Below, in pieces: positions 1-64,000 of a stretch of DNA of 64,000 nt. Numbering within the stretch: the first letter of the stretch is position 1; each line of letters begins with the position of its first letter. This stretch comes from Plantibacter flavus (GTDB lineage Bacteria > Actinomycetota > Actinomycetes > Actinomycetales > Microbacteriaceae). Below the pieces are notes generated by a model, which worked only from the letters and a program-made list of their open reading frames with translations, searched no databases and had not been told where the DNA came from. The translations under genes were made by a program, and so were the position numbers. The stretch covers positions 440,825-504,824 of the forward strand of contig NZ_FXAP01000001.1 in the NCBI RefSeq assembly GCF_900177615.1, in the 5' to 3' direction.

Positions 1-110
1 CTGCGCAGGGTGGAAGCGGGGAGCGGGTTCGTCTTGAACTCGTCGAAGTCGAGGTCGCTCCAGTTCACCGAGACACTCGTCTCGGTGAACTTGTCGATGT
101 CAAACGCCAT
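1..110 (-). CDS. Start of a ferritin-like protein (partial, runs off the left edge)
   Basis: Only about 36 N-terminal residues are visible, beginning MAFDIDKFTETSV from the ATG at 110. The first 11 nt overlap the end of the fatty acyl-CoA reductase gene, so the two are probably co-transcribed and translationally coupled. The visible segment with F-DEF-x3-PLPASTLR resembles the stretch around residues 53-66 of the ferritin-like protein at 2553-3455 (F-x2-TPLSAETVALLR), which precedes its first metal-ligand helix. I therefore infer a second member of the same ferritin-like family, so that the reductase is flanked by two such proteins. No metal ligand lies inside the window, so the assignment rests on weak similarity and position. 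Confidence 0.5.
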   Translation of the reverse strand, partial: MAFDIDKFTETSVSVNWSDLDFDEFKTNPLPASTLR

Positions 111-2556
111 GTGCGGTGGGGCGGTCGGGGATCGTGTCCTCGGCCGTCCGCTCTCCTCTCGGCTGTGCGGGGCGCGGTGCGCGGGTCAGTTCGTCTTCGG
201 AGCGGACGCCTCCGGTGGTTCGTGCCCATTCTCGCACCGTCCACCGGCCGGCCTGCGCCAGCTTGTACAGGGTGTGGTCGGGGTTGACGGCGACCGGGTT
301 GCCGACCAGCTGCAGCCAGGCGGCGTCCGCGTGGGAGTCGCCGTAGCCGTAGGAGTGCGCGAGGTCCATGCCGTGCTGCTCGGCGTACTGCGTGAGCCAG
401 GCGCCGCGCGCTTCGTCGACGAGCGGCGGGCTGTCGAGGTAGCCCGTGAGGCGTCCGTTCTCGGCGTGCATCGCCCCGGCCACGACCTCGTCGAAGAACG
501 GCTCGAGCGGAGCCGTCATGAGGTCGATGGTGCCGGTGACGAGGATCGTCCGGTGACCGGCTGCCCGGTGCGCGGCGATCTGCTCGAGCGCCTGGGGGAG
601 GAGGCGGGACCGGACGGCCTTGCCGAAGCCGCCCCGGACGATCTTCTCGAGCTGCGCCACGTCGACACCTTCGTAGCGACGCATGAACGTGCGGATGAAC
701 TCACCGCGGTCGCGGAGTTCAGCACCGATGTACCCCGGCATGGAGGCGCCGAGCGCGGCGATCTCGATGGGCCAGCGCGACCGCGAGGTCGCGGCGAGCC
801 GCAGCCAGAGGTACTGCTCGATGAGGTTCCAGGCGAGTACCGTGCCCTCGAGGTCGAACACCGCGAGGACGTCGTCGCGCACGGGCAAAATCTTCTGCTG
901 CTTCGCGGCGCCCGCCTTGCGGTTGGCGAAGGCGCGGGTCAGGGTCGTGACGGCGGGGAAGTGGATGCGCTGGAAGTAGTCGTCCCAGTCGATCGTCGTG
1001 ACGTCGAACCCGCGGTCCGCCTGCTGCTCGGGCGTCAGCGAGGCGTGCAGGGCACGGGTGCGCTGGTCGTCGAACACGATCTCGCTCTGCACGTAGGAGC
1101 GGTAGAGCCCGGTGAAGTCGCGGAGCGAGCCGAGGTCACTCGACGCCTTGCGGATCCGGTCCTGCCACCCGCGGGTGGTCGCGTTCGCCGGCAGGTGGGA
1201 GACGACCCGGCCGGCCGCCGTCGTCGCCTTCTGCCGCCGGTCGATGGAACGCTCGATCGCGCGCCCGCCGGGGAAGTTCCAGGTCGGCACGCTGATGTCG
1301 CCGGCGTCCGCCGGGATCGGGTGCTCCGTGAAGTAGCTGTGCACGTTCGCGTACATCTTGTGGAACGGCAGCGGGTTGCTCGCGCCGGAACTCACGTGGA
1401 AGTACCGCGCTGCAGCCGGCTCCGGCGGGGTCTGGGCCGCGGCGAGGATCGCGTTGACGACGAAGTCGACGGGGATGATGTCGAGCACGCTGTCGGGGAG
1501 GCCCGGGAAGTCGGGCAGCTGTCCGCGGCCGTAGGCGATGATCAGCGGGTCGGCGACCTTGTAGCCGTCGATCCAGCCGGGGAAGGGGTGCGCGAGCGCG
1601 CTCTCGATGATCGAGGGACGCACGACGGAGAGTCGGTTGCCCTCGCCGGCCCAGCGCTCCTCGGCCACCCGCTCGGCCATCGCCTTCGTGAAGGTGTAGA
1701 CGTCGGTCCAGCCGAGGCTCTCGGCGCGTGCGCGGCCGTGGGCGACGAGTCGAGCGTCGACCCAGGCGATGCGTGCGGCCTCGGCGGCGTTCGAGACGGC
1801 CTGTGGGCCGGCCTTGCCGTGCTCGCGACGGGCGGTCTGCATGAGCTTGCGCAAGACCTCCGGACGACGGGACGACTCCTCGGTGCGGACGCGCGCCGAG
1901 CGGGCTGCCTCGGCCTCGACGCGCCAGTCGGCGTCGTGCGCGAGGCTGCGTTCCGGCTGGATGCCCTTCCGCGTGCCGCCGACGTAGGCGGTGGAGACGT
2001 GGACGACGTGCGGGGTCGCGCCGCTCTTCGCGAGTGCCGCGTACAGGGTGGTCGCGCCGCCGACGTTCGTGGCGAAGGCCTCGTCGATCGGCGGGTCGAA
2101 GGAGACGGTCGATGCGCTGTGGATGACGACGTCGAGGTCGGCCGGCAGCGCCATCTCGTCGAGGCCACCCTCGATCACGCTGACGCGTTCGGCCACGATC
2201 TCCGCAGCGGCTTCGGCGCCGACGCGTTCGCGCCAGGCCTTGAACACCGGCTTGCGGAGCAGGGTCTGGAGGCGGTCGCTCCCGCGGACCGAGCCCTTCT
2301 TCCGGATGAGCAGGCTGACGCGGGTGGTCGGGTGATCGGCGAGCAGACGCTCGAGCACCGCCTGGCCGAGGAAGCCGGTGCCGCCGGTGACGAGCACGTG
2401 CGCGCCGTCGAGGGCGTCCGGGGCGACGGTGGGCTGCTCGGCAGTGGGCTCCTGCGCGTCCGGCTGCTGAGCCTCCGGCTCCTGCGCGTCCGGGTGCTGA
2501 GCCTCCGGCTCCTGCGCGTCGGGCTGCTCGGCGTCTGGTGTGGGGGTGTCGGTCAT
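100..2556 (-). CDS. Bifunctional fatty acyl-CoA reductase (SDR, male-sterility type) fused to a HAD-IB phosphatase
   Basis: This 818-residue protein has three parts. Residues 1-45 are a charged, Pro/Gln/Glu-rich tail containing three near-identical decapeptides. Residues 50-400 form an extended SDR domain of the NAD-binding-4 (male sterility) family, with the nucleotide motif TGGTGFLG (57-64) and the catalytic Y287-x3-K291. The C-terminal part (from about 563) is a HAD-IB phosphatase with DLEGT (568-572), a later VTGT motif and GDSHAD. Family members reduce long-chain acyl-CoA to the fatty alcohol using NADPH. Beside an AGPS homologue, the likely job is supplying the alcohol for alkyl ether formation; the phosphatase substrate is unknown. 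The start at 2556 was chosen for its GAGGAGAA ribosome-binding site and its ATGA overlap with the upstream gene. An upstream in-frame extension is antisense-like and was rejected. Confidence 0.85.
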   Translation of the reverse strand: MTDTPTPDAEQPDAQEPEAQHPDAQEPEAQQPDAQEPTAEQPTVAPDALDGAHVLVTGGTGFLGQAVLERLLADHPTTRVSLLIRKKGSVRGSDRLQTLLRKPVFKAWRERVGAEAAAEIVAERVSVIEGGLDEMALPADLDVVIHSASTVSFDPPIDEAFATNVGGATTLYAALAKSGATPHVVHVSTAYVGGTRKGIQPERSLAHDADWRVEAEAARSARVRTEESSRRPEVLRKLMQTARREHGKAGPQAVSNAAEAARIAWVDARLVAHGRARAESLGWTDVYTFTKAMAERVAEERWAGEGNRLSVVRPSIIESALAHPFPGWIDGYKVADPLIIAYGRGQLPDFPGLPDSVLDIIPVDFVVNAILAAAQTPPEPAAARYFHVSSGASNPLPFHKMYANVHSYFTEHPIPADAGDISVPTWNFPGGRAIERSIDRRQKATTAAGRVVSHLPANATTRGWQDRIRKASSDLGSLRDFTGLYRSYVQSEIVFDDQRTRALHASLTPEQQADRGFDVTTIDWDDYFQRIHFPAVTTLTRAFANRKAGAAKQQKILPVRDDVLAVFDLEGTVLAWNLIEQYLWLRLAATSRSRWPIEIAALGASMPGYIGAELRDRGEFIRTFMRRYEGVDVAQLEKIVRGGFGKAVRSRLLPQALEQIAAHRAAGHRTILVTGTIDLMTAPLEPFFDEVVAGAMHAENGRLTGYLDSPPLVDEARGAWLTQYAEQHGMDLAHSYGYGDSHADAAWLQLVGNPVAVNPDHTLYKLAQAGRWTVREWARTTGGVRSEDELTRAPRPAQPRGERTAEDTIPDRPTAHGV
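2437..2526 (-). repeat. Three 30-bp tandem repeats inside the acyl-CoA reductase gene
   Basis: Three consecutive 30-bp units encode the decapeptide (Q/H)PDAQEPEAQ at residues 11-40, the last copy being slightly diverged. The repeats give an acidic, disordered N-terminal tail before the Rossmann fold. Copy number of such in-frame units commonly varies between strains, but that cannot be judged from one sequence. Confidence 0.85.
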
Positions 2557-3455
2557 CGGTTCTCCTCGAGGCTGCCGCGGCGTCCGCGGCGGGCAAGTCT
2601 TGCGGCGAGATGGAGGCCCGACTGACCGGGCAGCGCGTCGATCGACGCGTCGATGCCGAGGACGGCGGGGTCGCTCCAGGTGGCGGTACTGCGGAACACG
2701 AGCGCGGCGAACCGTGCCGTCTGTCGGGGGCCGTTCACATCGGAGCCGGTGGGCCACACAGCGTTCCGGATGCGGCGACGGGTGATGCCCTGCGCACGGG
2801 GTGACGCGGCGAGGCGGTCGCTCGCTTGTGCGGTGAAGAACTCGAGGTGCCTGGCCTTCGTCTCGAGGATCTCGTCGACGAGTCGGTCGAGCACCGGGTG
2901 CGGCTCGCGTTCGCGCACCGCCCGGTAGGCGGCGTGGGTGATGAGGTCGTCGATCGTCCCGATCGTCATGTGCCACGCGATGATGTCCTCGCCGAGCACG
3001 TTCGCGATGAGGGCCTGGCCGATGGGCGCGAAGCGGTCGCGCACGCCGTGGACGGTGCGGCGGAGACCCGTCGAACGCGTCTTGTCGCGCGGAGTCCCGT
3101 TCGCTTTGAGCACGGTGTCGAGAGTGTCGGTGATCCAGTACTTCTCGTACGCCCAGGTGATGAGGAACGCGGTGACCCTGGCGTCCTTGTGGGTCGGGGT
3201 GACGAGCACGCCGCGGAGGTACTGCATGGTCGCGCGCTCGATGTCCGACAGGGCGCGGAGTAGCGCGACCGTCTCAGCACTCAGCGGCGTCTCAGCGAAG
3301 GCCTCCGCGTCGATCTCCTTGCGACGACTGCCGACGGCGGACTTCGCGTAGTCGCGGACGCTGAACCCGTGGGCAGGCCGCAGCATGGCGCTCTCCTGCT
3401 CCGCGTCCTCGAGGGCTGCGGGTGCTGTTCCGCGCGGCGAATCCCGGTTCACCAT
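2553..3455 (-). CDS. Ferritin-like (four-helix, possible diiron) protein of unknown function
   Basis: This is a 300-residue soluble, helix-rich protein with features of the ferritin-like superfamily. There is an acidic first helix (D71-I-E73), a second helix with E104 in YEKYW, a third helix with GEDIIAWHM (155-163), and a fourth with E198-TKARH-LE205, an E-x4-H arrangement like diiron ligands. The usual ExxH of helix 2 is not intact (EKYW), so metal binding is plausible but not certain. The gene is first in the leftward operon and its stop overlaps the reductase start (ATGA). The start at 3455 has GGAG 7 nt upstream; longer in-frame extensions would cover the divergent promoter. Position suggests a role in ether-lipid formation, perhaps oxygen-dependent, but this is inference only. 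Confidence 0.65.
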   Translation of the reverse strand: MVNRDSPRGTAPAALEDAEQESAMLRPAHGFSVRDYAKSAVGSRRKEIDAEAFAETPLSAETVALLRALSDIERATMQYLRGVLVTPTHKDARVTAFLITWAYEKYWITDTLDTVLKANGTPRDKTRSTGLRRTVHGVRDRFAPIGQALIANVLGEDIIAWHMTIGTIDDLITHAAYRAVREREPHPVLDRLVDEILETKARHLEFFTAQASDRLAASPRAQGITRRRIRNAVWPTGSDVNGPRQTARFAALVFRSTATWSDPAVLGIDASIDALPGQSGLHLAARLARRGRRGSLEENR

Positions 3456-3496
3456 GGCGTCTCCGTTCCGTGACGATCCGACCTCATCACTGTAGC

Positions 3497-3527
3497 TTGC
3501 AACGATACGCAACGCGTAGCGTATTCT
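3497..3527 (+). promoter_or_regulatory. Divergent promoter with a 20-bp palindromic operator (3505-3524)
   Basis: ATACGCAACGCGTAGCGTAT at 3505-3524 is palindromic at 18 of 20 positions. It lies between a TTGCAA -35-like box (3497-3502) and a TATTCT -10-like box (3522-3527), which is 7 nt before the SDR start codon; the rightward mRNA is probably leaderless. The 19-nt box spacing is long. The half-site TACGCAAC/GTAGCGTA closely matches the arms of the palindrome in front of tetR (8425-8449), suggesting control by that repressor. Confidence 0.6.
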
Positions 3528-3534
3528 GATCCCC

Positions 3535-4332
3535 ATGGCTACAGCTCTCGTCACCGGTGGAACGTCCGGCATCGGTGCCGCGTTCGCCACGGCGCTCGCC
3601 GGACGGGGCTTCGACCTGGTGCTCGTTGCCCGTGATGTCGAGCGGCTCGAACAGTCGGCCGAGCGGCTGCGCGCGACCGGTCGCACCGTCGACGTGATCA
3701 GCGCCGACCTCTCGGACCGCGCCGACGTCGCGAGACTCGCCGCACGGATCGAGGATCAGGCGTCGCCGATCGAGGTCGTCGTGAACAACGCAGGTTTCGG
3801 TGTGCACGCCCGCCTCACCGATCCCGACACGAGCGAACTCGACAATGCGATCGAAGTCATGTGCCGGAGCGTCACCACGCTCTCGGGCGCCGCGGCCCGC
3901 GCCATGCGGCAACGCGGACGCGGCACCATCATCAACGTCTCGAGCACGGCGGGGTACATCACCACCGGCGGTTACTCGGCGGTGAAGGCGTTCGTCACCA
4001 CCTACACCGAGGCGCTCGCGGTCGAGCTCGCCGGCTCGGGTGTCCGCGTCACAGCCCTGTGCCCCGGGTGGGTCCGCACCGAGTTCCACGATCGCGCCGG
4101 CATCAGCACCCGCTCGATCCCGTCAGGTCTGTGGATCGACGTGGACCGGCTCGTCGCCGACGCCCTCCGCGACGCCGGGAGAGGGGTCGTCGTCTCCATC
4201 CCGAGCTTCCGCTTCAAGGCCCTCATGGCCCTCGTCAAGTTCGCGCCCCGTGCGTCCATCCGGTGGATCTCCGGCCGGATGTCCTCGAGCCGTCGAGCCG
4301 CCAACGCCGCCCAGTCAGGAGCCCACCGATGA
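3535..4332 (+). CDS. Short-chain dehydrogenase/reductase, candidate acyl/alkyl-DHAP reductase
   Basis: This is a 265-residue classical SDR with the cofactor motif TGGTSGIG (7-14), NNAG (84-87), catalytic S137 and Y147-x3-K151, plus a basic C-terminus. Such enzymes reduce ketones with NAD(P)H. It is the first gene of the rightward operon and overlaps plsC by ATGA. Because the two following genes encode an acyltransferase and an AGPS homologue, a sensible substrate is the keto group of acyl- or alkyl-dihydroxyacetone phosphate, giving the glycerol-3-phosphate form. The SDR family is too broad for sequence alone to prove this. There is no clear Shine-Dalgarno; a -10 box 7 nt upstream implies a leaderless transcript. 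Confidence 0.85.
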   Translation: MATALVTGGTSGIGAAFATALAGRGFDLVLVARDVERLEQSAERLRATGRTVDVISADLSDRADVARLAARIEDQASPIEVVVNNAGFGVHARLTDPDTSELDNAIEVMCRSVTTLSGAAARAMRQRGRGTIINVSSTAGYITTGGYSAVKAFVTTYTEALAVELAGSGVRVTALCPGWVRTEFHDRAGISTRSIPSGLWIDVDRLVADALRDAGRGVVVSIPSFRFKALMALVKFAPRASIRWISGRMSSSRRAANAAQSGAHR

Positions 4333-5033
4333 CCGCAGAGCCGCGGTTCACCTCCTCCCTCCACGCCAACGCGCGGTTCGTCGCCCAGCGTCTGCTGCTG
4401 AAGCCGCTCGTCTGGTCGCTGACCCGCGTGACGGTGACGGGTCGCGAGCGCTTGTCGGGCGTGACCGGTCCGTACATCGTCGTCGCCAACCACCAGTCGC
4501 ACCTCGACGCACCGCTCGTCGTCGGGGCGATGCCACGTCGTCTCTCGCGCTACCTCGCCGCCGGTGTCGCGGCCGACTACTTCTTCGACGTGCCCGCCCG
4601 CCGCATCTTCGCCGCGCTCTTCTTCAACGCGTTCCCGGTCGACCGCTCGGGTGACCGCAAGCGCGCAGGCGTGTCCCGTGAGCTGCTCGAGAGCGGCGTC
4701 CCGATCCTCATCTTCCCCGAGGGCGGCCGATCGCGGACGGGTGAGCTCGGCCGGTTCAAGCCCGGTGCCGCGGCACTCGCCACCCGCCAGGGCATCCCCT
4801 GCCTCCCGGTGGCCGTCCTCGGCACCCACTCCGCCATGCCGAAGGGTCGCAACTGGCCCGTCCCCGGACGACCGCCGGTGCGCGTCGTCTTCGGGCAACC
4901 GATCCACCCGCAGCCGAACGAGACGCCCGTCCAGCTCATGGACCGCGTCGTCGCCGAGATCGTCGCGCTGCGCGCCTCGGTCGAACCGGGAGCACACGTT
5001 TCGATCGACACACCACGAAAGGAAGCCGGATGA
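4329..5033 (+). CDS. PlsC-type 1-acyl-glycerol-3-phosphate/DHAP acyltransferase
   Basis: This 234-residue acyltransferase carries both PlsC hallmarks: NHQSHLD (54-60, the NHx4D catalytic motif) and FPEGGRS (129-135, phosphate binding). A basic N-terminus and short hydrophobic stretches suggest peripheral attachment to the membrane. Family enzymes transfer acyl groups from acyl-CoA or acyl-ACP to glycerol phosphate backbones. In this operon it could acylate DHAP to give the substrate of the AGPS-like enzyme, or acylate position 2 of the alkyl product. It overlaps both neighbours by ATGA (4329-4332 and 5030-5033), so translation of the three genes is coupled. The start at 4329 is fixed by that overlap; a much longer upstream reading frame is only a shadow of the SDR gene. 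Confidence 0.88.
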   Translation: MTAEPRFTSSLHANARFVAQRLLLKPLVWSLTRVTVTGRERLSGVTGPYIVVANHQSHLDAPLVVGAMPRRLSRYLAAGVAADYFFDVPARRIFAALFFNAFPVDRSGDRKRAGVSRELLESGVPILIFPEGGRSRTGELGRFKPGAAALATRQGIPCLPVAVLGTHSAMPKGRNWPVPGRPPVRVVFGQPIHPQPNETPVQLMDRVVAEIVALRASVEPGAHVSIDTPRKEAG

Positions 5034-6694
5034 CGTCTGTGGAGCACATGAAGTGGTGGGGCTGGGGAGTCGAAGGGGTCGCCTTCGAGCACAGCAACAA
5101 GCCGGACTTCGCGCCGTTCGTGAAGCAGGCCGTGGGGCTCGACCTCCGGAAGCCGGCGCAGGCACACCTCAGCTTCGACGAGCTCACCGTCCCCGCATCG
5201 CGCGCGTCCGAGGAGTTCATCGCCGAGCTGTCGACGCTCGTCGGTCAGGGTCACGTGACCACGGACGACCAGGAACGCGTCGTCCACACCTACGGCAAGA
5301 GCATCCGCGACCTGCTCCGGATCCGCGCGAACGACCTGCCCCGCACGCCCGACCTCGTCGTCTACCCGGCTGACGAAGCCGAGGTCGCGTCGGTCGTGGC
5401 TGCAGCCGTCGCCGCAGACGCCGTGATCATCCCGTTCGGCGGCGGCACCAACATCGCCGGCTCGCTCGACCCGCAGCCGACGGAGGAGCGGGTCATCATC
5501 TCGCTCGACCTCGGCCGGCTCGACCGCGTCCTGTCGATCGACGAGGGCTCCGGTCTCGCCACCATCCAGGCCGGTGCGCAGGGCCCCTCGATCGAGGCGC
5601 AGCTGGGCGCCAAGGGCTGGACCATGGGCCACTTCCCCGACAGCTTCACGCACTCCACGCTCGGCGGGTGGGTCGCGACCCGCTCCTCGGGCATGCAGTC
5701 CGACAAGTACGGCGACATCGCCGACATCACCAAGGGCCTGCGGATGGTGCGCCCGAACGGCATCGTGGCGATCCGCCCCGTCCCGAGCGCGTCGACCGGG
5801 CCGAGCGTCCGCGAGATGATCATCGGCAGCGAGGGTCGACTCGGCATCATCACCGAGGTCACCGTGCAGGTGCACCGGACGCCCGCCGTCCGCGAGGTCC
5901 TCGGGTACTTCTTCCCTACCTGGGAGGCCGGGCTCGCGGCGATGCACGAGATCGCGGAGAGCGACGCCAGCCCCTCGGTCACCCGGGTGTCGAACGCCCG
6001 GGAGAGCGGCTTCTCGCTCGCGACCCGCAAGGCCAGCACCGGCGTCTCGGCGCAGGTCACCAAGGGCCTCATGAAGGTGCTCACGGCCAGGGGCTGGGAC
6101 CTCGAGCAGCTGTGCCTCTCCTTCATCGGCTACGAGGGCAGCGCGTCCCACGTGCGGTACGAGAAGGGCCTCGTCGGCTCGATCGTCCGGAAGCACGGCG
6201 GCATCGGCGTCGGCAAGGGCCCCGGTGCCCTCTACGACCAGAAGAAGTTCGACACCCCGTACCTGCGCGACTTCCTCCTCGACCGCGGAGCCGCCGCCGA
6301 CGTCTCGGAGACCGCAGCGCCCTGGTCGCGCCTGCAGGAGGTCTACGACGCCGCGAACGACGCCGCCAACGCCGCGTACGACAAGCTCGGGGTGCACGGG
6401 TGGATCATGTGCCACCTCTCGCACTCGTACCACTCCGGCGCGTGCCTGTACTTCACCTTCGCGTTCATCACCGGCGACGACCCGATCGGCGAGTACGAGC
6501 AGGTCAAGTCGGCGATCCAGCAGTCGTTCGTCGACCACGGTGGCACCCTCTCGCACCACCACGCGGTCGGCGTCGAGCACTCGCCGTGGATGGAGCAGGA
6601 CATCTCGACCGAGGGCGTCGCGATCATGCGCGGCCTCTTCGACAGCGCTGACCCCGGCTCGAACTTCAACCCCGGCAAGATCCTCGCGGACTGA
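5030..6694 (+). CDS. FAD-dependent alkyl-dihydroxyacetonephosphate synthase (AGPS) homologue
   Basis: This 554-residue VAO-family flavoprotein resembles eukaryotic AGPS along its length. The N-terminus has the KWWGWG motif (8-13); eukaryotic enzymes have KWNGWG. The FAD-binding loop is PFGGGTNIAGS (135-145). The C-terminal cap contains R413 in YLRD, Y467 in SYHSGACLYF and the triple histidine at 509-511 in SHHHAVG. In characterised AGPS enzymes the equivalent Tyr, Arg and HHH residues are required for exchanging the acyl group of acyl-DHAP for a fatty alcohol, forming the ether bond. Unlike animal AGPS there is no peroxisomal targeting extension. It is the last gene of the SDR-plsC-AGPS operon, overlapping plsC by ATGA. 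Glycolate-oxidase-like FAD proteins share the fold but lack the HHH signature. Confidence 0.9.
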   Translation: MTSVEHMKWWGWGVEGVAFEHSNKPDFAPFVKQAVGLDLRKPAQAHLSFDELTVPASRASEEFIAELSTLVGQGHVTTDDQERVVHTYGKSIRDLLRIRANDLPRTPDLVVYPADEAEVASVVAAAVAADAVIIPFGGGTNIAGSLDPQPTEERVIISLDLGRLDRVLSIDEGSGLATIQAGAQGPSIEAQLGAKGWTMGHFPDSFTHSTLGGWVATRSSGMQSDKYGDIADITKGLRMVRPNGIVAIRPVPSASTGPSVREMIIGSEGRLGIITEVTVQVHRTPAVREVLGYFFPTWEAGLAAMHEIAESDASPSVTRVSNARESGFSLATRKASTGVSAQVTKGLMKVLTARGWDLEQLCLSFIGYEGSASHVRYEKGLVGSIVRKHGGIGVGKGPGALYDQKKFDTPYLRDFLLDRGAAADVSETAAPWSRLQEVYDAANDAANAAYDKLGVHGWIMCHLSHSYHSGACLYFTFAFITGDDPIGEYEQVKSAIQQSFVDHGGTLSHHHAVGVEHSPWMEQDISTEGVAIMRGLFDSADPGSNFNPGKILAD

Positions 6695-6697
6695 ACC

Positions 6698-6792
6698 CGG
6701 TCGCTGAGTGGTCCTCCGGTCCCTGAGCGGTTTCCGGTCCCATGAGCGGATCCTCCGGTCCCTGAGCCTGTCGAAGGGCGGCTCAGGGCCGG
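6698..6792. repeat. GGTCCCTGAG repeat cluster with a terminator hairpin
   Basis: Between the convergent AGPS and lipid kinase genes are four degenerate copies of CGGTCCCTGAGC. The last forms a hairpin, CCCTGAGC (6760-6767) with GCTCAGGG (6781-6788) around CTGTCGAAGGG. It probably ends both operons, and its right arm covers the kinase stop codon. The same element recurs at 14083-14211. Confidence 0.75.
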
Positions 6793-7814
6793 AGCCGACC
6801 CGATCGCGCCGCCGTCGCCGGAAGTCGCACGATGAGCGCGCCGGGGTCGACGGTCAGCCGGGCTGCGGAGACCGGGCCGATCCCGTCGCCGTCCGCCTGG
6901 AACTCGGCGGGCGGTGAGACCGTCACGTCGATGCGTCGTATCCGCAGGTAGCGGAGCGCCCCTCCGGCGGACCCGGCCGTCTCGACGGCGCTCGGCTGCA
7001 CGCGTCCGCCCCGTGTCCGTCCGCCCTTGGAGAACCGGGCGACGGGGTTGTTCGCGCGGTGCAGCCAGCGCGTGACGCGGACCCCGTCCCACCCTTCAAG
7101 GGACCGCACCATGAGGACGTCGAGCACGCCGTCGTCGAGGAGTGCGTCGGGGAGGACGTCGAGGCCCGCCGAGACCGTGCCGCAGTTCCCGACGAACATC
7201 GTGTGTGTCCGTCCGCTCCGGATCGGTCCGCCGTCCTCCTTCCAGGAGACGCGGGGCCGGTCGCGGCGGAAGAGCCCGCGGATGATCGGGACGACGTAGG
7301 CGATCCAGCCGAAGCGGCGCTTGAGGACCGGGTCGGCGTAGGCCACCATGTCCGCGTCGACGCCGAAGCCCGACATGACGAGGAACGGGGTGCTGCGCTG
7401 GAGGCCGTCGGGGTTCCGGTAGTCGATGACCCCGACGTCGACGCTCCGCTCCTCCCCGGTGAACGCGGCCCGCACCGCGGTGGCCGTGTCGATCGGGATC
7501 CCGGCGTTCCGGGCGAAGAGGTTCGCGGTGCCGACGGGGACGACGGCGAACGGCGTCCGGGTGTGACGCATCGCCCCGGCCACCTCGCGGACCGTCCCGT
7601 CACCGCCGGCTGCGATCACGAGCGACGCGCCGCCTCCGAGCGCCTCCGCGACCTGGTCGACCGCGGTCGACCGCTCGCGGGTCGGGATCCAGCTCGTCGG
7701 GCCCCAGCCGGCCTCGGCGGCCGCGGCGTCGACGAGCCTCGTCACGCGCTCGAGCTGGATGCGCGTCGGGTTGTAGATCACCGCAGCGTGCGGCGGGGTG
7801 CTGCCTCGCGTCAT
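6783..7814 (-). CDS. Diacylglycerol/lipid kinase family protein
   Basis: This 343-residue protein belongs to the DAGK catalytic-domain (YegS/BmrU) family. The N-terminal domain has the nucleotide-binding signature GGDGTVREV (70-78) after the VIYNP start typical of these kinases, and the C-terminal beta-rich domain extends to the end. Family members phosphorylate diacylglycerol or related lipids with ATP. The gene overlaps the tetR stop by ATGA, so regulator and kinase are made from one mRNA. It is convergent with the AGPS-like gene. An obvious inferred role is phosphorylating a neutral alkyl-acyl-glycerol to feed it back into phospholipid synthesis, but substrates in this family cannot be read from sequence. 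Confidence 0.85.
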   Translation of the reverse strand: MTRGSTPPHAAVIYNPTRIQLERVTRLVDAAAAEAGWGPTSWIPTRERSTAVDQVAEALGGGASLVIAAGGDGTVREVAGAMRHTRTPFAVVPVGTANLFARNAGIPIDTATAVRAAFTGEERSVDVGVIDYRNPDGLQRSTPFLVMSGFGVDADMVAYADPVLKRRFGWIAYVVPIIRGLFRRDRPRVSWKEDGGPIRSGRTHTMFVGNCGTVSAGLDVLPDALLDDGVLDVLMVRSLEGWDGVRVTRWLHRANNPVARFSKGGRTRGGRVQPSAVETAGSAGGALRYLRIRRIDVTVSPPAEFQADGDGIGPVSAARLTVDPGALIVRLPATAARSGRLRP

Positions 7815-8377
7815 GCGGCCAGTGCCGGCCAGAGGACGGACAGTACCTGGTCCGCCCAGTCGTCGTCCATGTCGGCGCCGCGGACGAGCTGTCCGAGGAC
7901 CGCGCCGAGGAGCAGGGTCGCGACGAGGCGGCCGTCGAGTCCGGGCTTCAGATCGCCGGTGGAGATCCGTTCGTCGACCAGGTTGGACAGTGCGCGCGCG
8001 CGGTTCCTCGTGAGGTCGCGGAGCAGCGTCGAGAACTCGGGGTCGTCCTGGAGCAGGATCGACGCGATCGTGCCCCGGCCCACCACGTCCTCGATCATCG
8101 CGCGGGCTTCATGGAGCAGCCAGGTGAAGGTGTCGTAGGTCGAGAGGTTCTCGGGGATCTCGATCGGGGTCTCCATGGCGCGGGCGACGGCTGCCGTGAG
8201 CAGCTCGGAGCGGTTGCGGTACCGCCGGTAGATCGTCGTCTTCGCCACGCCGGTGGTCTCGGCGACCGCTTCGATGTTGACGGCGACCGAGCCGCGCGAG
8301 CGCATGAGGTCGAGGGCTGCGTCGAGGATACGGTCGCTCATCTGCTGAGCGCGGGAGACGCGTCGGGAGACGGGCAC
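7811..8377 (-). CDS. TetR-family repressor, likely regulator of the ether-lipid genes
   Basis: This 188-residue protein has an N-terminal TetR helix-turn-helix (about residues 11-55; VAETTGVAKTTIYRRYRNR is the recognition region) followed by a helical ligand/dimer domain. The GTG at 8377 was chosen because a strong GGAGGAGG ribosome-binding site lies 7 nt upstream. Longer starts (ATG 8425, TTG 8449) would run into the 25-bp palindrome at 8425-8449. It is the first gene of a two-gene operon with the lipid kinase. Autoregulation through the upstream palindrome is likely, and a related palindrome lies at the divergent promoter near 3515. The ligand is unknown; a fatty acyl or fatty alcohol derivative would fit. 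Confidence 0.85.
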   Translation of the reverse strand: MPVSRRVSRAQQMSDRILDAALDLMRSRGSVAVNIEAVAETTGVAKTTIYRRYRNRSELLTAAVARAMETPIEIPENLSTYDTFTWLLHEARAMIEDVVGRGTIASILLQDDPEFSTLLRDLTRNRARALSNLVDERISTGDLKPGLDGRLVATLLLGAVLGQLVRGADMDDDWADQVLSVLWPALAA

Positions 8378-8424
8378 CGACCAACCTCCTCCGCGCGACG
8401 CCGGAGTCCGGTCGGATCGGTCCA

Positions 8425-8449
8425 TTGCGCTACGCCCACCGTAGCGCAA
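8425..8449 (-). promoter_or_regulatory. Palindromic operator in front of tetR
   Basis: TTGCGCTAC, 7 nt, GTAGCGCAA forms a perfect 9-bp inverted repeat 48 bp upstream of the tetR GTG. On the minus strand a TACGGT -10-like box is embedded in it. The arms match the half-site of the palindrome at 3505-3524 (TRCGCWAC), though the spacer differs (7 versus 2 nt). Confidence 0.6.
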
Positions 8450-8493
8450 CGGGATGGGTGCGCATAGGGAGGGCCCCGGTGACGGTGCGGTCG

Positions 8494-9369
8494 TCAGTCC
8501 CAGCGGGGGTCGTCGGGGTCGGGGGAGTCCTCGCCGTCGGCGTCGGTCATGATCGTCGCCCCGTCGATCCAGTCCGTGAGCGCGTCACCGTGCAGCTGCA
8601 CGGGCGCGGGGGCGCCGAAGAGCTGCGGGTGCGTGACGGCCGCGAGCGGTGCGTCGCTCGCGAAGACGACGACGTTGCCGAGCGGCCCCTCGTCGTCGAC
8701 CGGATCGAAGTCGAGGACGACGGCGACATGCGTGAACACCGTTCGGAGGGTCGCCGCCTGGCGTCTGGAGTAGTCGAAGGGGCTGCCGTCGAGGAGGTTG
8801 ACCGCGATCACGCCGTCGTCCGCGGACCGCGCCGCCACGCGGCGGTAGAACTCGAGGCTCGCGACCCGCCGGTGGATCACCGCGGCGTCCCAGAGATCGA
8901 CGACGGTCACCTTCGCGTCCTGCCACGCCGTGACGTCCCCGTCGGTGGTGGCGGCTTCGTCGATCGGGCCGTCCGCGACGGCCCTGGCATCACCGAAGCG
9001 GACCTCGACCCGGTGGCCGTCCGGGAGCGGCAACGCCTCCAGCATGCCGGCGTACAGCTCCGGCTCGAACTCCACGACGAGCTGCGGCGATCCCGGACGC
9101 GTCGCCTGGACGTAGCGGGGGAGCGTCAGCGCGCCGGCACCGAGGTGGACGGCGAAGAGCTCCTCGCCCGCCGGCGCCTCGGCGTCGATCACGCGGGCGA
9201 TGTGCCGGATGTACGGGTACTCGAGCGAGCGGGGGTCCGCGAGCGAGACCACCGACTGCGGGATGTCGTCGACGCTGAGCTCGTAGCGCAGCGTCCGCTT
9301 GTCGAGGAGGGTGATCCGGGCGTCGCGACGGCCGAACGGGAGCCGGCGGGAACGGGAGAACAGAGGCAC
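8494..9369 (-). CDS. Spermidine synthase-like SAM-fold methyltransferase superfamily protein
   Basis: This 291-residue protein has the Rossmann core of the spermine/spermidine synthase superfamily: a glycine-rich loop HLGAGALTLPRYV (about 94-106), an acidic residue after the second strand (VVEFEPELY) and a GDAR segment. The polyamine aminopropyl-transfer gatekeeper signature is not obvious, so true spermidine synthase activity is uncertain; many actinobacterial members have unknown roles. The GTG start at 9369 has a TAGGCT -10 box exactly 6 nt upstream (9376-9381 on the complement) and no Shine-Dalgarno, so the message is probably leaderless. It is transcribed away from the ABC-F gene. Confidence 0.75.
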   Translation of the reverse strand: MPLFSRSRRLPFGRRDARITLLDKRTLRYELSVDDIPQSVVSLADPRSLEYPYIRHIARVIDAEAPAGEELFAVHLGAGALTLPRYVQATRPGSPQLVVEFEPELYAGMLEALPLPDGHRVEVRFGDARAVADGPIDEAATTDGDVTAWQDAKVTVVDLWDAAVIHRRVASLEFYRRVAARSADDGVIAVNLLDGSPFDYSRRQAATLRTVFTHVAVVLDFDPVDDEGPLGNVVVFASDAPLAAVTHPQLFGAPAPVQLHGDALTDWIDGATIMTDADGEDSPDPDDPRWD

Positions 9370-9430
9370 CCGTGCAGCCTACGGTGCACGGGCGGTGGTC
9401 GACGCCCGAGCCCGGTATCGTTGACCGGAT

Positions 9431-11230
9431 ATGGCACACCTTCTCGGCGCTGAAGCGCTCCACCTCGAGTACCCGACCAAGGTCGTCTTCGACGGCATCA
9501 CGATCGGGGTGAACGAGGGCGACCGCATCGGCATCGTCGGACGCAACGGCGACGGCAAGTCCACGCTCCTCGGCCTCCTCGCCGGCCGCAAGGAGCCCGA
9601 CTCCGGCCGCGTGACGGTGCGCAACGGTGTCACGGTCGGCGTGCTCGACCAGTCCGACACCCTCGACCACGACAAGACTGTCGGCCAGACCATCGTCGGT
9701 GGCTTCGACGAGCACGAGTGGGCGGGCGACCCGAAGGTCCGCGACGTCATCTCCGGCCTCGCCTCCGACATCGCCTGGGACGCCCTCGTCGCCGACCTCA
9801 GCGGTGGTCAGCGCCGCCGGGTCGCGCTCGCCGCCCTGCTCGTGGGCGACCACGACATCCTCTTCCTCGACGAGCCGACGAACCACCTCGACGTCGAGGG
9901 CATCACCTGGCTCGCGCAGCACCTCAACCGGCGATGGTCGAAGAACTCCGGCGGCCTGCTCGTCGTGACCCACGACCGGTGGTTCCTCGACGCCATCTGC
10001 ACGGCCACGTGGGAGGTGCACGACCGCATCGTCGAACCCTTCGAGGGTGGGTACGCGGCGTACGTCCTGCAGCGTGTGGAGCGCGACCGCTCCGCCGCGG
10101 TCTCCGAGGCCAAACGCCAGAACCTCATGAAGAAGGAGCTCGCCTGGCTGCGCCGTGGCGCTCCCGCCCGGACAGCCAAGCCGAAGTTCCGCATCGAGGC
10201 CGCCAACGCGCTCATCGCCGACGAGCCGCCCGTGCGCAACACGGTCGAGCTGGCCGGCATGGCGACCGCCCGCCTGGGCAAGGACGTCGTCGACATCCTC
10301 GACGTCACCGTGTCCTACGGCGACCGGACGGTCATCAAGGACGTCGAGTGGCGCATCGCCCCGGGCGAGCGCACCGGCATCCTCGGCGTGAACGGCGCCG
10401 GCAAGTCCACCCTCCTCGGGCTCGTCACGGGCGAGGTCGAAGCGACCGAGGGGCGCGTCAAGCGCGGCAAGACCGTGCAGGTCGCGACACTCACGCAGCA
10501 GCTCGACGAGCTCGCCGAGTACGAGCAGGACCGCGTGAGCGACGTCATCGGGCGCAAGCGTACGAGCTACGTGGCCGGGGGCAAGGAGATGACGCCAGGG
10601 CAGCTGCTCGAACGCCTCGGCTTCACGAGTGCGCAGCTCTCCACCCCGGTGAAGGACCTCTCGGGTGGTCAGCGCCGCCGCCTGCAGCTCCTGCTCATCC
10701 TGCTCGACGAGCCGAACGTCCTCGTGCTCGACGAACCGACCAACGACCTCGACACCGACATGCTCGCCGCCATGGAGGACCTCCTCGACTCGTGGCCGGG
10801 CACCCTGCTCGTCGTCTCGCACGACCGGTACTTCCTCGAGCGGGTGACCGACCAGCAGTACGCGATCATGGACGGCCACTTCCGGCACCTTCCCGGTGGC
10901 ATCGACCAGTACCTGGAGCTCAACGCCGGGACGGCCGGCAGCCGCTCCCAGGAGCACGACCGCCCGACGGCCGCAGGCGGTGGCCCGACCAAGAAGACGC
11001 CGAAGCTGAGCGGTGCGGAGCTCCGGAACGCGCAGCAGGAGATCAAGGCGATCGACCGCAAGCTCCACAAGCTCAACGGTCAGATCGAGCAGGCGCACGA
11101 GAAGGTCGCGGTCCACGACCAGAGCGACTTCGCCGGGATCACCGCGCTCGGCGCCAAGATCCAGGCCATGTACGGCGAGATCGCCGACCTCGAGGTCCGC
11201 TGGCTGGAGCTCTCCGAGCTCGTCGAATAG
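9431..11230 (+). CDS. ABC-F family ATP-binding protein (Uup-like)
   Basis: This 599-residue soluble protein has two ABC ATPase domains and no membrane segment. Walker A sequences are GRNGDGKST (37-45) and GVNGAGKST in the second half, each followed by an LSGGQRRR signature and a Walker B LDEPTN. The inter-domain linker and a C-terminal lysine/glutamate-rich coiled coil (about 520-599) are typical of Uup-type ABC-F proteins, which act on ribosomes or replication intermediates rather than in transport. Start ATG 9431; a TATCGT box lies 9 nt upstream. It is monocistronic. Antibiotic-resistance ABC-F proteins share the architecture, but nothing points to that here. Confidence 0.92.
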   Translation: MAHLLGAEALHLEYPTKVVFDGITIGVNEGDRIGIVGRNGDGKSTLLGLLAGRKEPDSGRVTVRNGVTVGVLDQSDTLDHDKTVGQTIVGGFDEHEWAGDPKVRDVISGLASDIAWDALVADLSGGQRRRVALAALLVGDHDILFLDEPTNHLDVEGITWLAQHLNRRWSKNSGGLLVVTHDRWFLDAICTATWEVHDRIVEPFEGGYAAYVLQRVERDRSAAVSEAKRQNLMKKELAWLRRGAPARTAKPKFRIEAANALIADEPPVRNTVELAGMATARLGKDVVDILDVTVSYGDRTVIKDVEWRIAPGERTGILGVNGAGKSTLLGLVTGEVEATEGRVKRGKTVQVATLTQQLDELAEYEQDRVSDVIGRKRTSYVAGGKEMTPGQLLERLGFTSAQLSTPVKDLSGGQRRRLQLLLILLDEPNVLVLDEPTNDLDTDMLAAMEDLLDSWPGTLLVVSHDRYFLERVTDQQYAIMDGHFRHLPGGIDQYLELNAGTAGSRSQEHDRPTAAGGGPTKKTPKLSGAELRNAQQEIKAIDRKLHKLNGQIEQAHEKVAVHDQSDFAGITALGAKIQAMYGEIADLEVRWLELSELVE

Positions 11231-11367
11231 CCCACTCGTGGCGACCGGAACACCTCATCCGTCGCTCTGTTCCGAAGTGTTACGCACCGGTTCGTCATCC
11301 CTGCTAGGCCGACGTACCGTCGAATCAGCGTCCACCGACGCGCACCATCGAAAGAGGAATCACAGCA

Positions 11368-12276
11368 ATGACCTTCTCGAAGAAGCTTCTGGCCGGACTG
11401 GCCATCATCCCCGCCATCGCGCTCCTCGCCGGATGCGCCGGCGGCTCAGGCGCAGGCGCCGCCGCTGAAGACAAGGGCACCGAGGCGAACCCCGTCAAGA
11501 TCGGCGTCGTCGGCGCCAGCGACCCCTATTGGGAGACGTACAAGGACGCCGCCGAGAAGGAGGGCATCTTCGTCGACATCGTCGACTTCGGCGAGTACAC
11601 GCAGCCGAACCCGGCGCTCACCGAGGGCGAGATCGACCTCAACCAGTTCCAGCACATCGTCTACCTCGCGCAGTACAACGAGGCCTCCGGTGAGGACCTC
11701 ACGCCGATCGGCTCGACGGCGATCTACCCCCTCGGCCTCTACTCGACCAAGGTCGACAGCGTCAAGGACATCAAGAAGGGCGACACGATCGCCATTCCGA
11801 ACGACGAGAGCAACCAGGCTCGTGCGCTCCTCGTCCTGCAGTCCGCAGGCCTGCTGGAGCTGAAGGACGGCGGCAACATCTTCTCGACGCCGGACGACAT
11901 CATCGCCGACAAGTCGAAGGTCACCGTCACCTCGCTCGAGGCTTCGCTGACGCCGACCTCGCTGCCTGACGTCACCGGCGCGATCATCAACAACGACTTC
12001 ATCAACGACTCCGGTCTCAAGGCGTCCGACGCGATCGCCGAGGACGACCCGTCCGACCCGAACGCGCTGCCGTACGTCAACATCTTCGCTGCGAAGGCCG
12101 CCGACGCCGACAACGAGACGTACGCGAAGCTCGTGAAGATCTACCAGGACACGAAGTCCGTCGTCGACGGCGTCGTGGAGAACTCCGGCGGAACCGCGGT
12201 TCCGCTGAAGACCCCGGTCAAGGACCTCGTGAAGTCGCTCGAGACCGTCCAGAAGGACATCAAGGCCAAGGGCTGA
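11368..12276 (+). CDS. metQ: Methionine ABC transporter substrate-binding lipoprotein (MetQ/NlpA)
   Basis: This 302-residue lipoprotein has a signal peptide with lipobox LAGC (Cys about residue 23), then the NlpA/MetQ fold with KIGVVGASDPYWE at the start of the mature domain. It binds D/L-methionine outside the membrane and delivers it to MetNI. It is the first gene of metQ-metN-metI. AGAGGA lies about 9 nt before the ATG. The 137-bp region upstream shows no recognisable SAM riboswitch. A strong hairpin follows 12 bp after the stop, which would let metQ be expressed above the downstream genes. Confidence 0.92.
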   Translation: MTFSKKLLAGLAIIPAIALLAGCAGGSGAGAAAEDKGTEANPVKIGVVGASDPYWETYKDAAEKEGIFVDIVDFGEYTQPNPALTEGEIDLNQFQHIVYLAQYNEASGEDLTPIGSTAIYPLGLYSTKVDSVKDIKKGDTIAIPNDESNQARALLVLQSAGLLELKDGGNIFSTPDDIIADKSKVTVTSLEASLTPTSLPDVTGAIINNDFINDSGLKASDAIAEDDPSDPNALPYVNIFAAKAADADNETYAKLVKIYQDTKSVVDGVVENSGGTAVPLKTPVKDLVKSLETVQKDIKAKG

Positions 12277-12288
12277 TCCGACGTTCAG

Positions 12289-12331
12289 AGCGTTCCTGTG
12301 GGAGGCTGTCATCCGCTCCCACAGGAACGCT
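12289..12331 (+). terminator. Strong hairpin between metQ and metN (partial terminator)
   Basis: A perfect 16-bp inverted repeat, AGCGTTCCTGTGGGAG (12289-12304) and its complement (12316-12331), encloses an 11-nt loop and is followed by TCGTCGTTT. It sits inside the operon, so it probably reduces read-through and protects the metQ mRNA 3' end. Confidence 0.85.
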
Positions 12332-12379
12332 TCGTCGTTTCACCGCCTCCTGATCACCCGACACACCGAGGACACCCCC

Positions 12380-13408
12380 ATGCCACTCGTCAGCCTCCGA
12401 GACGTCGCGAAGCGGTACCCGTCTCCGCAGAAGGGCGCCGCGCCGATCGCCGCGATCGACGGCGTCGACCTCGACATCGAGGCCGGTGACGTCTTCGGGA
12501 TCATCGGCTACTCGGGAGCCGGCAAGTCGACCCTCGTGCGCCTCATCAACGCGCTCGAGCCCGCGACGTCGGGAAGCATCGTCGTCGACGGCACCGAGGT
12601 GACGACGCTCTCGGAGCGCGGTCTCCGCGACCTCCGCCTCGGCATCGGGATGATCTTCCAGCAGTTCAACCTCTTCAACTCCAAGTCGGTGCGGAAGAAC
12701 ATCGCCTACCCGCTCGAGGTCGCCGGACTTCACCGCGCGGAGATCCGCACCCGGGTCGACGAGCTGCTAACGTTCGTCGGGCTGTCCGACAAGGCCGACA
12801 ACTACCCCGACCAGCTCTCCGGCGGCCAGAAGCAGCGCGTCGGCATCGCTCGCGCGCTCGCGACCTCGCCCCGGATCCTGCTCGCGGACGAGGCGACGAG
12901 CGCCCTCGACCCCGAGACCACGCAGGAGGTCCTCGCGCTGCTCAAGCAGGTGAACCGCGACCTCGGCGTGACCATCGTCGTCATCACCCATGAGATGGAG
13001 GTGATCCAGTCGCTCGCGACGAAGCTCGCCGTCATGGAGCGCGGCAAGGTCATCGAGCAGGGCGACGTCTTCGAGGTGTTCTCCGACCCGCAGCACGCCG
13101 CGTCCAAGCGATTCGTGTCGACGGTCATCAAGGGCGTCCCGTCGCCGGCCGAGCTGGCGGTGCTCAAGGAACGACACGTCGGGCGCATCGTCACCCTGTC
13201 CTTCCGCGACGGCGACGCCTCGCAGGCGGGCGTCTTCCTCACGCTCGCGCAGGCGGGCGTCGACTTCGAGCTCGTCTACGGCGGGATCAACGACATCCAG
13301 GGTCGTGCGTTCGGCCACCTGACGCTCGCCCTCCGCGGCGACGATCAGACGATCGACGGAGCGCTGACCGCCATCGGATCCCAGGCCACCGTGACGGAGG
13401 TGCGCTGA
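12380..13408 (+). CDS. metN: Methionine ABC transporter ATP-binding protein
   Basis: This 342-residue ATPase has Walker A GYSGAGKST (43-51), the signature LSGGQKQR (about 148) and Walker B LLADEATSALD. After about residue 265 it has the NIL/ACT-like regulatory domain found in MetN, which binds intracellular methionine and shuts down transport (trans-inhibition). It pairs with MetI, whose start codon lies 1 nt after the metN stop. No strong Shine-Dalgarno is visible before the ATG. Gene order metQ-metN-metI supports the substrate assignment over other amino-acid importers. Confidence 0.93.
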   Translation: MPLVSLRDVAKRYPSPQKGAAPIAAIDGVDLDIEAGDVFGIIGYSGAGKSTLVRLINALEPATSGSIVVDGTEVTTLSERGLRDLRLGIGMIFQQFNLFNSKSVRKNIAYPLEVAGLHRAEIRTRVDELLTFVGLSDKADNYPDQLSGGQKQRVGIARALATSPRILLADEATSALDPETTQEVLALLKQVNRDLGVTIVVITHEMEVIQSLATKLAVMERGKVIEQGDVFEVFSDPQHAASKRFVSTVIKGVPSPAELAVLKERHVGRIVTLSFRDGDASQAGVFLTLAQAGVDFELVYGGINDIQGRAFGHLTLALRGDDQTIDGALTAIGSQATVTEVR

Positions 13409-13409
13409 C

Positions 13410-14069
13410 ATGGACGCACTGATCGATCTGCTCCCGAAGCTCGGCGACGCGACCGTCGAGACCCTCTACCTCGTCTCCTTCAGCCTGCTCTTCGGTGGGA
13501 TCGCTGGACTCGTCGTCGGCACCGGTCTCTACGTGACGCGGCCCGGCAACCTGTACTCGCACCCGGTGCTCTACGGTGTGCTCAACGTGATCGTGAACAT
13601 CTTCCGGCCGATCCCGTTCATCATCTTCCTCGCGGCCGCCCAGCCGCTCTCACGACTCGTCATCGGCACCGGCATCGGTGCGAACGCGTTCATCTTCATC
13701 ATCTCCCTGGCGGCGACCTTCGGCATCAGCCGGATCGTCGAGCAGAACCTGTTGACGGTGTCGCCCGGCGTCATCGAGGCCTCGCGTGCCGCGGGTGCGA
13801 GCCGGCTCCGGACGCTGCTGAGCATCGTCCTTCCGGAAGCACTCGGTCCGCTGATCCTCGGCTACACCTTCGTGTTCGTCGTCATCGTCGACATGTCCGC
13901 GGTCGCGGGCTTCATCGGCGGCGGCGGGCTCGGTGCCTTCGCGATCCAGTACGGCTTCCGGCAGTTCGAGCCGGTCGTGACCTGGGCCGCGGTGATCATC
14001 ATCATCCTGCTCGTGCAGCTCATCCAGTTCTTCGGCAACTGGCTGGCCCGGAAGATCCTCCGCCGCTGA
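13410..14069 (+). CDS. metI: Methionine ABC transporter permease
   Basis: This 219-residue permease has about five membrane helices and the BPD_transp_1 cytoplasmic EAA loop, seen as EASRAAGASRLRTLLSIVLPEA (split in the coupling region around residues 128-148). It matches MetI in length. It starts 1 nt after the metN stop, so expression is coupled. The region after the stop holds a repeat cluster with a palindrome that can act as terminator. Confidence 0.93.
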   Translation: MDALIDLLPKLGDATVETLYLVSFSLLFGGIAGLVVGTGLYVTRPGNLYSHPVLYGVLNVIVNIFRPIPFIIFLAAAQPLSRLVIGTGIGANAFIFIISLAATFGISRIVEQNLLTVSPGVIEASRAAGASRLRTLLSIVLPEALGPLILGYTFVFVVIVDMSAVAGFIGGGGLGAFAIQYGFRQFEPVVTWAAVIIIILLVQLIQFFGNWLARKILRR

Positions 14070-14082
14070 CCGGTCCCTGTGC

Positions 14083-14211
14083 CACCCCACCCGGTCCGGT
14101 CCCTGAGTCACCCCCGGTCCGGTCCCTGAGCCATCCCCACCCGGTCCCTGTGCCACCCCACCCGGTCCCTGAGCTTGTCGAAGGGCGCACGTCGACAAGC
14201 GCAGTGACCGG
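14083..14211. repeat. CCGGTCCCTG(A/T)G repeat cluster ending in a 20-bp imperfect palindrome
   Basis: Five copies of CCGGTCCCTGWGyCA follow metI, spaced by CCACCCCAC-like filler. The last copy extends to GCTTGTCGA and forms a hairpin: 14162-14181 pairs with 14192-14211 at 18 of 20 positions (the inner nine perfect) around a 10-nt loop. It lies between convergent metI and the marR gene and may terminate both. It belongs to the same family as 6698-6792. Confidence 0.8.
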
Positions 14212-14221
14212 GCGTGATCCG

Positions 14222-14716
14222 CTAGTCGAAGTCGAGGCTGAGCTTCCGCAGCAGCACGGTCAGCCGGGCCTGTTCGGTCGAGCTCAGTCCGTCGAGCAGG
14301 TCCGCCTCGGCGTCGACGAGGCGCGTGATGGCCGCGTCGACCGTGTTGAGTCCCGCGCTCGTCATCTGCACCAGGATGCCGCGGCCGTCGTTGGGATCGC
14401 CTTGGCGTTCCACGAGTCCGCGCTCGACGAGGCGGTCGATGCGGTTCGTCATGGTGCCGCTCGAGACGAGGGTCTGGAGCAGCAGGGCTTTCGGACTCAG
14501 CCGGTAAGGGGAGCCGGCGCGACGGAGTGCCGCGAGGACGTCGAACTCCCACGGCTCGAGGTTCGACCGGGTGAAGGCCGCCCGACGCGCACGGTCGAGG
14601 TGGCGGGACAGTCGGGCGACACGGGAGAGGATCTGGAGGGGCGAGAAGTCGAGGTCCGGGCGCTCGCGGTTCCAGGCGTCGACGATCCGGTCGACCTCAT
14701 CGGTGCTAGCTGGCAT
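14222..14716 (-). CDS. MarR-family transcriptional regulator
   Basis: This 164-residue protein has a MarR winged helix: helices around RSNLEPWEFDVLAALRRAG, then LVSSGTMTNRIDRLVERGLV (about 85-104) as recognition helix, with a wing containing DPNDGRG. The start at 14716 was chosen because GATAAT sits exactly 6 nt before this ATG (14723-14728 on the complement), predicting a leaderless mRNA. The 24-residue upstream extension contains nothing conserved. There is no divergent efflux or catabolic gene; the neighbours are metI and tRNA-Gln, so the target is unknown. Confidence 0.85.
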   Translation of the reverse strand: MPASTDEVDRIVDAWNRERPDLDFSPLQILSRVARLSRHLDRARRAAFTRSNLEPWEFDVLAALRRAGSPYRLSPKALLLQTLVSSGTMTNRIDRLVERGLVERQGDPNDGRGILVQMTSAGLNTVDAAITRLVDAEADLLDGLSSTEQARLTVLLRKLSLDFD

Positions 14717-14829
14717 CCCACCATTATCGAGGCACGGAAGCCGGTCGGCCTGAATCGGGCGCCGGGTGCTGAATCGATGGTCGCCCATTCATGGCAGAAT
14801 TGACCACGCTCCGCCGTCTCGCGGGGTGG

Positions 14830-14901
14830 TCCGCCATAGTGTAACGGCAGCACGGCAGCCTTTGGAGCTGTTCGGTCCAGGTTCGAATCCTGGTGGCGGA
14901 G
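14830..14901 (+). tRNA. tRNA-Gln (anticodon TTG)
   Basis: The 72-nt cloverleaf has acceptor TCCGCCA/TGGCGGA, anticodon stem GCAGC/GCTGT and loop CTTTGGA with anticodon TTG at 14862-14864. The T arm is CCAGG-TTCGAAT-CCTGG and the discriminator base is G. The CCA end is not encoded. It lies just upstream of glmU. Confidence 0.95.
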
Positions 14902-14948
14902 CGACCGATCACCGACCGGGCGAGTGCCCGGACCGAGGGGGAGCACAC

Positions 14949-16430
14949 GTGACCGACGACCGTCTGGCCATCATCATCCTGGCTGCTGGCCAGGGAACCC
15001 GCATGAAGTCGGCGCTGCCGAAACTCCTGCACCCGCTCGGCGGCGTGCCGATCGTCGGCCACGTGCTGGCGACCGCCCGCTCGCTCGACGCCGGGCACGT
15101 CATCGCCGTGGTCCGCCACGAGCGCGACCGCCTCGTCGAGGCCATCGAGTCGGAGCTCCCCGGTGCGACCATCGTCGACCAGGACGAGGTGCCCGGCACC
15201 GGTCGCGCGGTGGAGCAAGCGCTCCTGGCACTGCCCGACGATTTCGACGGCGACGTCCTCGTGGTCAACGGCGACGTCCCGTTGCTGAACGCCGCCACGC
15301 TCACCACGCTCATCGAACGCCACCGCAACCACGACGTCGCGGCGACGATCCTCTCGGCCATGCCCGACGACGCGACCGGCTACGGACGCATCATCCGCAC
15401 CGAGGCCGGGGCACTCGACTACATCGTCGAGCAGAAGGACGCCACCGACGCCGAGCGGGCCGTGAACGAGATCAACGCCGGGGTCTACATCTTCGGCGTG
15501 AGCCAGCTCCGCGACGCGCTCGCCGAGGTCACCACCGACAACGCCCAGGGGGAGAAGTACCTCACGGACGTCATCGGTCTCCTGCGACGCGCGGGCTCCG
15601 AGGTCTCGGCGCTCCCAGTGAGCGACTCGTGGCTGGTCGAGGGCATCAACGACCGCGCCCAGCTGAGCGCCGCCGCGGCCAAACTGAACGCCCTCCTCGT
15701 GCGCGCCTGGCAGCTCGCCGGCGTGACCGTCCAGGACCCGGCCACGACGTGGATCGACATCAAGGCGCGGCTGCACGCCGACGTCACCCTGCTCCCCGGG
15801 ACGCAGATACTCGGCGCGACGGTCGTCGAGTCCGGTGCGACGATCGGTCCGGACACCACGCTCATCGACACCGAGGTCGGCGCGGGTGCGCGCGTCCGCC
15901 GCACGGACGCGACGCTGTCGGTCATCGGTGCCGGTGCCGAGGTCGGGCCGTTCGCCTACCTGCGACCCGGCACGGTGCTCGGCGAGCGCGGCAAGATCGG
16001 CACCTTCGTGGAGACGAAGAACGCGCAGATCGGCGAGGGCAGCAAGGTCCCGCACCTCAGCTACATCGGCGACACCGAGATCGGCGTCGAGTCGAACGTC
16101 GGTGCCGGCACGATCACCTCGAACTACGACGGTGTGCACAAGCACCGCACGACCATCGGATCGCACGTCCGCACCGGCGCACACAACACCCTCGTCGCCC
16201 CGGTCAGCGTCGGCGACGGCGCCTACTCCGGTGCCGGCACCGTCATCCGCAAGGACGTCCCGGCAGGGGCGCTGGCGTTGACGGTCGCGCAGCAGCGGAA
16301 CGTCGAGGGCTGGGTCGAGCAGAAGCGCCCGGGTACGGCGGCTGCGACGGCCGCCGGCGCTGCCTCGGTGGCACCGACCGTGGATGCCGTGTCGGACGAC
16401 GCGGCTGCGGCTGGTAACGTCGACTCGTGA
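14949..16430 (+). CDS. glmU: Bifunctional N-acetylglucosamine-1-phosphate uridyltransferase/glucosamine-1-phosphate acetyltransferase
   Basis: This 493-residue enzyme makes UDP-GlcNAc for peptidoglycan. The N-terminal pyrophosphorylase domain shows LAAGQGTRMKSALPKLLHPL (residues 11-30) and the uridyl-binding NGDVPLL. The C-terminal half is a left-handed beta helix of hexapeptide repeats with the acetyl-CoA/active-site segment GTITSNYDG. An Ala-rich tail of about 40 residues follows, as in other actinobacterial GlmU. The GTG start at 14949 has GGGGGAG 5 nt upstream; the longer upstream frame covers the tRNA and is not real. GTGA overlap with prs. Confidence 0.97.
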   Translation: MTDDRLAIIILAAGQGTRMKSALPKLLHPLGGVPIVGHVLATARSLDAGHVIAVVRHERDRLVEAIESELPGATIVDQDEVPGTGRAVEQALLALPDDFDGDVLVVNGDVPLLNAATLTTLIERHRNHDVAATILSAMPDDATGYGRIIRTEAGALDYIVEQKDATDAERAVNEINAGVYIFGVSQLRDALAEVTTDNAQGEKYLTDVIGLLRRAGSEVSALPVSDSWLVEGINDRAQLSAAAAKLNALLVRAWQLAGVTVQDPATTWIDIKARLHADVTLLPGTQILGATVVESGATIGPDTTLIDTEVGAGARVRRTDATLSVIGAGAEVGPFAYLRPGTVLGERGKIGTFVETKNAQIGEGSKVPHLSYIGDTEIGVESNVGAGTITSNYDGVHKHRTTIGSHVRTGAHNTLVAPVSVGDGAYSGAGTVIRKDVPAGALALTVAQQRNVEGWVEQKRPGTAAATAAGAASVAPTVDAVSDDAAAAGNVDS

Positions 16431-17443
16431 GTGAGGCCGGAGGATTCCGGCAGAAGGCAGGGTCTGTGTCAGGCATCACGGCGGACAACAAGAAACAGCT
16501 GGTTCTCGTCTCCGGACGAGCCCACCCGGAACTCGCCGAGGCGATCGCGGCGGAGCTCGACTCCGAGCTCCTGCCCACCGATGCCAGGACCTTCGCCAAC
16601 GGCGAGATCTACGCCCGGTACGACGAGAGCATCCGCGGCACCGACGTCTTCGTCATCCAGTCGCACACCGCTCCGATCAACGAGTGGCTCATGGAGCAGC
16701 TCATCATGGTCGATGCGGCCAAGCGGGCGAGCGCCAAGCGCATCACCGTCGTCGCCCCGTTCTACCCCTACGCGCGCCAGGACAAGAAGGGTCGCGGCCG
16801 CGAGCCGATCTCGGCCCGCCTCGTCGCCGACCTCTTCAAGGCTGCCGGCGCCGATCGCATCATGTCGGTCGACCTCCACGCCGCGCAGATCCAGGGCTTC
16901 TTCGACGGCCCGGTCGACCACCTCTTCGCCATGCCGGTCCTCCTCGAGCACTTCCGGGCGAAGCTCGACGCGTCGACGCTGACGGTCGTCTCGCCCGACA
17001 TGGGCCGCGTCCGCGTGGCCGACATCTGGAGCGACAAGCTCGGCGCCCCGCTCGCCATCATCCACAAGCGCCGCGACCCGCTGGTCCCCAACCAGGTCAG
17101 CGTCCACGAGATCGTCGGCCAGGTCGAGGGCCGCGTCTGCCTGCTCGTCGACGACCTGATCGACACCGGACGCACGATCGTCAAGGCGGCCGAGGCACTC
17201 AAGAACGCCGGCGCGATCGGCGTCGTCGTCGCGGCCACCCACGCGGTGTTCTCCGACCCGGCGGTCGAACTCCTGCAGAGCGACGCCATCGACTCCGTCG
17301 TCGTCACCGACACCCTGCCGGTCGACGAGGCCAAGCGCTTCGACAAGCTGACCGTCCTCTCGATCGCGCCGCTCATCGCCCGCGCGATCCACGAGGTCTT
17401 CGACGACGGCTCCGTGACGAGCATGTTCGACGGCGCCGCGTAG
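16427..17443 (+). CDS. prs: Ribose-phosphate pyrophosphokinase (PRPP synthetase)
   Basis: This enzyme, 338 residues from the GTG overlapping the glmU stop, makes PRPP from ribose-5-phosphate and ATP for nucleotide, His and Trp synthesis. Visible motifs are the catalytic DLHAAQIQGFF and the PRPP-binding loop LVDDLIDTGRT, with the flexible-loop region around ARQDKKGRGREP. The first 13 residues are not conserved in the family. A second GTG at 16466, preceded by AGGCAGGG, would give the common N-terminus SGITADNKKQLV and may be the true start. The glmU-prs pairing is usual in bacteria. Confidence 0.96.
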   Translation: MSEAGGFRQKAGSVSGITADNKKQLVLVSGRAHPELAEAIAAELDSELLPTDARTFANGEIYARYDESIRGTDVFVIQSHTAPINEWLMEQLIMVDAAKRASAKRITVVAPFYPYARQDKKGRGREPISARLVADLFKAAGADRIMSVDLHAAQIQGFFDGPVDHLFAMPVLLEHFRAKLDASTLTVVSPDMGRVRVADIWSDKLGAPLAIIHKRRDPLVPNQVSVHEIVGQVEGRVCLLVDDLIDTGRTIVKAAEALKNAGAIGVVVAATHAVFSDPAVELLQSDAIDSVVVTDTLPVDEAKRFDKLTVLSIAPLIARAIHEVFDDGSVTSMFDGAA

Positions 17444-17462
17444 CCCGTCACCCTCCGCTGGT

Positions 17463-17504
17463 ACGCAGAACGCCCGGTCCGAACTCGGACCGGGCGTTCT
17501 GCGT
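17463..17504. terminator. Bidirectional terminator between prs and gnd
   Basis: A perfect 18-bp inverted repeat (17463-17480 with 17487-17504, core CGCCCGGTCC) with a 6-nt loop lies between convergent genes and serves both strands. Confidence 0.93.
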
Positions 17505-17518
17505 CTGCAGGCCGTGGG

Positions 17519-18979
17519 CTAGTGGCTCGAGCCCGCCTGCTCGACCTCGCTGCGGTCGCCCGACCACAGGGTGTGGAACGTGCCGTCGAGGTCGACGCGC
17601 TTGTAGGTGTGCGCGCCGAAGAAGTCGCGCTGGCCCTGGACGAGCGCTGCGGGCAGACGCTCGGCGCGGAGGCCGTCGTAGTACGACAGCGACGACGAGA
17701 ACGCCGGCGAGGGGATGCCCGCCTGAGCGGCAGCGACGACCACGCGGCGCCAGCTGTCCTGCGCCTCAGCGACGGCGTCGCTGAAGTAGGGCGCCGTCAC
17801 GAGGGCGACCAGCTCGGGGTTCTCCTCGTACGCCTCGGTGATGCGGTTCAGGAACTGCGCACGGATGATGCAGCCGCCGCGCCAGATCTTCGCGATCTCG
17901 CCCTTCTTGATGTCCCAGCCGTACTGCTCGGCACCGGCGACGATCTCGTCGAAGCCCTGCGAGTAGGCGATGATCTTCGACGCGTAGAGCGCCTGGCGCA
18001 CGTCCTCGACGAACTGGTCGGGGTCGGTGACGGTCCACTCCTCGGATGGTCCGGCGAGCTCGCGGGCCGCTGCGCGCTGCGCCGGCTTCGACGACAGCGA
18101 ACGGGCGAACACGGCCTCCGCGATGCCCGACACCGGGATGCCGAGATCGAGGGCCGTCTGCACGGTCCACGCGCCGGTGCCCTTGGCGCCGGCCTGGTCG
18201 AGGATGACGTCGACGAGCGGCTGCCCGGTCTTCGCGTCGACCTGCTTGAGGACCTCGGCGGTGATCTCGATCAGGTAGCTCTCGAGCGTGCCGCGGTTCC
18301 ACTCGGCGAAGATCTCCGCGATCTCGGCCGGCGACTTGCCGGTGCCGCGACGGATGAGGTCGTAGGCCTCGGCGATGAGCTGCATGTCCGCGTACTCGAT
18401 GCCGTTGTGGATCATCTTGACGAAGTGGCCGGCGCCGTCGGTGCCGACGTGGGTGACGCAGGGCTCACCCTCGGCGATCGCGGCGATCGACTTGAGGATG
18501 GGGCCGAGGGTCTCCCACGCTTCGGCGGAGCCGCCCGGCATGATCGACGGTCCCTTGAGGGCACCCTCCTCGCCGCCGGAGATACCGGCGCCGACGAAGT
18601 TGATGCCGGTCTCGCGGACGGCCTTCTCGCGGCGGATGGTGTCGGTGAAGAGTGCGTTGCCGCCGTCGACGATGATGTCGCCGGGCTCGAAGACCTCGGT
18701 GAGCTGCTGGATGACGGCGTCGGTGCCCTTACCCGCCTGCACCATGATGATCGCGGTGCGTGGCTTCGAGAGCGACGCGGCGAACTCCTCGATGGTCTTC
18801 GACGCGACGAAGCCGGCCTCGGGGTGCTCGCTCACGAGCAGGTCGGTGCGTTCGGGGGAGCGGTTGTACACGGCGACCGTGTTGCCCTCGCGGCTCGCCA
18901 GGTTGCGCGCGAGGTTGCTGCCCATGACGGCCAGACCGACGACGCCGATGTTGGCGCGAGCTTCGGCGGTGTTCACCAT
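17519..18979 (-). CDS. gnd: NADP-dependent 6-phosphogluconate dehydrogenase (decarboxylating)
   Basis: At 486 residues this is the long-form Gnd of the oxidative pentose phosphate pathway. The NADP-binding motif is GVVGLAVMGSNLARN (about 13-27), the substrate-binding signature is GAGHFVKMIHNGIEYADMQ (about 189-207), with the catalytic Lys in FVKM, and the C-terminal helical domain ends with the tail that reaches into the partner subunit. A GGAGAA ribosome-binding site precedes the ATG. It is divergent from gluconokinase (19246), which makes its substrate; the 266-bp gap probably holds both promoters. Confidence 0.96.
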   Translation of the reverse strand: MVNTAEARANIGVVGLAVMGSNLARNLASREGNTVAVYNRSPERTDLLVSEHPEAGFVASKTIEEFAASLSKPRTAIIMVQAGKGTDAVIQQLTEVFEPGDIIVDGGNALFTDTIRREKAVRETGINFVGAGISGGEEGALKGPSIMPGGSAEAWETLGPILKSIAAIAEGEPCVTHVGTDGAGHFVKMIHNGIEYADMQLIAEAYDLIRRGTGKSPAEIAEIFAEWNRGTLESYLIEITAEVLKQVDAKTGQPLVDVILDQAGAKGTGAWTVQTALDLGIPVSGIAEAVFARSLSSKPAQRAAARELAGPSEEWTVTDPDQFVEDVRQALYASKIIAYSQGFDEIVAGAEQYGWDIKKGEIAKIWRGGCIIRAQFLNRITEAYEENPELVALVTAPYFSDAVAEAQDSWRRVVVAAAQAGIPSPAFSSSLSYYDGLRAERLPAALVQGQRDFFGAHTYKRVDLDGTFHTLWSGDRSEVEQAGSSH

Positions 18980-19245
18980 GTGGTTCTCCTTCAGAGTGGG
19001 TGATGCGGGAAGCGTTCCGAGTGCTCAGGAGTCGACGGGGCGGCTGCAGGACAGCGGCGACACCCTCGTCGATCCGGGCACGGCCCGTCCTGCAACCGTA
19101 GCAAAGGGAGGTGTCGCTCCACCGCTCAATGACACCGCGTGCAGGTGAGGTCCGAGCGGACCGTGCGGGGGTGTCCGGTATCGTGCTGTGCGGGTCGGAC
19201 GAGCCGGCCGCCCGGTCATCGGCCGGAGACCACAGGGGGTTCCGT

Positions 19246-19749
19246 GTGAATGCACCGCTCGTCGTCGTCATGGGCGTGTCCGGGTCCGGGAAGAGCACGA
19301 CCGGAGTGCTGATCGCCGACCGGCTCGGGGTGCCCTTCGTCGACGCCGACGCCCTGCACCCGCTCGAGAACGTGCGGAAGATGGCCGCCGGCACGCCGCT
19401 CGAGGACCCCGACCGCTGGCCCTGGCTGGCCCTCGTCGGCAAAGCACTCGCCGACGCCTCGGACACCGGGCTCGTGATGGCCTGCTCCGCACTCCGACGG
19501 GCCTACCGGGAGGCGATCCTCGCGGAGGCGCCCGGGGTGCGGTTCGTGCTCCTGCACGGCTCGCGCGAGGTGCTCGGACGCCGGATGGAAGGCAGGAGCG
19601 GTCATTTCATGCCGCCGTCGCTCCTCGACTCGCAGTTCGCGCTGCTCGAGGACCTGGACGCCGACGAGCCGGGATTCGTGGTGGACGTCGACGCCACCGT
19701 CGACGAGATCGTGGACGAGGCGGTCGCGGGCCTCAGCGCGGTGCGATAG
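19246..19749 (+). CDS. Gluconokinase (thermoresistant GntK type)
   Basis: This 167-residue P-loop kinase converts gluconate to 6-phosphogluconate. Walker A is GVSGSGKST (10-18), followed by the family segment FVDADALHPLENVRKM and the CSALRRAYR motif. The GTG at 19246 was chosen because GGGGG lies 7 nt upstream and the protein then starts at the first beta strand. A TATCGT -10 box at 19179-19184 implies a short leader. It sits next to gnd, consistent with gluconate entering the pentose phosphate pathway. Confidence 0.93.
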   Translation: MNAPLVVVMGVSGSGKSTTGVLIADRLGVPFVDADALHPLENVRKMAAGTPLEDPDRWPWLALVGKALADASDTGLVMACSALRRAYREAILAEAPGVRFVLLHGSREVLGRRMEGRSGHFMPPSLLDSQFALLEDLDADEPGFVVDVDATVDEIVDEAVAGLSAVR

Positions 19750-19923
19750 ACTCTCCCACTGAACTTCGGCGAGGGAAGCGGCCCGTGGCAGCTTCCGTGA
19801 TCGACGCGGTGGTCTGGCTTCCGGCTTTTCCTCACGCAGATACGCGTTCGAGTTGACTCATCCATTCCGCCGCGCATCGTCGCGGCACGACCAACCGGGT
19901 GCAAGACCCGTGAGGAGAACATC

Positions 19924-20538
19924 ATGTCCGATGACCTGAAGGTCACCGCGGAACTCCGCGAATCGTTCGGCAAGGGCGCAGCCCGCAAGCTCCGCGCCCT
20001 CGGCAAGATCCCGGCCGTGCTCTACGGCCACGGCACCGAGCCCGTGCACGTCTCACTGCCCGGCCACCAGATGCTGCTCATCCTCCGCAAGTCCAACGCG
20101 GTGCTCGAGCTCGACATCGCCGGCAAGGGTCAGCTCGCGCTGGTCAAGGACGTCCAGAAGGACCCCGTGCGCCAGATCATCGAGCACCTCGACCTCATCG
20201 TGGTCAAGAAGGGCGAGAAGGTCCAGGTCGACATCCCCGTGACCATCGAGGGCGAGTCCGCCGCCGGCACCATCCTCAACCAGGACGCCACCACGGTGAG
20301 CCTCGAGGTCGAGGCGACCCACATCCCCGAGCGCGTCACCGTCAGCGTCGAGGGCCTCGAAGAGGGCGCCCAGATCCTGGCCGGCGACCTCGAGCTCCCG
20401 AAGGGCGCCTCGCTCATCACCGAGGCCGACGTCCTCATCGTCGCGATCGCCGTGCCGGCCGCTCCGGTCGACGAGGAGACCGAGGCAGCTGAGGCTGCCG
20501 CCGAGGAGACCGCAGCCGAGGCTGAGGCCGCCGAGTAG
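19924..20538 (+). CDS. rplY: 50S ribosomal protein L25/general stress protein Ctc
   Basis: This 204-residue Ctc/TL5-form L25 has an N-terminal 5S-rRNA-binding domain (starting KVTAELRESFGKGAARKLRALG), a C-terminal TL5 beta domain (about 100-180) and a low-complexity Glu/Ala tail. AGGAG lies upstream of the ATG. The 174-bp leader contains a TTGACT -35-like box near 19853. It lies immediately upstream of pth, the usual actinobacterial pairing. Confidence 0.96.
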   Translation: MSDDLKVTAELRESFGKGAARKLRALGKIPAVLYGHGTEPVHVSLPGHQMLLILRKSNAVLELDIAGKGQLALVKDVQKDPVRQIIEHLDLIVVKKGEKVQVDIPVTIEGESAAGTILNQDATTVSLEVEATHIPERVTVSVEGLEEGAQILAGDLELPKGASLITEADVLIVAIAVPAAPVDEETEAAEAAAEETAAEAEAAE

Positions 20539-20666
20539 TCACCACTCCAGCAGACGAACCTGTCGCCCGCCCGCCCCGATAGTCTCGGTGCATGGCAGGC
20601 GGCAGGTTCGCTCGGTTTCTGGCCGGTTTCACCGGTCGCGCCGAGGCGTTCGATCAGGAAGGCAGC

Positions 20667-21248
20667 ATGGCTGCAGACACGTGGCTCATCGTCGGGCTCG
20701 GGAACCCGGGCGAGCAGTACGCCCGCAACCGGCACAACGTCGGGCAGATGGTCCTCGACGAGCTCGCGAAGCGCATCGGCGGAACCTTCAAGACCCACAA
20801 GGGCAACGCACGCGTGGCCGAGGGGCGGCTCGTGCCGGGTGGTCCGAAGTTCGTCCTCGGCAAGCCCAACAGCTACATGAACCTCTCCGGCGGCCCCACC
20901 GCAGCGCTCGCCCAGTTCTTCTCCGTCGACCCCGACCACGTCATCGCCGTCCACGACGAGCTCGACATCCCGTTCGACTCGATCAAGCTCAAGCAGGGCG
21001 GCGGGCACGGTGGGCACAACGGCATCCGCGACATCGCCTCAGCACTGAAGACCCCCGAGTTCCTGCGCGTCCGCGTCGGAATCGGGAGGCCGCCGGGCCG
21101 TCAGGACGCCGCCGACTTCGTCCTCAAGGACTTCGCGGGCGCGGAGCGGGAGCAGCTTCCCCTGCTGATCTCGGATGCGGCTGATGCCGTCGAACTGCTC
21201 GTCGCCGACGGCCTGCTGGCTGCGCAGACCAGGTTCCACGGCGCCTGA
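20667..21248 (+). CDS. pth: Peptidyl-tRNA hydrolase
   Basis: This 193-residue enzyme recycles peptidyl-tRNA. It has LIVGLGNPG at residues 7-15 with N13, the catalytic H23 in RNRHNVG, and the Asp in HDELDIP. The GGHGGHNGIRDI segment binds the tRNA acceptor. The start at 20667 gives the standard N-terminus and has AGGAAGG upstream. However, an in-frame ATG at 20592 lies exactly 6 nt after a TAGTCT box (20580-20585), so a leaderless form with 25 extra residues is possible. Confidence 0.96.
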   Translation: MAADTWLIVGLGNPGEQYARNRHNVGQMVLDELAKRIGGTFKTHKGNARVAEGRLVPGGPKFVLGKPNSYMNLSGGPTAALAQFFSVDPDHVIAVHDELDIPFDSIKLKQGGGHGGHNGIRDIASALKTPEFLRVRVGIGRPPGRQDAADFVLKDFAGAEREQLPLLISDAADAVELLVADGLLAAQTRFHGA

Positions 21249-21255
21249 CGCCTGC

Positions 21256-23298
21256 TCAGCCGCGTGGTGGGCGGACGCGTCGGCCCTGGCGCGTGTTGAC
21301 GCCGACGAGCATCCCGCCGACGAGGAGCAGTCCGCTGATGAGCAGTCCGATGGACAGCGTGACTTCGGCTCCCGTGCGGGCCAGCGGCGCCTGCGGTTCG
21401 AGTGGCGCGACCCGCCAAACGATGCCGAGCGAGGTGTGGAGCGCCCCCGTCGAGACACGGGGTGCGTCCGGGAGCGGCAGGCGACCGGTGTCGGCGGAAG
21501 TCACCGACCGGGTGGCAGGCTGGTCCGCCGCGCGCGAATACCCGGTCAGGACCGCCTCGAACGTGTGGACGAACGAGCCGTCCTCGAGCGCGGCCGGCGT
21601 CAGGACGAACGGTTGTGCACTGGTGCAGGCCGCCGAGGTACCAGGCTCGATGAGCTCGCTGCTGCAGGCGAGGTGGGTGCCCGGTGTCTCCGTGAGGGTG
21701 ATGTCGCCCAGCGCGTTCTCGCCGGTGTTGGTGACCGTCGCGATGACGCGCAAGCGGTCACCGGGGTCGGTCGTCACGGTCTCGCCCTCGACCGGAACCC
21801 ACGATCCGTCGGCACCCTGGATCTCGAGGCGGACGGTGCCCTCCACGGCCAGCGCGGGGACGAGCACGCGGTAGGTCGTCTCGTCCGTGCTGCTGAGCCC
21901 GGAGGCGGTCTGTTCCACGCGGACGACGGCCTCGCCGGACTGGACGGTCACGGTGCTCGCGCAACTCCAGCGGCCGGACGGGTCCACGGTGGTCTCACAC
22001 AAGGTCTGGCCCTCGCCGTCGCGCACGGTGATGTCGGCGCCTGGCTCGCCGGTCCCGGCAGAGGTCGGTCGAGAAGACTCCATGAGGGTGCCGGATGCCG
22101 GGCTCTCGATCGCGACCCGGTCGATGGCGGTCAGGGCCGGCTGTGAGCCGATGTCGAGCCCGCGGACGGCGTCACCCGCCACGGCGACGGTCATCGCGCC
22201 GCGAGCGACCGGTGTGGCGTCGACCTCGATCGTGCAGGACTCCTGGCCCGCCGCGAGGTCGCCGGTGAACGCGATGTCGGCCTCGGGCGCCGGAGCAGTC
22301 ACCTCGGCGGAGCAGCTCGCGATCGGTCGCGGATCGGCGGCGACCGTGAGTCCGGCGGGCAAGGCCGCCTGCACGGACCAACCGGCCTTCGCGGCGAGTT
22401 CCGGGGTGTTGCGCACGACGAAGCGGAGACGGATCGTCTCACCGACGACGGCGGTGTCCTCCGACAGCTCGACATCGAGGGTCGGGGTCACGTCGACGAT
22501 GCTCAGATCGTCGAAGGCGTGATCGTTCCCGAATCCACTGCCCTGCTCGTTGCGCATGACGACACCGATCGAGGTCGCATCCACCAGTATCGAGGCATCG
22601 GCGGTGAAGTGCCCCGCACGAGCGGGGACGCCGCCATGGCTGAACGATTCGGCACGGTCGTCCGTGCACGGGTCGATCGCCTGCTCGGACACCGGGTGTT
22701 CGACGCCGTCGGGGGTCCGCAGCGCGAGCTGCAGGGCGGTCGGGACCGTTGCGAAGCAGTTCAGGGACGCGACGTTCACGGAGGCGGTCAGGAAGCGGCC
22801 GGAACCGGTCGCGAGTGGGACCAGTGTGGTCGTCTCGAGCTCGACCGCGCCGTCGGGACCGTTCGTCTGGGTGTAGGCCGCGACGACGGAATTGGACCTC
22901 GGATCGGTGCCGTTGAGGATACCCAGCACTCCGGCGAGGGCTCGGACGTGCGCCAGGGCGCTCGGAACGTCCAGACAGTCGCCGGGCTCGGCGCCCGTCA
23001 TGGAGGCGGACAGGATGAAGCCGTTGCACGCCGCTCGGTCCGTCCAGAAGTCGTCGGCGTCGAACCGCATGTCCGAACGGCCCAGGTAGTCGCGGACCGA
23101 CAGGGGCGTACCGGTGTCGGGTGCGCGTTCGAAGTCCTCGTGGAAGACCTCCCCGCGTGGAGCACCCGCTGCGTCGGTCGTCGGCTCGGAGACCGACGCT
23201 CCGGCCGCTGACGGCTGGATCATCGAGAGCATCCAGCCGACCGCCAGAACGAGGGTCGCGGTCAGGATCGGACGGAGTGGGCTGGTCGAAACGCGCAT
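21256..23298 (-). CDS. Secreted surface protein with DUF11/Ig-like domains and a C-terminal anchor
   Basis: This 680-residue exported protein starts with a signal peptide (about 1-33). A lectin-like/jelly-roll region follows (about 45-270, beginning HEDFERAPDTGTP), then DUF11-like repeats (TLDVELSEDTAVVGETIRLRF and later VTNTGENALGDITL) and one bacterial Ig-like segment (ESPASGTLMESSRPTSAGTG). The C-terminus has LARTG (639-643), a membrane helix and a basic tail, the layout of a sortase substrate though with A in place of P. Function is unknown, perhaps adhesion or cell-surface structure. Starts at 23298 or 23310 are equally possible. It is convergent with pth, with a 7-bp gap and no terminator. 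Confidence 0.75.
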   Translation of the reverse strand: MRVSTSPLRPILTATLVLAVGWMLSMIQPSAAGASVSEPTTDAAGAPRGEVFHEDFERAPDTGTPLSVRDYLGRSDMRFDADDFWTDRAACNGFILSASMTGAEPGDCLDVPSALAHVRALAGVLGILNGTDPRSNSVVAAYTQTNGPDGAVELETTTLVPLATGSGRFLTASVNVASLNCFATVPTALQLALRTPDGVEHPVSEQAIDPCTDDRAESFSHGGVPARAGHFTADASILVDATSIGVVMRNEQGSGFGNDHAFDDLSIVDVTPTLDVELSEDTAVVGETIRLRFVVRNTPELAAKAGWSVQAALPAGLTVAADPRPIASCSAEVTAPAPEADIAFTGDLAAGQESCTIEVDATPVARGAMTVAVAGDAVRGLDIGSQPALTAIDRVAIESPASGTLMESSRPTSAGTGEPGADITVRDGEGQTLCETTVDPSGRWSCASTVTVQSGEAVVRVEQTASGLSSTDETTYRVLVPALAVEGTVRLEIQGADGSWVPVEGETVTTDPGDRLRVIATVTNTGENALGDITLTETPGTHLACSSELIEPGTSAACTSAQPFVLTPAALEDGSFVHTFEAVLTGYSRAADQPATRSVTSADTGRLPLPDAPRVSTGALHTSLGIVWRVAPLEPQAPLARTGAEVTLSIGLLISGLLLVGGMLVGVNTRQGRRVRPPRG

Positions 23299-23410
23299 GC
23301 AGCATCCCAAGAGATCATCGGATGGGGGAGGCCGCCAGCGTAGCAGCGCTGGTCCACTGAGATATCAGACGATCGAAGGGTGGGAGTCCGGTGAAGCGGA
23401 AGCCGACGGC

Positions 23411-24163
23411 TCAGCCGCGCACGTACCGCGAGAGCAGCAGGTCGTCGGCGCGCAGGAGGTGATGCAAGCGCATCGCTCGGGGAGCTTCGGACGCGGGACC
23501 CGCGGAGACCCGGACGCTCTCCCCGCCGACGAGCGCGGGACTGATCGTCAGACAGAGTTCGTCGACGGCGTCAGCGGCGATGAACGAGCCGAAGAGCGCC
23601 GGACCGCCCTCGCACAGGATCTGCCGCAGGCCGCGGTCGGAGAGCGTCTGGACCACGCGCGCCGGTTCGACGTGTTCGTCGCCGCACGCCACCACGTCGG
23701 CGACCGCCTCGAGCGCCGCGCGCTTCGCGGGGTCGGCGCGGTCGGTCGTCACGACGAGCGGCCGGACCGGTGCCTGGGTGAAGACCTCCGAGCGGAGATC
23801 GAGGTCGAGCGAGCCCGACACGATCGCGAACACCGGGTGCAGGGGGAGGCCGTGGTCGTCGCGCCACGCCGCGGCGTCGACGTCGAGCCGCATGGCACCG
23901 TAGCCCTCGTCGCGCACGGTCCCGGCACCGACGAGCACGACGTCCGAGAGCCGGCGCAGGATGTCGAACACGGTCTTGTCGGCCGGGCCTCCGAGCCCCC
24001 CGGAGACGCCGTCGACGGTCGCCCCACCGTCCAGGCTCGTCACGAAGTTCACGCGGACGGTCGTGGCGGAGCGGTCCTCGACGGCGTAGGCCGCCACGAG
24101 TTCGTCGACCGACAGCGGCTCCGCCTGCGCGGGGACCAGGCTCGTGATGCTGGGGATGCTCAT
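23411..24163 (-). CDS. RibD C-terminal-type (DHFR-fold) reductase
   Basis: This 250-residue protein is of the pyrimidine reductase/RibD_C family, with NFVTSLDGG near residue 39 (substrate strand), LVGAGTVRDEGYG (NADPH binding) and CEGGPALFGSF (about 184). It lacks the deaminase domain of full RibD. Such stand-alone proteins include riboflavin-pathway reductases and folate-analogue reductases. It lies 22 bp downstream of the folP-like gene on the same strand with a GAGGAG ribosome-binding site, so the two are probably an operon. A pteridine or flavin precursor is the likely substrate; the exact one is not known. Confidence 0.8.
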   Translation of the reverse strand: MSIPSITSLVPAQAEPLSVDELVAAYAVEDRSATTVRVNFVTSLDGGATVDGVSGGLGGPADKTVFDILRRLSDVVLVGAGTVRDEGYGAMRLDVDAAAWRDDHGLPLHPVFAIVSGSLDLDLRSEVFTQAPVRPLVVTTDRADPAKRAALEAVADVVACGDEHVEPARVVQTLSDRGLRQILCEGGPALFGSFIAADAVDELCLTISPALVGGESVRVSAGPASEAPRAMRLHHLLRADDLLLSRYVRG

Positions 24164-24185
24164 GTGACTCCTCGAGGGTTCAGGA

Positions 24186-25118
24186 TCAGACGTTGTGGAC
24201 GGGCGCCACCGGTCCGCGGAATCCGAGGATCGCCTCGGTCATCCGCACGGCCGCGATCGACTCGGGTACGGCGTGCATCCGCACGATGCGGGCGCCGAGG
24301 AGGATGCACGCCGCGGCGGAGACCAGTGACCCCTCGAGACGTTCCGACTTCGGTCGGTCGAGGGACTCGCCGATGAAGTCCTTGTTCGAGACCGCGGCGA
24401 GCGTCGGCAGCCCGAGCGCGGCGATCTCGTCGAACCGTCGGGTGAGTTCGAGCGTCTGGACGGTGTTCTTGTTGAGGTCGTGCCCGGGGTCCACGATGAG
24501 CCGCGACTCGGGGATGCCGTGCGAGAGCGCCAGGTCGACGCGGGCCGCGAGGAAGGCGGCGACCTCACCCGCGACGTCGTCGTAGTGGGGACGGGGATGC
24601 GGCTGCCTCGGCCTGGCCAGACTGTGCGTGATGACGAGGGTGGCCTCGCTCGCGGCGACGACGTCCGCGAGAGCCGGGTCGTGGATCCCCGTGGTGTCGT
24701 TGATGACGGAGGCGCCCGCCGCGATGCAGGCCGCCGCCACCTCGGGGCGGAAGGTGTCGACGGAGATGACGACGTCGCTCCGTGCGGCGAGCGCCTCGAC
24801 GACGGGGAGCACACGGTCGATCTCCTCGGCGGTGGGGATCTCCGGCCCGGGGGCGAACTTGGCTCCGCCGATGTCGACCCAGTCGGCGCCCTGTTCTGCG
24901 GCGGTCACGGCGGCGTCGACGGCTCGGTCGAGTGAGAACGTCGCGCCCTGGTCGAAGAAGGAGTCCGGGGTGCGGTTGATGATCGCCATGACCGCGACCT
25001 GCTTCGAGAAGTCGAACGTCCGCGCTCCGATCCGACGGATCGGCTGGCGGATCGGGGGGAGCGGGAAGCCGCCGGTCCGTTCGGGGTGTCGGTCTGACCG
25101 GGGCTCCGTGCTCGTCAT
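24186..25118 (-). CDS. FolP2-type dihydropteroate synthase homologue
   Basis: This 310-residue TIM-barrel pterin-binding protein has the first DHPS signature as IINRTPDSFFDQG. Where true DHPS has DIGGESTRPG, it reads DIGGAKFAPG; the later SVDTFRP, NDTTG, DPGHDLNKNT and SNKDF segments are present. This pattern resembles mycobacterial FolP2 (Rv1207), which has been reported to lack DHPS activity, rather than FolP1. The barrel and pterin pocket appear intact, so it likely binds a pterin, but a role in folate synthesis should not be assumed. The only companion gene is the RibD_C reductase, with no folB/folK/folE beside it. Confidence 0.8.
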   Translation of the reverse strand: MTSTEPRSDRHPERTGGFPLPPIRQPIRRIGARTFDFSKQVAVMAIINRTPDSFFDQGATFSLDRAVDAAVTAAEQGADWVDIGGAKFAPGPEIPTAEEIDRVLPVVEALAARSDVVISVDTFRPEVAAACIAAGASVINDTTGIHDPALADVVAASEATLVITHSLARPRQPHPRPHYDDVAGEVAAFLAARVDLALSHGIPESRLIVDPGHDLNKNTVQTLELTRRFDEIAALGLPTLAAVSNKDFIGESLDRPKSERLEGSLVSAAACILLGARIVRMHAVPESIAAVRMTEAILGFRGPVAPVHNV

Positions 25119-25242
25119 GGGTCAATCATGACGCGTCCGGCGCGCGAGGATGCCGCGTGACGCGTCGTCCGCAGCCGATTGACAGCGGTGGCCGGCGGGC
25201 CATCGGGTCATGGGTGTCGGTGGCTCGGCGTAGGCTGTCCCG

Positions 25243-28200
25243 GTGACGCTTCAGGGTTTGACTCACGCGCTTCGGCGCGCCGCAACGATCGACGATGCCC
25301 TCGCGTACGCGGGCAGGAGCGCGGACTTCTCCGTGATCGACGGGCTGCGTGCTCCGCTCCTCGCGGCGCTCATGGACGAGCGTGGTCGGCAGGGCGCCGC
25401 CCAGGCGGCCCTCGTCGTCACCGCGACGGGCCGCGACTCCGAGCGGCTCCGCTCCGCGCTCAGCGACCTCATGCCCGAGGCCGAGATCGTCGAGTTCCCG
25501 GCCTGGGAGACCCTGCCGCACGAGCGTCTCAGCCCGAGCGCCGAGATCGTCGGCCGACGCCTGGAGGCGCTGCGGCGCCTCGGCGCCTGGACGGGGGAGC
25601 GGCCGTTCCTCCTCGTCGCCTCGGTGCGCGCAGCGCTGCAGCCCGTGGCCGACAACCTCACCGAGACCGCTCCGATCGAGCTCGTCCAGGGCGGTCGCGG
25701 ACACGACCTCGCCGCGATCGCGCTGCGCCTCGTCGAACTCGCGTACACCCGGGTCGACATGGTGTCGCGGCGTGGTGAGTTCGCGTTGCGCGGTGGCATC
25801 CTCGACGTCTTCCCGCCGGTCGCCGACCACCCGTACCGGGTCGAGTTCTTCGGCGACGAGGTCGACGGCATCCGGGCGTTCTCGGTCGCCGACCAGCGAT
25901 CGCTGCCCGAGCCGGTCGAAGCGATCCGCCTGCCGCCGTCCCGGGAACTGCTCCTCAGCCCGGCCGTCCGGCAGCGCGCCGCGGAGATGCAGCACGAGTT
26001 CCCGAGCCTCACCGGGATCCTCGAGAAGATCGCGGAGGGCATCGCGGTGGAGGGCATGGAGTCGCTCTCCCCGGCCCTCGTCGACCGCCTCGTCCCGATC
26101 ACCCACTACCTGCCGGATGGAGCGGCCATCGCCGTCGTCTCGCCGGAGCGCGTCGTCACGAGGTCGATCAGCCTGGCCGAGACGAACCGCGAGTTCCTCG
26201 CCGCCGCTTGGAGCGCCGCGACCGTCGGTGCGAACGCGCCGATCGACCTCGCCTCCGGCGACTTCATCTCATTGGGCGCGCTGAAGGAGTCCGTCACCTT
26301 CAGTGCTCCTGGTCAGCCGGCACCCGACCACCCGTGGTGGACGTTCAGCGGATTCCGCGCCGGCCCCGACGTCGAGACGCTCCCGGAGCACCTCGAACTC
26401 GACGAGCTCCTCACCGTCTCGGTCGACGGCGACACCGTGCCGAGCTTCCACGGCAACGTCGAGGGCGCCATCGAACACGTCGCCGACCGCATCCGCGAGG
26501 GGTGGACGGTCATCGTCGCCGCCCGTGGGGTCGGTCTCGTCGAGCGCGCAGCGGACGTCCTGGCCGAGCACGAGATCGCGGCCCGGATGGTCGACGAGCT
26601 GCCGGCCGACCCGGAGCCCGGGGTCGCCTATCTGCTGCAGGCCGACGTCGAGGGCGGCTTCGAGCTCGAGACGTCGAAGCTCATGCTGCTCGGCGAGACC
26701 GAGTTCTACGGTCGCACCGCCGGATACGACTCGCGCCTGGTCAAGAAGCTCGCCACCCGGCGCAAGAACGTCGTCGACCCGATGCAGCTCCGGTCCGGCG
26801 ACTTCGTCGTGCACCAGACCCACGGCATCGGCAAGTTCGTCGAGATGACCCAGCGCGAGGTCTCGAGCGGTGGACGCAACCCGGTGAAGAGCACCCGTGA
26901 GTACCTCGTGCTCGAGTACGCACCCTCCAAGCGCGGCTACCCGGGCGACAAACTCCTCGTCCCCACGGACCAGCTCGACCTCCTCACCCGCTACGTGGGC
27001 GGCGAGGCTCCGCAGCTCAGCAAGATGGGTGGCAGTGACTGGTCGCAGGCGAAGAGCAAGGCGCGCAAGGCCGTCCGCGACATCGCCGTCGAGCTGGTCA
27101 AGCTCTACTCGGCGCGCATGGCGTCGAAGGGGCACGCCTTCGGTCCCGACACCCCGTGGCAGCGCGAGCTCGAGGAGGCGTTCCCGTTCGCGGAGACCCC
27201 CGATCAGCTGCAGACCATCGACGAGGTCAAGGCCGACATGGAGCGCGAGATCCCGATGGACCGCCTCCTCTCCGGCGACGTGGGGTTCGGGAAGACCGAG
27301 GTCGCCGTCCGCGCCGCGTTCAAGGCCGTCCAGGACGGCAAGCAGGTCGCGATGCTCGTGCCGACCACCCTGCTCGTCAAGCAGCATTTCGAGACCTTCC
27401 AGGAGCGGTTCGCCGGGTTCCCCGTACACCTGCGGCCGCTCAGCCGGTTCCAGTCCGACAAGGAGGCGCGGGAGGCGCTCGCCGGACTCGCCGACGGCAC
27501 GGTCGACGTCATCATCGGGACGCACCGGCTGCTGACCGACAAGGTGCACTTCAAGGACCTCGGTCTCGTCATCATCGATGAGGAGCAGCGGTTCGGTGTC
27601 GAGCACAAGGACGCCCTCAAGAAGCTGAAGACGAACGTCGACATCCTGGCGATGAGCGCGACCCCGATCCCGCGAACGCTCGAGATGGCGGTCACCGGCA
27701 TCCGGGAGATGTCCACGCTTGCGACACCACCGGAGGACCGCCACCCGATCCTGTCCTTCGTCGGTCCGTACAACGGCAAGCAGGTCGGTGCTGCGATCCG
27801 GCGCGAGCTCCTGCGAGAAGGCCAGATCTTCTTCGTGCACAACCGGGTCTCGTCCATCAGCCGCGTCGCGGCAGACCTCGCGGAGCTCGTCCCTGAGGCG
27901 CGCATCGCCATCGCCCACGGGCAGCTCGGCGAGGCGGCGCTCGAACAGGTCGTGGTCGACTTCTGGGAGCGCCGCTTCGACGTCCTCGTCTGCACGACGA
28001 TCATCGAGACCGGCCTCGACATCTCGAACGCGAACACGATCATCATCGACCGCGCCGACAAGTACGGCTTGAGCCAGCTGCACCAGCTGCGGGGTCGTGT
28101 CGGTCGCGGTCGCGAGCGCGCCTACGCGTACTTCCTGTACGACGAGCACAAGCCGCTCTCCGAGACCGCCCACGACCGGCTCTCGACCATCGCGGCGAAC

Positions 28201-28854
28201 AACGAGCTCGGCAGCGGCATGCAGGTCGCTCTGAAGGACCTCGAGATCCGCGGCGCCGGCAACATGCTCGGCGGCGAGCAGGCCGGCCACATCGCGGGCG
28301 TCGGCTTCGACCTCTATCTCCGCATGATCGGCGAGGCCGTGTCCACCTTCCGTGGAGACGTCGCCGAGGGGCAGACCGAGCTCCGGCTCGAACTGCCCGT
28401 CGACGCACACATCCCCGAGGAGTACGTCGACAGCGAGCGGCTTCGGCTGGAGGCCTACCAGAAGCTGTCGGCCGCGTCCGGACCCGCGGCCAAGGACGGC
28501 CAGATCGACCTCGTGATCGATGAACTCACCGACCGCTACGGCGAGCCGCCGGCGCAGGTGAGCACGCTCATCGCCGTGTCGCGGCTCCGTCAGCGGGCGC
28601 AGCGCTCGGGACTCAGCGACCTCATCGCCGTCGGACCGAACCTGCGGGTCACGCCCGCCGACCTCCCCGACTCCATCCAGACGCGGCTGCGACGCATGTA
28701 CCCCGGCGCGAAGTACCTGGCCCAGACGAACACCGTCATCGTGCCGTTGCCACGCGTCGGCGACGAACCGCTTGCCGACACCGACCTCATCGCCTGGGTG
28801 CAGCAGTTCCTGAACGCGATCTACCCGCTGCCGGAGGGCTCGACGTCGTCCTGA
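25243..28854 (+). CDS. mfd: Transcription-repair coupling factor
   Basis: This 1203-residue ATP-dependent translocase removes RNA polymerase stalled at DNA lesions and recruits UvrA. The N-terminal UvrB-like domains (about 1-350) are followed by the CarD-like RNA-polymerase-interacting domain (about 510-610, FVVHQTHGIGKFVEM). The SF2 motor has Walker A SGDVGFGKTEV (about 680) and the DEEQ box, and the TRCF C-terminal domain ends the protein. The GTG start at 25243 has a TAGGCT box 6 nt upstream (25231-25236), predicting a leaderless mRNA. Length is standard for the family. Confidence 0.97.
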   Translation: MTLQGLTHALRRAATIDDALAYAGRSADFSVIDGLRAPLLAALMDERGRQGAAQAALVVTATGRDSERLRSALSDLMPEAEIVEFPAWETLPHERLSPSAEIVGRRLEALRRLGAWTGERPFLLVASVRAALQPVADNLTETAPIELVQGGRGHDLAAIALRLVELAYTRVDMVSRRGEFALRGGILDVFPPVADHPYRVEFFGDEVDGIRAFSVADQRSLPEPVEAIRLPPSRELLLSPAVRQRAAEMQHEFPSLTGILEKIAEGIAVEGMESLSPALVDRLVPITHYLPDGAAIAVVSPERVVTRSISLAETNREFLAAAWSAATVGANAPIDLASGDFISLGALKESVTFSAPGQPAPDHPWWTFSGFRAGPDVETLPEHLELDELLTVSVDGDTVPSFHGNVEGAIEHVADRIREGWTVIVAARGVGLVERAADVLAEHEIAARMVDELPADPEPGVAYLLQADVEGGFELETSKLMLLGETEFYGRTAGYDSRLVKKLATRRKNVVDPMQLRSGDFVVHQTHGIGKFVEMTQREVSSGGRNPVKSTREYLVLEYAPSKRGYPGDKLLVPTDQLDLLTRYVGGEAPQLSKMGGSDWSQAKSKARKAVRDIAVELVKLYSARMASKGHAFGPDTPWQRELEEAFPFAETPDQLQTIDEVKADMEREIPMDRLLSGDVGFGKTEVAVRAAFKAVQDGKQVAMLVPTTLLVKQHFETFQERFAGFPVHLRPLSRFQSDKEAREALAGLADGTVDVIIGTHRLLTDKVHFKDLGLVIIDEEQRFGVEHKDALKKLKTNVDILAMSATPIPRTLEMAVTGIREMSTLATPPEDRHPILSFVGPYNGKQVGAAIRRELLREGQIFFVHNRVSSISRVAADLAELVPEARIAIAHGQLGEAALEQVVVDFWERRFDVLVCTTIIETGLDISNANTIIIDRADKYGLSQLHQLRGRVGRGRERAYAYFLYDEHKPLSETAHDRLSTIAANNELGSGMQVALKDLEIRGAGNMLGGEQAGHIAGVGFDLYLRMIGEAVSTFRGDVAEGQTELRLELPVDAHIPEEYVDSERLRLEAYQKLSAASGPAAKDGQIDLVIDELTDRYGEPPAQVSTLIAVSRLRQRAQRSGLSDLIAVGPNLRVTPADLPDSIQTRLRRMYPGAKYLAQTNTVIVPLPRVGDEPLADTDLIAWVQQFLNAIYPLPEGSTSS

Positions 28855-28940
28855 CGGGCAGCAGGAGATGGGCCCGCGGGACGACAGTGTCGGTACCCGC
28901 GGCCGATCCGACGGTCGTCGCCCATCCCTAGCGTGGAGGG

Positions 28941-29885
28941 ATGAAGAAGTTCCTCCGCATCGTCCTCACCGGGATCGCAGCGCTCGTCGCGCTCGTGCTC
29001 GCCGGGCTCCTCACGACCACCATCGTCAACACCGCCGCATCGGCTTCCGAGGCCACGCGCATCGAGGAATACGGTCAGCGGGTCGAGGTCGACGGCAAAC
29101 GCATGAACGTGGCGGTCACGGGTGAGGGCGATCAGACGATCGTCCTCCTGCCCGGCTTCGGCACCGGTTCGCCCGTGCTCGACTTCTCGCCGCTCGTCGG
29201 GGAGCTCTCGTCGTCGTACCGGGTGGTCGTGGTCGAGCCCTTCGGTTACGGGCTGAGCGACCAGACCGACGTGCCGCGAACGACCGAGAACATCGTCTCC
29301 GAGATCCACGAGGCGGTCGCCGGGCTCGGCATCGACCGGTACGTGTTGATGGGGCACTCCATCGCGGGCATCTATGCGCTGGACTACGTCGAGCGGTTCC
29401 GCGACGAGGTGACGGCGTTCGTCGGCATCGACAGCAGCGTGCCCGACCAGCCGGGTATGGACGCAGCGCTGCCGGTCGACGCCCTGCGAGCGGCGAAGGC
29501 GCTCGGCATCACCCGGGTCGTCACGGCGCTGTCGGGCGACCCGTACCCGGATCCGCCGTACGACCAGCACACGCGTGATCAGCTCGGGATGATCTCGCTG
29601 CGCAACACCTCGAGTGCGACGTCCTCGGACGAGATGTCGCGCATCGCGGCGAACTTCCGAGCGGCGAAGGGGAAGACCTTCCCGGCAGACCTCCCGGTGT
29701 TGCTCTTCGCACAGCGGGACAACCCGACGGTGGAGGGGTGGCTGCCGCTCCATGAGCAGCAGGCTGCGAGCGTCGACCGAGGCGAGGTCGTGCCGCTCGA
29801 CGCCGACCACTACCTGCACCACACGAAATCCCGCGAGATCGCGGCGGACGTCGACCGCTTCCTCACGACTCCAGGCGTCGGGTAG
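28941..29885 (+). CDS. Membrane-anchored alpha/beta hydrolase
   Basis: This 314-residue protein starts with a basic tip and one hydrophobic helix (about 6-35), so the enzyme domain is probably tethered outside the membrane. The alpha/beta hydrolase core shows LLPGFGTGSP (oxyanion region), the nucleophile elbow GHSIAG (about 140) and a late DADHYLHHTKS carrying the catalytic His. The substrate is unknown. TAGCGT lies exactly 6 nt before the ATG (28929-28934), predicting leaderless translation. Monocistronic between mfd and the aldehyde dehydrogenase. Confidence 0.8.
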   Translation: MKKFLRIVLTGIAALVALVLAGLLTTTIVNTAASASEATRIEEYGQRVEVDGKRMNVAVTGEGDQTIVLLPGFGTGSPVLDFSPLVGELSSSYRVVVVEPFGYGLSDQTDVPRTTENIVSEIHEAVAGLGIDRYVLMGHSIAGIYALDYVERFRDEVTAFVGIDSSVPDQPGMDAALPVDALRAAKALGITRVVTALSGDPYPDPPYDQHTRDQLGMISLRNTSSATSSDEMSRIAANFRAAKGKTFPADLPVLLFAQRDNPTVEGWLPLHEQQAASVDRGEVVPLDADHYLHHTKSREIAADVDRFLTTPGVG

Positions 29886-29962
29886 CCGGTCACCGGGCCG
29901 GGCCCCCGGTCTGCGGACGGACGTATGCTGGTGCCCACGATCCCGTCGAGTCGGAGGAACCC

Positions 29963-31414
29963 ATGGCGACCAGCATCCGGACGAAGCAGGAGCCGAAGGT
30001 GGTCGTGGCCGACGCCGTGGCCCGGCTCCGACAGACCTTCGACCGCGGCACCACGAAGCCCGTCGCCTGGCGGCTCCGCCAACTCCGTGCGCTGAAGCAA
30101 CTGCTCCTCGAACGCGGCGGCGAGCTCGAGCGGGCGCTGGCGACCGACCTGGGCAAGAGCGGCACCGAGGCGCAGATCACCGAGATCGGCCTCCTCGTCG
30201 GCGAGATCGATCACACGTTGAAGCACCTGAAGCGCTGGGTGCGGCCCCGACGCGTCGCGGTGCCGCTCACCCTCGCACCGGCCTCGGCCTCGGTGGTGGC
30301 GGAACCGGTCGGCGTCGTCCTCGTCATCGGCCCGTGGAACTATCCGGTCCAGCTCTGCATCGGTCCCGTCATCGGGGCGCTCGCCGCCGGTGACGCCATC
30401 CTGCTGAAGCCCAGCGAGCTCGCCCCTGCAACGAGCGCCGCGCTCGCACGACTCCTCCCGGAGTACCTCGACGACCGTGCCGTCGCGGTGGTCGAGGGCG
30501 ATGCGGAGGTCGCGACCGCCCTCCTCGCCGAGCGGTTCGACCACATCTTCTACACGGGTGGCGCCGCCGTGGGCAAGGTCGTCGCCCGGGCCGCGGCGGA
30601 GCATCTGACCCCGATCACCCTGGAACTCGGTGGGAAGTCGCCCGTGTACGTCGACGACACCGTGGACCTCGCGGACGCGGCCCGCCGGATCGTCTGGGGC
30701 AAGCTCATGAACGCCGGCCAGACCTGCGTCGCCCCCGACTACCTGCTCGCGACGCGGTCGGTCGCCGATCGGCTCGTCCCGTACCTGCGCGACGCGATCG
30801 CGGCGCTCTACGGCCCGGACCCCGCCGACAGTGCCGACTACGGCCGCATCATCTCCGACAGGCACTTCGCCCGGGTCAGCGGTCTGCTCGACGGTCTCGA
30901 GCCGGCCCTCGGCGGCGGGGTCGACGCCTCGGAGCGGTACATCGCCCCGACGGTCGTGAACGGCGTCGACGCTTCGGCGTCGATCATGCAGGAGGAGATC
31001 TTCGGTCCGATCCTGCCGATCCTCCACGTGTCCGGGCTCGAACAGGCCATCGCGCACATCCGGGCGGGGGAGAAGCCGCTCGCGCTCTACGTCTTCAGCG
31101 ACGACCGCGCCACGCGGAAGCGGTTCACGCGCGACACCTCCTCCGGCGCGTTGGCGTTCGGTGTGCCGGCCGCGCACCTCCTCGTGCCGGGTCTGCCGTT
31201 CGGCGGTGTCGGGGCCAGTGGAATGGGCGCGTATCACGGTCGCCATTCCTTCGACACGTTCAGTCACGCGAAGGCGGTGTTCTCCAAGCCGCTGTCCCCG
31301 GACACGCTGTCGCTCGTCTACCCGCCCTTCACCGAAGCACGCGACCGGATCGCGCGACTGATCTCGAGGACCGGCAGCACGGGCGACCGCCGCCCGTGGG
31401 GAGCCCGTCGGTGA
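29963..31414 (+). CDS. NAD(P)-dependent aldehyde dehydrogenase, ALDH3 class
   Basis: At 483 residues, this matches class 3 aldehyde dehydrogenases, which lack the long N-terminal extension of other ALDHs. It has IGPWNYPVQL (cofactor pocket), ELGGKSP with the catalytic Glu, and the nucleophilic Cys in NAGQTCVAPDY. ALDH3 enzymes oxidise medium- and long-chain aldehydes. Fatty aldehydes arise from acyl-CoA reduction and from vinyl-ether breakdown, so a link to the lipid genes at 100-8400 is conceivable but not supported by position. GTGA overlap with mazG. Confidence 0.9.
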   Translation: MATSIRTKQEPKVVVADAVARLRQTFDRGTTKPVAWRLRQLRALKQLLLERGGELERALATDLGKSGTEAQITEIGLLVGEIDHTLKHLKRWVRPRRVAVPLTLAPASASVVAEPVGVVLVIGPWNYPVQLCIGPVIGALAAGDAILLKPSELAPATSAALARLLPEYLDDRAVAVVEGDAEVATALLAERFDHIFYTGGAAVGKVVARAAAEHLTPITLELGGKSPVYVDDTVDLADAARRIVWGKLMNAGQTCVAPDYLLATRSVADRLVPYLRDAIAALYGPDPADSADYGRIISDRHFARVSGLLDGLEPALGGGVDASERYIAPTVVNGVDASASIMQEEIFGPILPILHVSGLEQAIAHIRAGEKPLALYVFSDDRATRKRFTRDTSSGALAFGVPAAHLLVPGLPFGGVGASGMGAYHGRHSFDTFSHAKAVFSKPLSPDTLSLVYPPFTEARDRIARLISRTGSTGDRRPWGARR

Positions 31415-32079
31415 GCAGCGAACCCGTCGGCAGCACCTCCACTGAGCGCCTCGTCGACGCCATGCGGCAGATCCGCGACCGCTGCGTCTGGACGCAGGGC
31501 ATCGACCACGACATGCTCGTGCCGTACCTCATCGAGGAGAGCTACGAGCTCGTCGAAGCGGTCGAGGCCGGGACGCGCGACGAACTCGTCGAGGAACTCG
31601 GCGACGTGCTGTGGCAGGTCGTCTTCCATGCGGAGATCGCGTCCCATGACGCCGATGCGCCGTTCGACTTCGACGACGTCGCGGAGGCCGTCACCCGCAA
31701 GATGGTCCACCGTCATCCGCACGTGTTCGGCGACGAAGCAGCGCCGACCCCGGAGGACGTGGTGCGCGTCTGGAACGCCGCGAAGGCCGAGGAGAAGGCG
31801 AAGCGCAGCAGTGCGCTCGAGGGGATCCCGCAGGGGATGCCGTCGCTCGCCCTCGCCGACAAGGTGCTGGGCAGGGCCGTGCCGCTCGGGGTGGGCCCGA
31901 CGGTCGACGCCGATGTCGTGGACGACGAGGACGCCCTGGGGGAGCAGCTCCTCGCCGTCGTGGCCGCAGCACGGGCGAACGGGCTCGACGCGGAACGGGC
32001 GCTCCGGGGTGCCGTCCGTCGGTTGAGCGCGCGAGTGCAGGACGCCGAGCGTCCGGTGGCGTCCCCGACCGACGGCTGA
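31411..32079 (+). CDS. mazG: MazG nucleoside triphosphate pyrophosphohydrolase
   Basis: This 222-residue protein hydrolyses NTPs/dNTPs to monophosphates and pyrophosphate, acting as a house-cleaning enzyme. The Mg-binding pattern EESYE (42-46) and EELGD (61-65) is intact, followed by VFHAEIA and the HRHPHVFGD segment. The GTG at 31411 overlaps the aldehyde dehydrogenase stop and has GGGGAG 7 nt upstream; the GTG at 31396 is less likely. It sits upstream of hisS and eno, a common actinobacterial location. Confidence 0.92.
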   Translation: MSSEPVGSTSTERLVDAMRQIRDRCVWTQGIDHDMLVPYLIEESYELVEAVEAGTRDELVEELGDVLWQVVFHAEIASHDADAPFDFDDVAEAVTRKMVHRHPHVFGDEAAPTPEDVVRVWNAAKAEEKAKRSSALEGIPQGMPSLALADKVLGRAVPLGVGPTVDADVVDDEDALGEQLLAVVAAARANGLDAERALRGAVRRLSARVQDAERPVASPTDG

Positions 32080-32140
32080 GCGAGGGGTCGCCAGGCGTCA
32101 GCTCGCGGAGCGGGTTCCCCCGCCATGCCAGAATTGAGGC

Positions 32141-33448
32141 ATGGCAGCTCCAGTGAACCCGCCGCGCGGCATGCGCGATTTCCTCCCCGCCGACAAGGCC
32201 CGTCGGGAGCACGCGCTGGGCACCATCCGTCGCGTGTTCACTGCACACGGCTTCGACGAGATCGAGACGCCCGTGGTGGAGGAGTACGACCGACTGCACT
32301 CCGGGCTCGGCGGCGACAACGAGAAGATGGCGTTCAACATCCTCCGGCGCAAGCTCACCCCGGAGGCCATCGTGGCCGCAGCGGACAACCAGACCGAACT
32401 CACCGACCTCGGCCTGCGGTTCGACCTCACCGTGCCGCTCGCCCGGTTCTATGCGACGCACCGGGCCGAGCTCCCGCCGGTGTTCCGCTCGATCCAGATC
32501 GCGCCGGTCTGGCGCGGCGAACGGCCGCAGCAGGGCCGGTACCGCCAGTTCGTGCAGTGCGACATCGACATCATCGGAGAGTCCTCGAACCTCGCCGAGA
32601 CCGAGCTCATCATCGCGACCCTCGGGGCCCTCTCCGAGCTCGGCATCAGCGGCTGCAGCGTGCGGATCAACGACCGCCGACTCCTCATCGGCATGCTCGA
32701 GTCGCTGGGCTTCCCGGCCGACGAGCACGCGCAGGTGCTCATCACGATCGACAAGCTCGACAAGATCGGTCAGCAGGGCGTGGTCGCCGAGCTGCGCGAC
32801 CGCGGGGTCGACGCCACCGCCGTCGACGCGCTCTCGGCCTTCTTCTCCCGTCCGCAGACGATGGAGTTCAACACCTTCGGCGAGCGGGCGATCCGCAAGG
32901 CGCTGCCGCTCGGTGCGGACGACGCCGTCGTCGCGGAGCTCGACGCACTCGGGAAGGCCGTCGCCGCGGCCACCTCCCTCCAGGGTCAGCCGGCCGACCC
33001 CTTCGCGAATCCGCTCGTGTTCGACCCGTTCCTGGTGCGGGGTATGGGGTACTACACGGGCGCCATCTTCGAGATCGCGCACCCCGACCTCGGGTACTCG
33101 CTCGGCGGCGGTGGTCGCTACGACGGCATGATCGGACGCTTCCTCGGGCAGGACGTGCCGGCGGTCGGGTTCTCGATCGGCTTCGAGCGCATCGTCGACC
33201 TCATCGAGCTCCCCGCGGGAGCGGCCGCGGATGCCGTCGTCCTCGTGCACGACCGCGACGTGCCTCCGGTGACGCTGGTGGCGTTGAAAGCCAAGCTCGT
33301 CGCCCAGGGGCGTCGGGTGCGCCTCGAAGCCCGCGTGAAGAACCTCAAGGCCCTCCTCGATCGCGTGTCGGCAGCCGGCTTCGGCGCCTTCGCGTTCGTC
33401 TCGGCCGACTCGACCCTCGAGTCGCTCGAGTTCAAAGCGCTCGACTGA
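32141..33448 (+). CDS. hisS: Histidyl-tRNA synthetase
   Basis: This 435-residue class II synthetase has motif 1 near PPRGMRDFLP, motif 2 in APVWRGERPQQGRYRQF, the HisA signature followed by LGGGGRYDGMIGRF (motif 3 region) and a C-terminal anticodon-binding domain (about 340-435). It charges tRNA-His and is essential. CAGAAT lies 6 nt before the ATG, a weak -10 box suggesting a leaderless transcript. No second hisS is visible. Confidence 0.96.
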   Translation: MAAPVNPPRGMRDFLPADKARREHALGTIRRVFTAHGFDEIETPVVEEYDRLHSGLGGDNEKMAFNILRRKLTPEAIVAAADNQTELTDLGLRFDLTVPLARFYATHRAELPPVFRSIQIAPVWRGERPQQGRYRQFVQCDIDIIGESSNLAETELIIATLGALSELGISGCSVRINDRRLLIGMLESLGFPADEHAQVLITIDKLDKIGQQGVVAELRDRGVDATAVDALSAFFSRPQTMEFNTFGERAIRKALPLGADDAVVAELDALGKAVAAATSLQGQPADPFANPLVFDPFLVRGMGYYTGAIFEIAHPDLGYSLGGGGRYDGMIGRFLGQDVPAVGFSIGFERIVDLIELPAGAAADAVVLVHDRDVPPVTLVALKAKLVAQGRRVRLEARVKNLKALLDRVSAAGFGAFAFVSADSTLESLEFKALD

Positions 33449-33515
33449 CGTTTCCCGCACCCGCTTCCCGCTCCTCGGCGCGCTTCCGAGCCGCTGCCCA
33501 GCTCGTCGGTGCAGG

Positions 33516-34589
33516 ATGGAGCATTCGGCCGGATCACCTCCCTCAAGCGATCCGTCTGCTCTGCCCCCGATCGAAGAACTGGTTCCCCCGATGAGCGTCA
33601 TGGCCCCTGCAGCGCGCCCGCAGCGCGCCCCGGAGTCGACCGGCTCGACGCGCCGCCGGGTGAGCCTCGTGCGGCGCCGGGCGACCACGCTCGCGTTGGC
33701 CGTCGGTGTCCCGCTCGCCCTGCTGACGGCCGCCCACGCCCTCGTCCCCGACATCCTCGGCCTCGGACTCGTCTGGGACAACGCCCTGCCGTGGACGTGG
33801 GTCGTGCTGCCGGTGCTCTTCCTCGTCCTCCTCGTCGCCCGCACGCCGGGCGCCGTCATCGGTCTCCTCGCGCCGACGCTCGTCTGGGCCTTCCTGTTCG
33901 GCCCCGGCGTCGTCCCCATGGGTGACGCACGCTCGGCAGTCCCCGCCGAGGCCTCCCTCACGGTCGCCAGCCAGAACCTCGGGCCGGAGGGCGATCCCGC
34001 GGTCATCGCGGCTTCCCTCCAGGCCAGTGGGGCGGATCTCATCGCGCTCCAGGAGATCGAGGACCACGACCGCGAACCGCTCGCCGCGACGCTCGACGAG
34101 CAGTACCCGTACTCCGTGCTCACGGGGACGGTGGGTCTCTGGAGCCGCTATCCGATCGCCGACTCGGTCGGGCTGAAGCTCGGCCTCGACTGGTACCGGG
34201 CGATCAACGCCGTCGTCGACACCCCGTCCGGAGCCGTGAGCGTCTACGTGATCCACGCCGACTCCGCGCGTCCGGGTGCCCACGCCGAACGGGACGTGAT
34301 GCTCGCGGAGTTGGCCGACACCGTCGCGGCGAACACCCGCGATCGGATCGTCGTCATGGGCGACTTCAACGCCTCAGCCTCCGACCGGGCGCTCGCCGCG
34401 CTCCAGAGCGAGGTGTCGGAGCCCAACCAGAGCGAGGGCGGCTTCGGACTCACCTGGCCGGCCGGGACACCGCTCATGCGACTCGACCACGTCTTCGTCC
34501 GCGGCATGACCGCGACCCACAACGCCGTCGGCGACGCCGAGGGCAGCGACCACCACGGCATCGTGTCGAGCTTCCGGCTCGACCGCTGA
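33516..34589 (+). CDS. Membrane protein with an endonuclease/exonuclease/phosphatase (EEP) domain
   Basis: This 357-residue protein has three hydrophobic segments after a basic N-terminus (about 55-135). An EEP domain then starts at about 145 (VASQNLG), with LIALQEIEDHD (Mg-binding Glu), MGDFNAS (Asp/Asn) and GSDHHGIV (catalytic His) near the end. The topology predicts the catalytic domain outside the membrane. The substrate could be DNA, a phosphoinositide-like lipid or another phosphodiester. The first ATG (33516) has a weak ribosome-binding site; an in-frame ATG at 33591 is an alternative. Confidence 0.82.
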   Translation: MEHSAGSPPSSDPSALPPIEELVPPMSVMAPAARPQRAPESTGSTRRRVSLVRRRATTLALAVGVPLALLTAAHALVPDILGLGLVWDNALPWTWVVLPVLFLVLLVARTPGAVIGLLAPTLVWAFLFGPGVVPMGDARSAVPAEASLTVASQNLGPEGDPAVIAASLQASGADLIALQEIEDHDREPLAATLDEQYPYSVLTGTVGLWSRYPIADSVGLKLGLDWYRAINAVVDTPSGAVSVYVIHADSARPGAHAERDVMLAELADTVAANTRDRIVVMGDFNASASDRALAALQSEVSEPNQSEGGFGLTWPAGTPLMRLDHVFVRGMTATHNAVGDAEGSDHHGIVSSFRLDR

Positions 34590-34646
34590 CCACCGCGCCT
34601 CGGGCGACGATCCGCGGCTCTGCGCCCGTTCAGCCGATGTCACTAG

Positions 34647-35987
<1,341 letters not shown>

Positions 35988-35999
35988 GCATCGTCACCT

Positions 36000-36041
36000 G
36001 AAGGCTCTCAGGGGTGCCGATCGGCACCCTTGAGAGCCTTC
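36000..36041. terminator. Terminator after eno
   Basis: A 19-bp stem with a single G-T wobble, 36000-36018 with 36023-36041 (ends GAAGGCTCTC), and a GATC loop lie 12 bp after the eno stop. Expression of the DivIC-like gene must therefore depend on read-through or on its own promoter. Confidence 0.9.
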
Positions 36042-36061
36042 GTCGTGTGCGGGAGGCGCCT

Positions 36062-36829
36062 GTGAAGAAGCCATCGATGCCGGCCGGCGGCGAGTCGAAG
36101 CCCACACCGTCCGGCAGCGGAGCAGCGTCCTCCTCGTCGTCGAAGCAGCGATCGGCGGCGAAGCCCCGGTCGAGCTCCGCGGATGCCTCCGCCAAGCGCG
36201 CCTCCTCGTCGTCCAAGCGCCCGGCGGGAGCCACCGCGAAGCCCGCACGCTCCGCAGCCACAGCCCCGCGGTCGACGACGAAGGCCCCACGATCCGCGTC
36301 GGCCGGTTCCTCGGCACCGCGCTCGCGCACCGGCTCGACACGGACCGCCCCGGCACGCCAGTCGGACGCCGGCGGCTGGTTGCGGAGTCTGCGACTGTCC
36401 GGGTTCAGCGTCCTGCTCCTCGGCATCCTCGTGCTCGGGGTCGTCGTCCTCGCGCCGAACCTCAAGACCTTCCTCGAGCAGCGGCAGCAGATCGCCGCGC
36501 TGGAGGCCGGTGTCGCCGACACCCAGAAGAAGGTGGACGCGCAGCAGGCCGAACGCGAGCGCTGGAACGATCAGAGCTACGTCATGACGCAGGCGCGCGA
36601 CCGCCTGTTCTACGCCCTGCCCGGCGAGGTCAGCTACATCATCATCAACGACGTCGACCCGGCCTCGCTGCCCACCACCGAGGCACCCGTGAGCGACACG
36701 CTCGTCGACTCGCAGTCCGACTGGCTCGACGGCCTGCTGTCCTCGCTCGTCGCCACCGGCTACTCGCCGGCCCCGGTCGCGACCGAGACCCCTGCTCCCG
36801 CGCAGACGACGCCTCCCGCCGGCGGCTGA
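36062..36829 (+). CDS. DivIC/FtsB-type septum formation protein
   Basis: This 255-residue bitopic protein has a long Ser/Ala/Lys-rich cytoplasmic tail (1-105), one membrane helix (about 114-135, FSVLLLGILVLGVVVLAP) and a short coiled coil (about 138-170, QRQQIAALEAG). It then has the DivIC-like segment ARDRLFYALPGE and a Pro/Thr-rich C-terminus. FtsB/DivIC proteins join FtsQ and FtsL in the division complex. Position between eno and DUF501 is the conserved actinobacterial arrangement. The GTG at 36062 was chosen for its GGGAGG ribosome-binding site; the upstream extension would cross the terminator. Confidence 0.88.
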   Translation: MKKPSMPAGGESKPTPSGSGAASSSSSKQRSAAKPRSSSADASAKRASSSSKRPAGATAKPARSAATAPRSTTKAPRSASAGSSAPRSRTGSTRTAPARQSDAGGWLRSLRLSGFSVLLLGILVLGVVVLAPNLKTFLEQRQQIAALEAGVADTQKKVDAQQAERERWNDQSYVMTQARDRLFYALPGEVSYIIINDVDPASLPTTEAPVSDTLVDSQSDWLDGLLSSLVATGYSPAPVATETPAPAQTTPPAGG

Positions 36830-36867
36830 CGTCCGGACGCAGTGGCGAACCCGGCGATAATGGAACC

Positions 36868-37389
36868 ATGAGCACCCCTCCCTTCGGCCCCGTCTCCGAG
36901 CGCGACGTCGAGATCGTGTCGGCGCAACTGGGACGTCCTGCCCGAAACGTCGTCGGCATCGCGGCGCGCTGTGTCTGCGGCGCCCCGACGGTCGTCTCCA
37001 CCGCTCCTCGCCTGGCCGACGGCACGCCGTTCCCCACGTTCTACTACCTGACCCACCCGGCCGCCACGGCCGCGGTGTCCTCGCTCGAGGCGACCCAGGT
37101 GATGAACGAGTACAACGAGCTCCTGGCCGAGGACGAAGCGGTCCGTGCCGACTACGCAACCGCGCACACGTCCTACCTCGCCGACCGCACCTCCATCGCA
37201 GAGGTCGCCGAGATCGACGGGATCTCCGCCGGCGGCATGCCGGTGCGGGTCAAGTGCCTCCACGCGCTCGTCGGCCACGCCCTCGCGGCTGGTCCGGGCG
37301 TCAACCCCATCGGCGACCTCGCGCTCGACCGCGCGAGCTGGAGCCCCGAGGTGTGCGCATGCGCGGACGGCCAGGCGGGGCAGGGATAG
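36868..37389 (+). CDS. DUF501 family protein
   Basis: This 173-residue protein of unknown function starts with SERDVEIVSAQLGRPARNV, contains the conserved RCVCGAPTVV, TFYYLTHP and RVKCLHALVGH segments, and ends in a CACADG motif. The conserved Cys and His residues suggest metal or cofactor binding, which is unproven. It follows the DivIC-like gene as in most actinobacteria. GATAAT lies 6 nt before the ATG (36856-36861), so it also has its own leaderless promoter. The end overlaps the protease start by 31 nt. Confidence 0.92.
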   Translation: MSTPPFGPVSERDVEIVSAQLGRPARNVVGIAARCVCGAPTVVSTAPRLADGTPFPTFYYLTHPAATAAVSSLEATQVMNEYNELLAEDEAVRADYATAHTSYLADRTSIAEVAEIDGISAGGMPVRVKCLHALVGHALAAGPGVNPIGDLALDRASWSPEVCACADGQAGQG

Positions 37390-38732
37390 GCCCCGCACGC
37401 GACGGGGGTCGCCTGTGGGGGAGTGACGGACCGCGACGCGGAGACCGTCGTCGTCCGCGCGGCCTCCGAGGTGCACTGTCGGCGCTGTCCACGGTGCTCC
37501 TGGCGTTCCTGCTCGTGGGGACGCAGGCGCTCCCGGCGTCGGCGGACACGGTGCGCGACATGCAGTACTGGCTCGGCGACTACGGCTTCACGACGGCGTG
37601 GGAGAAGACGAAAGGCGCCGGTGTCACCGTAGCCGTGATCGACACCGGTATCGCGAGCGGGCCGGCGGAGTTGACCGGTGCGGTCGCGGGTGGCGTCGAC
37701 GTCTCCGGGCTCGGGAGTCCCGACGGCCGGACACCGGTGGGTTCCGAGGGGAGTGAGCACGGAACGCTGGTCGCCTCGATGATCGCCGGACGTGGTCGCA
37801 CGGGCGGTGCCGGGGTCATCGGCGTGGCGCCCGAGGCGCGCCTGCTCTCCGTCTCGGTCGGGTTCGGCTCCGACGGGTCGGCCGTCATCCCCTGGGACGA
37901 TCAGATCGCGACCGCCGTCCGGTGGGCGGTGGACAACGGTGCCGACGTCATCAACATGTCGCTGACGCGCAACAGTCTCGACTGGCCGACGAGCTGGGAC
38001 GACGCCTTCCTCTACGCCTTCTCGCACGACGTCGTCGTGGTGGCTGCAGCGGGCAACCGGGGGAGCGGGACGGTCGAGGTCGGTGCTCCGGCGACGATCC
38101 CGGGTGTGCTGACCGTCGCCGGTGTGGACCGCACGGGGTCGGCGAGCTTCGACGCCTCGAGCCAGGGCATCACGATCGCCGTCGCTGCGCCGAGCGAGCA
38201 ACTCGTCGGGGTGACGCCCGCCGGGTCCTACGTGCAGTGGCAGGGGACGAGCGGGGCGGCACCGATCGTCTCCGGCCTCGTGGCCCTCGTCCGCTCCGCC
38301 TGGCCGGAGCTCAGTGCCGCCGACGCCATCAAGCGCGTGACGGCAACGGCGAAGCAGGTGGGCGACTCCGCGCAGAGCCCCATCTACGGCGCAGGACTCA
38401 TCGACGCCGCGAAGGCGGTGAGCGGTACCGTCGGTCCGGCGGCGACCTCGCCGGAGCAGCAGCTGTCCGACTGGATCACGCTCTACCGACGGGCGCCGCA
38501 GGTCCCCGATCCCGACCCGGGTGCCGAGCAGCCCTCGCCGACACCGGAGCCGATACCCCCGGCGATCCCGGAGAACGAGGCCGTCGAGGTGCGCGCCAAC
38601 CCGTTCCTCCCGACGCCGAGCACCCTGCTCTACGGGTCGCTGCCACTGGCGCTCCTCCTCGGAACTGGTAGCCTGGTCACGCTCGGTGTCATAGGCGCTA
38701 CCAGGCATTTCAAGCGGGTGCTGCAGAAGTAG
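37359..38732 (+). CDS. Secreted, membrane-anchored subtilase (S8 family, mycosin-like)
   Basis: This 457-residue protein has an Arg-rich N-terminus and signal sequence ending at ALPASA (about 62), then the subtilase domain. The catalytic triad is D95 (VIDTG), H134 (SEHGT) and S298 (GTSGAAP), with the oxyanion Asn N233. A Pro-rich spacer and a C-terminal membrane helix (about 425-448) with a basic tail follow, so the protease faces outward. This architecture is like mycosins (MycP) of type VII secretion, but no ESX component is in the window. ATG 37359 was chosen for AGG 8 nt upstream and sits inside the end of DUF501. Confidence 0.85.
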   Translation: MRGRPGGAGIGPARDGGRLWGSDGPRRGDRRRPRGLRGALSALSTVLLAFLLVGTQALPASADTVRDMQYWLGDYGFTTAWEKTKGAGVTVAVIDTGIASGPAELTGAVAGGVDVSGLGSPDGRTPVGSEGSEHGTLVASMIAGRGRTGGAGVIGVAPEARLLSVSVGFGSDGSAVIPWDDQIATAVRWAVDNGADVINMSLTRNSLDWPTSWDDAFLYAFSHDVVVVAAAGNRGSGTVEVGAPATIPGVLTVAGVDRTGSASFDASSQGITIAVAAPSEQLVGVTPAGSYVQWQGTSGAAPIVSGLVALVRSAWPELSAADAIKRVTATAKQVGDSAQSPIYGAGLIDAAKAVSGTVGPAATSPEQQLSDWITLYRRAPQVPDPDPGAEQPSPTPEPIPPAIPENEAVEVRANPFLPTPSTLLYGSLPLALLLGTGSLVTLGVIGATRHFKRVLQK

Positions 38733-38798
38733 TACTCTGTTCCGATATTCTCAGACACTCATCTGAACCAATCGTCTTGACGTAGGAGATCGTTCGCC

Positions 38799-40349
38799 GT
38801 GCCCAAAATTCTGATCGTCGGTGGTGGTTACGCCGGGTTCTACACCGCATGGAAGCTCGAGAAGCAGCTTCGTCGTGGTGAGGCCGAAGTCACCATGGTC
38901 GACCCGCTGCCCTACATGACCTACCAGCCCTTCCTGCCGGAGGTCGCCGCCGGTTCCATCGAGCCGCGTCACGCGGTCGTCTCGCCGCGTCGCCACCTGA
39001 AGCACACCAACGTGATCACCGCCAAGGTCACGGGCATCAACCACGCCGAGAAGAAGGCGACCATCACGCCTGAGGTCGGTGAGCCCTGGGAGGTCGACTA
39101 CGACATCATCGTCGTCACCGCCGGAGCCGTCTCCCGCACCTTCCCGATCCCCGGTGTCGCCGACACCGCGATCGGTCTCAAGACCATCGAAGAGGCCGTC
39201 GCGATCCGCGACCGCGTGCTCTCCAACTTCGACAAGGCCGCGAACCTGCCGGCCGGGCCCGAGCGCGACCGCCTCCTGACCTTCACGGTCGTCGGTGGCG
39301 GCTTCGCCGGTATCGAGGTCTTCGCCGAGCTGCGTTCCTTCGCGAGCTCGTTGCTGAAGTTCTACCCGCAGCTGTCCTTCGAGGACACGCACTTCCACCT
39401 CATCGAGGCCATGGGTCGCATCATGCCCGAGGTCAAGATCGAGACGAGCCACTGGGTCCTCAAGAACCTGGCCGAGCGCGGCGCACTCGTGCACCTCGAC
39501 ACCCAGCTGCAGTCGGCTGTCGACGGCAAGATCGAGCTCTCGACCGGTGAGTCGTTCGAGTCCGACCTCATCGTCTGGACCGCCGGTGTCATGGCGAACC
39601 CGGGCGTCGTCCGCGGTGGCGACCTGCCCGTCGAGGAGCGCGGTCGCATCAAGACCCGCGCCGACCTCCGCGTCGGCACCGACGACGACATCGTCGAGGG
39701 TGCTTGGGCAGCAGGCGACGTCTCCGCCGTCCCCGACCTCAGTGGTGGTGGCGTCGGCGGTTTCTGCGTGCCGAACGCTCAGCACGCCGTCCGTCAGGGC
39801 AAGCTCCTCGCGAAGAACATCACCGCGGTCCTCCGTGGCGAGGAGCCGAAGAACTACTTCCACAAGAACATGGGTGCGGTCGCCGGTCTCGGTATCGGTG
39901 TCGGTGTCTTCCAGTCCGGCAACCTCGCGATCAAGGGCCTCCCGGCCTGGTTCGCTCACCGCGGGTACCACGGGCTGGCCATGCCGAGCTTCGAGCGCAA
40001 GTTCCGCGTGTTCGGTGGCTGGTGGAACAACTTCTGGCTGGGACGCGACATCGTCTCCCTGTCGGCCGTGCAGACGCCGCGTGAGGCCTTCGAGACCTTC
40101 GCGTCGCGCCCGAAGCCCCCGGCAGACGCTGCGGCCCCCGCAGCAGCTCCGGCGGCTCCCGCAGCGGCTGAGAAGCCCGCTCGCAAGGCTCCCGTGAAGC
40201 GCAAGCCGAAGGCCGCCCCGGCCGAGGCCGCAGCGCCCGCCGCCGAGGCCCCCGCTGCCGAGGCTCCTGCTGGCACCGGCGCCCCGACCGGTGCCGACGA
40301 CGAGCAGGCCTACGCGACGCCCGCTGAGGAAGTCAGCGCGAACAAGTAG
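38799..40349 (+). CDS. ndh: Type II NADH:quinone oxidoreductase (NDH-2)
   Basis: This 516-residue flavoprotein passes electrons from NADH to menaquinone without pumping protons. The FAD motif is VGGGYAGFY (7-15) and the NADH motif is VVGGGFAGIE (about 164). Later come WAAGDVSAVP (FAD, second part) and an amphipathic C-terminal region that attaches to the membrane (about 370-425). An unusual Ala/Pro/Lys-rich tail of about 80 residues follows. TATTCT -10-like and inverted-repeat (TCAGA-N6-TCTGA) sequences lie in the 66-bp upstream gap. GTG start. A terminator follows. Confidence 0.92.
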   Translation: MPKILIVGGGYAGFYTAWKLEKQLRRGEAEVTMVDPLPYMTYQPFLPEVAAGSIEPRHAVVSPRRHLKHTNVITAKVTGINHAEKKATITPEVGEPWEVDYDIIVVTAGAVSRTFPIPGVADTAIGLKTIEEAVAIRDRVLSNFDKAANLPAGPERDRLLTFTVVGGGFAGIEVFAELRSFASSLLKFYPQLSFEDTHFHLIEAMGRIMPEVKIETSHWVLKNLAERGALVHLDTQLQSAVDGKIELSTGESFESDLIVWTAGVMANPGVVRGGDLPVEERGRIKTRADLRVGTDDDIVEGAWAAGDVSAVPDLSGGGVGGFCVPNAQHAVRQGKLLAKNITAVLRGEEPKNYFHKNMGAVAGLGIGVGVFQSGNLAIKGLPAWFAHRGYHGLAMPSFERKFRVFGGWWNNFWLGRDIVSLSAVQTPREAFETFASRPKPPADAAAPAAAPAAPAAAEKPARKAPVKRKPKAAPAEAAAPAAEAPAAEAPAGTGAPTGADDEQAYATPAEEVSANK

Positions 40350-40376
40350 TCCGGTCCGGAGCCCAGCTCCGTTCCT

Positions 40377-40420
40377 CGAGAGGCGCATGTCATCCGGTCC
40401 GCCGGGGCATGCGCCTCTCG
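40377..40420. terminator. Terminator after ndh
   Basis: A perfect 13-bp stem (CGAGAGGCGCATG at 40377-40389 with 40408-40420) and an 18-nt loop lie between ndh and the tRNA gene. Confidence 0.85.
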
Positions 40421-40451
40421 GCGTTCAACGCCTCGATACGATGAGGTGCAC

Positions 40452-40525
40452 GCCCCCGTAGCCCAACTGGCAGAGGCAGGCGACTTAAAATCGCCGCAGT
40501 GTGGGTTCGAACCCCACCGGGGGTA
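40452..40525 (+). tRNA. tRNA-Leu (anticodon TAA), short variable arm
   Basis: The 74-nt cloverleaf has acceptor GCCCCCG/CGGGGGT (1-72 is G-T), anticodon stem GGCGA/TCGCC and loop CTTAAAA with anticodon TAA at 40486-40488. The variable region is only 5 nt (GCAGT), and the T arm is GTGGG-TTCGAAC-CCCAC. The CCA end is not encoded. Bacterial leucine tRNAs normally have a long variable arm, so the short one is noteworthy. The anticodon would read TTA, the rarest Leu codon in GC-rich genomes. Confidence 0.85.
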
Positions 40526-40769
40526 CGGTCATTGCCAGGTGTCGAACGGCGCTGCTGCGTTGACTGACCCCGTGAGGATCGACGACAGCCGCGGCTGTCT
40601 CGGCCTAATGACGCGCTGCATCGGCTCCTCGGCATCCTTCGTGTTTCATATTCATACGGCGTCGATCACAGGCAGGGGCTGCCCCGAGGACACGCAGGCC
40701 GGGTCTCGTTAGGCTGCAGGAGGTCGGTTGTGCACAGAGGCATCGCGGCCGAAGATCGTTGGGGGAACG
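40526..40769. other. Non-coding, comparatively AT-rich stretch between tRNA-Leu and the M15/propeller gene
   Basis: No gene is seen in these 244 bp. A perfect palindrome, GACAGCCGCGGCTGTC (40584-40599; 6-bp stem with a CGCG loop), may end the tRNA transcript. A TAGGCT box at 40710-40715 is a possible -10 for the downstream secreted protein. Base composition around 40635-40660 (CATATTCATA) is lower in GC than the surroundings. Confidence 0.5.
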
Positions 40770-42203
40770 ATGAAGAAACTGAAATTGGGGCGCGTCGTCG
40801 CCCTTGCCGCACTCGTGGGGCTGTTGGCGGCGGGTAATCCGGTCGGACAAATATCGAGCGCGTCCGCTGCGACGGTGTCGTCCGATCGTCAAGTGCTCGC
40901 TCAAGCGCTGATGGATGGACAGGCGGCGGGCACATTCGATTCGATCTCGAGCGGAGTCGTGGACAACATCATCGCTCCGGTCGCAGCCGGCCAGAATCCT
41001 ACGATCGGATGCCGGGTGGACACGCGCATCCTGCAGGTGATGGTCCTGACGCTTCAGGACTACGGCTCACTGACCATCAGCGACCTCAACCGGTCGTGCC
41101 CGGGAGTGGAGCAGGATCCGACCTGTCCGACCGATTACGAATCGCCCCACTGTGCCGACCCTGGACTGGCAGTCGATGTGACATCGGTCGGCGGAACGGT
41201 CCTCTCCGGTGGAACGGAGTCGATACCGTTCCTGCAGTACCTCGACCAGTTCGTCCCGGTGGACACCACCGTCGGCCAGAGTCTCTGCGGGAGCGGCGAC
41301 GTCGCGCTGACACGGATCACCTCGCGCTTCGATGACTTCTGCAATCACATCCACGTCGCGCTGCCCTCGACGGGTGACGTCCTTGGTAGTCCGACCGGTG
41401 GTTCCGGCGACTACGGCGCAGGTACGCTCTTCCAGGTCGCCGGAACGGCCCAGGGTTGGAGCAGTGGCGACACCAATCTGACGCTCGCTCCTGATGCTCT
41501 GACTTCCATCAACATGGGTGGCGAGTGGCCCCGAAGCTACATCAGTCAGGAAGGGCGCCTGTTTGAAGTGACGGGTGACGCTGCCGGATGGCACGTTCGT
41601 GACACCGGCGTACCGCTGAACACCACGTCGATGTCGGTCGTCGATACCGGCGAGGAATGGCCGAAGATCTACGCCACCGAAGGCGGAATCCTGTATGAGA
41701 TCACTGCCACCGCAGCGACCGGCTGGGTGAAGAACAGCACGGAGATCGGTGCGAACGGCACCGTGTCTGCTATCTACCGAACCGGTGTCTGGGGGGAGGT
41801 CATGCTGTCCGAAGGCGGCACGCTCTTCCACATCACGGCGGACGCGAGCGGTTGGCACAAGGCCTCCACGGGGATTCCTGTCGGCGCTGACATCTCGGCC
41901 GCGTACCTGGGTGGCACGTGGCCGCAGGTGATGTCGGCAGACGGAGGGTACATCTGGCAGATCTACGGCGACACGTCCGGCTGGCACAAGGCCAACACCG
42001 GCATCCTCGGCGCAGGTCAGGTTTCTGCGGTGAAGGTCTCCGGCACGTGGCCGCAGGTCGTCCTCAATGAGGGCGGGCAACTCTTCCAGGTGTCGGCGAC
42101 CACTGCAGGCTGGTCCAAGAAGCCTCTTGACGTGGCCGTCGGATCGGTGTTCAGCGCGGTTTACATGGGTGGTGAGTGGCCACAGATCATGAAGGTCGGT
42201 TAA
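40770..42203 (+). CDS. Secreted protein with a peptidase M15-like domain and a six-repeat beta-propeller
   Basis: This 477-residue exported protein has a signal peptide (about 1-33). Residues 40-200 resemble a VanY/M15 metallopeptidase: SPH127-x4-GLAVD136 fits the S-x-H-x(n)-G-x-A-x-D zinc motif with one extra spacer, and H193-I-H195 supplies the later His. Cys residues at 81, 110, 119, 128, 173 and 191 suggest disulfides. Residues 218-477 hold six repeats of about 44 residues, each LFQ(V/I)-x4-(S/A)GW-x-K followed by a GGxWP turn, as in tectonin/PLL-type propellers. A cell-wall hydrolase with a glycan-binding propeller is the best guess. GGGGGAA precedes the ATG. Codon use looks less GC-extreme than in neighbouring genes. 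A terminator follows. Confidence 0.7.
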   Translation: MKKLKLGRVVALAALVGLLAAGNPVGQISSASAATVSSDRQVLAQALMDGQAAGTFDSISSGVVDNIIAPVAAGQNPTIGCRVDTRILQVMVLTLQDYGSLTISDLNRSCPGVEQDPTCPTDYESPHCADPGLAVDVTSVGGTVLSGGTESIPFLQYLDQFVPVDTTVGQSLCGSGDVALTRITSRFDDFCNHIHVALPSTGDVLGSPTGGSGDYGAGTLFQVAGTAQGWSSGDTNLTLAPDALTSINMGGEWPRSYISQEGRLFEVTGDAAGWHVRDTGVPLNTTSMSVVDTGEEWPKIYATEGGILYEITATAATGWVKNSTEIGANGTVSAIYRTGVWGEVMLSEGGTLFHITADASGWHKASTGIPVGADISAAYLGGTWPQVMSADGGYIWQIYGDTSGWHKANTGILGAGQVSAVKVSGTWPQVVLNEGGQLFQVSATTAGWSKKPLDVAVGSVFSAVYMGGEWPQIMKVG

Positions 42204-42229
42204 CCGGCAGAGCGACCGCTCGAAGAAGG

Positions 42230-42277
42230 CGGACAGCCTTCCGCGCATCCCCTGGGACGATCGCGGGAGGCTGTTCG
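42230..42277. terminator. Terminator after the M15/propeller gene
   Basis: A 16-bp stem with two G-T wobbles (CGGACAGCCTTCCGCG at 42230-42245 with 42262-42277) and a 16-nt loop, 27 bp after the stop. Confidence 0.75.
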
Positions 42278-42362
42278 TCATTCGTGACGGTCAGCGCCTC
42301 GAGCTGTCAGCGCTACCCCTCATCGACCACGGCGACTCCAATTGGCATGGAAGGATGGACGC

Positions 42363-42578
42363 ATGGCTACCCGCACGATCACGACGCTCGTCGACGACCT
42401 CGACGGTTCCGACATCCCCCGCGGGCTGGGGGAGACGGTCCGGTTCGGCATCGACGGCGAGAACTACGAGATCGACCTGTCCGACGACAACGCTGCGGCG
42501 CTCCGCGAGACGCTGGCGTCGTACGTCGAGGCCGCACGACCCGTCATCGCGTCGGCGTCGCTCCGCCGCTTGCACTGA
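42363..42578 (+). CDS. Lsr2-like protein, dimerisation domain only
   Basis: This 71-residue protein matches the N-terminal half of Lsr2: TITTLVDDLDGSDIP is followed by a short insert, then VRFGIDGENYEIDLS and an amphipathic helix ending ASYVEAARPV. In Lsr2 this half forms dimers and oligomers. The C-terminal DNA-binding domain with its RGR AT-hook-like motif is missing: the protein stops at SASLRRLH. It could bind full-length Lsr2 and alter silencing, but this is inference. The start ATG has GGAAGGATGGA upstream. The frame is closed normally, and I see no remnant of the missing domain downstream. Confidence 0.8.
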   Translation: MATRTITTLVDDLDGSDIPRGLGETVRFGIDGENYEIDLSDDNAAALRETLASYVEAARPVIASASLRRLH

Positions 42579-42649
42579 GCGGTCTGCACGTTCGCCTCGA
42601 TCCTGCAAGGGTCCCTGCCGGGCGAGGGAGCGCGACTAGCGTGCTCAGC

Positions 42650-42904
42650 ATGAGTACTCCGAGCGACCACGACCAGGCCCTGAACGACGACGAGCAGACG
42701 AGCAAGGACCGCACGTACAGCCCCTCCAGCGAGGCGGAGACGGCGGCCAAGCAGGACGACGGGCAGCCCGTCGTGGGCGATCCCGACATCGCCTCCGGCA
42801 TGATCAACGTCGCCCCGGGCACCGGTGGTCCGGACGACACCGGCGACGTCGACGTCGACCCGGGGGAGCTCCACATCCCTCGCGATCCCGACAGCGCGCA
42901 CTGA
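42650..42904 (+). CDS. Small acidic hydrophilic protein of unknown function
   Basis: This 84-residue protein is rich in Asp, Glu, Ser, Thr and Pro, with no hydrophobic segment, no Cys and no recognisable domain; it is probably disordered. The ATG lies 7 nt after TAGCGT (42637-42642) and has no Shine-Dalgarno, so it is probably made from a leaderless mRNA. I do not recognise the family. Regular GC-rich third positions support real coding despite its small size. Confidence 0.6.
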   Translation: MSTPSDHDQALNDDEQTSKDRTYSPSSEAETAAKQDDGQPVVGDPDIASGMINVAPGTGGPDDTGDVDVDPGELHIPRDPDSAH

Positions 42905-43006
42905 GACAACGATGCCTCGGGCGTTGACCCCTGAACGGGGTGCACAAAACGGGCGACGCGAACGCGACACGGCGGTGTTGCGTCACGCAAGGTGCCTCCA
43001 GTCCGC

Positions 43007-43123
43007 TACCTTCGAGGTGGGGGCGTCACCCGTGAGCCGGTCCCGGAAGCCGCAAGCTTCTTGGTCGATCGGTTGCTAGACGCCTCAAGTGAGGGCGAGG
43101 TATTCGGGTTACCTCGCCCTCAC
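43007..43123 (+). ncRNA. Candidate structured small RNA or leader, ending in a terminator hairpin
   Basis: The gap 42905-43179 has no good gene. A TACCTT -10-like box (43007-43012) is followed by a possible RNA. An 8-bp closing stem (43020-43027 with 43079-43086, one G-T) encloses a hairpin GAAGC-CGCAA-GCTTC (43046-43060, extended by CC/GG). A 14-bp terminator stem, GTGAGGGCGAGGTA (43089-43102) with 43110-43123 and a 7-nt loop, comes next. No -35 at normal spacing is clear. It is either a free-standing small RNA of about 105 nt or an attenuated leader; rhodanese has its own -10 box at 43168. Confidence 0.5.
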
Positions 43124-43179
43124 GCTTGCCCGCCGCATCTTCCGGCCCGGCCGCACGTCCTCGACGGTAGGCTGAAACG

Positions 43180-43491
43180 ATGCAGGAGATCACCCCAAAC
43201 GAACTGAGCAAGCTCGAGCAGGCCGTCATCATCGATGTCCGCGAAGCCGACGAGGTCGCCGTCGCCAGCGTGCCCGGTGCACGGCACCTGCCGATGTCGA
43301 CCTTCCTCGACCACCTCGACGAGGTCCCTCGCGAAGAGACCGTCTACGTCATGTGTCACTCCGGTGGTCGCAGCGCCCGCGTCACGGGCTACCTCGAGCA
43401 GCAGGGCTACGACGCCGTGAACGTCACCGGTGGCATCTCCGAGTGGGCGGCCAGCGGCCTGCCGGTCGAGCGGTCCACCGACGCCGGCTGA
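43180..43491 (+). CDS. Single-domain rhodanese-like protein
   Basis: This 103-residue rhodanese domain begins ITPNELSKL, has IDVREADEV (18-26) and the active-site loop C59-HSGGRS, then GYDAVNVTGGISEW. Such proteins carry sulfur as a Cys persulfide or act in redox sensing. There is no membrane or second domain. A TAGGCT box lies 6 nt before the ATG (43168-43173), predicting leaderless translation. It is a single gene, convergent with the next gene. Confidence 0.9.
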   Translation: MQEITPNELSKLEQAVIIDVREADEVAVASVPGARHLPMSTFLDHLDEVPREETVYVMCHSGGRSARVTGYLEQQGYDAVNVTGGISEWAASGLPVERSTDAG

Positions 43492-43548
43492 GCCGTTCCC
43501 GACGAGCGGGTCGCGATCGTCGCGAGCCGGGCGGTGCGGGCGATCGGA

Positions 43549-43986
43549 TCAGCGCCGCTTGCGTCTCGCGATCTCGTCCGAGAGCTGCTGCACCAGCGCG
43601 GGGTCCGCGTCGCGCGCGAGGGCGACGTAGTGGTCCATGACGTCCGGGCGGTAGCGCACGGGCAACGTCTGTCCGGGGGCCAGTCGAGTGAGCTCCGTGA
43701 TCGTGACGCTCTCGTCGGCGATCCCGCGGAACGAGACACCGTCGGCGGTCTCCACGTCGAGCATCAGGACCAGGCGTGGATTGTTGTTGACCTCCCGCCA
43801 GTCGACGAGGACACCGAGCGCCAGCGTCCCCGTGCGCAGTTCGGCGTTCCGCTTGCGAGCATCTCCGCTGAGGATCGGATTCGGGGCGACGCCGGGGAAT
43901 GCGGGCCCGACGCCCAGTGCTTCCCGACTCAGGTCAGGCCTGAGCTGCGCCATGAGATCGTCGAGCTTCTTCTTCGAACCGAACAT
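43549..43986 (-). CDS. Uncharacterised soluble protein (145 residues)
   Basis: The protein starts MFGSKKKLDDLMAQLRPDL with a ribosome-binding site GGAGG just upstream. It has a beta-rich middle (TLALGVLVDWREV and RLVLMLDVETADG) and ends in RKRR. It contains PGQTLPVRYRPD, a phrase often found in small actinobacterial proteins that follow a DUF3592/SHOCT-like pattern, but I do not recognise the family with confidence. There is no signal peptide or membrane helix. An upstream in-frame extension has no conserved features and lacks a good start. Confidence 0.7.
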   Translation of the reverse strand: MFGSKKKLDDLMAQLRPDLSREALGVGPAFPGVAPNPILSGDARKRNAELRTGTLALGVLVDWREVNNNPRLVLMLDVETADGVSFRGIADESVTITELTRLAPGQTLPVRYRPDVMDHYVALARDADPALVQQLSDEIARRKRR

Positions 43987-44087
43987 CCCGAACCCTCCGC
44001 ACGTCGGCACCGGGTTCTCGACCCGGCGTCTGGCCTTCACCGCGATTGTAGGGCAGGGCCGTTCCCGACCGCCGTCGCCGGAGCGGC

Positions 44088-46283
44088 CTAGCGTGCGTCG
44101 ATGAGCGGCCGGAGGTGACGGTTCCAGGCCCACGTCCCAGCTCCGACCGCCGCGAACGCGAGTGACCCCAGCAGGAGTCCGACGAGCGTGTCACCCGCAC
44201 CCGGGACCGTCGCCGTCGGGCCCAGGAGTCCGAACAGCAGCGTGAAGCCCACGAACGCGCCGCCGAGCCACACCGGCCTCGACCAGGCGAGGATGGCCCG
44301 CCCACCGAGGGGCCCGAGGGGGAGGAGGGCGATCGACGCGGATCCGATCCCTGCGATCGCGGTCAGGTTCACGGCCTCGACGAGCATCGCGCCCACGCCG
44401 CCGCTCGGCTCGCCGGCCAGCGCCGACACGAGCCAGGCGATCGAACCGAGCCCGGCGGCCGCAGCGATCCGGGCCAGAGCGAGGCGGCCTGCGATGCGTG
44501 GCGCGATGGCATCGGAATCGATCTCCACCGAGGCTGTCGAGCCGGCTTCATGCGTTTCGGATCTCCGTGTCGGCCGGAGTTCGGTCAGCAGCGCGAAGAG
44601 CAGAGCCGGCTGCAGGGCCAGGAGGCGTGAGAGCGCGGTGACGACACCGACCGTCACCAGTCCGCCGACACGGACGCTGACGCGCATCGAGCCCAGCCCG
44701 GCTCGCCGGGCGACGACGAGCTGCGCGAGGAGGCCCACGACGTTGATCGCGACCACGGCGATGAGCGAGGCGAACCACAGCCGGAGGTACGCCGGCTGAC
44801 CGCTCACGGGGTGCGCGAACATGAGGATGCCTGCCGCGAGCACGGCGGTGACGACGGCCATCGCCGTGCGACTCGGGAGCGGGACCGACGGGACCCGCTC
44901 GAACTCGTCCCTCGGTCGGTTGCGCCCGGTCACCGCTGCACGACGACGGTCGGCCATCGTGGCGCGCCAGGGGGCGATGGAGGTCGCGAGGAGTCGGGCC
45001 GGGATCGCGATGAGCGCCACCGCCGCGAGGGCGAGGAGGGCGGCGAGCCACCAGACCGGCTGGCCGCGGCCGTCGATCGTGGAGGCGAGGGCCTGCGTGA
45101 ACGGCGTCGTTCCCGACCAGAGGCCGCCACCACCGGTGGGTGGAGCGGCGCCGGGCACCGGTTCACCGCTCGGCGACGGGGTCGGCTGTTGCGTCCCCGG
45201 AGCGGTCGTCCCCGGCGCGGGCGCGGGCTCGGCGCCGTCGGACGGCGATGGGGAGGCGGACGGTGCCGGCGTGGCGGGCGCGGCCGATGCGTCGCCGAAC
45301 GTCAGGGTGATCGCCGTGCTCGCCCCGCTCGTGTTGCCCGCGGCATCCTGCTGGATCGCGAGGACGACGTGCGCACCCGCCGGCACGCCCCCGCCCGAGC
45401 AACTCCAAGCGCCACCGGTGACGACCGCCGTGCAGACCGACGTCGAGTCGGCGAAGACGGTGACGGTCGCGCCGTCCTCGCCGGTGCCGGCGTAGCTCGC
45501 AGTCGAGATCGGCATCGCCTGTCCGGCCGTCGGTGAGGACATCACGGGCGGGGCCGGGGCGTCGCGGTCGATCGTGAGCACGACCGGGGAGGACGCGTCG
45601 GAGCGCTGGCCGCCGCTGAACGACGCCTGCTGCGTCGCCGTCACGGAGAGGTCGCCGGCCGGCAGTGGCTCGCCCAGCACGCAGAACCAGCTTCCGGAGC
45701 TGTCCGCCGCGAAACTGCAGGTGGCACCGGAGTCGGCGCGGACCGTCACCGTCGCTCCGGGGTAGGCGGTGCCGCGGACGCCGCCGTTGCTCGGTGTTCC
45801 TGCGGTGATGGTGGGCGGGCCGAGCGCGGACACGGAGATCTGCGCTGAGAGCGTCTCCGAGCCGCCGACCTCGACGGCGGTGATGAGCAGTCCGCCGCCG
45901 TCGGGCAGGTCGATCGAACAGGACCAGTCGGTGCTGTCGTCCTGCGGCAGGATGCAGACCGGCTCGAGACCGTCGCCGACCTGCAGCTGGACACCCGTGC
46001 CGGCGTCCTTCGTCCCGGTGACCGTGGTGCTGCCGCTGCCGATGAAGGAACCGGAGTCGGGGCTCGTGATGGTCGGTCCGTCGAGTGGCGGTGGGGTCGG
46101 CGCCGCAGCGCTCTCGCTCGGGGTGGGGAGCGGTTCGGGCGTCGCCGATGCAGGGCCCGCGACGGCCGTCGTCCAGAGTCCGGCCGAGAGGAAGACGGCG
46201 AGGAGGATCGCGACGCGTCCGATCGAGCGATTCGATCGGACTCCTGTTCCTGCGCGCGCGCGTTCCCCGGTCACCGTCTCCAT
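44088..46283 (-). CDS. Exported Ig-like repeat protein fused to a multi-spanning membrane domain
   Basis: This 731-residue protein has a signal sequence (about 20-46) and a Pro/Ser/Thr stretch. Three bacterial Ig-like (adhesion-type) repeats follow (about 68-330), with recurring phrases such as GATVTVRADSG and GAWSCSG. After a second Pro-rich linker there are seven or eight membrane helices (about 415-731). Near the C-terminus LLPLGPLGGRAIL resembles the LPxLDGGR motif of M50/site-2 proteases but lacks the Asp, and I see no HExxH, so it is more likely an inactive relative or an unrelated membrane domain. The start at 46283 follows GGGGGA. It is divergent from the TetR operon. Confidence 0.75.
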   Translation of the reverse strand: METVTGERARAGTGVRSNRSIGRVAILLAVFLSAGLWTTAVAGPASATPEPLPTPSESAAAPTPPPLDGPTITSPDSGSFIGSGSTTVTGTKDAGTGVQLQVGDGLEPVCILPQDDSTDWSCSIDLPDGGGLLITAVEVGGSETLSAQISVSALGPPTITAGTPSNGGVRGTAYPGATVTVRADSGATCSFAADSSGSWFCVLGEPLPAGDLSVTATQQASFSGGQRSDASSPVVLTIDRDAPAPPVMSSPTAGQAMPISTASYAGTGEDGATVTVFADSTSVCTAVVTGGAWSCSGGGVPAGAHVVLAIQQDAAGNTSGASTAITLTFGDASAAPATPAPSASPSPSDGAEPAPAPGTTAPGTQQPTPSPSGEPVPGAAPPTGGGGLWSGTTPFTQALASTIDGRGQPVWWLAALLALAAVALIAIPARLLATSIAPWRATMADRRRAAVTGRNRPRDEFERVPSVPLPSRTAMAVVTAVLAAGILMFAHPVSGQPAYLRLWFASLIAVVAINVVGLLAQLVVARRAGLGSMRVSVRVGGLVTVGVVTALSRLLALQPALLFALLTELRPTRRSETHEAGSTASVEIDSDAIAPRIAGRLALARIAAAAGLGSIAWLVSALAGEPSGGVGAMLVEAVNLTAIAGIGSASIALLPLGPLGGRAILAWSRPVWLGGAFVGFTLLFGLLGPTATVPGAGDTLVGLLLGSLAFAAVGAGTWAWNRHLRPLIDAR

Positions 46284-46404
46284 TCCCCCAAGATCACCGC
46301 AGGAAGTCAACCTCCCGCGCCAGATCGGGTCACATTCTCGGTCGATCCGCACGGGAAAACCGTCTCGACAGGTGCGCTCGGGCCGGCGGTCCGCCATACT
46401 GGCG

Positions 46405-46428
46405 CGACTGGGTCATCCGTCCCAGTCG
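46405..46428. promoter_or_regulatory. Palindromic operator upstream of the TetR-MFS operon
   Basis: CGACTGGG, 8 nt, CCCAGTCG is a perfect 8-bp inverted repeat 52 bp before the tetR start and between the divergent genes. Size and position suit autoregulation by the adjacent TetR protein. A smaller repeat, CGCC-ATACT-GGCG, lies just upstream. Confidence 0.55.
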
Positions 46429-46480
46429 AGTCGACCGCGATGGAGCGGCCCGACCCGCAGGCGCCCCGGGAAGGGTTGCG

Positions 46481-47110
46481 ATGCCGAGGATCTCCGTTGT
46501 CGACCGACGAGCCGAGCTGATCAGCGCCGCCCTCCGCGTCGTCGCAGCGGAGGGCGTCGCCGCCGCCACGACGAGGGCGATCGTGGCCGAGGCCGGGATG
46601 TCGCTCGCCAGCTTCCACTACGCCTTCGCCTCCCGCGACGAGCTCCTCGCCGAACTGGTCGCACACGTCGTCGAGCATGAACGCGTCGTCCTCGACGTCG
46701 GCGGGCTGCGGACGGACGAGGAAGCCGGTCAGGAGCATCCGCCCACCCTCGAGGCCGTCGTCCATGCCGGCCTCGAACGCTACGTCGACCTCCTCCGCGC
46801 CGATCCGGCTCGGGAGGCGGCGATGCAGGAGCTCAGCGCCTACGCGATGCGGACGCCGGGCCTCGAGCACCTCGCGCTCGAGCAGTATCGACGGTACGAG
46901 GAGCTCGCGTGTGAGGCGCTCGCGCTCGCCGCGACGGTCAGCGGCAGCACCTGGACGCAGCCCGTCGACGAGATCGCGCGGACCGTCATCGCCTTCACCG
47001 ACGGCCTGACACTCGGCTGGCTGGTGCGACGCGACGACGCCGAAGCCCGGCGACTCGTCGGGACGGTGGCGCACCTCGTCGCAACCCTCGCCGAACCGGC
47101 GCCGAGATGA
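46481..47110 (+). CDS. TetR-family transcriptional regulator
   Basis: This 209-residue protein has an N-terminal TetR helix-turn-helix (about 10-55, with AIVAEAGMSLASFHYAF as the recognition region) and a helical C-terminal ligand domain ending in a segment with FTDGLTLGWLV. GGAAGGG precedes the ATG. Its stop overlaps the MFS start by ATGA, so it heads a four-gene operon (TetR-MFS-PLP enzyme-lactone oxidase). It is likely an autoregulator acting at the palindrome 46405-46428 and responding to the compound handled by the operon. Confidence 0.88.
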   Translation: MPRISVVDRRAELISAALRVVAAEGVAAATTRAIVAEAGMSLASFHYAFASRDELLAELVAHVVEHERVVLDVGGLRTDEEAGQEHPPTLEAVVHAGLERYVDLLRADPAREAAMQELSAYAMRTPGLEHLALEQYRRYEELACEALALAATVSGSTWTQPVDEIARTVIAFTDGLTLGWLVRRDDAEARRLVGTVAHLVATLAEPAPR

Positions 47111-48363
47111 GCGGCCTCGGCACCGCAACCGTCGACCACCCGGCCGACCGACGGGTCACCGGGCGGTGGGTCGCCGCCTTCGCGGTCGCCTGGCTGGGCG
47201 TCTGGATGGCCCAGCTCGCCCCGCTGCAGCTCCTCCTGCCCGCGCAGATCGACGCGACGCTCGCTCCCGAGCACTGGGTGGACAGCGTCGTCGCCTTCGG
47301 TGTCGTCGCCGGGGCGGCCGGACTCTGCTCCATCGTCGCGTATCCGCTGACGGGCGCCCTGTCCGACCGCACACGGTCGCGGTTCGGAAGACGCCGCCCG
47401 TGGATCGCGGGTGGTGCGCTCGTCTTCGCCCTGGGGCTCGTCCTCCTCGGACTCCAGACCGGCATCGTCGGCATCGGCGTCTGCTGGTGCCTCGCCATCA
47501 TCGGTTTCTGCATCCTGGGAGCGGCGCTCACCGCGACCATCTCCGATCAGGTGCCCGTGGGGCAACGCGGCCTCGTCTCGGGGTGGATCTCCGCTCCGCA
47601 GGCCGTCGGGGTCATCCTCGGCATCGCCCTCCTGCTCCTGCTCGGCACCCAGATGGTCGTGGGATACCTGGCGCTCGCCGTCCTCCTGATCGTGCTCGTC
47701 GTGCCCTTCCTCCGGCTGCCCGATCCACTCCCGACGGGCGAACGACCCGTGCCACTCACCGTGCACGCGCTCCTGGAGAGCCTCTGGATCTCGCCGCGAC
47801 GGCACCCCGACTTCGCCTGGACCATGCTCAGCCGCGTCCTCGTGAACCTCGGCAACGCCTTCAGCACCTCGCTGCTGTTCTACTTCCTGCTCTTCGGGCT
47901 GGGGGACGCCGACGCCGAGACCGACCTCCTGCTGGTCACGGTCGTCTACACGGTGTTCGTCGTGGGGTCCTCGATCCTGCTCGGCCGACTGTCCGACCGC
48001 ATCGGACGACGACGCGTCTTCGTCGTCGCGGCCTCCGCCTCACAGGCGCTCGCCGCCCTCCTGCTCGCGATCTGGCCCTCGCTGCCGATGGGGTTCGTGT
48101 CGGCGGCACTGATCGGGCTCGGCTACGGCTGCTTCATGTCGGTCGACCAGGCGCTCGCGACGCAGGTCCTTCCCGACCCGGCGTCGCACGGCAAGGACCT
48201 CGGCATCATGAACATCGCCCAGGCGGTGCCGCAGGCGGTCGCTCCGCTCATCGGCGCGTGCCTCGTCGCCTGGCTCGGCGGATTCGCAGGCCTCTACCTC
48301 GTCTCCGCGGCCTGCGCCGTCGCAGGGGCGGTCGCTGTCACCCGAGTACGAGGAGTGCGCTGA
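47107..48363 (+). CDS. MFS transporter
   Basis: This 418-residue protein has 12 predicted membrane helices. The cytoplasmic loop after helix 2 reads GALSDRTRSRFGRRRPW, the MFS motif-A variant seen in sugar/GPH- and SLC45-like carriers; the equivalent in the second half is GRLSDRIGRRRVF. Transport direction and substrate cannot be read from the sequence. It is coupled to tetR by ATGA and to the PLP-enzyme gene by a TGATG overlap. Confidence 0.87.
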   Translation: MSGLGTATVDHPADRRVTGRWVAAFAVAWLGVWMAQLAPLQLLLPAQIDATLAPEHWVDSVVAFGVVAGAAGLCSIVAYPLTGALSDRTRSRFGRRRPWIAGGALVFALGLVLLGLQTGIVGIGVCWCLAIIGFCILGAALTATISDQVPVGQRGLVSGWISAPQAVGVILGIALLLLLGTQMVVGYLALAVLLIVLVVPFLRLPDPLPTGERPVPLTVHALLESLWISPRRHPDFAWTMLSRVLVNLGNAFSTSLLFYFLLFGLGDADAETDLLLVTVVYTVFVVGSSILLGRLSDRIGRRRVFVVAASASQALAALLLAIWPSLPMGFVSAALIGLGYGCFMSVDQALATQVLPDPASHGKDLGIMNIAQAVPQAVAPLIGACLVAWLGGFAGLYLVSAACAVAGAVAVTRVRGVR

Positions 48364-49607
48364 TGAGCATCGAACTGACCGCCGGCGGCCGGGTGTCCGA
48401 ACCGATGCCCTGGCTCGACCCGAGGCGGTACTGGGGCGGCATCGAGCGGGCCGTCTCGGACGTCGACTCGCCCGTCGCCGTCCTGCATCTCGGAGCCCTC
48501 CGCCACAACACGCACGACATGCTCCGACGGGCCGCGGGGAAACCGATCCGCGTCGCCAGCAAGTCCATCCGCGTCCGAGCGGTGATCGACGCGCTCCTCA
48601 GACAGCCCGGGTACGCCGGCGTGCTGGCCTACTCCCTGTCCGAGGCGCTCTGGTTGTCCGAGACGGTGGACGACGTCGTGGTCGGCTACCCGACGGCGGA
48701 GCGGGGTGCCATCGCGCGGCTGGCATCCGACGAACGGGCGGCCTCGCGGATCACCCTCATGATCGACTCCCTCGACCACCTCGACCTCGTCGACGCGGTG
48801 ACTCCTCCCGAGCGACGTGCACGCATCCGCGTGTGCATCGAGCTCGACGCCTCGTTCCGCGCGCCCGCCCTCGGCCATGTCGGTGTCCGCCGCTCGCCCC
48901 TGCGCACGCCGGACGAGGTCCGGGCTCTCGCGGAGGCGGTCGTCACCCGACCCGGCTTCAGCCTGGTCGGGATCATGGCCTACGAGGCGCAGATCGCCGG
49001 GCAGGGGGACGACCTCGCGGGTCGACCGGCGTGGTCGGCTGCGCTCCGCGCGATCCAGCGGCGCTCGTGGGCCGAACTCCGGGAACGTCGTGCGGCCGTG
49101 GTTGCGGAGGTCCGAGCGGTCGCGGAGCTGGAGTTCGTCAACGGCGGCGGGACGGGATCCCTGGAACTCACCGCGTCCGACGACTCGGTGACCGAGATCG
49201 CCGCGGGGAGCGGTGTCTTCGGCGGACACCTCTTCGACCACTACCGGGCGTTCACTCCGGCACCGGCCGCGGCGTTCGGTCTGTCGGTCGTCCGGAAGCC
49301 GTCGCCGGAGCTCGCGACGATCCTCGGCGGCGGATGGGTCGCCTCCGGTCCGCCGGGGCTCGACCGCCTCCCGCTCATCGCGTGGCCGGAGGGCCTCGAG
49401 ATGCTCCCGCGTGAGATGGCCGGTGAGGTGCAGACGCCGGTCTCCGGGGCTGCGGCGGCGTCGCTCCGGCTCGGTGACCGCGTCTGGTTGCGGCACACGA
49501 AGTCCGGGGAGCTCAGCGAACGGGTGGACGCGTTCCACGTGGTCGGGGACGACGGGGTGGAAGCCGTCCTGCCGACGTACCGCGGCGAAGGGCAGGGGTT
49601 CGTCTGA
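48363..49607 (+). CDS. PLP-dependent amino acid deaminase/aldolase-like enzyme (alanine racemase N-terminal fold)
   Basis: This 414-residue protein has an alanine-racemase-type TIM barrel. The PLP lysine is K67 in RVASKSIR, near the end of the first beta strand, and later segments GIMAYEAQIAG and NGGGTGSLEL bind the phosphate. A beta-domain follows (about 290-414) with WLRHTKSGELSERVD, as in D-threonine aldolase/D-serine dehydratase relatives rather than true alanine racemase. It overlaps both neighbours (TGATG and ATGA). The reaction is unknown: a D-amino acid or beta-hydroxy amino acid substrate would fit. Confidence 0.82.
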   Translation: MSIELTAGGRVSEPMPWLDPRRYWGGIERAVSDVDSPVAVLHLGALRHNTHDMLRRAAGKPIRVASKSIRVRAVIDALLRQPGYAGVLAYSLSEALWLSETVDDVVVGYPTAERGAIARLASDERAASRITLMIDSLDHLDLVDAVTPPERRARIRVCIELDASFRAPALGHVGVRRSPLRTPDEVRALAEAVVTRPGFSLVGIMAYEAQIAGQGDDLAGRPAWSAALRAIQRRSWAELRERRAAVVAEVRAVAELEFVNGGGTGSLELTASDDSVTEIAAGSGVFGGHLFDHYRAFTPAPAAAFGLSVVRKPSPELATILGGGWVASGPPGLDRLPLIAWPEGLEMLPREMAGEVQTPVSGAAAASLRLGDRVWLRHTKSGELSERVDAFHVVGDDGVEAVLPTYRGEGQGFV

Positions 49608-50917
49608 TGGGGAAGACGACAGCGTGGACGAACTGGGCGCGGACCGAGCGGGCGTGGCCCGTGCGGTTCGAGCGGCCCGACTCGGTCGGCGCGGTGCAGC
49701 GCCTCGTGCGCACAGCGGCGGGAGCGGGCCTCCCGATCAAGGCCGTCGGAGCCGGACACAGCTTCACCGGGATCGCCGTGGCGCCCGGTGTGCTGCTCGA
49801 ACTCGACGCCCTGAGCGGTCTGGTCCGGGTCGATCGGGAACGCAACCGTGTGACCCTCCGTGCCGGCACGCGCCTCCACGACATCCCGCGTCTCCTCGAA
49901 CCGTTCGGTCTCGCCATGCCGAACCTCGGCGACATCGACCGGCAGTCCGTCGCCGGCGCGATCTCCACCGGCACACACGGGACCGGGATGGCGTTCGGCG
50001 GCATCGCGACGCAGGTCGTCGGGGTGACGATGGTGACGGCGGAGGGCGAGCTGCTGACGTCGGACGCCGAGCAGGAACCAGGGCTCCTCCCGGCACTGGC
50101 GCTCGGGCTCGGCGCGCTCGGGATCATCGTCGAGGTCACGCTGCAGTGCGTCCCGGCGTTCGTGCTGCACGCGGTGGAGCGACCGGAGCCGCTCGACGAG
50201 CTGCTGCCCGAGCTGCTCGACCGGGCCGCCGCCGTCGACCACTTCGAGTTCTACTGGTTCCCGCACACCGCGACCGCCCTGACCAAGACGAACCACCGGT
50301 TGCCGGGTGATGCGCCCACGCAGCCACTCCGCCCGGTCGCGAAGTGGGTCGACGACACGCTCCTCGCCAACGGGGTCTACCGGGTCCTCTGCAACACGGG
50401 CGTCGTCGCGCCGGCCATCGTCCCGCGCGTGAACCGGCTCGCGGACCGCCTCGTCGGCGATCGCGAGTTCACCGATCGGTCGACGCGCGTGTTCACCACG
50501 AGCCGCACGGTGCGGTTCGTGGAGATGGAGTACGCGGTGCCGCTCGAGCACCTCCCGACCGCGTTCGCCCGCATCCGCGCGCTCATCGAGGAGCGGGGGT
50601 GGCGGATCTCCTTCCCGATCGAGGTCCGGGTCGCAGCGGCCGACGAGCTGTGGCTCTCCACGGCATCAGGTCGAGCGACCGGATACGTCGCCGTGCACCG
50701 CTTCTTCCGTGAGGACCCGGGAGAGTACTTCCGCGCCGTCGAGGCGATCATGACCGAGTTGGGCGGTCGGCCCCACTGGGGCAAACTGCACGGCCGTGAC
50801 GCGTCGTCCCTGCGAGGCGCCTATCCTCGTTTCGACGAGTTCGTCAGCCTCCGCGACCGCCTCGACCCCGGCCGACTGTTCGGGAACCGGTACCTCGCCC
50901 GCGTCCTCGGCGAGTGA
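49607..50917 (+). CDS. FAD-dependent sugar-1,4-lactone oxidase (D-arabinono-/L-gulono-lactone oxidase family)
   Basis: This 436-residue VAO-family oxidase has the FAD domain start RFERPDSVGAVQRLV and VGAGHSFT, with H51 in the position that often carries covalent FAD. AISTGTHGTG follows, and the C-terminal ALO domain has PHWGKLH near residue 390, which forms part of the active site in aldonolactone oxidases. Substrates in the family are sugar lactones or alditols. It is the last gene of the TetR operon. Pairing with a D-amino acid/aldolase-type enzyme is unusual for ascorbate-like synthesis, so the real substrate may differ. Confidence 0.87.
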   Translation: MGKTTAWTNWARTERAWPVRFERPDSVGAVQRLVRTAAGAGLPIKAVGAGHSFTGIAVAPGVLLELDALSGLVRVDRERNRVTLRAGTRLHDIPRLLEPFGLAMPNLGDIDRQSVAGAISTGTHGTGMAFGGIATQVVGVTMVTAEGELLTSDAEQEPGLLPALALGLGALGIIVEVTLQCVPAFVLHAVERPEPLDELLPELLDRAAAVDHFEFYWFPHTATALTKTNHRLPGDAPTQPLRPVAKWVDDTLLANGVYRVLCNTGVVAPAIVPRVNRLADRLVGDREFTDRSTRVFTTSRTVRFVEMEYAVPLEHLPTAFARIRALIEERGWRISFPIEVRVAAADELWLSTASGRATGYVAVHRFFREDPGEYFRAVEAIMTELGGRPHWGKLHGRDASSLRGAYPRFDEFVSLRDRLDPGRLFGNRYLARVLGE

Positions 50918-51051
50918 CGGCCCGCCGGGTGTCCGGTGCGTCCGCGCTGCACACCTGCTGCGTGCTTCCTCCGAACTCCCCAAGGGCACCGGCGGGTCGC
51001 AGGTAGAATGAGCGGACCCGCTCTCCATCGACTCAGAAGGAGCCCATCCTC

Positions 51052-51618
51052 ATGGAATGGCTGATCCCAGTCCTCATCGTCGTCGCCCTGGTCGTCATCG
51101 TCGGCATCTACTTCTGGGTGACGTACAACTCGCTCGTGACGCTGAACGTGCGGGTCGAGGAAGCATGGAGCGACATCACCGTCCAGCTGAAGCGGCGCGC
51201 CGACCTCATCCCGAACCTCATCGAGGCGGTCAAGGGGTACGCGGCGCACGAGAAGGCCGTGTTCGAGAACGTGACGAAGGCTCGCGCCGAGACGCTCACC
51301 GCACAGGGGCCGGCGGCCGTGAGTGAGGCCGAGACCCACATGCAGCAGGCGCTGAAGAGCATCTTCGCCGTCGCGGAGGCCTACCCGCAGCTCCAGGCGA
51401 GCCAGAACTTCCTCCAGCTCCAGTCCGAGATCGTCGACACCGAGGACAAGATCCAGGCCTCGCGCCGGTTCTACAACGGCGGTGTCCGGGAGCTGAACAC
51501 CAAGGTCAAGGTGTTCCCGAACAACCTGTTCGCGAAGGGCCTCGGGTTCTCGGAGCACGACTTCTTCGAGGTCACCGACAACGCGGCGATCGCCGAACCG
51601 CCGCGCGTCCAGTTCTGA
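51052..51618 (+). CDS. lemA: LemA family membrane protein
   Basis: This 188-residue protein has one N-terminal membrane helix (about 4-24). A four-helix LemA domain follows, with YNSLVTLNVRVEEAWSDI, QLKRRADLIPNLIE and the C-terminal RRFYNGGVRELNTKV and FPNNLFAKGLGF signatures. LemA proteins often accompany HtpX or TPM-domain proteins, but their role is not established. AAGGAG lies upstream of the ATG. It is followed after 19 bp by the htpX-like gene, a common pairing. Confidence 0.93.
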   Translation: MEWLIPVLIVVALVVIVGIYFWVTYNSLVTLNVRVEEAWSDITVQLKRRADLIPNLIEAVKGYAAHEKAVFENVTKARAETLTAQGPAAVSEAETHMQQALKSIFAVAEAYPQLQASQNFLQLQSEIVDTEDKIQASRRFYNGGVRELNTKVKVFPNNLFAKGLGFSEHDFFEVTDNAAIAEPPRVQF

Positions 51619-51637
51619 CGTGCGGTAGCGCAGTCCC

Positions 51638-52522
51638 ATGTACCGCGCCATCGCCAGGAACAAGCTCAACACGGCCCTGATCTTCGTCGTCTTCCTCGTC
51701 ATCATCGGTGGCCTCGGTTGGCTCGCGGGATATCTCTACCAGAACCTCACGATCACGATCGTGGTGCTCGTCGTGGCCGTCGTCTACGCGGTGATCCAGT
51801 ATTTCTTCGCCGGGCGGCAGGCCATCGCGATGACGGGCGCGCAGCGCATCGAGCTGGCCGACAACCCGAGGCTGTACCGCATCGTCGAGAACCTCGCGAT
51901 CACGACCGGGACGCCGATGCCCGAGGTCTACCTCATTGCCGACCCGGCGCCCAACGCGTTCGCGACGGGTCGCGATCCCCAGCACGCGATGGTGGCCGCG
52001 ACGACCGGCCTCCTCGAGATCCTCAACGACGCCGAGCTGGAGGGCGTCATGGCCCACGAACTCGGTCACGTCCGCAACTACGACATCCGCGTGTCCATGG
52101 TCGTCTTCGGCCTCGTCGTCGCGATCGGGTTCCTCTCCGACATGCTCCTCCGGATGACGATCTGGGGAGGCGGCAACCGGAACAACAACAACGGCGGCAA
52201 CCCCGTCATGCTGATCATCGGCATCGTGGCGATGCTCGTGGCACCGCTGCTCGCGACGCTCGTCCAGCTCTCCATCTCACGGCAGCGCGAGTATCTCGCC
52301 GATGCGACGGGCGCCCTCACGACCCGTCACCCGGAAGCGCTCGCGAGCGCCCTGGGGAAGCTCGCCGCCTACGGTCGACCGATGGCGAAGCAGAACTCGT
52401 CCATGGCGCACCTCTGGATCTCCGACCCGTTGAAGCCCGGTGCGGTCGCACGCTTGTTCAGCACCCACCCGCCGCTCGTCGAACGGATCAAGCGCCTGAG
52501 CGCCATCGGCGGCGGCTTCTAG
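51638..52522 (+). CDS. htpX: HtpX-type membrane zinc metalloprotease (M48)
   Basis: This 294-residue protein has four hydrophobic segments. The zinc motif is H140-ELGH (140-144) after the second pair, and the third ligand Glu is in SRQREYLADA. HtpX degrades damaged membrane proteins from the cytoplasmic side. A central Asn-rich loop (NRNNNNGG) lies between helices 3 and 4. It lies just downstream of lemA, with which it may act. A strong terminator follows. Confidence 0.93.
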   Translation: MYRAIARNKLNTALIFVVFLVIIGGLGWLAGYLYQNLTITIVVLVVAVVYAVIQYFFAGRQAIAMTGAQRIELADNPRLYRIVENLAITTGTPMPEVYLIADPAPNAFATGRDPQHAMVAATTGLLEILNDAELEGVMAHELGHVRNYDIRVSMVVFGLVVAIGFLSDMLLRMTIWGGGNRNNNNGGNPVMLIIGIVAMLVAPLLATLVQLSISRQREYLADATGALTTRHPEALASALGKLAAYGRPMAKQNSSMAHLWISDPLKPGAVARLFSTHPPLVERIKRLSAIGGGF

Positions 52523-52549
52523 GCGCGGGCCTCCCGGTCCCGGACACAC

Positions 52550-52583
52550 GAATGGGGCGGCACCCGGAGGTGCCGCCCCATTC
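52550..52583. terminator. Bidirectional terminator after htpX
   Basis: A perfect 15-bp stem (GAATGGGGCGGCACC at 52550-52564 with 52569-52583) and the tetraloop CGGA lie between convergent genes. Confidence 0.93.
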
Positions 52584-52602
52584 GGCGTTCAGGCGAGAGC
52601 CG

Positions 52603-54066
52603 TTACTCGGTCTGCTCGTCGGAGTCGAACGTCACCGTGACCTTGTCGTCGGCGTCGATCGTGATCTTGCCGGGGAAGTTCAGGTACGTGTCCCACACCT
52701 GCTGACCCGCCACGGCGCTGCCGTACCAGGAGGCGTCGAACGAACCGTCGATGCGGCCATCCGAGGTGTAGAAGTACGAACCGCTCTCGTCGACCTCGAC
52801 GGTCGGGGGAGAGGTGAGCGTCCAGGTCACCGGGCCGACACTCGTGAACTGCTTCTGCTGCCAGTCCGGCATGACGCCACAGGTGGTGTCGAGCGTGGTG
52901 GCGTCGAGGCACTTCTCGATCATCGCGACGACCTGCTTCGTGACCTCGGTCGTGAGCGCCTCGGTGGCGGTCACGTCGATGTCGATGAAGGCCGAACCCT
53001 CGCCGGCGCTGTACGAGCTCAGCGTGATGGTCTGGGCATCGCCCTGCAGGAACTTGCTCTCCGGCGGAGCGACCGTGTAGATGGCCGGGTAGGCGAACAG
53101 GCTCTCGTCGGAGGCGCCGTCGAAGTTGACGCCGTTGACGCTGAACGCCGTGCCACCGAGACCGGTGTAGACGTTGATGCTGCCGACGAGGGAGCTGGCG
53201 AGCTTCCACTGGTCGAAGAACAGGAACTGCTTGCCTTCGCTCTCGAGCGTGACCGAGTCCTCGTACTTCTTGCCACCGAGCTCGTACGTGACCTGCACGC
53301 GTGCCTCGCCGTTGCGGTTGTAGACCCGGCCGACCTCAGGGTTCTTGATGCGCTCGTCGGCGCCCTTCAGGACCTCGTTGGTGAGCAGTGCGGTCGGCTT
53401 CACGGCGGCCGGAGCCTCGGCTTCGGCGTCCGCATCCGGATCGGCCGACGCGGACGGGTCCGGGGTCGCCTCGGGCTCTGCGGACTCGTCGTCCGTGCTG
53501 CCGACGATCGAGGGGTCCGGCGCGACGAGGCTCGTCGCGAGCTTCGCGTCACCGGCAGCGATGGCCTTGAGGTATTCCTCGACCTTCGCCTGCGGGCCGA
53601 ACGCCGTGGTGTTCAGCACGCCGATGGTGATGGCGGCGGCGGCGATGAGCACGAGTGCGCCACCGGCGATCGACGACCACAGGATGATCCGCTTCTTCTG
53701 CTTCGGATCCATCGGCTGCTTCGGAGCGCCGGTCGCGTAGGGGTTCTGCGCCGTCGCGTACTGGCCGTTGGGCTGCTGGCCCTGCTGGTACGGGTTCTGG
53801 GCGCCGGGCTGCTGACCTGGCTGCTGACCGTAGGGAGCCGGCGGTGCCTGGTTCGGCGTCTGCTGTTGTCCGGACTGGTACGGGTTCGGCGTCTGCTGCT
53901 GTCCGGACTGGTACGGGTTCGGCGTCTGCTGCTGTCCGGACTGGTACGGGTTGGGCTGCTGCTGACCCTGCTGGTACGAGGGCTGGTCGCCCTGGGACGG
54001 CTGGTTCTGCTGTTCGCCCGGGTTCTGTCGGCCTGGTTGCTGTGGTGTGGTGTCGTCGTTGCTCAT
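52603..54066 (-). CDS. Single-pass membrane protein with a Gln/Pro-rich cytoplasmic tail and extracellular domain
   Basis: This 487-residue protein has an N-terminal region (1-115) of Gln, Pro, Asn, Tyr and Gly including three copies of NPYQSGQQQTP. A basic stop (DPKQKKR) and one membrane helix (about 127-148, IILWSSIAGGALVLIAAAAI) follow. The outside part starts with a DUF4878-like helical segment (KVEEYLKAIAAGDAKLATSLV), then an acidic Ala/Asp linker, and ends with beta-rich repeats. It resembles actinobacterial proteins annotated as DUF4878/lipoprotein-like, with unknown function. ATG 54066 follows GGGGA; the much longer upstream reading frame is antisense to the glycosylase gene's frame and was rejected. 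Confidence 0.78.
   Translation of the reverse strand: MSNDDTTPQQPGRQNPGEQQNQPSQGDQPSYQQGQQQPNPYQSGQQQTPNPYQSGQQQTPNPYQSGQQQTPNQAPPAPYGQQPGQQPGAQNPYQQGQQPNGQYATAQNPYATGAPKQPMDPKQKKRIILWSSIAGGALVLIAAAAITIGVLNTTAFGPQAKVEEYLKAIAAGDAKLATSLVAPDPSIVGSTDDESAEPEATPDPSASADPDADAEAEAPAAVKPTALLTNEVLKGADERIKNPEVGRVYNRNGEARVQVTYELGGKKYEDSVTLESEGKQFLFFDQWKLASSLVGSINVYTGLGGTAFSVNGVNFDGASDESLFAYPAIYTVAPPESKFLQGDAQTITLSSYSAGEGSAFIDIDVTATEALTTEVTKQVVAMIEKCLDATTLDTTCGVMPDWQQKQFTSVGPVTWTLTSPPTVEVDESGSYFYTSDGRIDGSFDASWYGSAVAGQQVWDTYLNFPGKITIDADDKVTVTFDSDEQTE
53852..53950 (-). repeat. Three 33-bp tandem repeats in the membrane protein gene
   Basis: Three consecutive 33-bp units (differing by one base) each encode NPYQSGQQQTP in the cytoplasmic tail. 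The near-identity at DNA level suggests recent duplication or gene conversion. Confidence 0.9.
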
Positions 54067-54110
54067 GGGCGGGTTCCCCTCGTTTCGGACCATGAAGGTG
54101 CCCACCAATC

Positions 54111-55451
54111 CTATAGTTGTTGTGTATCTCCTGAGAGTGATTGTGCTGGCTGAGCATGGGGAGTAGTGCCCATGTCCGGAGCGGGAGGAAGCGGGAGGAG
54201 CCGGGTGCCGACGGCGTGCGCCAACGGTGCCGCCAGTGTCCCGCGGCCGACGACGACCACCGCGTCGAGTCCCTGCCAGCGGGCCGCCTGCTCGAGGAGC
54301 TCCGCCAGGCGTCCCGCGATCGCGTCGTCGGCGACGGGACGAAGCCCTCTGGCGACGGCATCCTGGTGTCCACGCTCGAACCAGGCGGACTGGACCCGCA
54401 GGACCCCGGCCTGGCGGTCGCTCTTCAGATCGACGCGCGCGACGATCTCCCCGTCGATGAGGACCGGTAGCACGTAGTAGCCGTAGACGCGCTTGGGCTC
54501 CGGCGTGTAGATCTCGATCCGGTAGTGGAGTCCGAACATGCGGAGGGCGCGTTCGCGGAACCAGACGACGGGGTCGAACGGGCTGAGCAGCGCGGCCCCC
54601 TCGATCCGCCGCGGCCGTCGGGCGTCGCGGTGCAGCCACGCTTCGTGCGGCCCACCGCGTCGGTCCCAGCCGGCCACGGTCACAGGTTCGAGGACACCGG
54701 CGTCCACGAGCTCGTCGACCGCTCGACGGACGGCGGTCTGCGGCTTGATCCGGAAGTAGTCGGCCAGGTCGGCGACGGTCGCGACGCCGTGCGCTGCCGC
54801 GGCCTGCTCGACGAGCGCACGGATCGCGTCGGGTCGGGCGACGTCGAGGTCGAGGAGGTCATGCGGCAGCACGTGCTCGGCCAGCGCGTACCGGCGTTCG
54901 AACCGGTCGCGACCGGCCGTGACCACCTCGCCGTAGAGGAACAGGACCTCCAACGCCCGCTTCACATCGGACCATCCCCACCAGGGTCCGCGGCGGACGT
55001 TCGCATCGTGTTCGATCTCGCTCGCCTTCAGCGGCCCCTCGACGCGCAGGAGCGCTCGCACCCAGTCCAACATCTCCGTGTTCTGGCTCGCCCAGGTGGT
55101 CTCGTCGCCGGCATGCTTCGCGCGGTGCGCGTCCATCCGCCACCGGAACAACGGCCACGAGTCGCGCGGGATGAAGGCCGCCTCGTGCGCCCAGTACTCG
55201 AGGTAGGGCGCGTCGGCTCCGAGGGTGAGCCGATCGAGCAGCGTCTTGTCGTACCCGCCGAGCCTCGCGAACAGCGGCAGGTAGTGACTGCGCTCGAACA
55301 CGTTGACGGAGTCGATCTGCAGGAGACCCAGGTGATCGATCGTCGAGCGCAGGGTGCGGGTACCCGCCGGGGTCGTGCGTTGCGGGGCGCCGAACCCTTG
55401 CGCACCGAGCGCGATCCGTCGGGCGAGGGCGGGGGAGAGGGAAGCGGACAC
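54111..55451 (-). CDS. YcaQ/AlkZ-family winged-helix DNA glycosylase
   Basis: This 446-residue protein belongs to the HTH_42 (YcaQ/AlkZ) family, which excises alkylated bases and unhooks interstrand crosslinks. The catalytic motif QxD is seen in LLQIDSVNVFERSHYLPLFARLG (about 43-65), followed by the conserved WAHEAAFIP and the tandem winged-helix region. The GTG start has TAGCGT 6 nt upstream (55458-55463 on the complement), predicting a leaderless mRNA. It is divergent from the AI-2E transporter. Whether it is a crosslink (YcaQ) or antibiotic-adduct (AlkZ) enzyme cannot be told. Confidence 0.87.
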   Translation of the reverse strand: MSASLSPALARRIALGAQGFGAPQRTTPAGTRTLRSTIDHLGLLQIDSVNVFERSHYLPLFARLGGYDKTLLDRLTLGADAPYLEYWAHEAAFIPRDSWPLFRWRMDAHRAKHAGDETTWASQNTEMLDWVRALLRVEGPLKASEIEHDANVRRGPWWGWSDVKRALEVLFLYGEVVTAGRDRFERRYALAEHVLPHDLLDLDVARPDAIRALVEQAAAAHGVATVADLADYFRIKPQTAVRRAVDELVDAGVLEPVTVAGWDRRGGPHEAWLHRDARRPRRIEGAALLSPFDPVVWFRERALRMFGLHYRIEIYTPEPKRVYGYYVLPVLIDGEIVARVDLKSDRQAGVLRVQSAWFERGHQDAVARGLRPVADDAIAGRLAELLEQAARWQGLDAVVVVGRGTLAAPLAHAVGTRLLPLPPAPDMGTTPHAQPAQSLSGDTQQL

Positions 55452-55561
55452 GGCCCGACGCTAGCACCGGGGTCGGACACCCGCCGCGCACCGGCGGAAG
55501 CACCGCCGCCCACTGGTATCCGCATGCACTCACCGGCATGTGCCAGCCCTACACTTGAGCA

Positions 55562-56884
55562 ATGGCGGACGACACTCCGAAGACCTGGTGGGGACGCTTC
55601 CTCCCCGAAGCGGCATCGCCCGTGCGCGAACCAGACCTGAGCGGGTCGAGCAGCGTCCCGCGCGGCATGCGCGTGGCCGCAGCGTGGTCCTGGCGGATCC
55701 TGCTGGTGGCCGCGGTCGTCGCGCTGCTCGTCTTCCTCGTCGTGCAGCTCCGCCTCATCGTGATCCCGCTGCTCATCGCCGTCCTCGTCTCCGCGCTGCT
55801 GAAGCCCGTCGTCGACGTCCTCGTGCGTCACCGCTGGCCGAAGGGCCTCGCCATCGCGCTCGCGATGGTCGGCACGCTCTCCGTGGTGAGCGGACTCATC
55901 TTCCTCGCGATCTCGCAGATCACCTCGCAGTTCGCCTCCGTGCAGGCCCGCACCATGACCGCCTACGGCGACTTCAAGGCCTTCCTGCTCGCCAGCCCGT
56001 TGCACGTGACCGAGACACAGCTCAACGACTTCATCGCCCAGGCGTTCGACTCGCTCCAGCAGGACAGCCAGGTCCTGCTCTCGGGCGCCCTGTCGATCGG
56101 TTCGACGCTCGGCCATGTCGCGACGGGCGTCTTCCTGACGCTCTTCTGTCTGCTGTTCATGCTCATCGACGGTCGGACGATCTGGCGTTGGACGGTGCGC
56201 GTCTTCCCGCAGCGGGCACGCCCCGCTGTCGACAGCGCCGGTCGTGCAGGCTGGCGGACGCTCGGCAACTACGTCCGCACGCAGATCCTCGTGGCCTCGA
56301 TCGACGCGGTCGGTATCGGACTCGGCGCGTTCTTCCTCGGCGTCCCGCTCGCGATCCCGGTGGCCGTGCTCGTCTTCCTTGGCTCGTTCGTGCCGATCGT
56401 CGGCGCCGTGGTGACCGGCGCCGTGGCCGTCTTCCTCGCGCTCGTCTACAACGGTCCGGTCATCGCGCTGCTCATGCTCGGCGTCGTGCTCCTCGTCCAG
56501 CAGCTCGAGGGCCACGTCCTGCAGCCGCTCATCATGGGTACGGCCGTCAAGGTCCACCCGCTCGCCGTCGTCCTCGCCGTCGCAGGAGGCACGCTCGTCG
56601 CCGGCATCCCCGGCGCCCTGTTCGCGGTGCCCGTGGTGGCCGTGATCAACGTGATGGTCCACACCATCGCCAGCGGTACGTGGCGGACCGGCGGCAGTGC
56701 TCCGCCGGAGCCGGGCGCCGACGGTGCCATCTGGCAGACCGTCCCGAGTCCCAGGCGAATCCGTCCGGGCTCCCGCTCGTCCCACGAGCCGCAGGATCGC
56801 CCAGGCGATCAGGAGCCCCAGCACCCCAGCGAAGACCTCCGAGAGACCTCGTCCCCAGAAAGTCCAGGACCCCGCACACCATGA
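55562..56884 (+). CDS. AI-2E family transporter
   Basis: This 440-residue protein has the eight-helix layout of the AI-2 exporter/UPF0118 family: two helices (about 43-100), a long periplasmic-type segment, then five or six helices including the conserved FVPIVGAVVTGAVAV and QQLEGHVLQPLIMG (about 310-325). Members export small signals or ions, and the substrate is rarely known. A TACACT box lies exactly 6 nt before the ATG (55550-55555). The C-terminal 55 residues are Pro/Ser/Arg-rich. ATGA overlap with the threonine ammonia-lyase gene. Confidence 0.9.
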   Translation: MADDTPKTWWGRFLPEAASPVREPDLSGSSSVPRGMRVAAAWSWRILLVAAVVALLVFLVVQLRLIVIPLLIAVLVSALLKPVVDVLVRHRWPKGLAIALAMVGTLSVVSGLIFLAISQITSQFASVQARTMTAYGDFKAFLLASPLHVTETQLNDFIAQAFDSLQQDSQVLLSGALSIGSTLGHVATGVFLTLFCLLFMLIDGRTIWRWTVRVFPQRARPAVDSAGRAGWRTLGNYVRTQILVASIDAVGIGLGAFFLGVPLAIPVAVLVFLGSFVPIVGAVVTGAVAVFLALVYNGPVIALLMLGVVLLVQQLEGHVLQPLIMGTAVKVHPLAVVLAVAGGTLVAGIPGALFAVPVVAVINVMVHTIASGTWRTGGSAPPEPGADGAIWQTVPSPRRIRPGSRSSHEPQDRPGDQEPQHPSEDLRETSSPESPGPRTP

Positions 56885-58137
56885 CCGATTCAACGACCAC
56901 CACACCCGTGTTCCCCGGCCCGTCGCTCGCCGCGTTCGAGCGGGCCAGGGACACCCTCGTCGGCACCGTCCAGCGCACGCCGATGGAGAGCTCCCGCTAC
57001 CTCGCCGACGTCCTCGGCGTGCCCGTGCACCTCAAGTGCGAGAACCTCCAGCGCACCGGCTCCTACAAGATCCGCGGCGCGTACAACCGCATGTCCAGCC
57101 TGACCCCTGAGGAGCGGGCGCGCGGCGTCGTCGCCGCCTCAGCGGGCAACCACGCGCAGGGTGTCGCCTTCGCCGCCCGCGAGCTCGGCATCACCGCGAC
57201 CATCTTCATGCCGGTCGGCGTCCCGCTCCCGAAGCTCGCCGCCACGCGCGACTACGGAGCGCACGTCATCCTGCGCGGCCACACGGTGGCGGAACCGCTG
57301 ATCGCCGCCGCCGAGTTCGCCGCGGAGACCGGTGCCATCCTCATCCCGCCGTTCGACCATCCGGACGTCATCACCGGGCAGGGCACGCTCGGGCTCGAGA
57401 TCCTCGAGGAGGTCCCCGACGTCGAGACGGTCATCGTGCCGATCGGCGGCGGCGGGCTCATCTCGGGTGTCGCGGGTGTCATGAAGCAGCGCGCGGCCCT
57501 CGAAGGACGCACCATCCGCGTGATCGGCGTCCAGGCGGCGAACGCGGCCGCGTACCCGGCGTCGCTGGAAGCCGGAACCCCGACGACCATCACCGTGCAG
57601 CCGACCATCGCCGACGGCATCGCCGTTGCCCGTCCCGGTGAGCTCAACTTCGAGATGATCAGCGCCCTCGTCGACGAGGTCGTCACCGTCAGCGAAGACG
57701 ACCTCGCCCGGGCGATCGTGGTCCTCCTCGAGCGCGCCAAGCTCGTCGTCGAGCCTGCCGGTGCCGCCGGTGTCGCGGCGATCCTGGCCGGGAAGATCGA
57801 GCCGACCGGCACGACGGTCACCATCCTCTCCGGCGGCAACATCGATCCGCTCCTGCTGCAGCGGGTCGTCAGCCACGGCCTCGCGGCGTCGGACCGCTAC
57901 CTGACGCTGCGCATCCCGCTGCCCGACCGACCGGGCCAGCTCGCACGGACCGCGGAGCTCGTCGCGCAGGCCAATGCGAACGTCATCGAGGTGCTGCACA
58001 CCAGACACGGCCACGGCTTGCAGATCAGCGACGTCGAACTCGAGCTCAGCATCGAGACGCGCGGGCCAGACCACCGCGACCTCGTCGTGCAGACGCTCCG
58101 CGAAGCGGGGTACGACCCGCAGATCGTCGACGACTGA
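56881..58137 (+). CDS. ilvA: Threonine ammonia-lyase (threonine dehydratase)
   Basis: This 418-residue PLP enzyme converts threonine to 2-oxobutanoate, the first step of isoleucine synthesis. The PLP lysine is K63 in GSYKIRGAYNR, and the glycine-rich phosphate loop is GGGGLISG. A C-terminal ACT domain (about 340-418, LTLRIPLPDRPGQLAR) suggests allosteric control. The single ACT domain matches the shorter IlvA/TdcB-like form common in actinobacteria. The start is fixed by the ATGA overlap with the AI-2E gene; the long upstream frame is a shadow. Confidence 0.93.
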   Translation: MTDSTTTTPVFPGPSLAAFERARDTLVGTVQRTPMESSRYLADVLGVPVHLKCENLQRTGSYKIRGAYNRMSSLTPEERARGVVAASAGNHAQGVAFAARELGITATIFMPVGVPLPKLAATRDYGAHVILRGHTVAEPLIAAAEFAAETGAILIPPFDHPDVITGQGTLGLEILEEVPDVETVIVPIGGGGLISGVAGVMKQRAALEGRTIRVIGVQAANAAAYPASLEAGTPTTITVQPTIADGIAVARPGELNFEMISALVDEVVTVSEDDLARAIVVLLERAKLVVEPAGAAGVAAILAGKIEPTGTTVTILSGGNIDPLLLQRVVSHGLAASDRYLTLRIPLPDRPGQLARTAELVAQANANVIEVLHTRHGHGLQISDVELELSIETRGPDHRDLVVQTLREAGYDPQIVDD

Positions 58138-58154
58138 GCCGACTGACGGAACAC

Positions 58155-58187
58155 CGAAGGGCCCCACCGTGTCGGCGGGGCCCTTCG
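58155..58187. terminator. Bidirectional terminator between ilvA and greA
   Basis: A perfect 11-bp stem CGAAGGGCCCC (58155-58165) with 58177-58187 and an 11-nt loop between convergent genes. Confidence 0.88.
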
Positions 58188-58224
58188 TGCGTCAGGTCGG
58201 TCGCGATGGACGCGACCTACTGGA

Positions 58225-58716
58225 TCAGGAACCGGTGTAGGTCTCCACCGCGCTGATCGACACGGTGATCTCCTTGCCGTTCGGCGCTTCGTAGGTGGTC
58301 TTCTCGCCGATCTTCAGACCGAGGATGGCGGCGCCGAGGGGGCTGCCTTCGCTGTAGACGTCGAGGTCGGTGTTACCGGCGATCTCGCGGCTGCCGAGGA
58401 GGAACCGCTCCTCGCCGCCCGCGACGACGGCCGTGATGACGGTGCCGGACTCCACGACGCCGCTGGACTGGGGTGCCTCGCTCACCTTGGCGTCACGCAG
58501 CATCTGCGTGAGCGTCCGGATGCGGGCCTCCTGCTTGCCCTGCTCGTCCTTCGCGGCGTGGTAGCCGCCGTTCTCCTTGAGGTCGCCTTCTTCGCGAGCC
58601 GCTTCGATGCGCTTGGCGATCTCCTCGCGGCCCGTCGTGCTGAGGTGCTCGAGTTCCGCCTGCAGCCGGTCGAAGGCCTGCTGGGTGAGGAACGTCTCCT
58701 GGATCTGCTCGGACAC
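58225..58716 (-). CDS. greA: Transcription elongation factor GreA
   Basis: This 163-residue protein has an N-terminal coiled-coil finger (about 8-80) whose acidic tip is EEGDLKENGGYHAAKDEQG, used to stimulate transcript cleavage in backtracked RNA polymerase. The C-terminal FKBP-like domain is LGSREIAGNTDLDVYSEGSPLGAAILG. The GTG at 58716 has AGGAG upstream; longer starts lack this. It is first in the block greA-DUF4307-mca. Confidence 0.96.
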   Translation of the reverse strand: MSEQIQETFLTQQAFDRLQAELEHLSTTGREEIAKRIEAAREEGDLKENGGYHAAKDEQGKQEARIRTLTQMLRDAKVSEAPQSSGVVESGTVITAVVAGGEERFLLGSREIAGNTDLDVYSEGSPLGAAILGLKIGEKTTYEAPNGKEITVSISAVETYTGS

Positions 58717-58777
58717 GATGGAACTCCTTTGCATGGTGGGTCCGCACACGACGGCCGAAACGCCCGTCATATGCCAG

Positions 58778-58802
58778 ACGCCCCGGCGGAATGCCGGGGC
58801 GT
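58778..58802 (-). terminator. Hairpin between DUF4307 gene and greA
   Basis: A perfect 10-bp stem ACGCCCCGGC (58778-58787) with 58793-58802 and a 5-nt loop lies downstream of the DUF4307 gene, separating it from greA on the same strand. Confidence 0.8.
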
Positions 58803-58872
58803 ATGAAGTACTGCCTTCGAGTATCGCACGATCGGCGCGGGAGTGCGGTGCACGCGCCGACGCCGTCGCGGG

Positions 58873-59307
58873 TCAGGAGCGGCGCTCAACCACCCAACAG
58901 GTGTCGACGACGCCGGTGTTACTGAGCTCCGTGGTGCGGACGCTCTCCGTGAAGGTGCGGGTACGCAGCTCGGACGGCGGCAGTTCGACGACCTTCCATC
59001 CGACGACCGCGAACTGCTCGTTGAGCGCCTGGACCGAGCAGGCCATGGGGGTGTCCTGCGGACCGGTGACCTCGAAGGAGACGCTGACCATCGTGTCGTC
59101 GACGATCTCGTGCGCCGTGTTGCGCGATTCGATGCTCGGCCGACTGCCGTCGAGACCGGCCCACACGACCCACGCGACGAAGACGACGGCGAACGCTGCG
59201 GCGGCCAGCCAGATCAGGCGGCGGTCGCGGGCACGGTTGCCAGGGGTGCGTCCGTATCGCGCCGCGATGGCGTCCTGAGGGCCGGCATCCTGCAGGGGAG
59301 AGGTCAC
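58873..59307 (-). CDS. DUF4307 family membrane protein
   Basis: This 144-residue protein has a basic N-terminus with RYGRTPGNRARDRR, one membrane helix (about 31-50) and an extracytoplasmic beta domain with VSVSFEVTGPQDTPMACSV and a C-terminal CWVVERR. It belongs to DUF4307, found beside greA and mca in actinobacteria (M. tuberculosis Rv1081c is the counterpart). The function is unknown. GTG start at 59307 with GGAG upstream; the longer frame to 60186 is antisense to mca. Confidence 0.88.
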   Translation of the reverse strand: MTSPLQDAGPQDAIAARYGRTPGNRARDRRLIWLAAAAFAVVFVAWVVWAGLDGSRPSIESRNTAHEIVDDTMVSVSFEVTGPQDTPMACSVQALNEQFAVVGWKVVELPPSELRTRTFTESVRTTELSNTGVVDTCWVVERRS

Positions 59308-59475
59308 GTCACGGGCTCCGGTTCGAACGGTTAAGCTGGACCAGGAGTGCGAGACGCCTCGAGGTCGACACCTCAAGCGTATTGCCTCTTCCTGGATGCG
59401 GAGTCCCGACCGCGTCGTCACGTCACGAGTCGCGAAGCGGTCGGCTCGCGCAGACCAGCCGGAAGGCGGAGCACC

Positions 59476-60351
59476 ATGACCATGAGACTGCTCGCCGTGC
59501 ACGCGCACCCCGACGACGAGTCGAGCAAGGGGGCGGCGACCCTCGCGCACTACCGGAGCCTCGGCGCCGAGGTCATGGTCGTCAGCTGCACGGGTGGTGA
59601 ACGCGGCGACCTCCAGAACCCCGGACTCGCCGACGTCGCGATGATCGAGCGCGACCTCCCCGGCTACCGTCGCCTCGAGATGGCCGCGGCGCAGGAGATC
59701 CTCGACATCGAGCACCGGTGGCTCGGCTACCAGGACAGCGGGATGGCCCGCGATGACGGCACGGTCCCACCCGCGAGCTTCGCCGACATCCCCCTCGAAG
59801 TCTCGACCGGTGTGCTCGTGCGCATCGTCCGCTCCTTCCGACCGCAGGTCATCATCACCTACGACGAGAACGGGGGCTACCCGCACCCCGACCACATCCG
59901 GTGCCACGAGGTGAGCGTCGCCGCGTTCGAAGCGGCAGCCGATCCCAAGCGCTATCCAGAAGCGGGCGACCCCTGGCGCGTCGACAAGCTGTACTACGAC
60001 CGCTCGTTCAGCCCCGCCCGGCTCGAGGCCGTGTACGCCTACCTGCTGGAGCACCACCCCGACGACCCGGCGGTCGAGCGACTGGCCGAGATGCGCGAGT
60101 GGATGGCCGGCCGGCCGGATCTCGCGACGACGCACGTGCGCGTCGGCGACTTCTTCGAGGCGCGCGACGCCGCGCTCCGGGCGCACGGCAGCCAGGTGCC
60201 GCCAGACTCACCGTTCTTCTTCTGGCCCAACGACGTCCTCCGTGCCGCATGGCCGTTCGAGGACTACCAACTGGTCACGTCGCACGTCGCGTCGACCACC
60301 CCAGAGTCGGAGCTGTTCGACGGCATCGACACCAGCGAAGGAAGCGCATGA
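59476..60351 (+). CDS. mca: Mycothiol S-conjugate amidase
   Basis: This 291-residue zinc amidase of the PIG-L/LmbE family has VHAHPDDESSKG (8-19; H11, D13 and D14 for zinc and catalysis) and the later zinc His in YPHPDHIRCHEV (about 140). The length and the C-terminal PFFFWPNDVLRAAWPFEDYQLV agree with Mca rather than the MshB deacetylase. Mca cleaves mycothiol-toxin conjugates, so the host uses mycothiol. GGCGGAGC lies upstream of the ATG. ATGA overlap with the next small gene. Confidence 0.94.
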   Translation: MTMRLLAVHAHPDDESSKGAATLAHYRSLGAEVMVVSCTGGERGDLQNPGLADVAMIERDLPGYRRLEMAAAQEILDIEHRWLGYQDSGMARDDGTVPPASFADIPLEVSTGVLVRIVRSFRPQVIITYDENGGYPHPDHIRCHEVSVAAFEAAADPKRYPEAGDPWRVDKLYYDRSFSPARLEAVYAYLLEHHPDDPAVERLAEMREWMAGRPDLATTHVRVGDFFEARDAALRAHGSQVPPDSPFFFWPNDVLRAAWPFEDYQLVTSHVASTTPESELFDGIDTSEGSA

Positions 60352-60671
60352 TGCACCACCTGTTCACCGAGGTCCTGTTGGCGGTCACGCCGTCGCCGTC
60401 GCCCTCGCCGGCGTTCGATGAGAACCAGGTGACGCCGGGACCGTGGGGCTTCGTGATCACCTTCGCCATCGCCGGCGTCGTCGTGTTCCTCGTCATCGAC
60501 ATGGTGCGTCGTGTGCGCCGGGTCAACTACCGCGCGGAGATCGACGAGCGGCTCCAGGCCGAGGTCGCCGAGCGGGCAGCTGCGGACCGTGCGGGGAGCG
60601 ACACCGGTGAGGCGGGCCCCGCAGGCGTCGAGGACGACTCTCGTCCGCCGTCGGACCAGTCGGCCCGCTGA
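60348..60671 (+). CDS. Small single-pass membrane protein adjacent to mca
   Basis: This 107-residue protein has a Pro/Ser stretch, one membrane helix (about 34-53, GFVITFAIAGVVVFLVIDMV) and a basic then acidic cytoplasmic tail. The start overlaps the mca stop (ATGA at 60348); ATG 60351 is also possible. A similar small protein follows mca in mycobacteria (Rv1083), so it belongs to the conserved block. The function is unknown. Confidence 0.85.
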   Translation: MMHHLFTEVLLAVTPSPSPSPAFDENQVTPGPWGFVITFAIAGVVVFLVIDMVRRVRRVNYRAEIDERLQAEVAERAAADRAGSDTGEAGPAGVEDDSRPPSDQSAR

Positions 60672-60711
60672 CACCAGCACCGCGACGCGTCGCGCGGCAA
60701 GCCGCCGGTCG

Positions 60712-61428
60712 TCAGCGGTTGTAGACCGGGTCGATCGCGATCAGCAGGATCCCGGTCCAGTGGCAGAGGAACGCGAGCACCGTGCACAGGTGGAAGAGTT
60801 CGTGGAACCCGAACCGTCCCGGCCAGGGGTTCGGCCGCTTCATCGCGTACATGACCGCGCCGACCGTGTAGAACAGGCCACCGGCGGCGATGAGCACCAT
60901 CGTGGCGAAGTTGCCGCGGGCGATGTCGCCGAGGTAGGCGACCGCACCCCACCCGAGCGCCAGGTAGAGCGGGACGTAGAGCCACCGCGGGGCGTTGATC
61001 CAGAACACGCGGAAACCGATGCCGAGGAGCGCGCCGCCCCAGACGAGCACGAGCAGGAGGTTGCCCTGCGCCGGTGGGAGCGCGAGCACGGCGAGCGGCG
61101 TGTAGGTGCCGGCGATCAACAGGAAGATGTTGGCGTGGTCGATCCGCTTGAGGAGGAGCTTGACCGAGGGGCGCCACGAGAACCGGTGGTACAACGCCGA
61201 GTTCCCGAAGAGCAGCATCGACGTCAGCACGAACACCGTCGAACTCCACTTCGCGGCCGCACCCTGTGCGAGCACGACGAGGACGATCCCGGCGACGATC
61301 GAGATGGGGAAGATCCCGGCGTGCAGCCATCCGCGCCAGGTCGGCTTGACCTCCTCCGGTGCGGCGGCATCGTCGGCGGCGACCTCGAGCAACGGCAGCT
61401 TCGGCAGCTCGGGATCTCCACTCGTCAT
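60712..61428 (-). CDS. Hemolysin III/PAQR family membrane protein
   Basis: This 238-residue protein has seven membrane helices. PAQR signature residues are FGNSALYHRFSW (about 74-85), RIDHANIFLLIAGTYTP (about 95-111) and the C-terminal FHELFHLCTVLAFLCHW, which together supply the metal-binding His residues of this hydrolase-like family. The name comes from Bacillus hemolysin III, but the bacterial role is uncertain. TATCCT lies 6 nt before the ATG (61435-61440 on the complement), so leaderless. It is divergent from uppS. Confidence 0.92.
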   Translation of the reverse strand: MTSGDPELPKLPLLEVAADDAAAPEEVKPTWRGWLHAGIFPISIVAGIVLVVLAQGAAAKWSSTVFVLTSMLLFGNSALYHRFSWRPSVKLLLKRIDHANIFLLIAGTYTPLAVLALPPAQGNLLLVLVWGGALLGIGFRVFWINAPRWLYVPLYLALGWGAVAYLGDIARGNFATMVLIAAGGLFYTVGAVMYAMKRPNPWPGRFGFHELFHLCTVLAFLCHWTGILLIAIDPVYNR

Positions 61429-61498
61429 GGGTCCAGGATACGGGGTGGCACGGAACGCGTACTGGGAGCGATGCAGGAAACTGCACTAGCGTTGCAGG

Positions 61499-62284
61499 GT
61501 GATGACGAGGCATTCCGCACCGGTGGACGGCTTCCTGTACGGCGTCTACGCACGGCGCCTCCGGAAGGCGCTCACTCCGCAGACGCTGCCGCACCATGTC
61601 GCGATGATCATCGACGGCAACCGGCGGTGGGCCAAGCAGCTCGGGTACGACACCGCGGCGCACGGGCACCGCGCCGGTGCGGCGAAGATGCGCGAGTTCC
61701 TGACCTGGTGCGACGACCTCGGTATCGGCGTCGTCACCCTGTACCTGCTGTCGAGCGACAACCTGGTGAACCGCGCACCGGACGAGCTGGACGACCTCGT
61801 CGACATCATCGCCGACCTCGCCGAGGGGCTCTCGCACTACCGTGACTGGCGCGTGAAGCACGTCGGTTCGAGCGATGGACTCCCGGAGTCGTTGCGCACG
61901 GCCTTGACGAGCGCGGAGGAGCGCACGGCCGACCGTTCCGGCATGCACATCAACCTCGCGGTCGGCTACGGCGGTCGCACCGAGATCGTGGACGCGATGC
62001 GCGCGATCGTCGCCAAGCACCACCTCGAGGGTCGGAGCCTGGAAGACCTCGCGGCGCTGCTCACCCCCGACCTCATCGGCGAGCACCTCTACACCGGAGG
62101 CCAGCCCGACCCCGACCTCGTCATCCGCACCAGCGGCGAACAGCGGATGAGCGACTTCATGCTCTGGCAGAGCGCCCACAGCGAGTTCTACTTCGTCGAA
62201 GCGCTCGGGCCCGACCTCCGCGAGGTCGACTTCCTCCGCGCCCTCCGCGACTTCTCCAGGCGGCAGCGGCGGTTCGGCGGATGA
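61499..62284 (+). CDS. uppS: cis-Prenyltransferase (isoprenyl transferase, UppS family)
   Basis: This 261-residue enzyme has the catalytic D39 in MIIDGNRRWAKQLG, the downstream GHRAGAAKMREFLTWC and LYLLSSDN, and the C-terminal RTSGEQRMSDFMLWQ motif. It condenses isopentenyl diphosphate in Z configuration to make polyprenyl diphosphate for cell-wall lipid carriers. Product length is not predictable. Its mycobacterial counterpart in this block (Rv1086) makes the short Z,E-farnesyl diphosphate. GTG 61499 lies 6 nt after TAGCGT (61487-61492), so leaderless. ATGA overlap with the aminotransferase gene. Confidence 0.94.
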   Translation: MMTRHSAPVDGFLYGVYARRLRKALTPQTLPHHVAMIIDGNRRWAKQLGYDTAAHGHRAGAAKMREFLTWCDDLGIGVVTLYLLSSDNLVNRAPDELDDLVDIIADLAEGLSHYRDWRVKHVGSSDGLPESLRTALTSAEERTADRSGMHINLAVGYGGRTEIVDAMRAIVAKHHLEGRSLEDLAALLTPDLIGEHLYTGGQPDPDLVIRTSGEQRMSDFMLWQSAHSEFYFVEALGPDLREVDFLRALRDFSRRQRRFGG

Positions 62285-63447
62285 GCCGGTCCACGCCCGC
62301 CTCGGAGCCGGACGAGCCGGAGACGGCGTCCGGGTTGGAGACCTTCCGAGCGGGGTTCGGTGAGGTCGCCGGCTACCTCAACTACGGCAGTGTCGGTCCG
62401 TTGGCCGCATCCGCCGTCCTCGAGGCCGCCCGCTGGAACGACGTGCTCGCGAGCGCGACACCCGGCACGCTCGGCGCGGTCGACGGGCAGGACGAACGGA
62501 TGCGGACCGCCGTCGGGACGCTCACCGGGTTCCGAGCCGACCAGGTCGTCGCCCAGCCCAATACCTCGCAGGGCTTGATGCACGCGATGTTCGGCCTGAG
62601 CGGCACCGTCCTGCTCTCCCGTCTGGAATACCCCACGCTGCCGCTCGCCGCGGAGCGGGCCGCCGAGCACCGGCACCTGCTCACGCCGAGATGGCTCGAG
62701 ACACGACGCGGACACGTGACGGCGGAGAGCGTGCGCGAGCAGCTCGACGACACCGTCACCGCCGTGGCCGTGAGCCTCGTCGACTACCGCACCGGCTACG
62801 TCTGCGACCTCGAAGCCGTCCGCGAGGTGATCGGCGACCGCCTCCTGATCGTCGACGCCATCCAGGGCTTCGGTGTGGTCGACGCCCCCTACGCCGTCGC
62901 CGACGTGGTCGCCTCGGGCGGGCAGAAGTGGATGCGGGCCGGCTGGGGCACCGGATTCCTCGCCCTGAGCGACCGCGCCGTCGAGCGACTCGAGCCGGTC
63001 TTCTCCGGCGTGACCGGCACCGACGAGGCCTGGCCGTTCAGCGCGACCCCGGCACCGAGCCGATCGTCGCGCGCGTACTCGATCACCAGGCCCGACCCGC
63101 TGGCGGCGGCGCGGTTCGCGGCGTCCCTGGAGGATACGGTCGCCGTCGGGACCGCGACGGTCCACGCCGCGATCGCCGAGCTCACGGCCGAGGTGATCGA
63201 GCTCGCGGACGAGTTCGGCGTCGCGGTGGTCTCCTCGCGAGACGAGCACGAACGCGCGGGCATCGTCGTCCTGGAGCCGGAGGAGTCCGTCCTCGACACG
63301 CTGTGGACCTCGCTCGAGAACCACGGCGTCACCGCGACGATGCGCGCCGGGGCCGTGCGGCTCAGCGTGCACGCCGGTACCAGCCGGCAGACGCTGGACC
63401 AGCTGCGCGGTGCGCTACTCTCGTTCGCGACGGCCGCGAGCTACTGA
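62281..63447 (+). CDS. Class V aminotransferase (cysteine desulfurase-like fold)
   Basis: This 388-residue PLP enzyme has the fold-type I pattern: YLNYGSVGPL near the N-terminus, the Asp of VDAIQGFG that holds the pyridine ring, and the PLP lysine in GGQKWMRAG (about residue 216). The C-terminal small domain has VRLSVHAG. It lacks the Cys loop of true cysteine desulfurases and resembles isopenicillin-epimerase-like class V enzymes. The substrate is unknown. It is translationally coupled to uppS, but there is no obvious pathway link. Confidence 0.85.
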   Translation: MSRSTPASEPDEPETASGLETFRAGFGEVAGYLNYGSVGPLAASAVLEAARWNDVLASATPGTLGAVDGQDERMRTAVGTLTGFRADQVVAQPNTSQGLMHAMFGLSGTVLLSRLEYPTLPLAAERAAEHRHLLTPRWLETRRGHVTAESVREQLDDTVTAVAVSLVDYRTGYVCDLEAVREVIGDRLLIVDAIQGFGVVDAPYAVADVVASGGQKWMRAGWGTGFLALSDRAVERLEPVFSGVTGTDEAWPFSATPAPSRSSRAYSITRPDPLAAARFAASLEDTVAVGTATVHAAIAELTAEVIELADEFGVAVVSSRDEHERAGIVVLEPEESVLDTLWTSLENHGVTATMRAGAVRLSVHAGTSRQTLDQLRGALLSFATAASY

Positions 63448-63671
63448 GCCGCCGTCCGACCACCGGCGGGCCAGGAGACGGCCCCCATCTGTTCACCTCC
63501 CCGTAACAGGACACGGGGCGTGTCGTCGCGTCGATGTCGGCGGCCGGACGTACGTTCATCTCATCGGGCATGGAGCCCGGTCGAGACGGCCACACAAGTT
63601 CGGCTCGAAACCCTGCAGGCGGCCGTTTCGCACAGTGATCCGAGCATCAGATGCTCGGGGTGGGAGTGGTT
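63448..63671 (+). promoter_or_regulatory. Leader region of the PhoH-like gene with a hairpin next to the ribosome-binding site
   Basis: No gene is visible in these 224 bp. CCGAGCAT-CAG-ATGCTCGG (63640-63658) is a perfect 8-bp hairpin whose end touches the GGGAG ribosome-binding site, and GGCC/GGCCG segments upstream (about 63580-63625) could form a further stem. GTTCACCTCCCCGTAACAG near 63490 partly resembles an actinobacterial PHO box (GTTCACC direct repeat), but the second half is poor. Confidence 0.4.
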
Positions 63672-64000
63672 GTGGCCTCGCGAGAAATCCAGAACACGTC
63701 AGGCGGGACCGAGACGCGGGACGCGTCGACGAGACCGAGCCGGCGACCCGCCGACCACACGGCGAGCGGGGGAGATCAGGCGCAGGCCGAGATCACCTAC
63801 GTGCTCGACACCTCCGTGCTGCTGTCGGACCCCAAGGCGCTCTTCCGGTTCGCCGAGCACGCCGTCGTCATCCCGGTCGTCGTCATCAGCGAGCTCGAGG
63901 GCAAGCGCAACGACCCCGAGATCGGCTACTTCGCACGTCAGGCACTCCGCATCCTCGACGAGCTCCGCATCGAGCACGAACGCCTCGACTTCCCGATCCC
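63672..64000 (+). CDS. PhoH-family protein with N-terminal PIN domain (partial, runs off the right edge)
   Basis: About 109 residues are visible from GTG 63672, which has GGGAG 6 nt upstream. After a charged, disordered tail (1-42) a PIN domain begins: [19 protein letters not shown] (acidic D in the first strand) then [15 protein letters not shown] with the second acidic residues. This arrangement is typical of PhoH2-type proteins, in which a PIN RNase domain precedes a PhoH ATPase domain, giving a sequence-specific RNA helicase/RNase. The ATPase half lies outside the window, so a stand-alone PIN toxin is not excluded, though the fold start matches PhoH2 better. Confidence 0.8.

Follow-up and report, generated by a model that had tools for sequence, protein, structure and literature searches.

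A predicted aerobic ether-lipid/plasmalogen cluster in Plantibacter flavus with a ferritin-like protein pair as candidate vinyl-ether desaturase

The window (the whole stretch analysed, 64,000 nucleotides of Plantibacter flavus contig NZ_FXAP01000001.1) begins inside a gene cluster that we read, with moderate confidence, as an aerobic biosynthesis locus for ether lipids and plasmalogens, in which the ferritin-like protein FLB, together with its paralogue FLA, may serve as a non-homologous vinyl-ether desaturase. Ether-lipid synthesis is the likely part of this reading; the desaturase step is put forward as a proposal. Plantibacter is an aerobic genus. The observed basis consists of protein families and motifs, gene co-occurrence, linkage, the association of a TetR gene with an operator motif, and the finding of the cluster in two species for which dimethyl acetals are reported.

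Organization of the locus

The conserved unit, defined by its recurrence across loci, is FLB–FAR/HAD–FLA diverging from SDR–PlsC–AGPS. The features of the locus are as follows.

1-110, minus strand: 5' end of FLB (P0009, 264 aa), the predicted catalytic part of a desaturase-like diiron enzyme
100-2556, minus strand: fusion of FAR (GGTGFLG, YxxxK) and a HAD-IB phosphatase-like domain (DLEGT), from Pfam and PDB matches
2553-3455, minus strand: FLA (P0002 from its ATG), an FLB paralogue by hhalign and its predicted non-catalytic partner
3505-3524, no strand: near-palindrome ATACGCAACGCGTAGCGTAT, 20 bp, in the divergent promoter, a probable operator for the TetR encoded at 7811-8377
3535-4332, plus strand: SDR (adh_short), a proposed alkyl/acyl-DHAP reductase, its substrate inferred
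4329-5033, plus strand: PlsC-family acyltransferase (HX4D), assigned by family and motif, with a putative substrate
5030-6694, plus strand: AGPS-type FAD enzyme (likely alkyl-DHAP synthase), from Pfam, PDB relatives and motifs
6783-7814, minus strand: YegS/Rv2252-type lipid kinase (DAGK_cat), a facultative neighbour
7811-8377, minus strand: TetR regulator (TetR_N)
8426-8448, no strand: inverted repeat TGCGCTACG-CCCAC-CGTAGCGCA upstream of tetR, with a half-site in common with 3505-3524

An ORF check recovered all six open reading frames that the initial annotation had named, at the same coordinates and with matching domain families. That set is not the complete cluster, since FLA was overlooked and FLB lies mostly outside the window; the left operon extends beyond it, with FLB at L031:9316-10110 and positions 1-110 alone in view. 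The 4-nt overlaps of SDR/PlsC (4329-4332), PlsC/AGPS (5030-5033) and kinase/TetR (7811-7814) were confirmed, and a further one, FLA/FAR (2553-2556), was absent from the earlier list. The lipid kinase had also been counted as a cluster member. It adjoins 7 of 32 sampled six-gene loci and 11 of the 59 named ones (from the best 80 of 218 relatives), a frequency that rules it out as a core member and makes it a facultative neighbour. The TetR gene, included earlier as well, is present, but it is found in only part of the loci.

Enzymes of ether-lipid synthesis

The product of ORF 5030-6694 belongs to the FAD_binding_4 and FAD-oxidase_C families (PF01565/PF02913). Its best PDB relatives are the AGPS of Dictyostelium (E 7e-116) and of guinea pig (E 2.6e-87); the next kind, glycolate oxidase (E 6.9e-22), follows far behind these two structures. 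Because of this large gap the AGPS assignment is specific, and a hydroxy-acid oxidase identity for the protein was rejected on the same ground. The positions given initially for KWWGWG, R413, Y467 and HHH 509-511 are correct, but the tyrosine that aligns with the residue differing in guinea-pig chain 4bca, which we take to be a catalytic-Tyr mutant of AGPS, is Y474 (GACLYF) and not Y467. R413, Y474 and H509-511, whose Arg, Tyr and HHH-loop counterparts presumably have catalytic roles in AGPS, are kept in 32/32 homologues, and Y467 is kept in 28/32. The protein is likely an alkyl-DHAP synthase, with a predicted exchange of acyl for alkyl groups.

The product of ORF 100-2556 contains NAD_binding_4 (E 5.2e-49) and a HAD domain in Pfam, and its C-terminal (Sterile) domain scores slightly under the cutoff (32.8 vs 35.4 bits). 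It aligns to the PDB fatty acyl-CoA reductase 7eoz over residues 48-537 (E 1.4e-47), and residues Y287, K291, D568 and E570 of the fusion are kept in 32/32 homologues. The SDR is an adh_short protein with catalytic S137, Y147 and K151 in 32/32; it is proposed to be an alkyl/acyl-DHAP reductase. H55 and D60 of the PlsC enzyme are kept in 30/31, with one homologue gapped, and this enzyme is proposed to acylate DHAP or the sn-2 position of alkyl-G3P.

The ferritin-like pair

FLB carries the E/ExxH/E/ExxH pattern on four helices, like a soluble diiron acyl-ACP desaturase. The ligands E45, E77xxH80, E141 and E171xxH174 are present in 38/38 sampled loci, and the diiron set is also complete in 80/80 named loci (the best 80 of 218 relatives). 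Of the 37 FLB members, 35 match PF03405, the family of soluble acyl-ACP desaturases, at E<=0.01 (best 2.9e-5). P0009 itself stays under the Pfam gathering score for PF03405 (18.5 vs 22.7 bits) and at E<=1 in Pfam matches Rubrerythrin and FA_desaturase_2 alone. The fold matches are led by PF03405 desaturases and include some ribonucleotide reductase R2 chains, with a remote Foldseek similarity (best E 1.2e-3), and one PDB profile match is DesA2, a PF03405-type desaturase. FLB is predicted from these matches to be a ferritin-like diiron protein that is remote kin of the soluble acyl-ACP desaturases. To our knowledge, the soluble desaturases characterised so far use acyl-ACP and not membrane phospholipids.

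FLA and FLB align in hhalign with a probability of 100, an E-value of 2e-52 and 32% identity. FLA has lost ligands E77, H80 and E171 of FLB (in an alignment with rows L036, L041 and L042 left out and the weak rows L038-L040 kept apart), and is predicted to be a ligand-poor, non-catalytic partner of FLB. A PHROGs search gave no match. Among the matches listed from the open-access literature, with subscription journals mostly outside, the titles and starts of abstracts tie no ferritin-like protein to plasmalogens; the matches listed likewise contain no description of an actinobacterial FLA/FLB-AGPS cluster.

Distribution and linkage

Among 219 sampled genomes of the same family, 59 have both the AGPS orthologue and the FL genes, one has AGPS only, 10 have FL only and 149 have neither (Fisher p 1.2e-41, kinship ignored). 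In eight of the variable genera every sampled member has either both or none of them; in four this does not hold. All six genes are found in 60 of the 80 named loci (the best 80 of 218 relatives), a count that takes in L120 and L096, where the FAR and/or AGPS matches fall into pieces; since the same set recurs in this way, the six-gene grouping goes beyond chance. The six genes also occur in 32 of the 41 fetched stretches of sampled genomes, our own included, although these stretches are not neutral, as 32 were chosen with both genes matching and nine for AGPS missing nearby. AGPS is missing next to FLB in 10 named genomes, seven of which have an orthologue elsewhere (63-71% identity).

The pair also occurs apart from the other genes. 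In six sampled genomes of the family (G025, G102, G212, G057, G079 and G142) and in Agromyces terreus, FLA/FLB are retained where neither an AGPS orthologue nor a full-length FAR match is found; G142 has just a 36% AGPS-like protein. In the FLB tree, where the "AGPS" label is a default for L078, L118, L138 and L149, whose short contigs show none, the FLA/FLB-only genomes nest within the AGPS-linked clade. Therefore, AGPS loss is likely in these Agromyces-like genomes, yet the pair persists there without its supposed substrate route. Since the stretches of five Jiangella loci, Actinopolymorpha and L151 show FLB without FLA, FLA is not always the neighbour of FLB. The converse case is G101, which has FAR-SDR-PlsC-AGPS and no FLA/FLB, and in G567 of the phylum sample a 59% AGPS occurs without an FLB match. 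Elsewhere in the phylum, distant relatives of FLB retain all ligands and have no ether-lipid neighbours. No common theme emerges from the genes next to orphan FLA/FLB or next to distant FLB in the stretches inspected (10 neighbour proteins scanned). A plasmid search also turned up a Streptomyces megaplasmid that carries FLB and AGPS, in a record unannotated at that place.

Regulation

An operator half-site is present in the divergent promoter of 8/8 loci with a TetR orthologue and of 0/19 others; the motif was chosen after inspecting these same promoters. In the named loci, which partly coincide with the first 8 and 19, it is present in 27/27 cases with a linked TetR orthologue and in 3/32 others. 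The TetR encoded at 7811-8377 would bind the palindrome at 3505-3524, its probable operator. Rv2250c-Rv2251-Rv2252 of M. tuberculosis is presumably a parallel trio of TetR, AGPS-like and kinase genes, but this comparison was set aside; none of the papers listed for it names these Rv genes.

Dimethyl acetals and other plasmalogen routes

Dimethyl acetals are a marker of plasmalogens, though free aldehydes are also a source. In the excerpt of PMC5945732 used here, they amount to about 20% in both S. vilae (i16:0 17.0, a15:0 3.2, a17:0 1.9%) and S. lobariae (i15:0 1.5, i16:0 6.9, a15:0 9.7, a17:0 2.6%). The cluster is found in S. vilae DB165, the strain of the acetal table, and in S. lobariae, which supports the connection with Subtercola acetals drawn initially (PMC5945732, excerpt). 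The acetals indicate 1-alkenyl ethers or aldehydes; therefore, a vinyl-forming step is needed, for which the initial annotation named no gene. Its reading of the locus as an AGPS-type ether-lipid cluster agrees with the AGPS relatives, but plain alkyl ethers as the product do not fit, because the acetals imply alkenyl chains or aldehydes. Dimethyl acetals are also reported for a Kineococcus, described like Subtercola as aerobic, a result that surprised its authors at first sight (PMC7472656, excerpt). In Frigoribacterium, strain D8 and F. faeni are reported to contain the anteiso-15:0 acetal, whereas two other species are reported to lack acetals.

PF10520 (CarF/PEDS1) was not found in our own genome, in P0009, in 219 family genomes or in five genomes including both Subtercola; these negatives carry little weight by themselves, as no positive control matched within these sets, and the matches of the same search in 7/198 and 15/364 phylum genomes serve as the control. 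A CarF/PEDS1 protein elsewhere in the genome was set aside as the desaturase. A clean swap of FLB and CarF in AGPS-positive actinobacteria was also considered and is unsupported by the 364-genome phylum sample: of the 15 PF10520 carriers, 14 are members of a single family and lack an AGPS orthologue, while G347, the remaining one, encodes a 39% AGPS-like protein; AGPS-like genes in the 34-40% identity range mostly come with neither FLB nor PF10520. We take PlsA/PlsR, with a PF06050 domain in PlsA/R, to be the anaerobic plasmalogen genes. PF06050 (HGD-D) was found in none of four genomes (our own, S. vilae, S. lobariae and L072), and the control matches E. coli and M. jannaschii. The scanned cluster region (P0001-P0008) contains no AMP-binding or ACP domain of an ElbD-type multidomain protein.

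Proposed pathway and alternative explanations

We infer all of the enzymatic steps, the TetR binding and above all the FLA/FLB reaction from sequence. FAR would reduce a branched acyl-CoA to the fatty alcohol, and the PlsC enzyme or another acyltransferase would acylate dihydroxyacetone phosphate. AGPS would then exchange the acyl for an alkyl group, and the SDR would convert alkyl-DHAP to alkyl-glycerol-3-phosphate, which would feed into the usual phospholipid pathway. Adjustment of phosphorylated intermediates may fall to the HAD domain and the adjoining kinase. FLB would act, probably together with FLA, as an O2-dependent diiron desaturase that forms the 1'-vinyl-ether bond, replacing CarF/PEDS1, an unrelated desaturase of the membrane type. 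Both arms would be under the joint control of a TetR repressor on the palindrome of the divergent promoter. The pair is the best candidate for the vinyl-forming step. The stronger proposal, that FLA and FLB together form a soluble heteromeric diiron delta-1'-desaturase and thus a third, independently evolved vinyl-ether route beside the CarF/PEDS1 and anaerobic ones, has in our estimate close to an even chance.

It is possible, though rather unlikely, that the cluster yields saturated alkyl ethers only and that FLA/FLB desaturates or oxidises the acyl or alkyl chain at another place, or removes fatty aldehyde in the manner of the cyanobacterial aldehyde-deformylating oxygenase; the Subtercola acetals would then derive from another enzyme or from aldehydes. 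The similarity of FLB to acyl-ACP desaturases, which work on fatty chains, the retention of the pair in Agromyces-like genomes that lack AGPS and FAR, and the distant FLB homologues without ether-lipid context are consistent with this. However, AGPS and the FL genes co-occur strongly and have a common operator, and neither the CarF/PEDS1 nor the HGD-D marker was found in the two Subtercola. Pfam presumably contains a model for aldehyde-deformylating oxygenase, and this is not among the P0009 matches at E<=1.

PEDS1 and CarF are desaturases of the membrane type. An unlinked membrane desaturase outside PF10520 may form the vinyl bond in ether lipids made by the cluster, with FLA/FLB as an auxiliary for redox or for substrate delivery; the known desaturase is indeed of a type other than FLB (PMC9131029, excerpt), but the complete diiron ligand set of FLB across the named loci argues for catalysis by FLB and makes the auxiliary role improbable. 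A hydroxy-acid oxidase role for the AGPS-like enzyme, in a cluster for a wax ester, hydrocarbon or polyketide-type lipid, is very improbable. The shared superfamily (PF01565/PF02913) and a best NCBIfam match to GlcD, which is sub-threshold, point that way; the E-value gap between AGPS structures and glycolate oxidase, the invariant Arg, Tyr and HHH residues, and the operons shared with FAR, PlsC and SDR stand against it.

Significance

If the reading is true, the cluster could account for plasmalogen signs in aerobic bacteria without a known route, and the FLA/FLB desaturase would explain the Subtercola acetals and possibly those of Kineococcus and Frigoribacterium. The cluster offers a complete set of candidate genes in cultured species whose fatty-acid profiles have been published, and FLA/FLB with the AGPS operon would be spread across aerobic actinobacteria. 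A vinyl-ether-forming FLA/FLB would be an evolutionary replacement of human PEDS1 by a probably soluble, easier-to-study protein. Reports of 14:0 2-OH in Kineococcus may need rereading, as suggested for that genus (PMC7472656, excerpt), and those in other actinobacteria may as well.

Comparison with known systems

The animal route uses FAR1, GNPAT, AGPS, acylglycerone-phosphate reductase and then PEDS1 (PMC9131029, excerpt). The early activities predicted here are like those of this peroxisomal pathway, and the AGPS motifs are conserved. In contrast to it, the genes here form two divergent operons, with TetR in many loci and FAR fused to HAD, and a ferritin-like pair is present where a PF10520 search found no PEDS1-family protein.

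According to the parts of PMC9131029 cited here, plasmalogens are absent from nearly all aerobic bacteria, and true CarF homologues beyond the myxobacteria occur in Leptospira only. Myxococcus xanthus has MXAN_1676-1674 (AGPS, FAR-GNPAT, epimerase) and the elb operon with CarF (PMC9131029, excerpt), so AGPS was already known from an aerobic bacterium. Features in common are an AGPS homologue accompanied by domains of the FAR and acyltransferase types, a HAD protein (ElbB) and an aerobic plasmalogen route, here a predicted one, and iso-branched plasmalogens are counted as a likeness. However, FAR is joined to HAD here and to the acyltransferase there, and this cluster has FLA/FLB and no ElbD-type multidomain protein or CarF family member. 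The anaerobic route does not use DHAP and starts from diacyl lipids, whose ester it converts (PMC9702350, excerpt); its product class would be shared only if the present reading is right, and PF06050 was not found here. With the soluble acyl-ACP desaturases (PF03405) and the R2-like ligand-binding oxidases, FLB has the predicted helical fold and the E/ExxH/E/ExxH pattern in common; unlike them, it is encoded in an ether-lipid operon and accompanied by a paralogue poor in ligands.

Gene content of the locus

In our estimate the locus is likely an ether-lipid cluster, judging from sequence comparison. All six genes named by the initial annotation were found in place, but the set was not complete, since it omitted a minus-strand gene at 2553-3455. 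This gene encodes FLA, a ligand-poor paralogue of the ferritin-like diiron protein FLB. The left operon extends past the window edge, and the next gene there is FLB. The host is taken to be a Plantibacter, since its FLB is 100% and its AGPS 99-100% identical to the copies at loci of three named Plantibacter genomes.

Genes of the locus and its neighbours, in window coordinates except for FLB, which is given in those of genomic locus L031
L031:9316-10110, minus, FLB (264 aa); window 1-110 holds its first codons, and it overlaps the FAR end by 11 nt
100-2556, minus, fatty acyl-CoA reductase (FAR) fused to a HAD-IB domain
2553-3455, minus, FLA; 4-nt overlap between its stop and the start of FAR
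3535-4332, plus, SDR
4329-5033, plus, PlsC-type acyltransferase
5030-6694, plus, AGPS-type flavoenzyme
6783-7814, minus, DAGK-type lipid kinase
7811-8377, minus, TetR
9431-11230, ABC-F-like ATPase (by eye)
11368-12276, methionine-type ABC lipoprotein (by eye)
12380-13408, methionine-type ABC ATPase (by eye)
13410-14069, methionine-type ABC permease (by eye)

Motif I of the HAD domain (window 841-858, residues 567-572 of the FAR/HAD protein P0001) reads DxEGT in all 32 homologues; the usual motif is DxDGT. A spermidine-synthase-like protein adjoins the cluster at 8494-9369 (NF037959, 48.9 bits, cutoff 40), and no link to it was seen. The set at 11368-14069 was recognized as a methionine-type ABC transporter by eye from translations.

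The nearest solved structures to the AGPS-type protein are the alkyl-DHAP synthases of Dictyostelium (E 7e-116) and guinea pig (E 2.6e-87), followed by glycolate oxidase (E 6.9e-22) and D-lactate dehydrogenase (E 7.6e-22). R413 and HHH 509-511, which had been singled out earlier, are kept in 32/32 cluster homologues. The tyrosine proposed with them, Y467, is kept in only 28/32, whereas Y474 (the Tyr of GACLYF) is kept in 32/32. The catalytic tyrosine is probably Y474, which aligns with the position that differs in guinea-pig chain 4bca. R413, Y474 and HHH 509-511 are the residues that we take to be functional. AGPS homologues have already been reported in actinobacterial metagenome bins (PMC11868695, partial text), so the AGPS part is not itself new; novelty lies in the FLA/FLB pair with its regulon.

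The FLA and FLB proteins

FLB (P0009) gives sub-threshold Pfam matches solely to Rubrerythrin and FA_desaturase_2, the soluble acyl-ACP desaturase family. The latter was matched by 35/37 FLB members at E<=0.01 (best 2.9e-5) and Rubrerythrin by 32 of 37. An FLB profile search found M. tuberculosis DesA2 (E 0.0037); its top row was a designed helix bundle, resting on short repeats. The diiron ligands E45, E77xxH80, E141 and E171xxH174 are present in 38/38 FLBs (37 of them in the alignment), in 80/80 named loci and, as far as their sequences are covered, in distant homologues. The AlphaFold2 model is helical (pLDDT 86.5, pTM 0.86), with the ligand residues on four long helices. Acyl-ACP desaturases and R2-like oxidases make up most of the 50 Foldseek matches listed for it; the remainder are one azoxy synthase and a few chains of ribonucleotide reductase R2. 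Every one of the 50 has E >0.001, and query TM values span 0.45-0.63.

FLA matches nothing in Pfam or NCBIfam, and its best match among solved structures (E 0.16) is not significant. It is a full-length FLB paralogue (hhalign probability 100, E 2e-52, 32% identity), and its model (pLDDT 88.5) has fold matches similar to those of FLB. In 35 FLA rows, E77 is replaced by K or R, H80 by I, L, M or V, and E171 by K (29 rows) or else R, Q or N; E45 is retained in 35, E/D141 in 32 and H174 in 32. We infer a heteromer of FLA and FLB with one working diiron subunit. It counts against this that at seven loci, namely five of Jiangella, that of Actinopolymorpha (a 4.7-kb contig) and L151, the fetched stretch has FLB but showed no FLA. 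Other groups of the phylum contain a wider family of FLB-like proteins (L215-L226, 37-48% identity) that keep every diiron ligand wherever the sequence is covered; the fetched stretches showed no FLA match and no common neighbourhood.

Distribution of the cluster

Among 219 sampled genomes of the family, the host's own included (Microbacteriaceae, inferred from named relatives), AGPS was scored present at a cutoff of at least 390 bits in 60, with G135 counted on two pieces. The split is clear, since the next match has 352 bits and 37% identity. FLA or FLB was scored in 69/219 by a match to FLA (P0002), which also finds FLB. Both were present in 59 genomes, AGPS alone in one, FLA/FLB alone in ten and neither in 149 (Fisher p 1.2e-41, kinship not corrected for). 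In eight of the varying genera (g9, g17, g34, g38, g52, g68, g76, g82) every sampled member has either both or neither, and four break this rule (g22, containing G101; g33, containing G107, which is cut by a contig end; g57; g79). G101, the sole AGPS-only genome, has FAR-SDR-PlsC-AGPS, with FLA/FLB absent from the 20 kb fetched and no P0002 match in the whole genome. Of the ten converse cases, three (G045, G116, G171) have a single weak match each and G107 has a contig end inside PlsC. In the other six (G025, G102, G212, G057, G079, G142) FLA and FLB lie side by side, and neither an AGPS orthologue nor a full-length FAR match was found.

The named loci are the best 80 of 218 relatives and overlap the sampled set (L143 and L065 are the same region). 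All six genes (FLB, FAR/HAD, FLA, SDR, PlsC and AGPS), separately placed, lie within the fetched stretch in 60/80, including Microbacteriaceae, Streptomyces, Phytoactinopolyspora, Kocuria marina, Ruania and others. Six of the 20 incomplete loci are on short contigs or contig ends (L078, L086, L088, L118, L138, L149). A whole-genome AGPS search covered ten of the 20 and found an orthologue elsewhere (63-71% identity) in seven: three Jiangella, two Microlunatus, one Naasia and the genome of L151, whose complete cluster lies at a different position. Two of the ten have a divergent AGPS (32-37%), and Agromyces terreus had none in this search. Two Jiangella genomes were inspected, and both have FAR-SDR-PlsC-AGPS in one cluster and FLB elsewhere. 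L135 and L146 have a divergent AGPS (32-34%) inside the same stretch. AGPS matches are in pieces in Homoserinibacter gongjuensis (L120, FAR too) and Arenivirga flava (L096), where the genes are either broken or misassembled. In Subtercola/Labedella-type loci (L049, L052, L065, L068, L110, L143, L150) FAR and FLB are separated by a second PlsC-like match, and FLB is followed by a lipid kinase match.

In an FLB tree of 114 rows, a single clade on a long stem (support 100/99) unites the 105 rows of cluster-type FLBs and leaves nine distant homologues outside. The orphan FLA-FLB pairs of Agromyces-like genomes are nested among AGPS-linked rows (17-row clade, 100/99; some AGPS labels, L078, L118, L138 and L149, are by default), and from this placement AGPS and FAR were probably lost in these genomes. 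Streptomyces rows are intermixed with Microbacteriaceae, which suggests transfer. A 2.35-Mb linear plasmid of Streptomyces sp. NBC_01450 (L240, NZ_CP109481.1) carries FLB and AGPS at a distance of ~6 kb from each other. A record titled Acidobacteria bacterium isolate G2_35 (L098) has a cluster of the Microbacteriaceae type, and in the tree its FLB falls with those of Microbacteriaceae; the bin is probably misnamed.

Regulation

The divergent promoter (~80 bp) contains ATACGCAACGCGTAGCGTAT at 3505-3524, palindromic at 9/10 positions, which was matched by 0/200 shuffles of the same stretch. The TetR-gene promoter contains the inverted repeat TGCGCTACG-CCCAC-CGTAGCGCA at 8426-8448. CGTAGCGYA occurs four times in the window vs 0.43 expected, with one of the four (9282-9290) elsewhere; a looser palindrome pattern is not rarer than chance. 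The half-site CGTAGCG, chosen by eye from the promoters themselves, was scored where the divergent promoter was measurable (27/32 sampled and 59 named loci). It is present in 8/8 sampled loci with the TetR orthologue and in 0/19 others; a different TetR is found in three of the 19. From the density of the half-site, 0.45 of the 27 loci would be expected to have it. The named loci have it in 27/27 with the orthologue and 3/32 without; the three are L137 and two loci on contigs that start near AGPS, L088 and L090. The p values (4.5e-7 sampled, 9e-14 named) overstate the case since the loci are related and the sets overlap. TetR's own promoter has the motif in 3/8 loci. One regulator appears to control both divergent arms.

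A candidate for vinyl-ether formation

Dimethyl acetals, mentioned for Subtercola by the initial annotation, are indeed reported for S. vilae DB165 (i16:0 17.0, a15:0 3.2, a17:0 1.9%) and S. lobariae (i15:0 1.5, i16:0 6.9, a15:0 9.7, a17:0 2.6%); Frondihabitans is said to be without acetals and Agreia to have little (PMC5945732, partial text). The whole cluster is in the S. vilae DB165 genome and an S. lobariae genome (L143, L150); the latter is that of CGMCC 1.12976, and the acetal values for this species are those of DSM 103962. The available portion of the S. vilae genome paper has no mention of acetal, DMA, plasmalogen or ether (PMC6518244). Elsewhere, an aerobic Kineococcus has an anteiso-15:0 dimethyl acetal that the standard system takes for 14:0 2-OH (PMC7472656, partial text), and anteiso-15:0 aldehyde/DMA was found in two Frigoribacterium species and not in two others (PMC12823222, partial text).

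No protein of PF10520, the CarF/PEDS1 family, was found in either Subtercola genome, and 0/219 family genomes gave one; the search works, with 7/198 and 15/364 phylum genomes positive. PF06050, the marker of the anaerobic plasmalogen route, was not found in either Subtercola genome. For Subtercola, a vinyl-ether-forming enzyme is therefore missing from the known list. Fourteen of 15 PF10520 carriers (G244, G348, G413 and others; L152-L154, L201-L213) are in one family, in which no AGPS orthologue was seen.

FLA/FLB is the natural candidate, since it belongs to a type of O2-dependent enzyme and shares the regulon, and we put a vinyl-ether desaturase role at about an even chance. The acetals may instead derive from aldehydes. 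The substrate of FLB may also be another or a broader one, as suggested by the orphan FLA-FLB pairs, the FLBs without FLA, the AGPS-only genome G101, genome G567 (59% AGPS, no FLB match) and the distant homologues without ether-lipid neighbours; the one apparent regulator of both arms ties FLA/FLB to AGPS. The finding makes the origin of plasmalogen-type acetals in aerobic actinobacteria directly testable. In M. xanthus, by comparison, AGPS has a minor role and CarF is required for the vinyl ether (PMC9131029, partial text).
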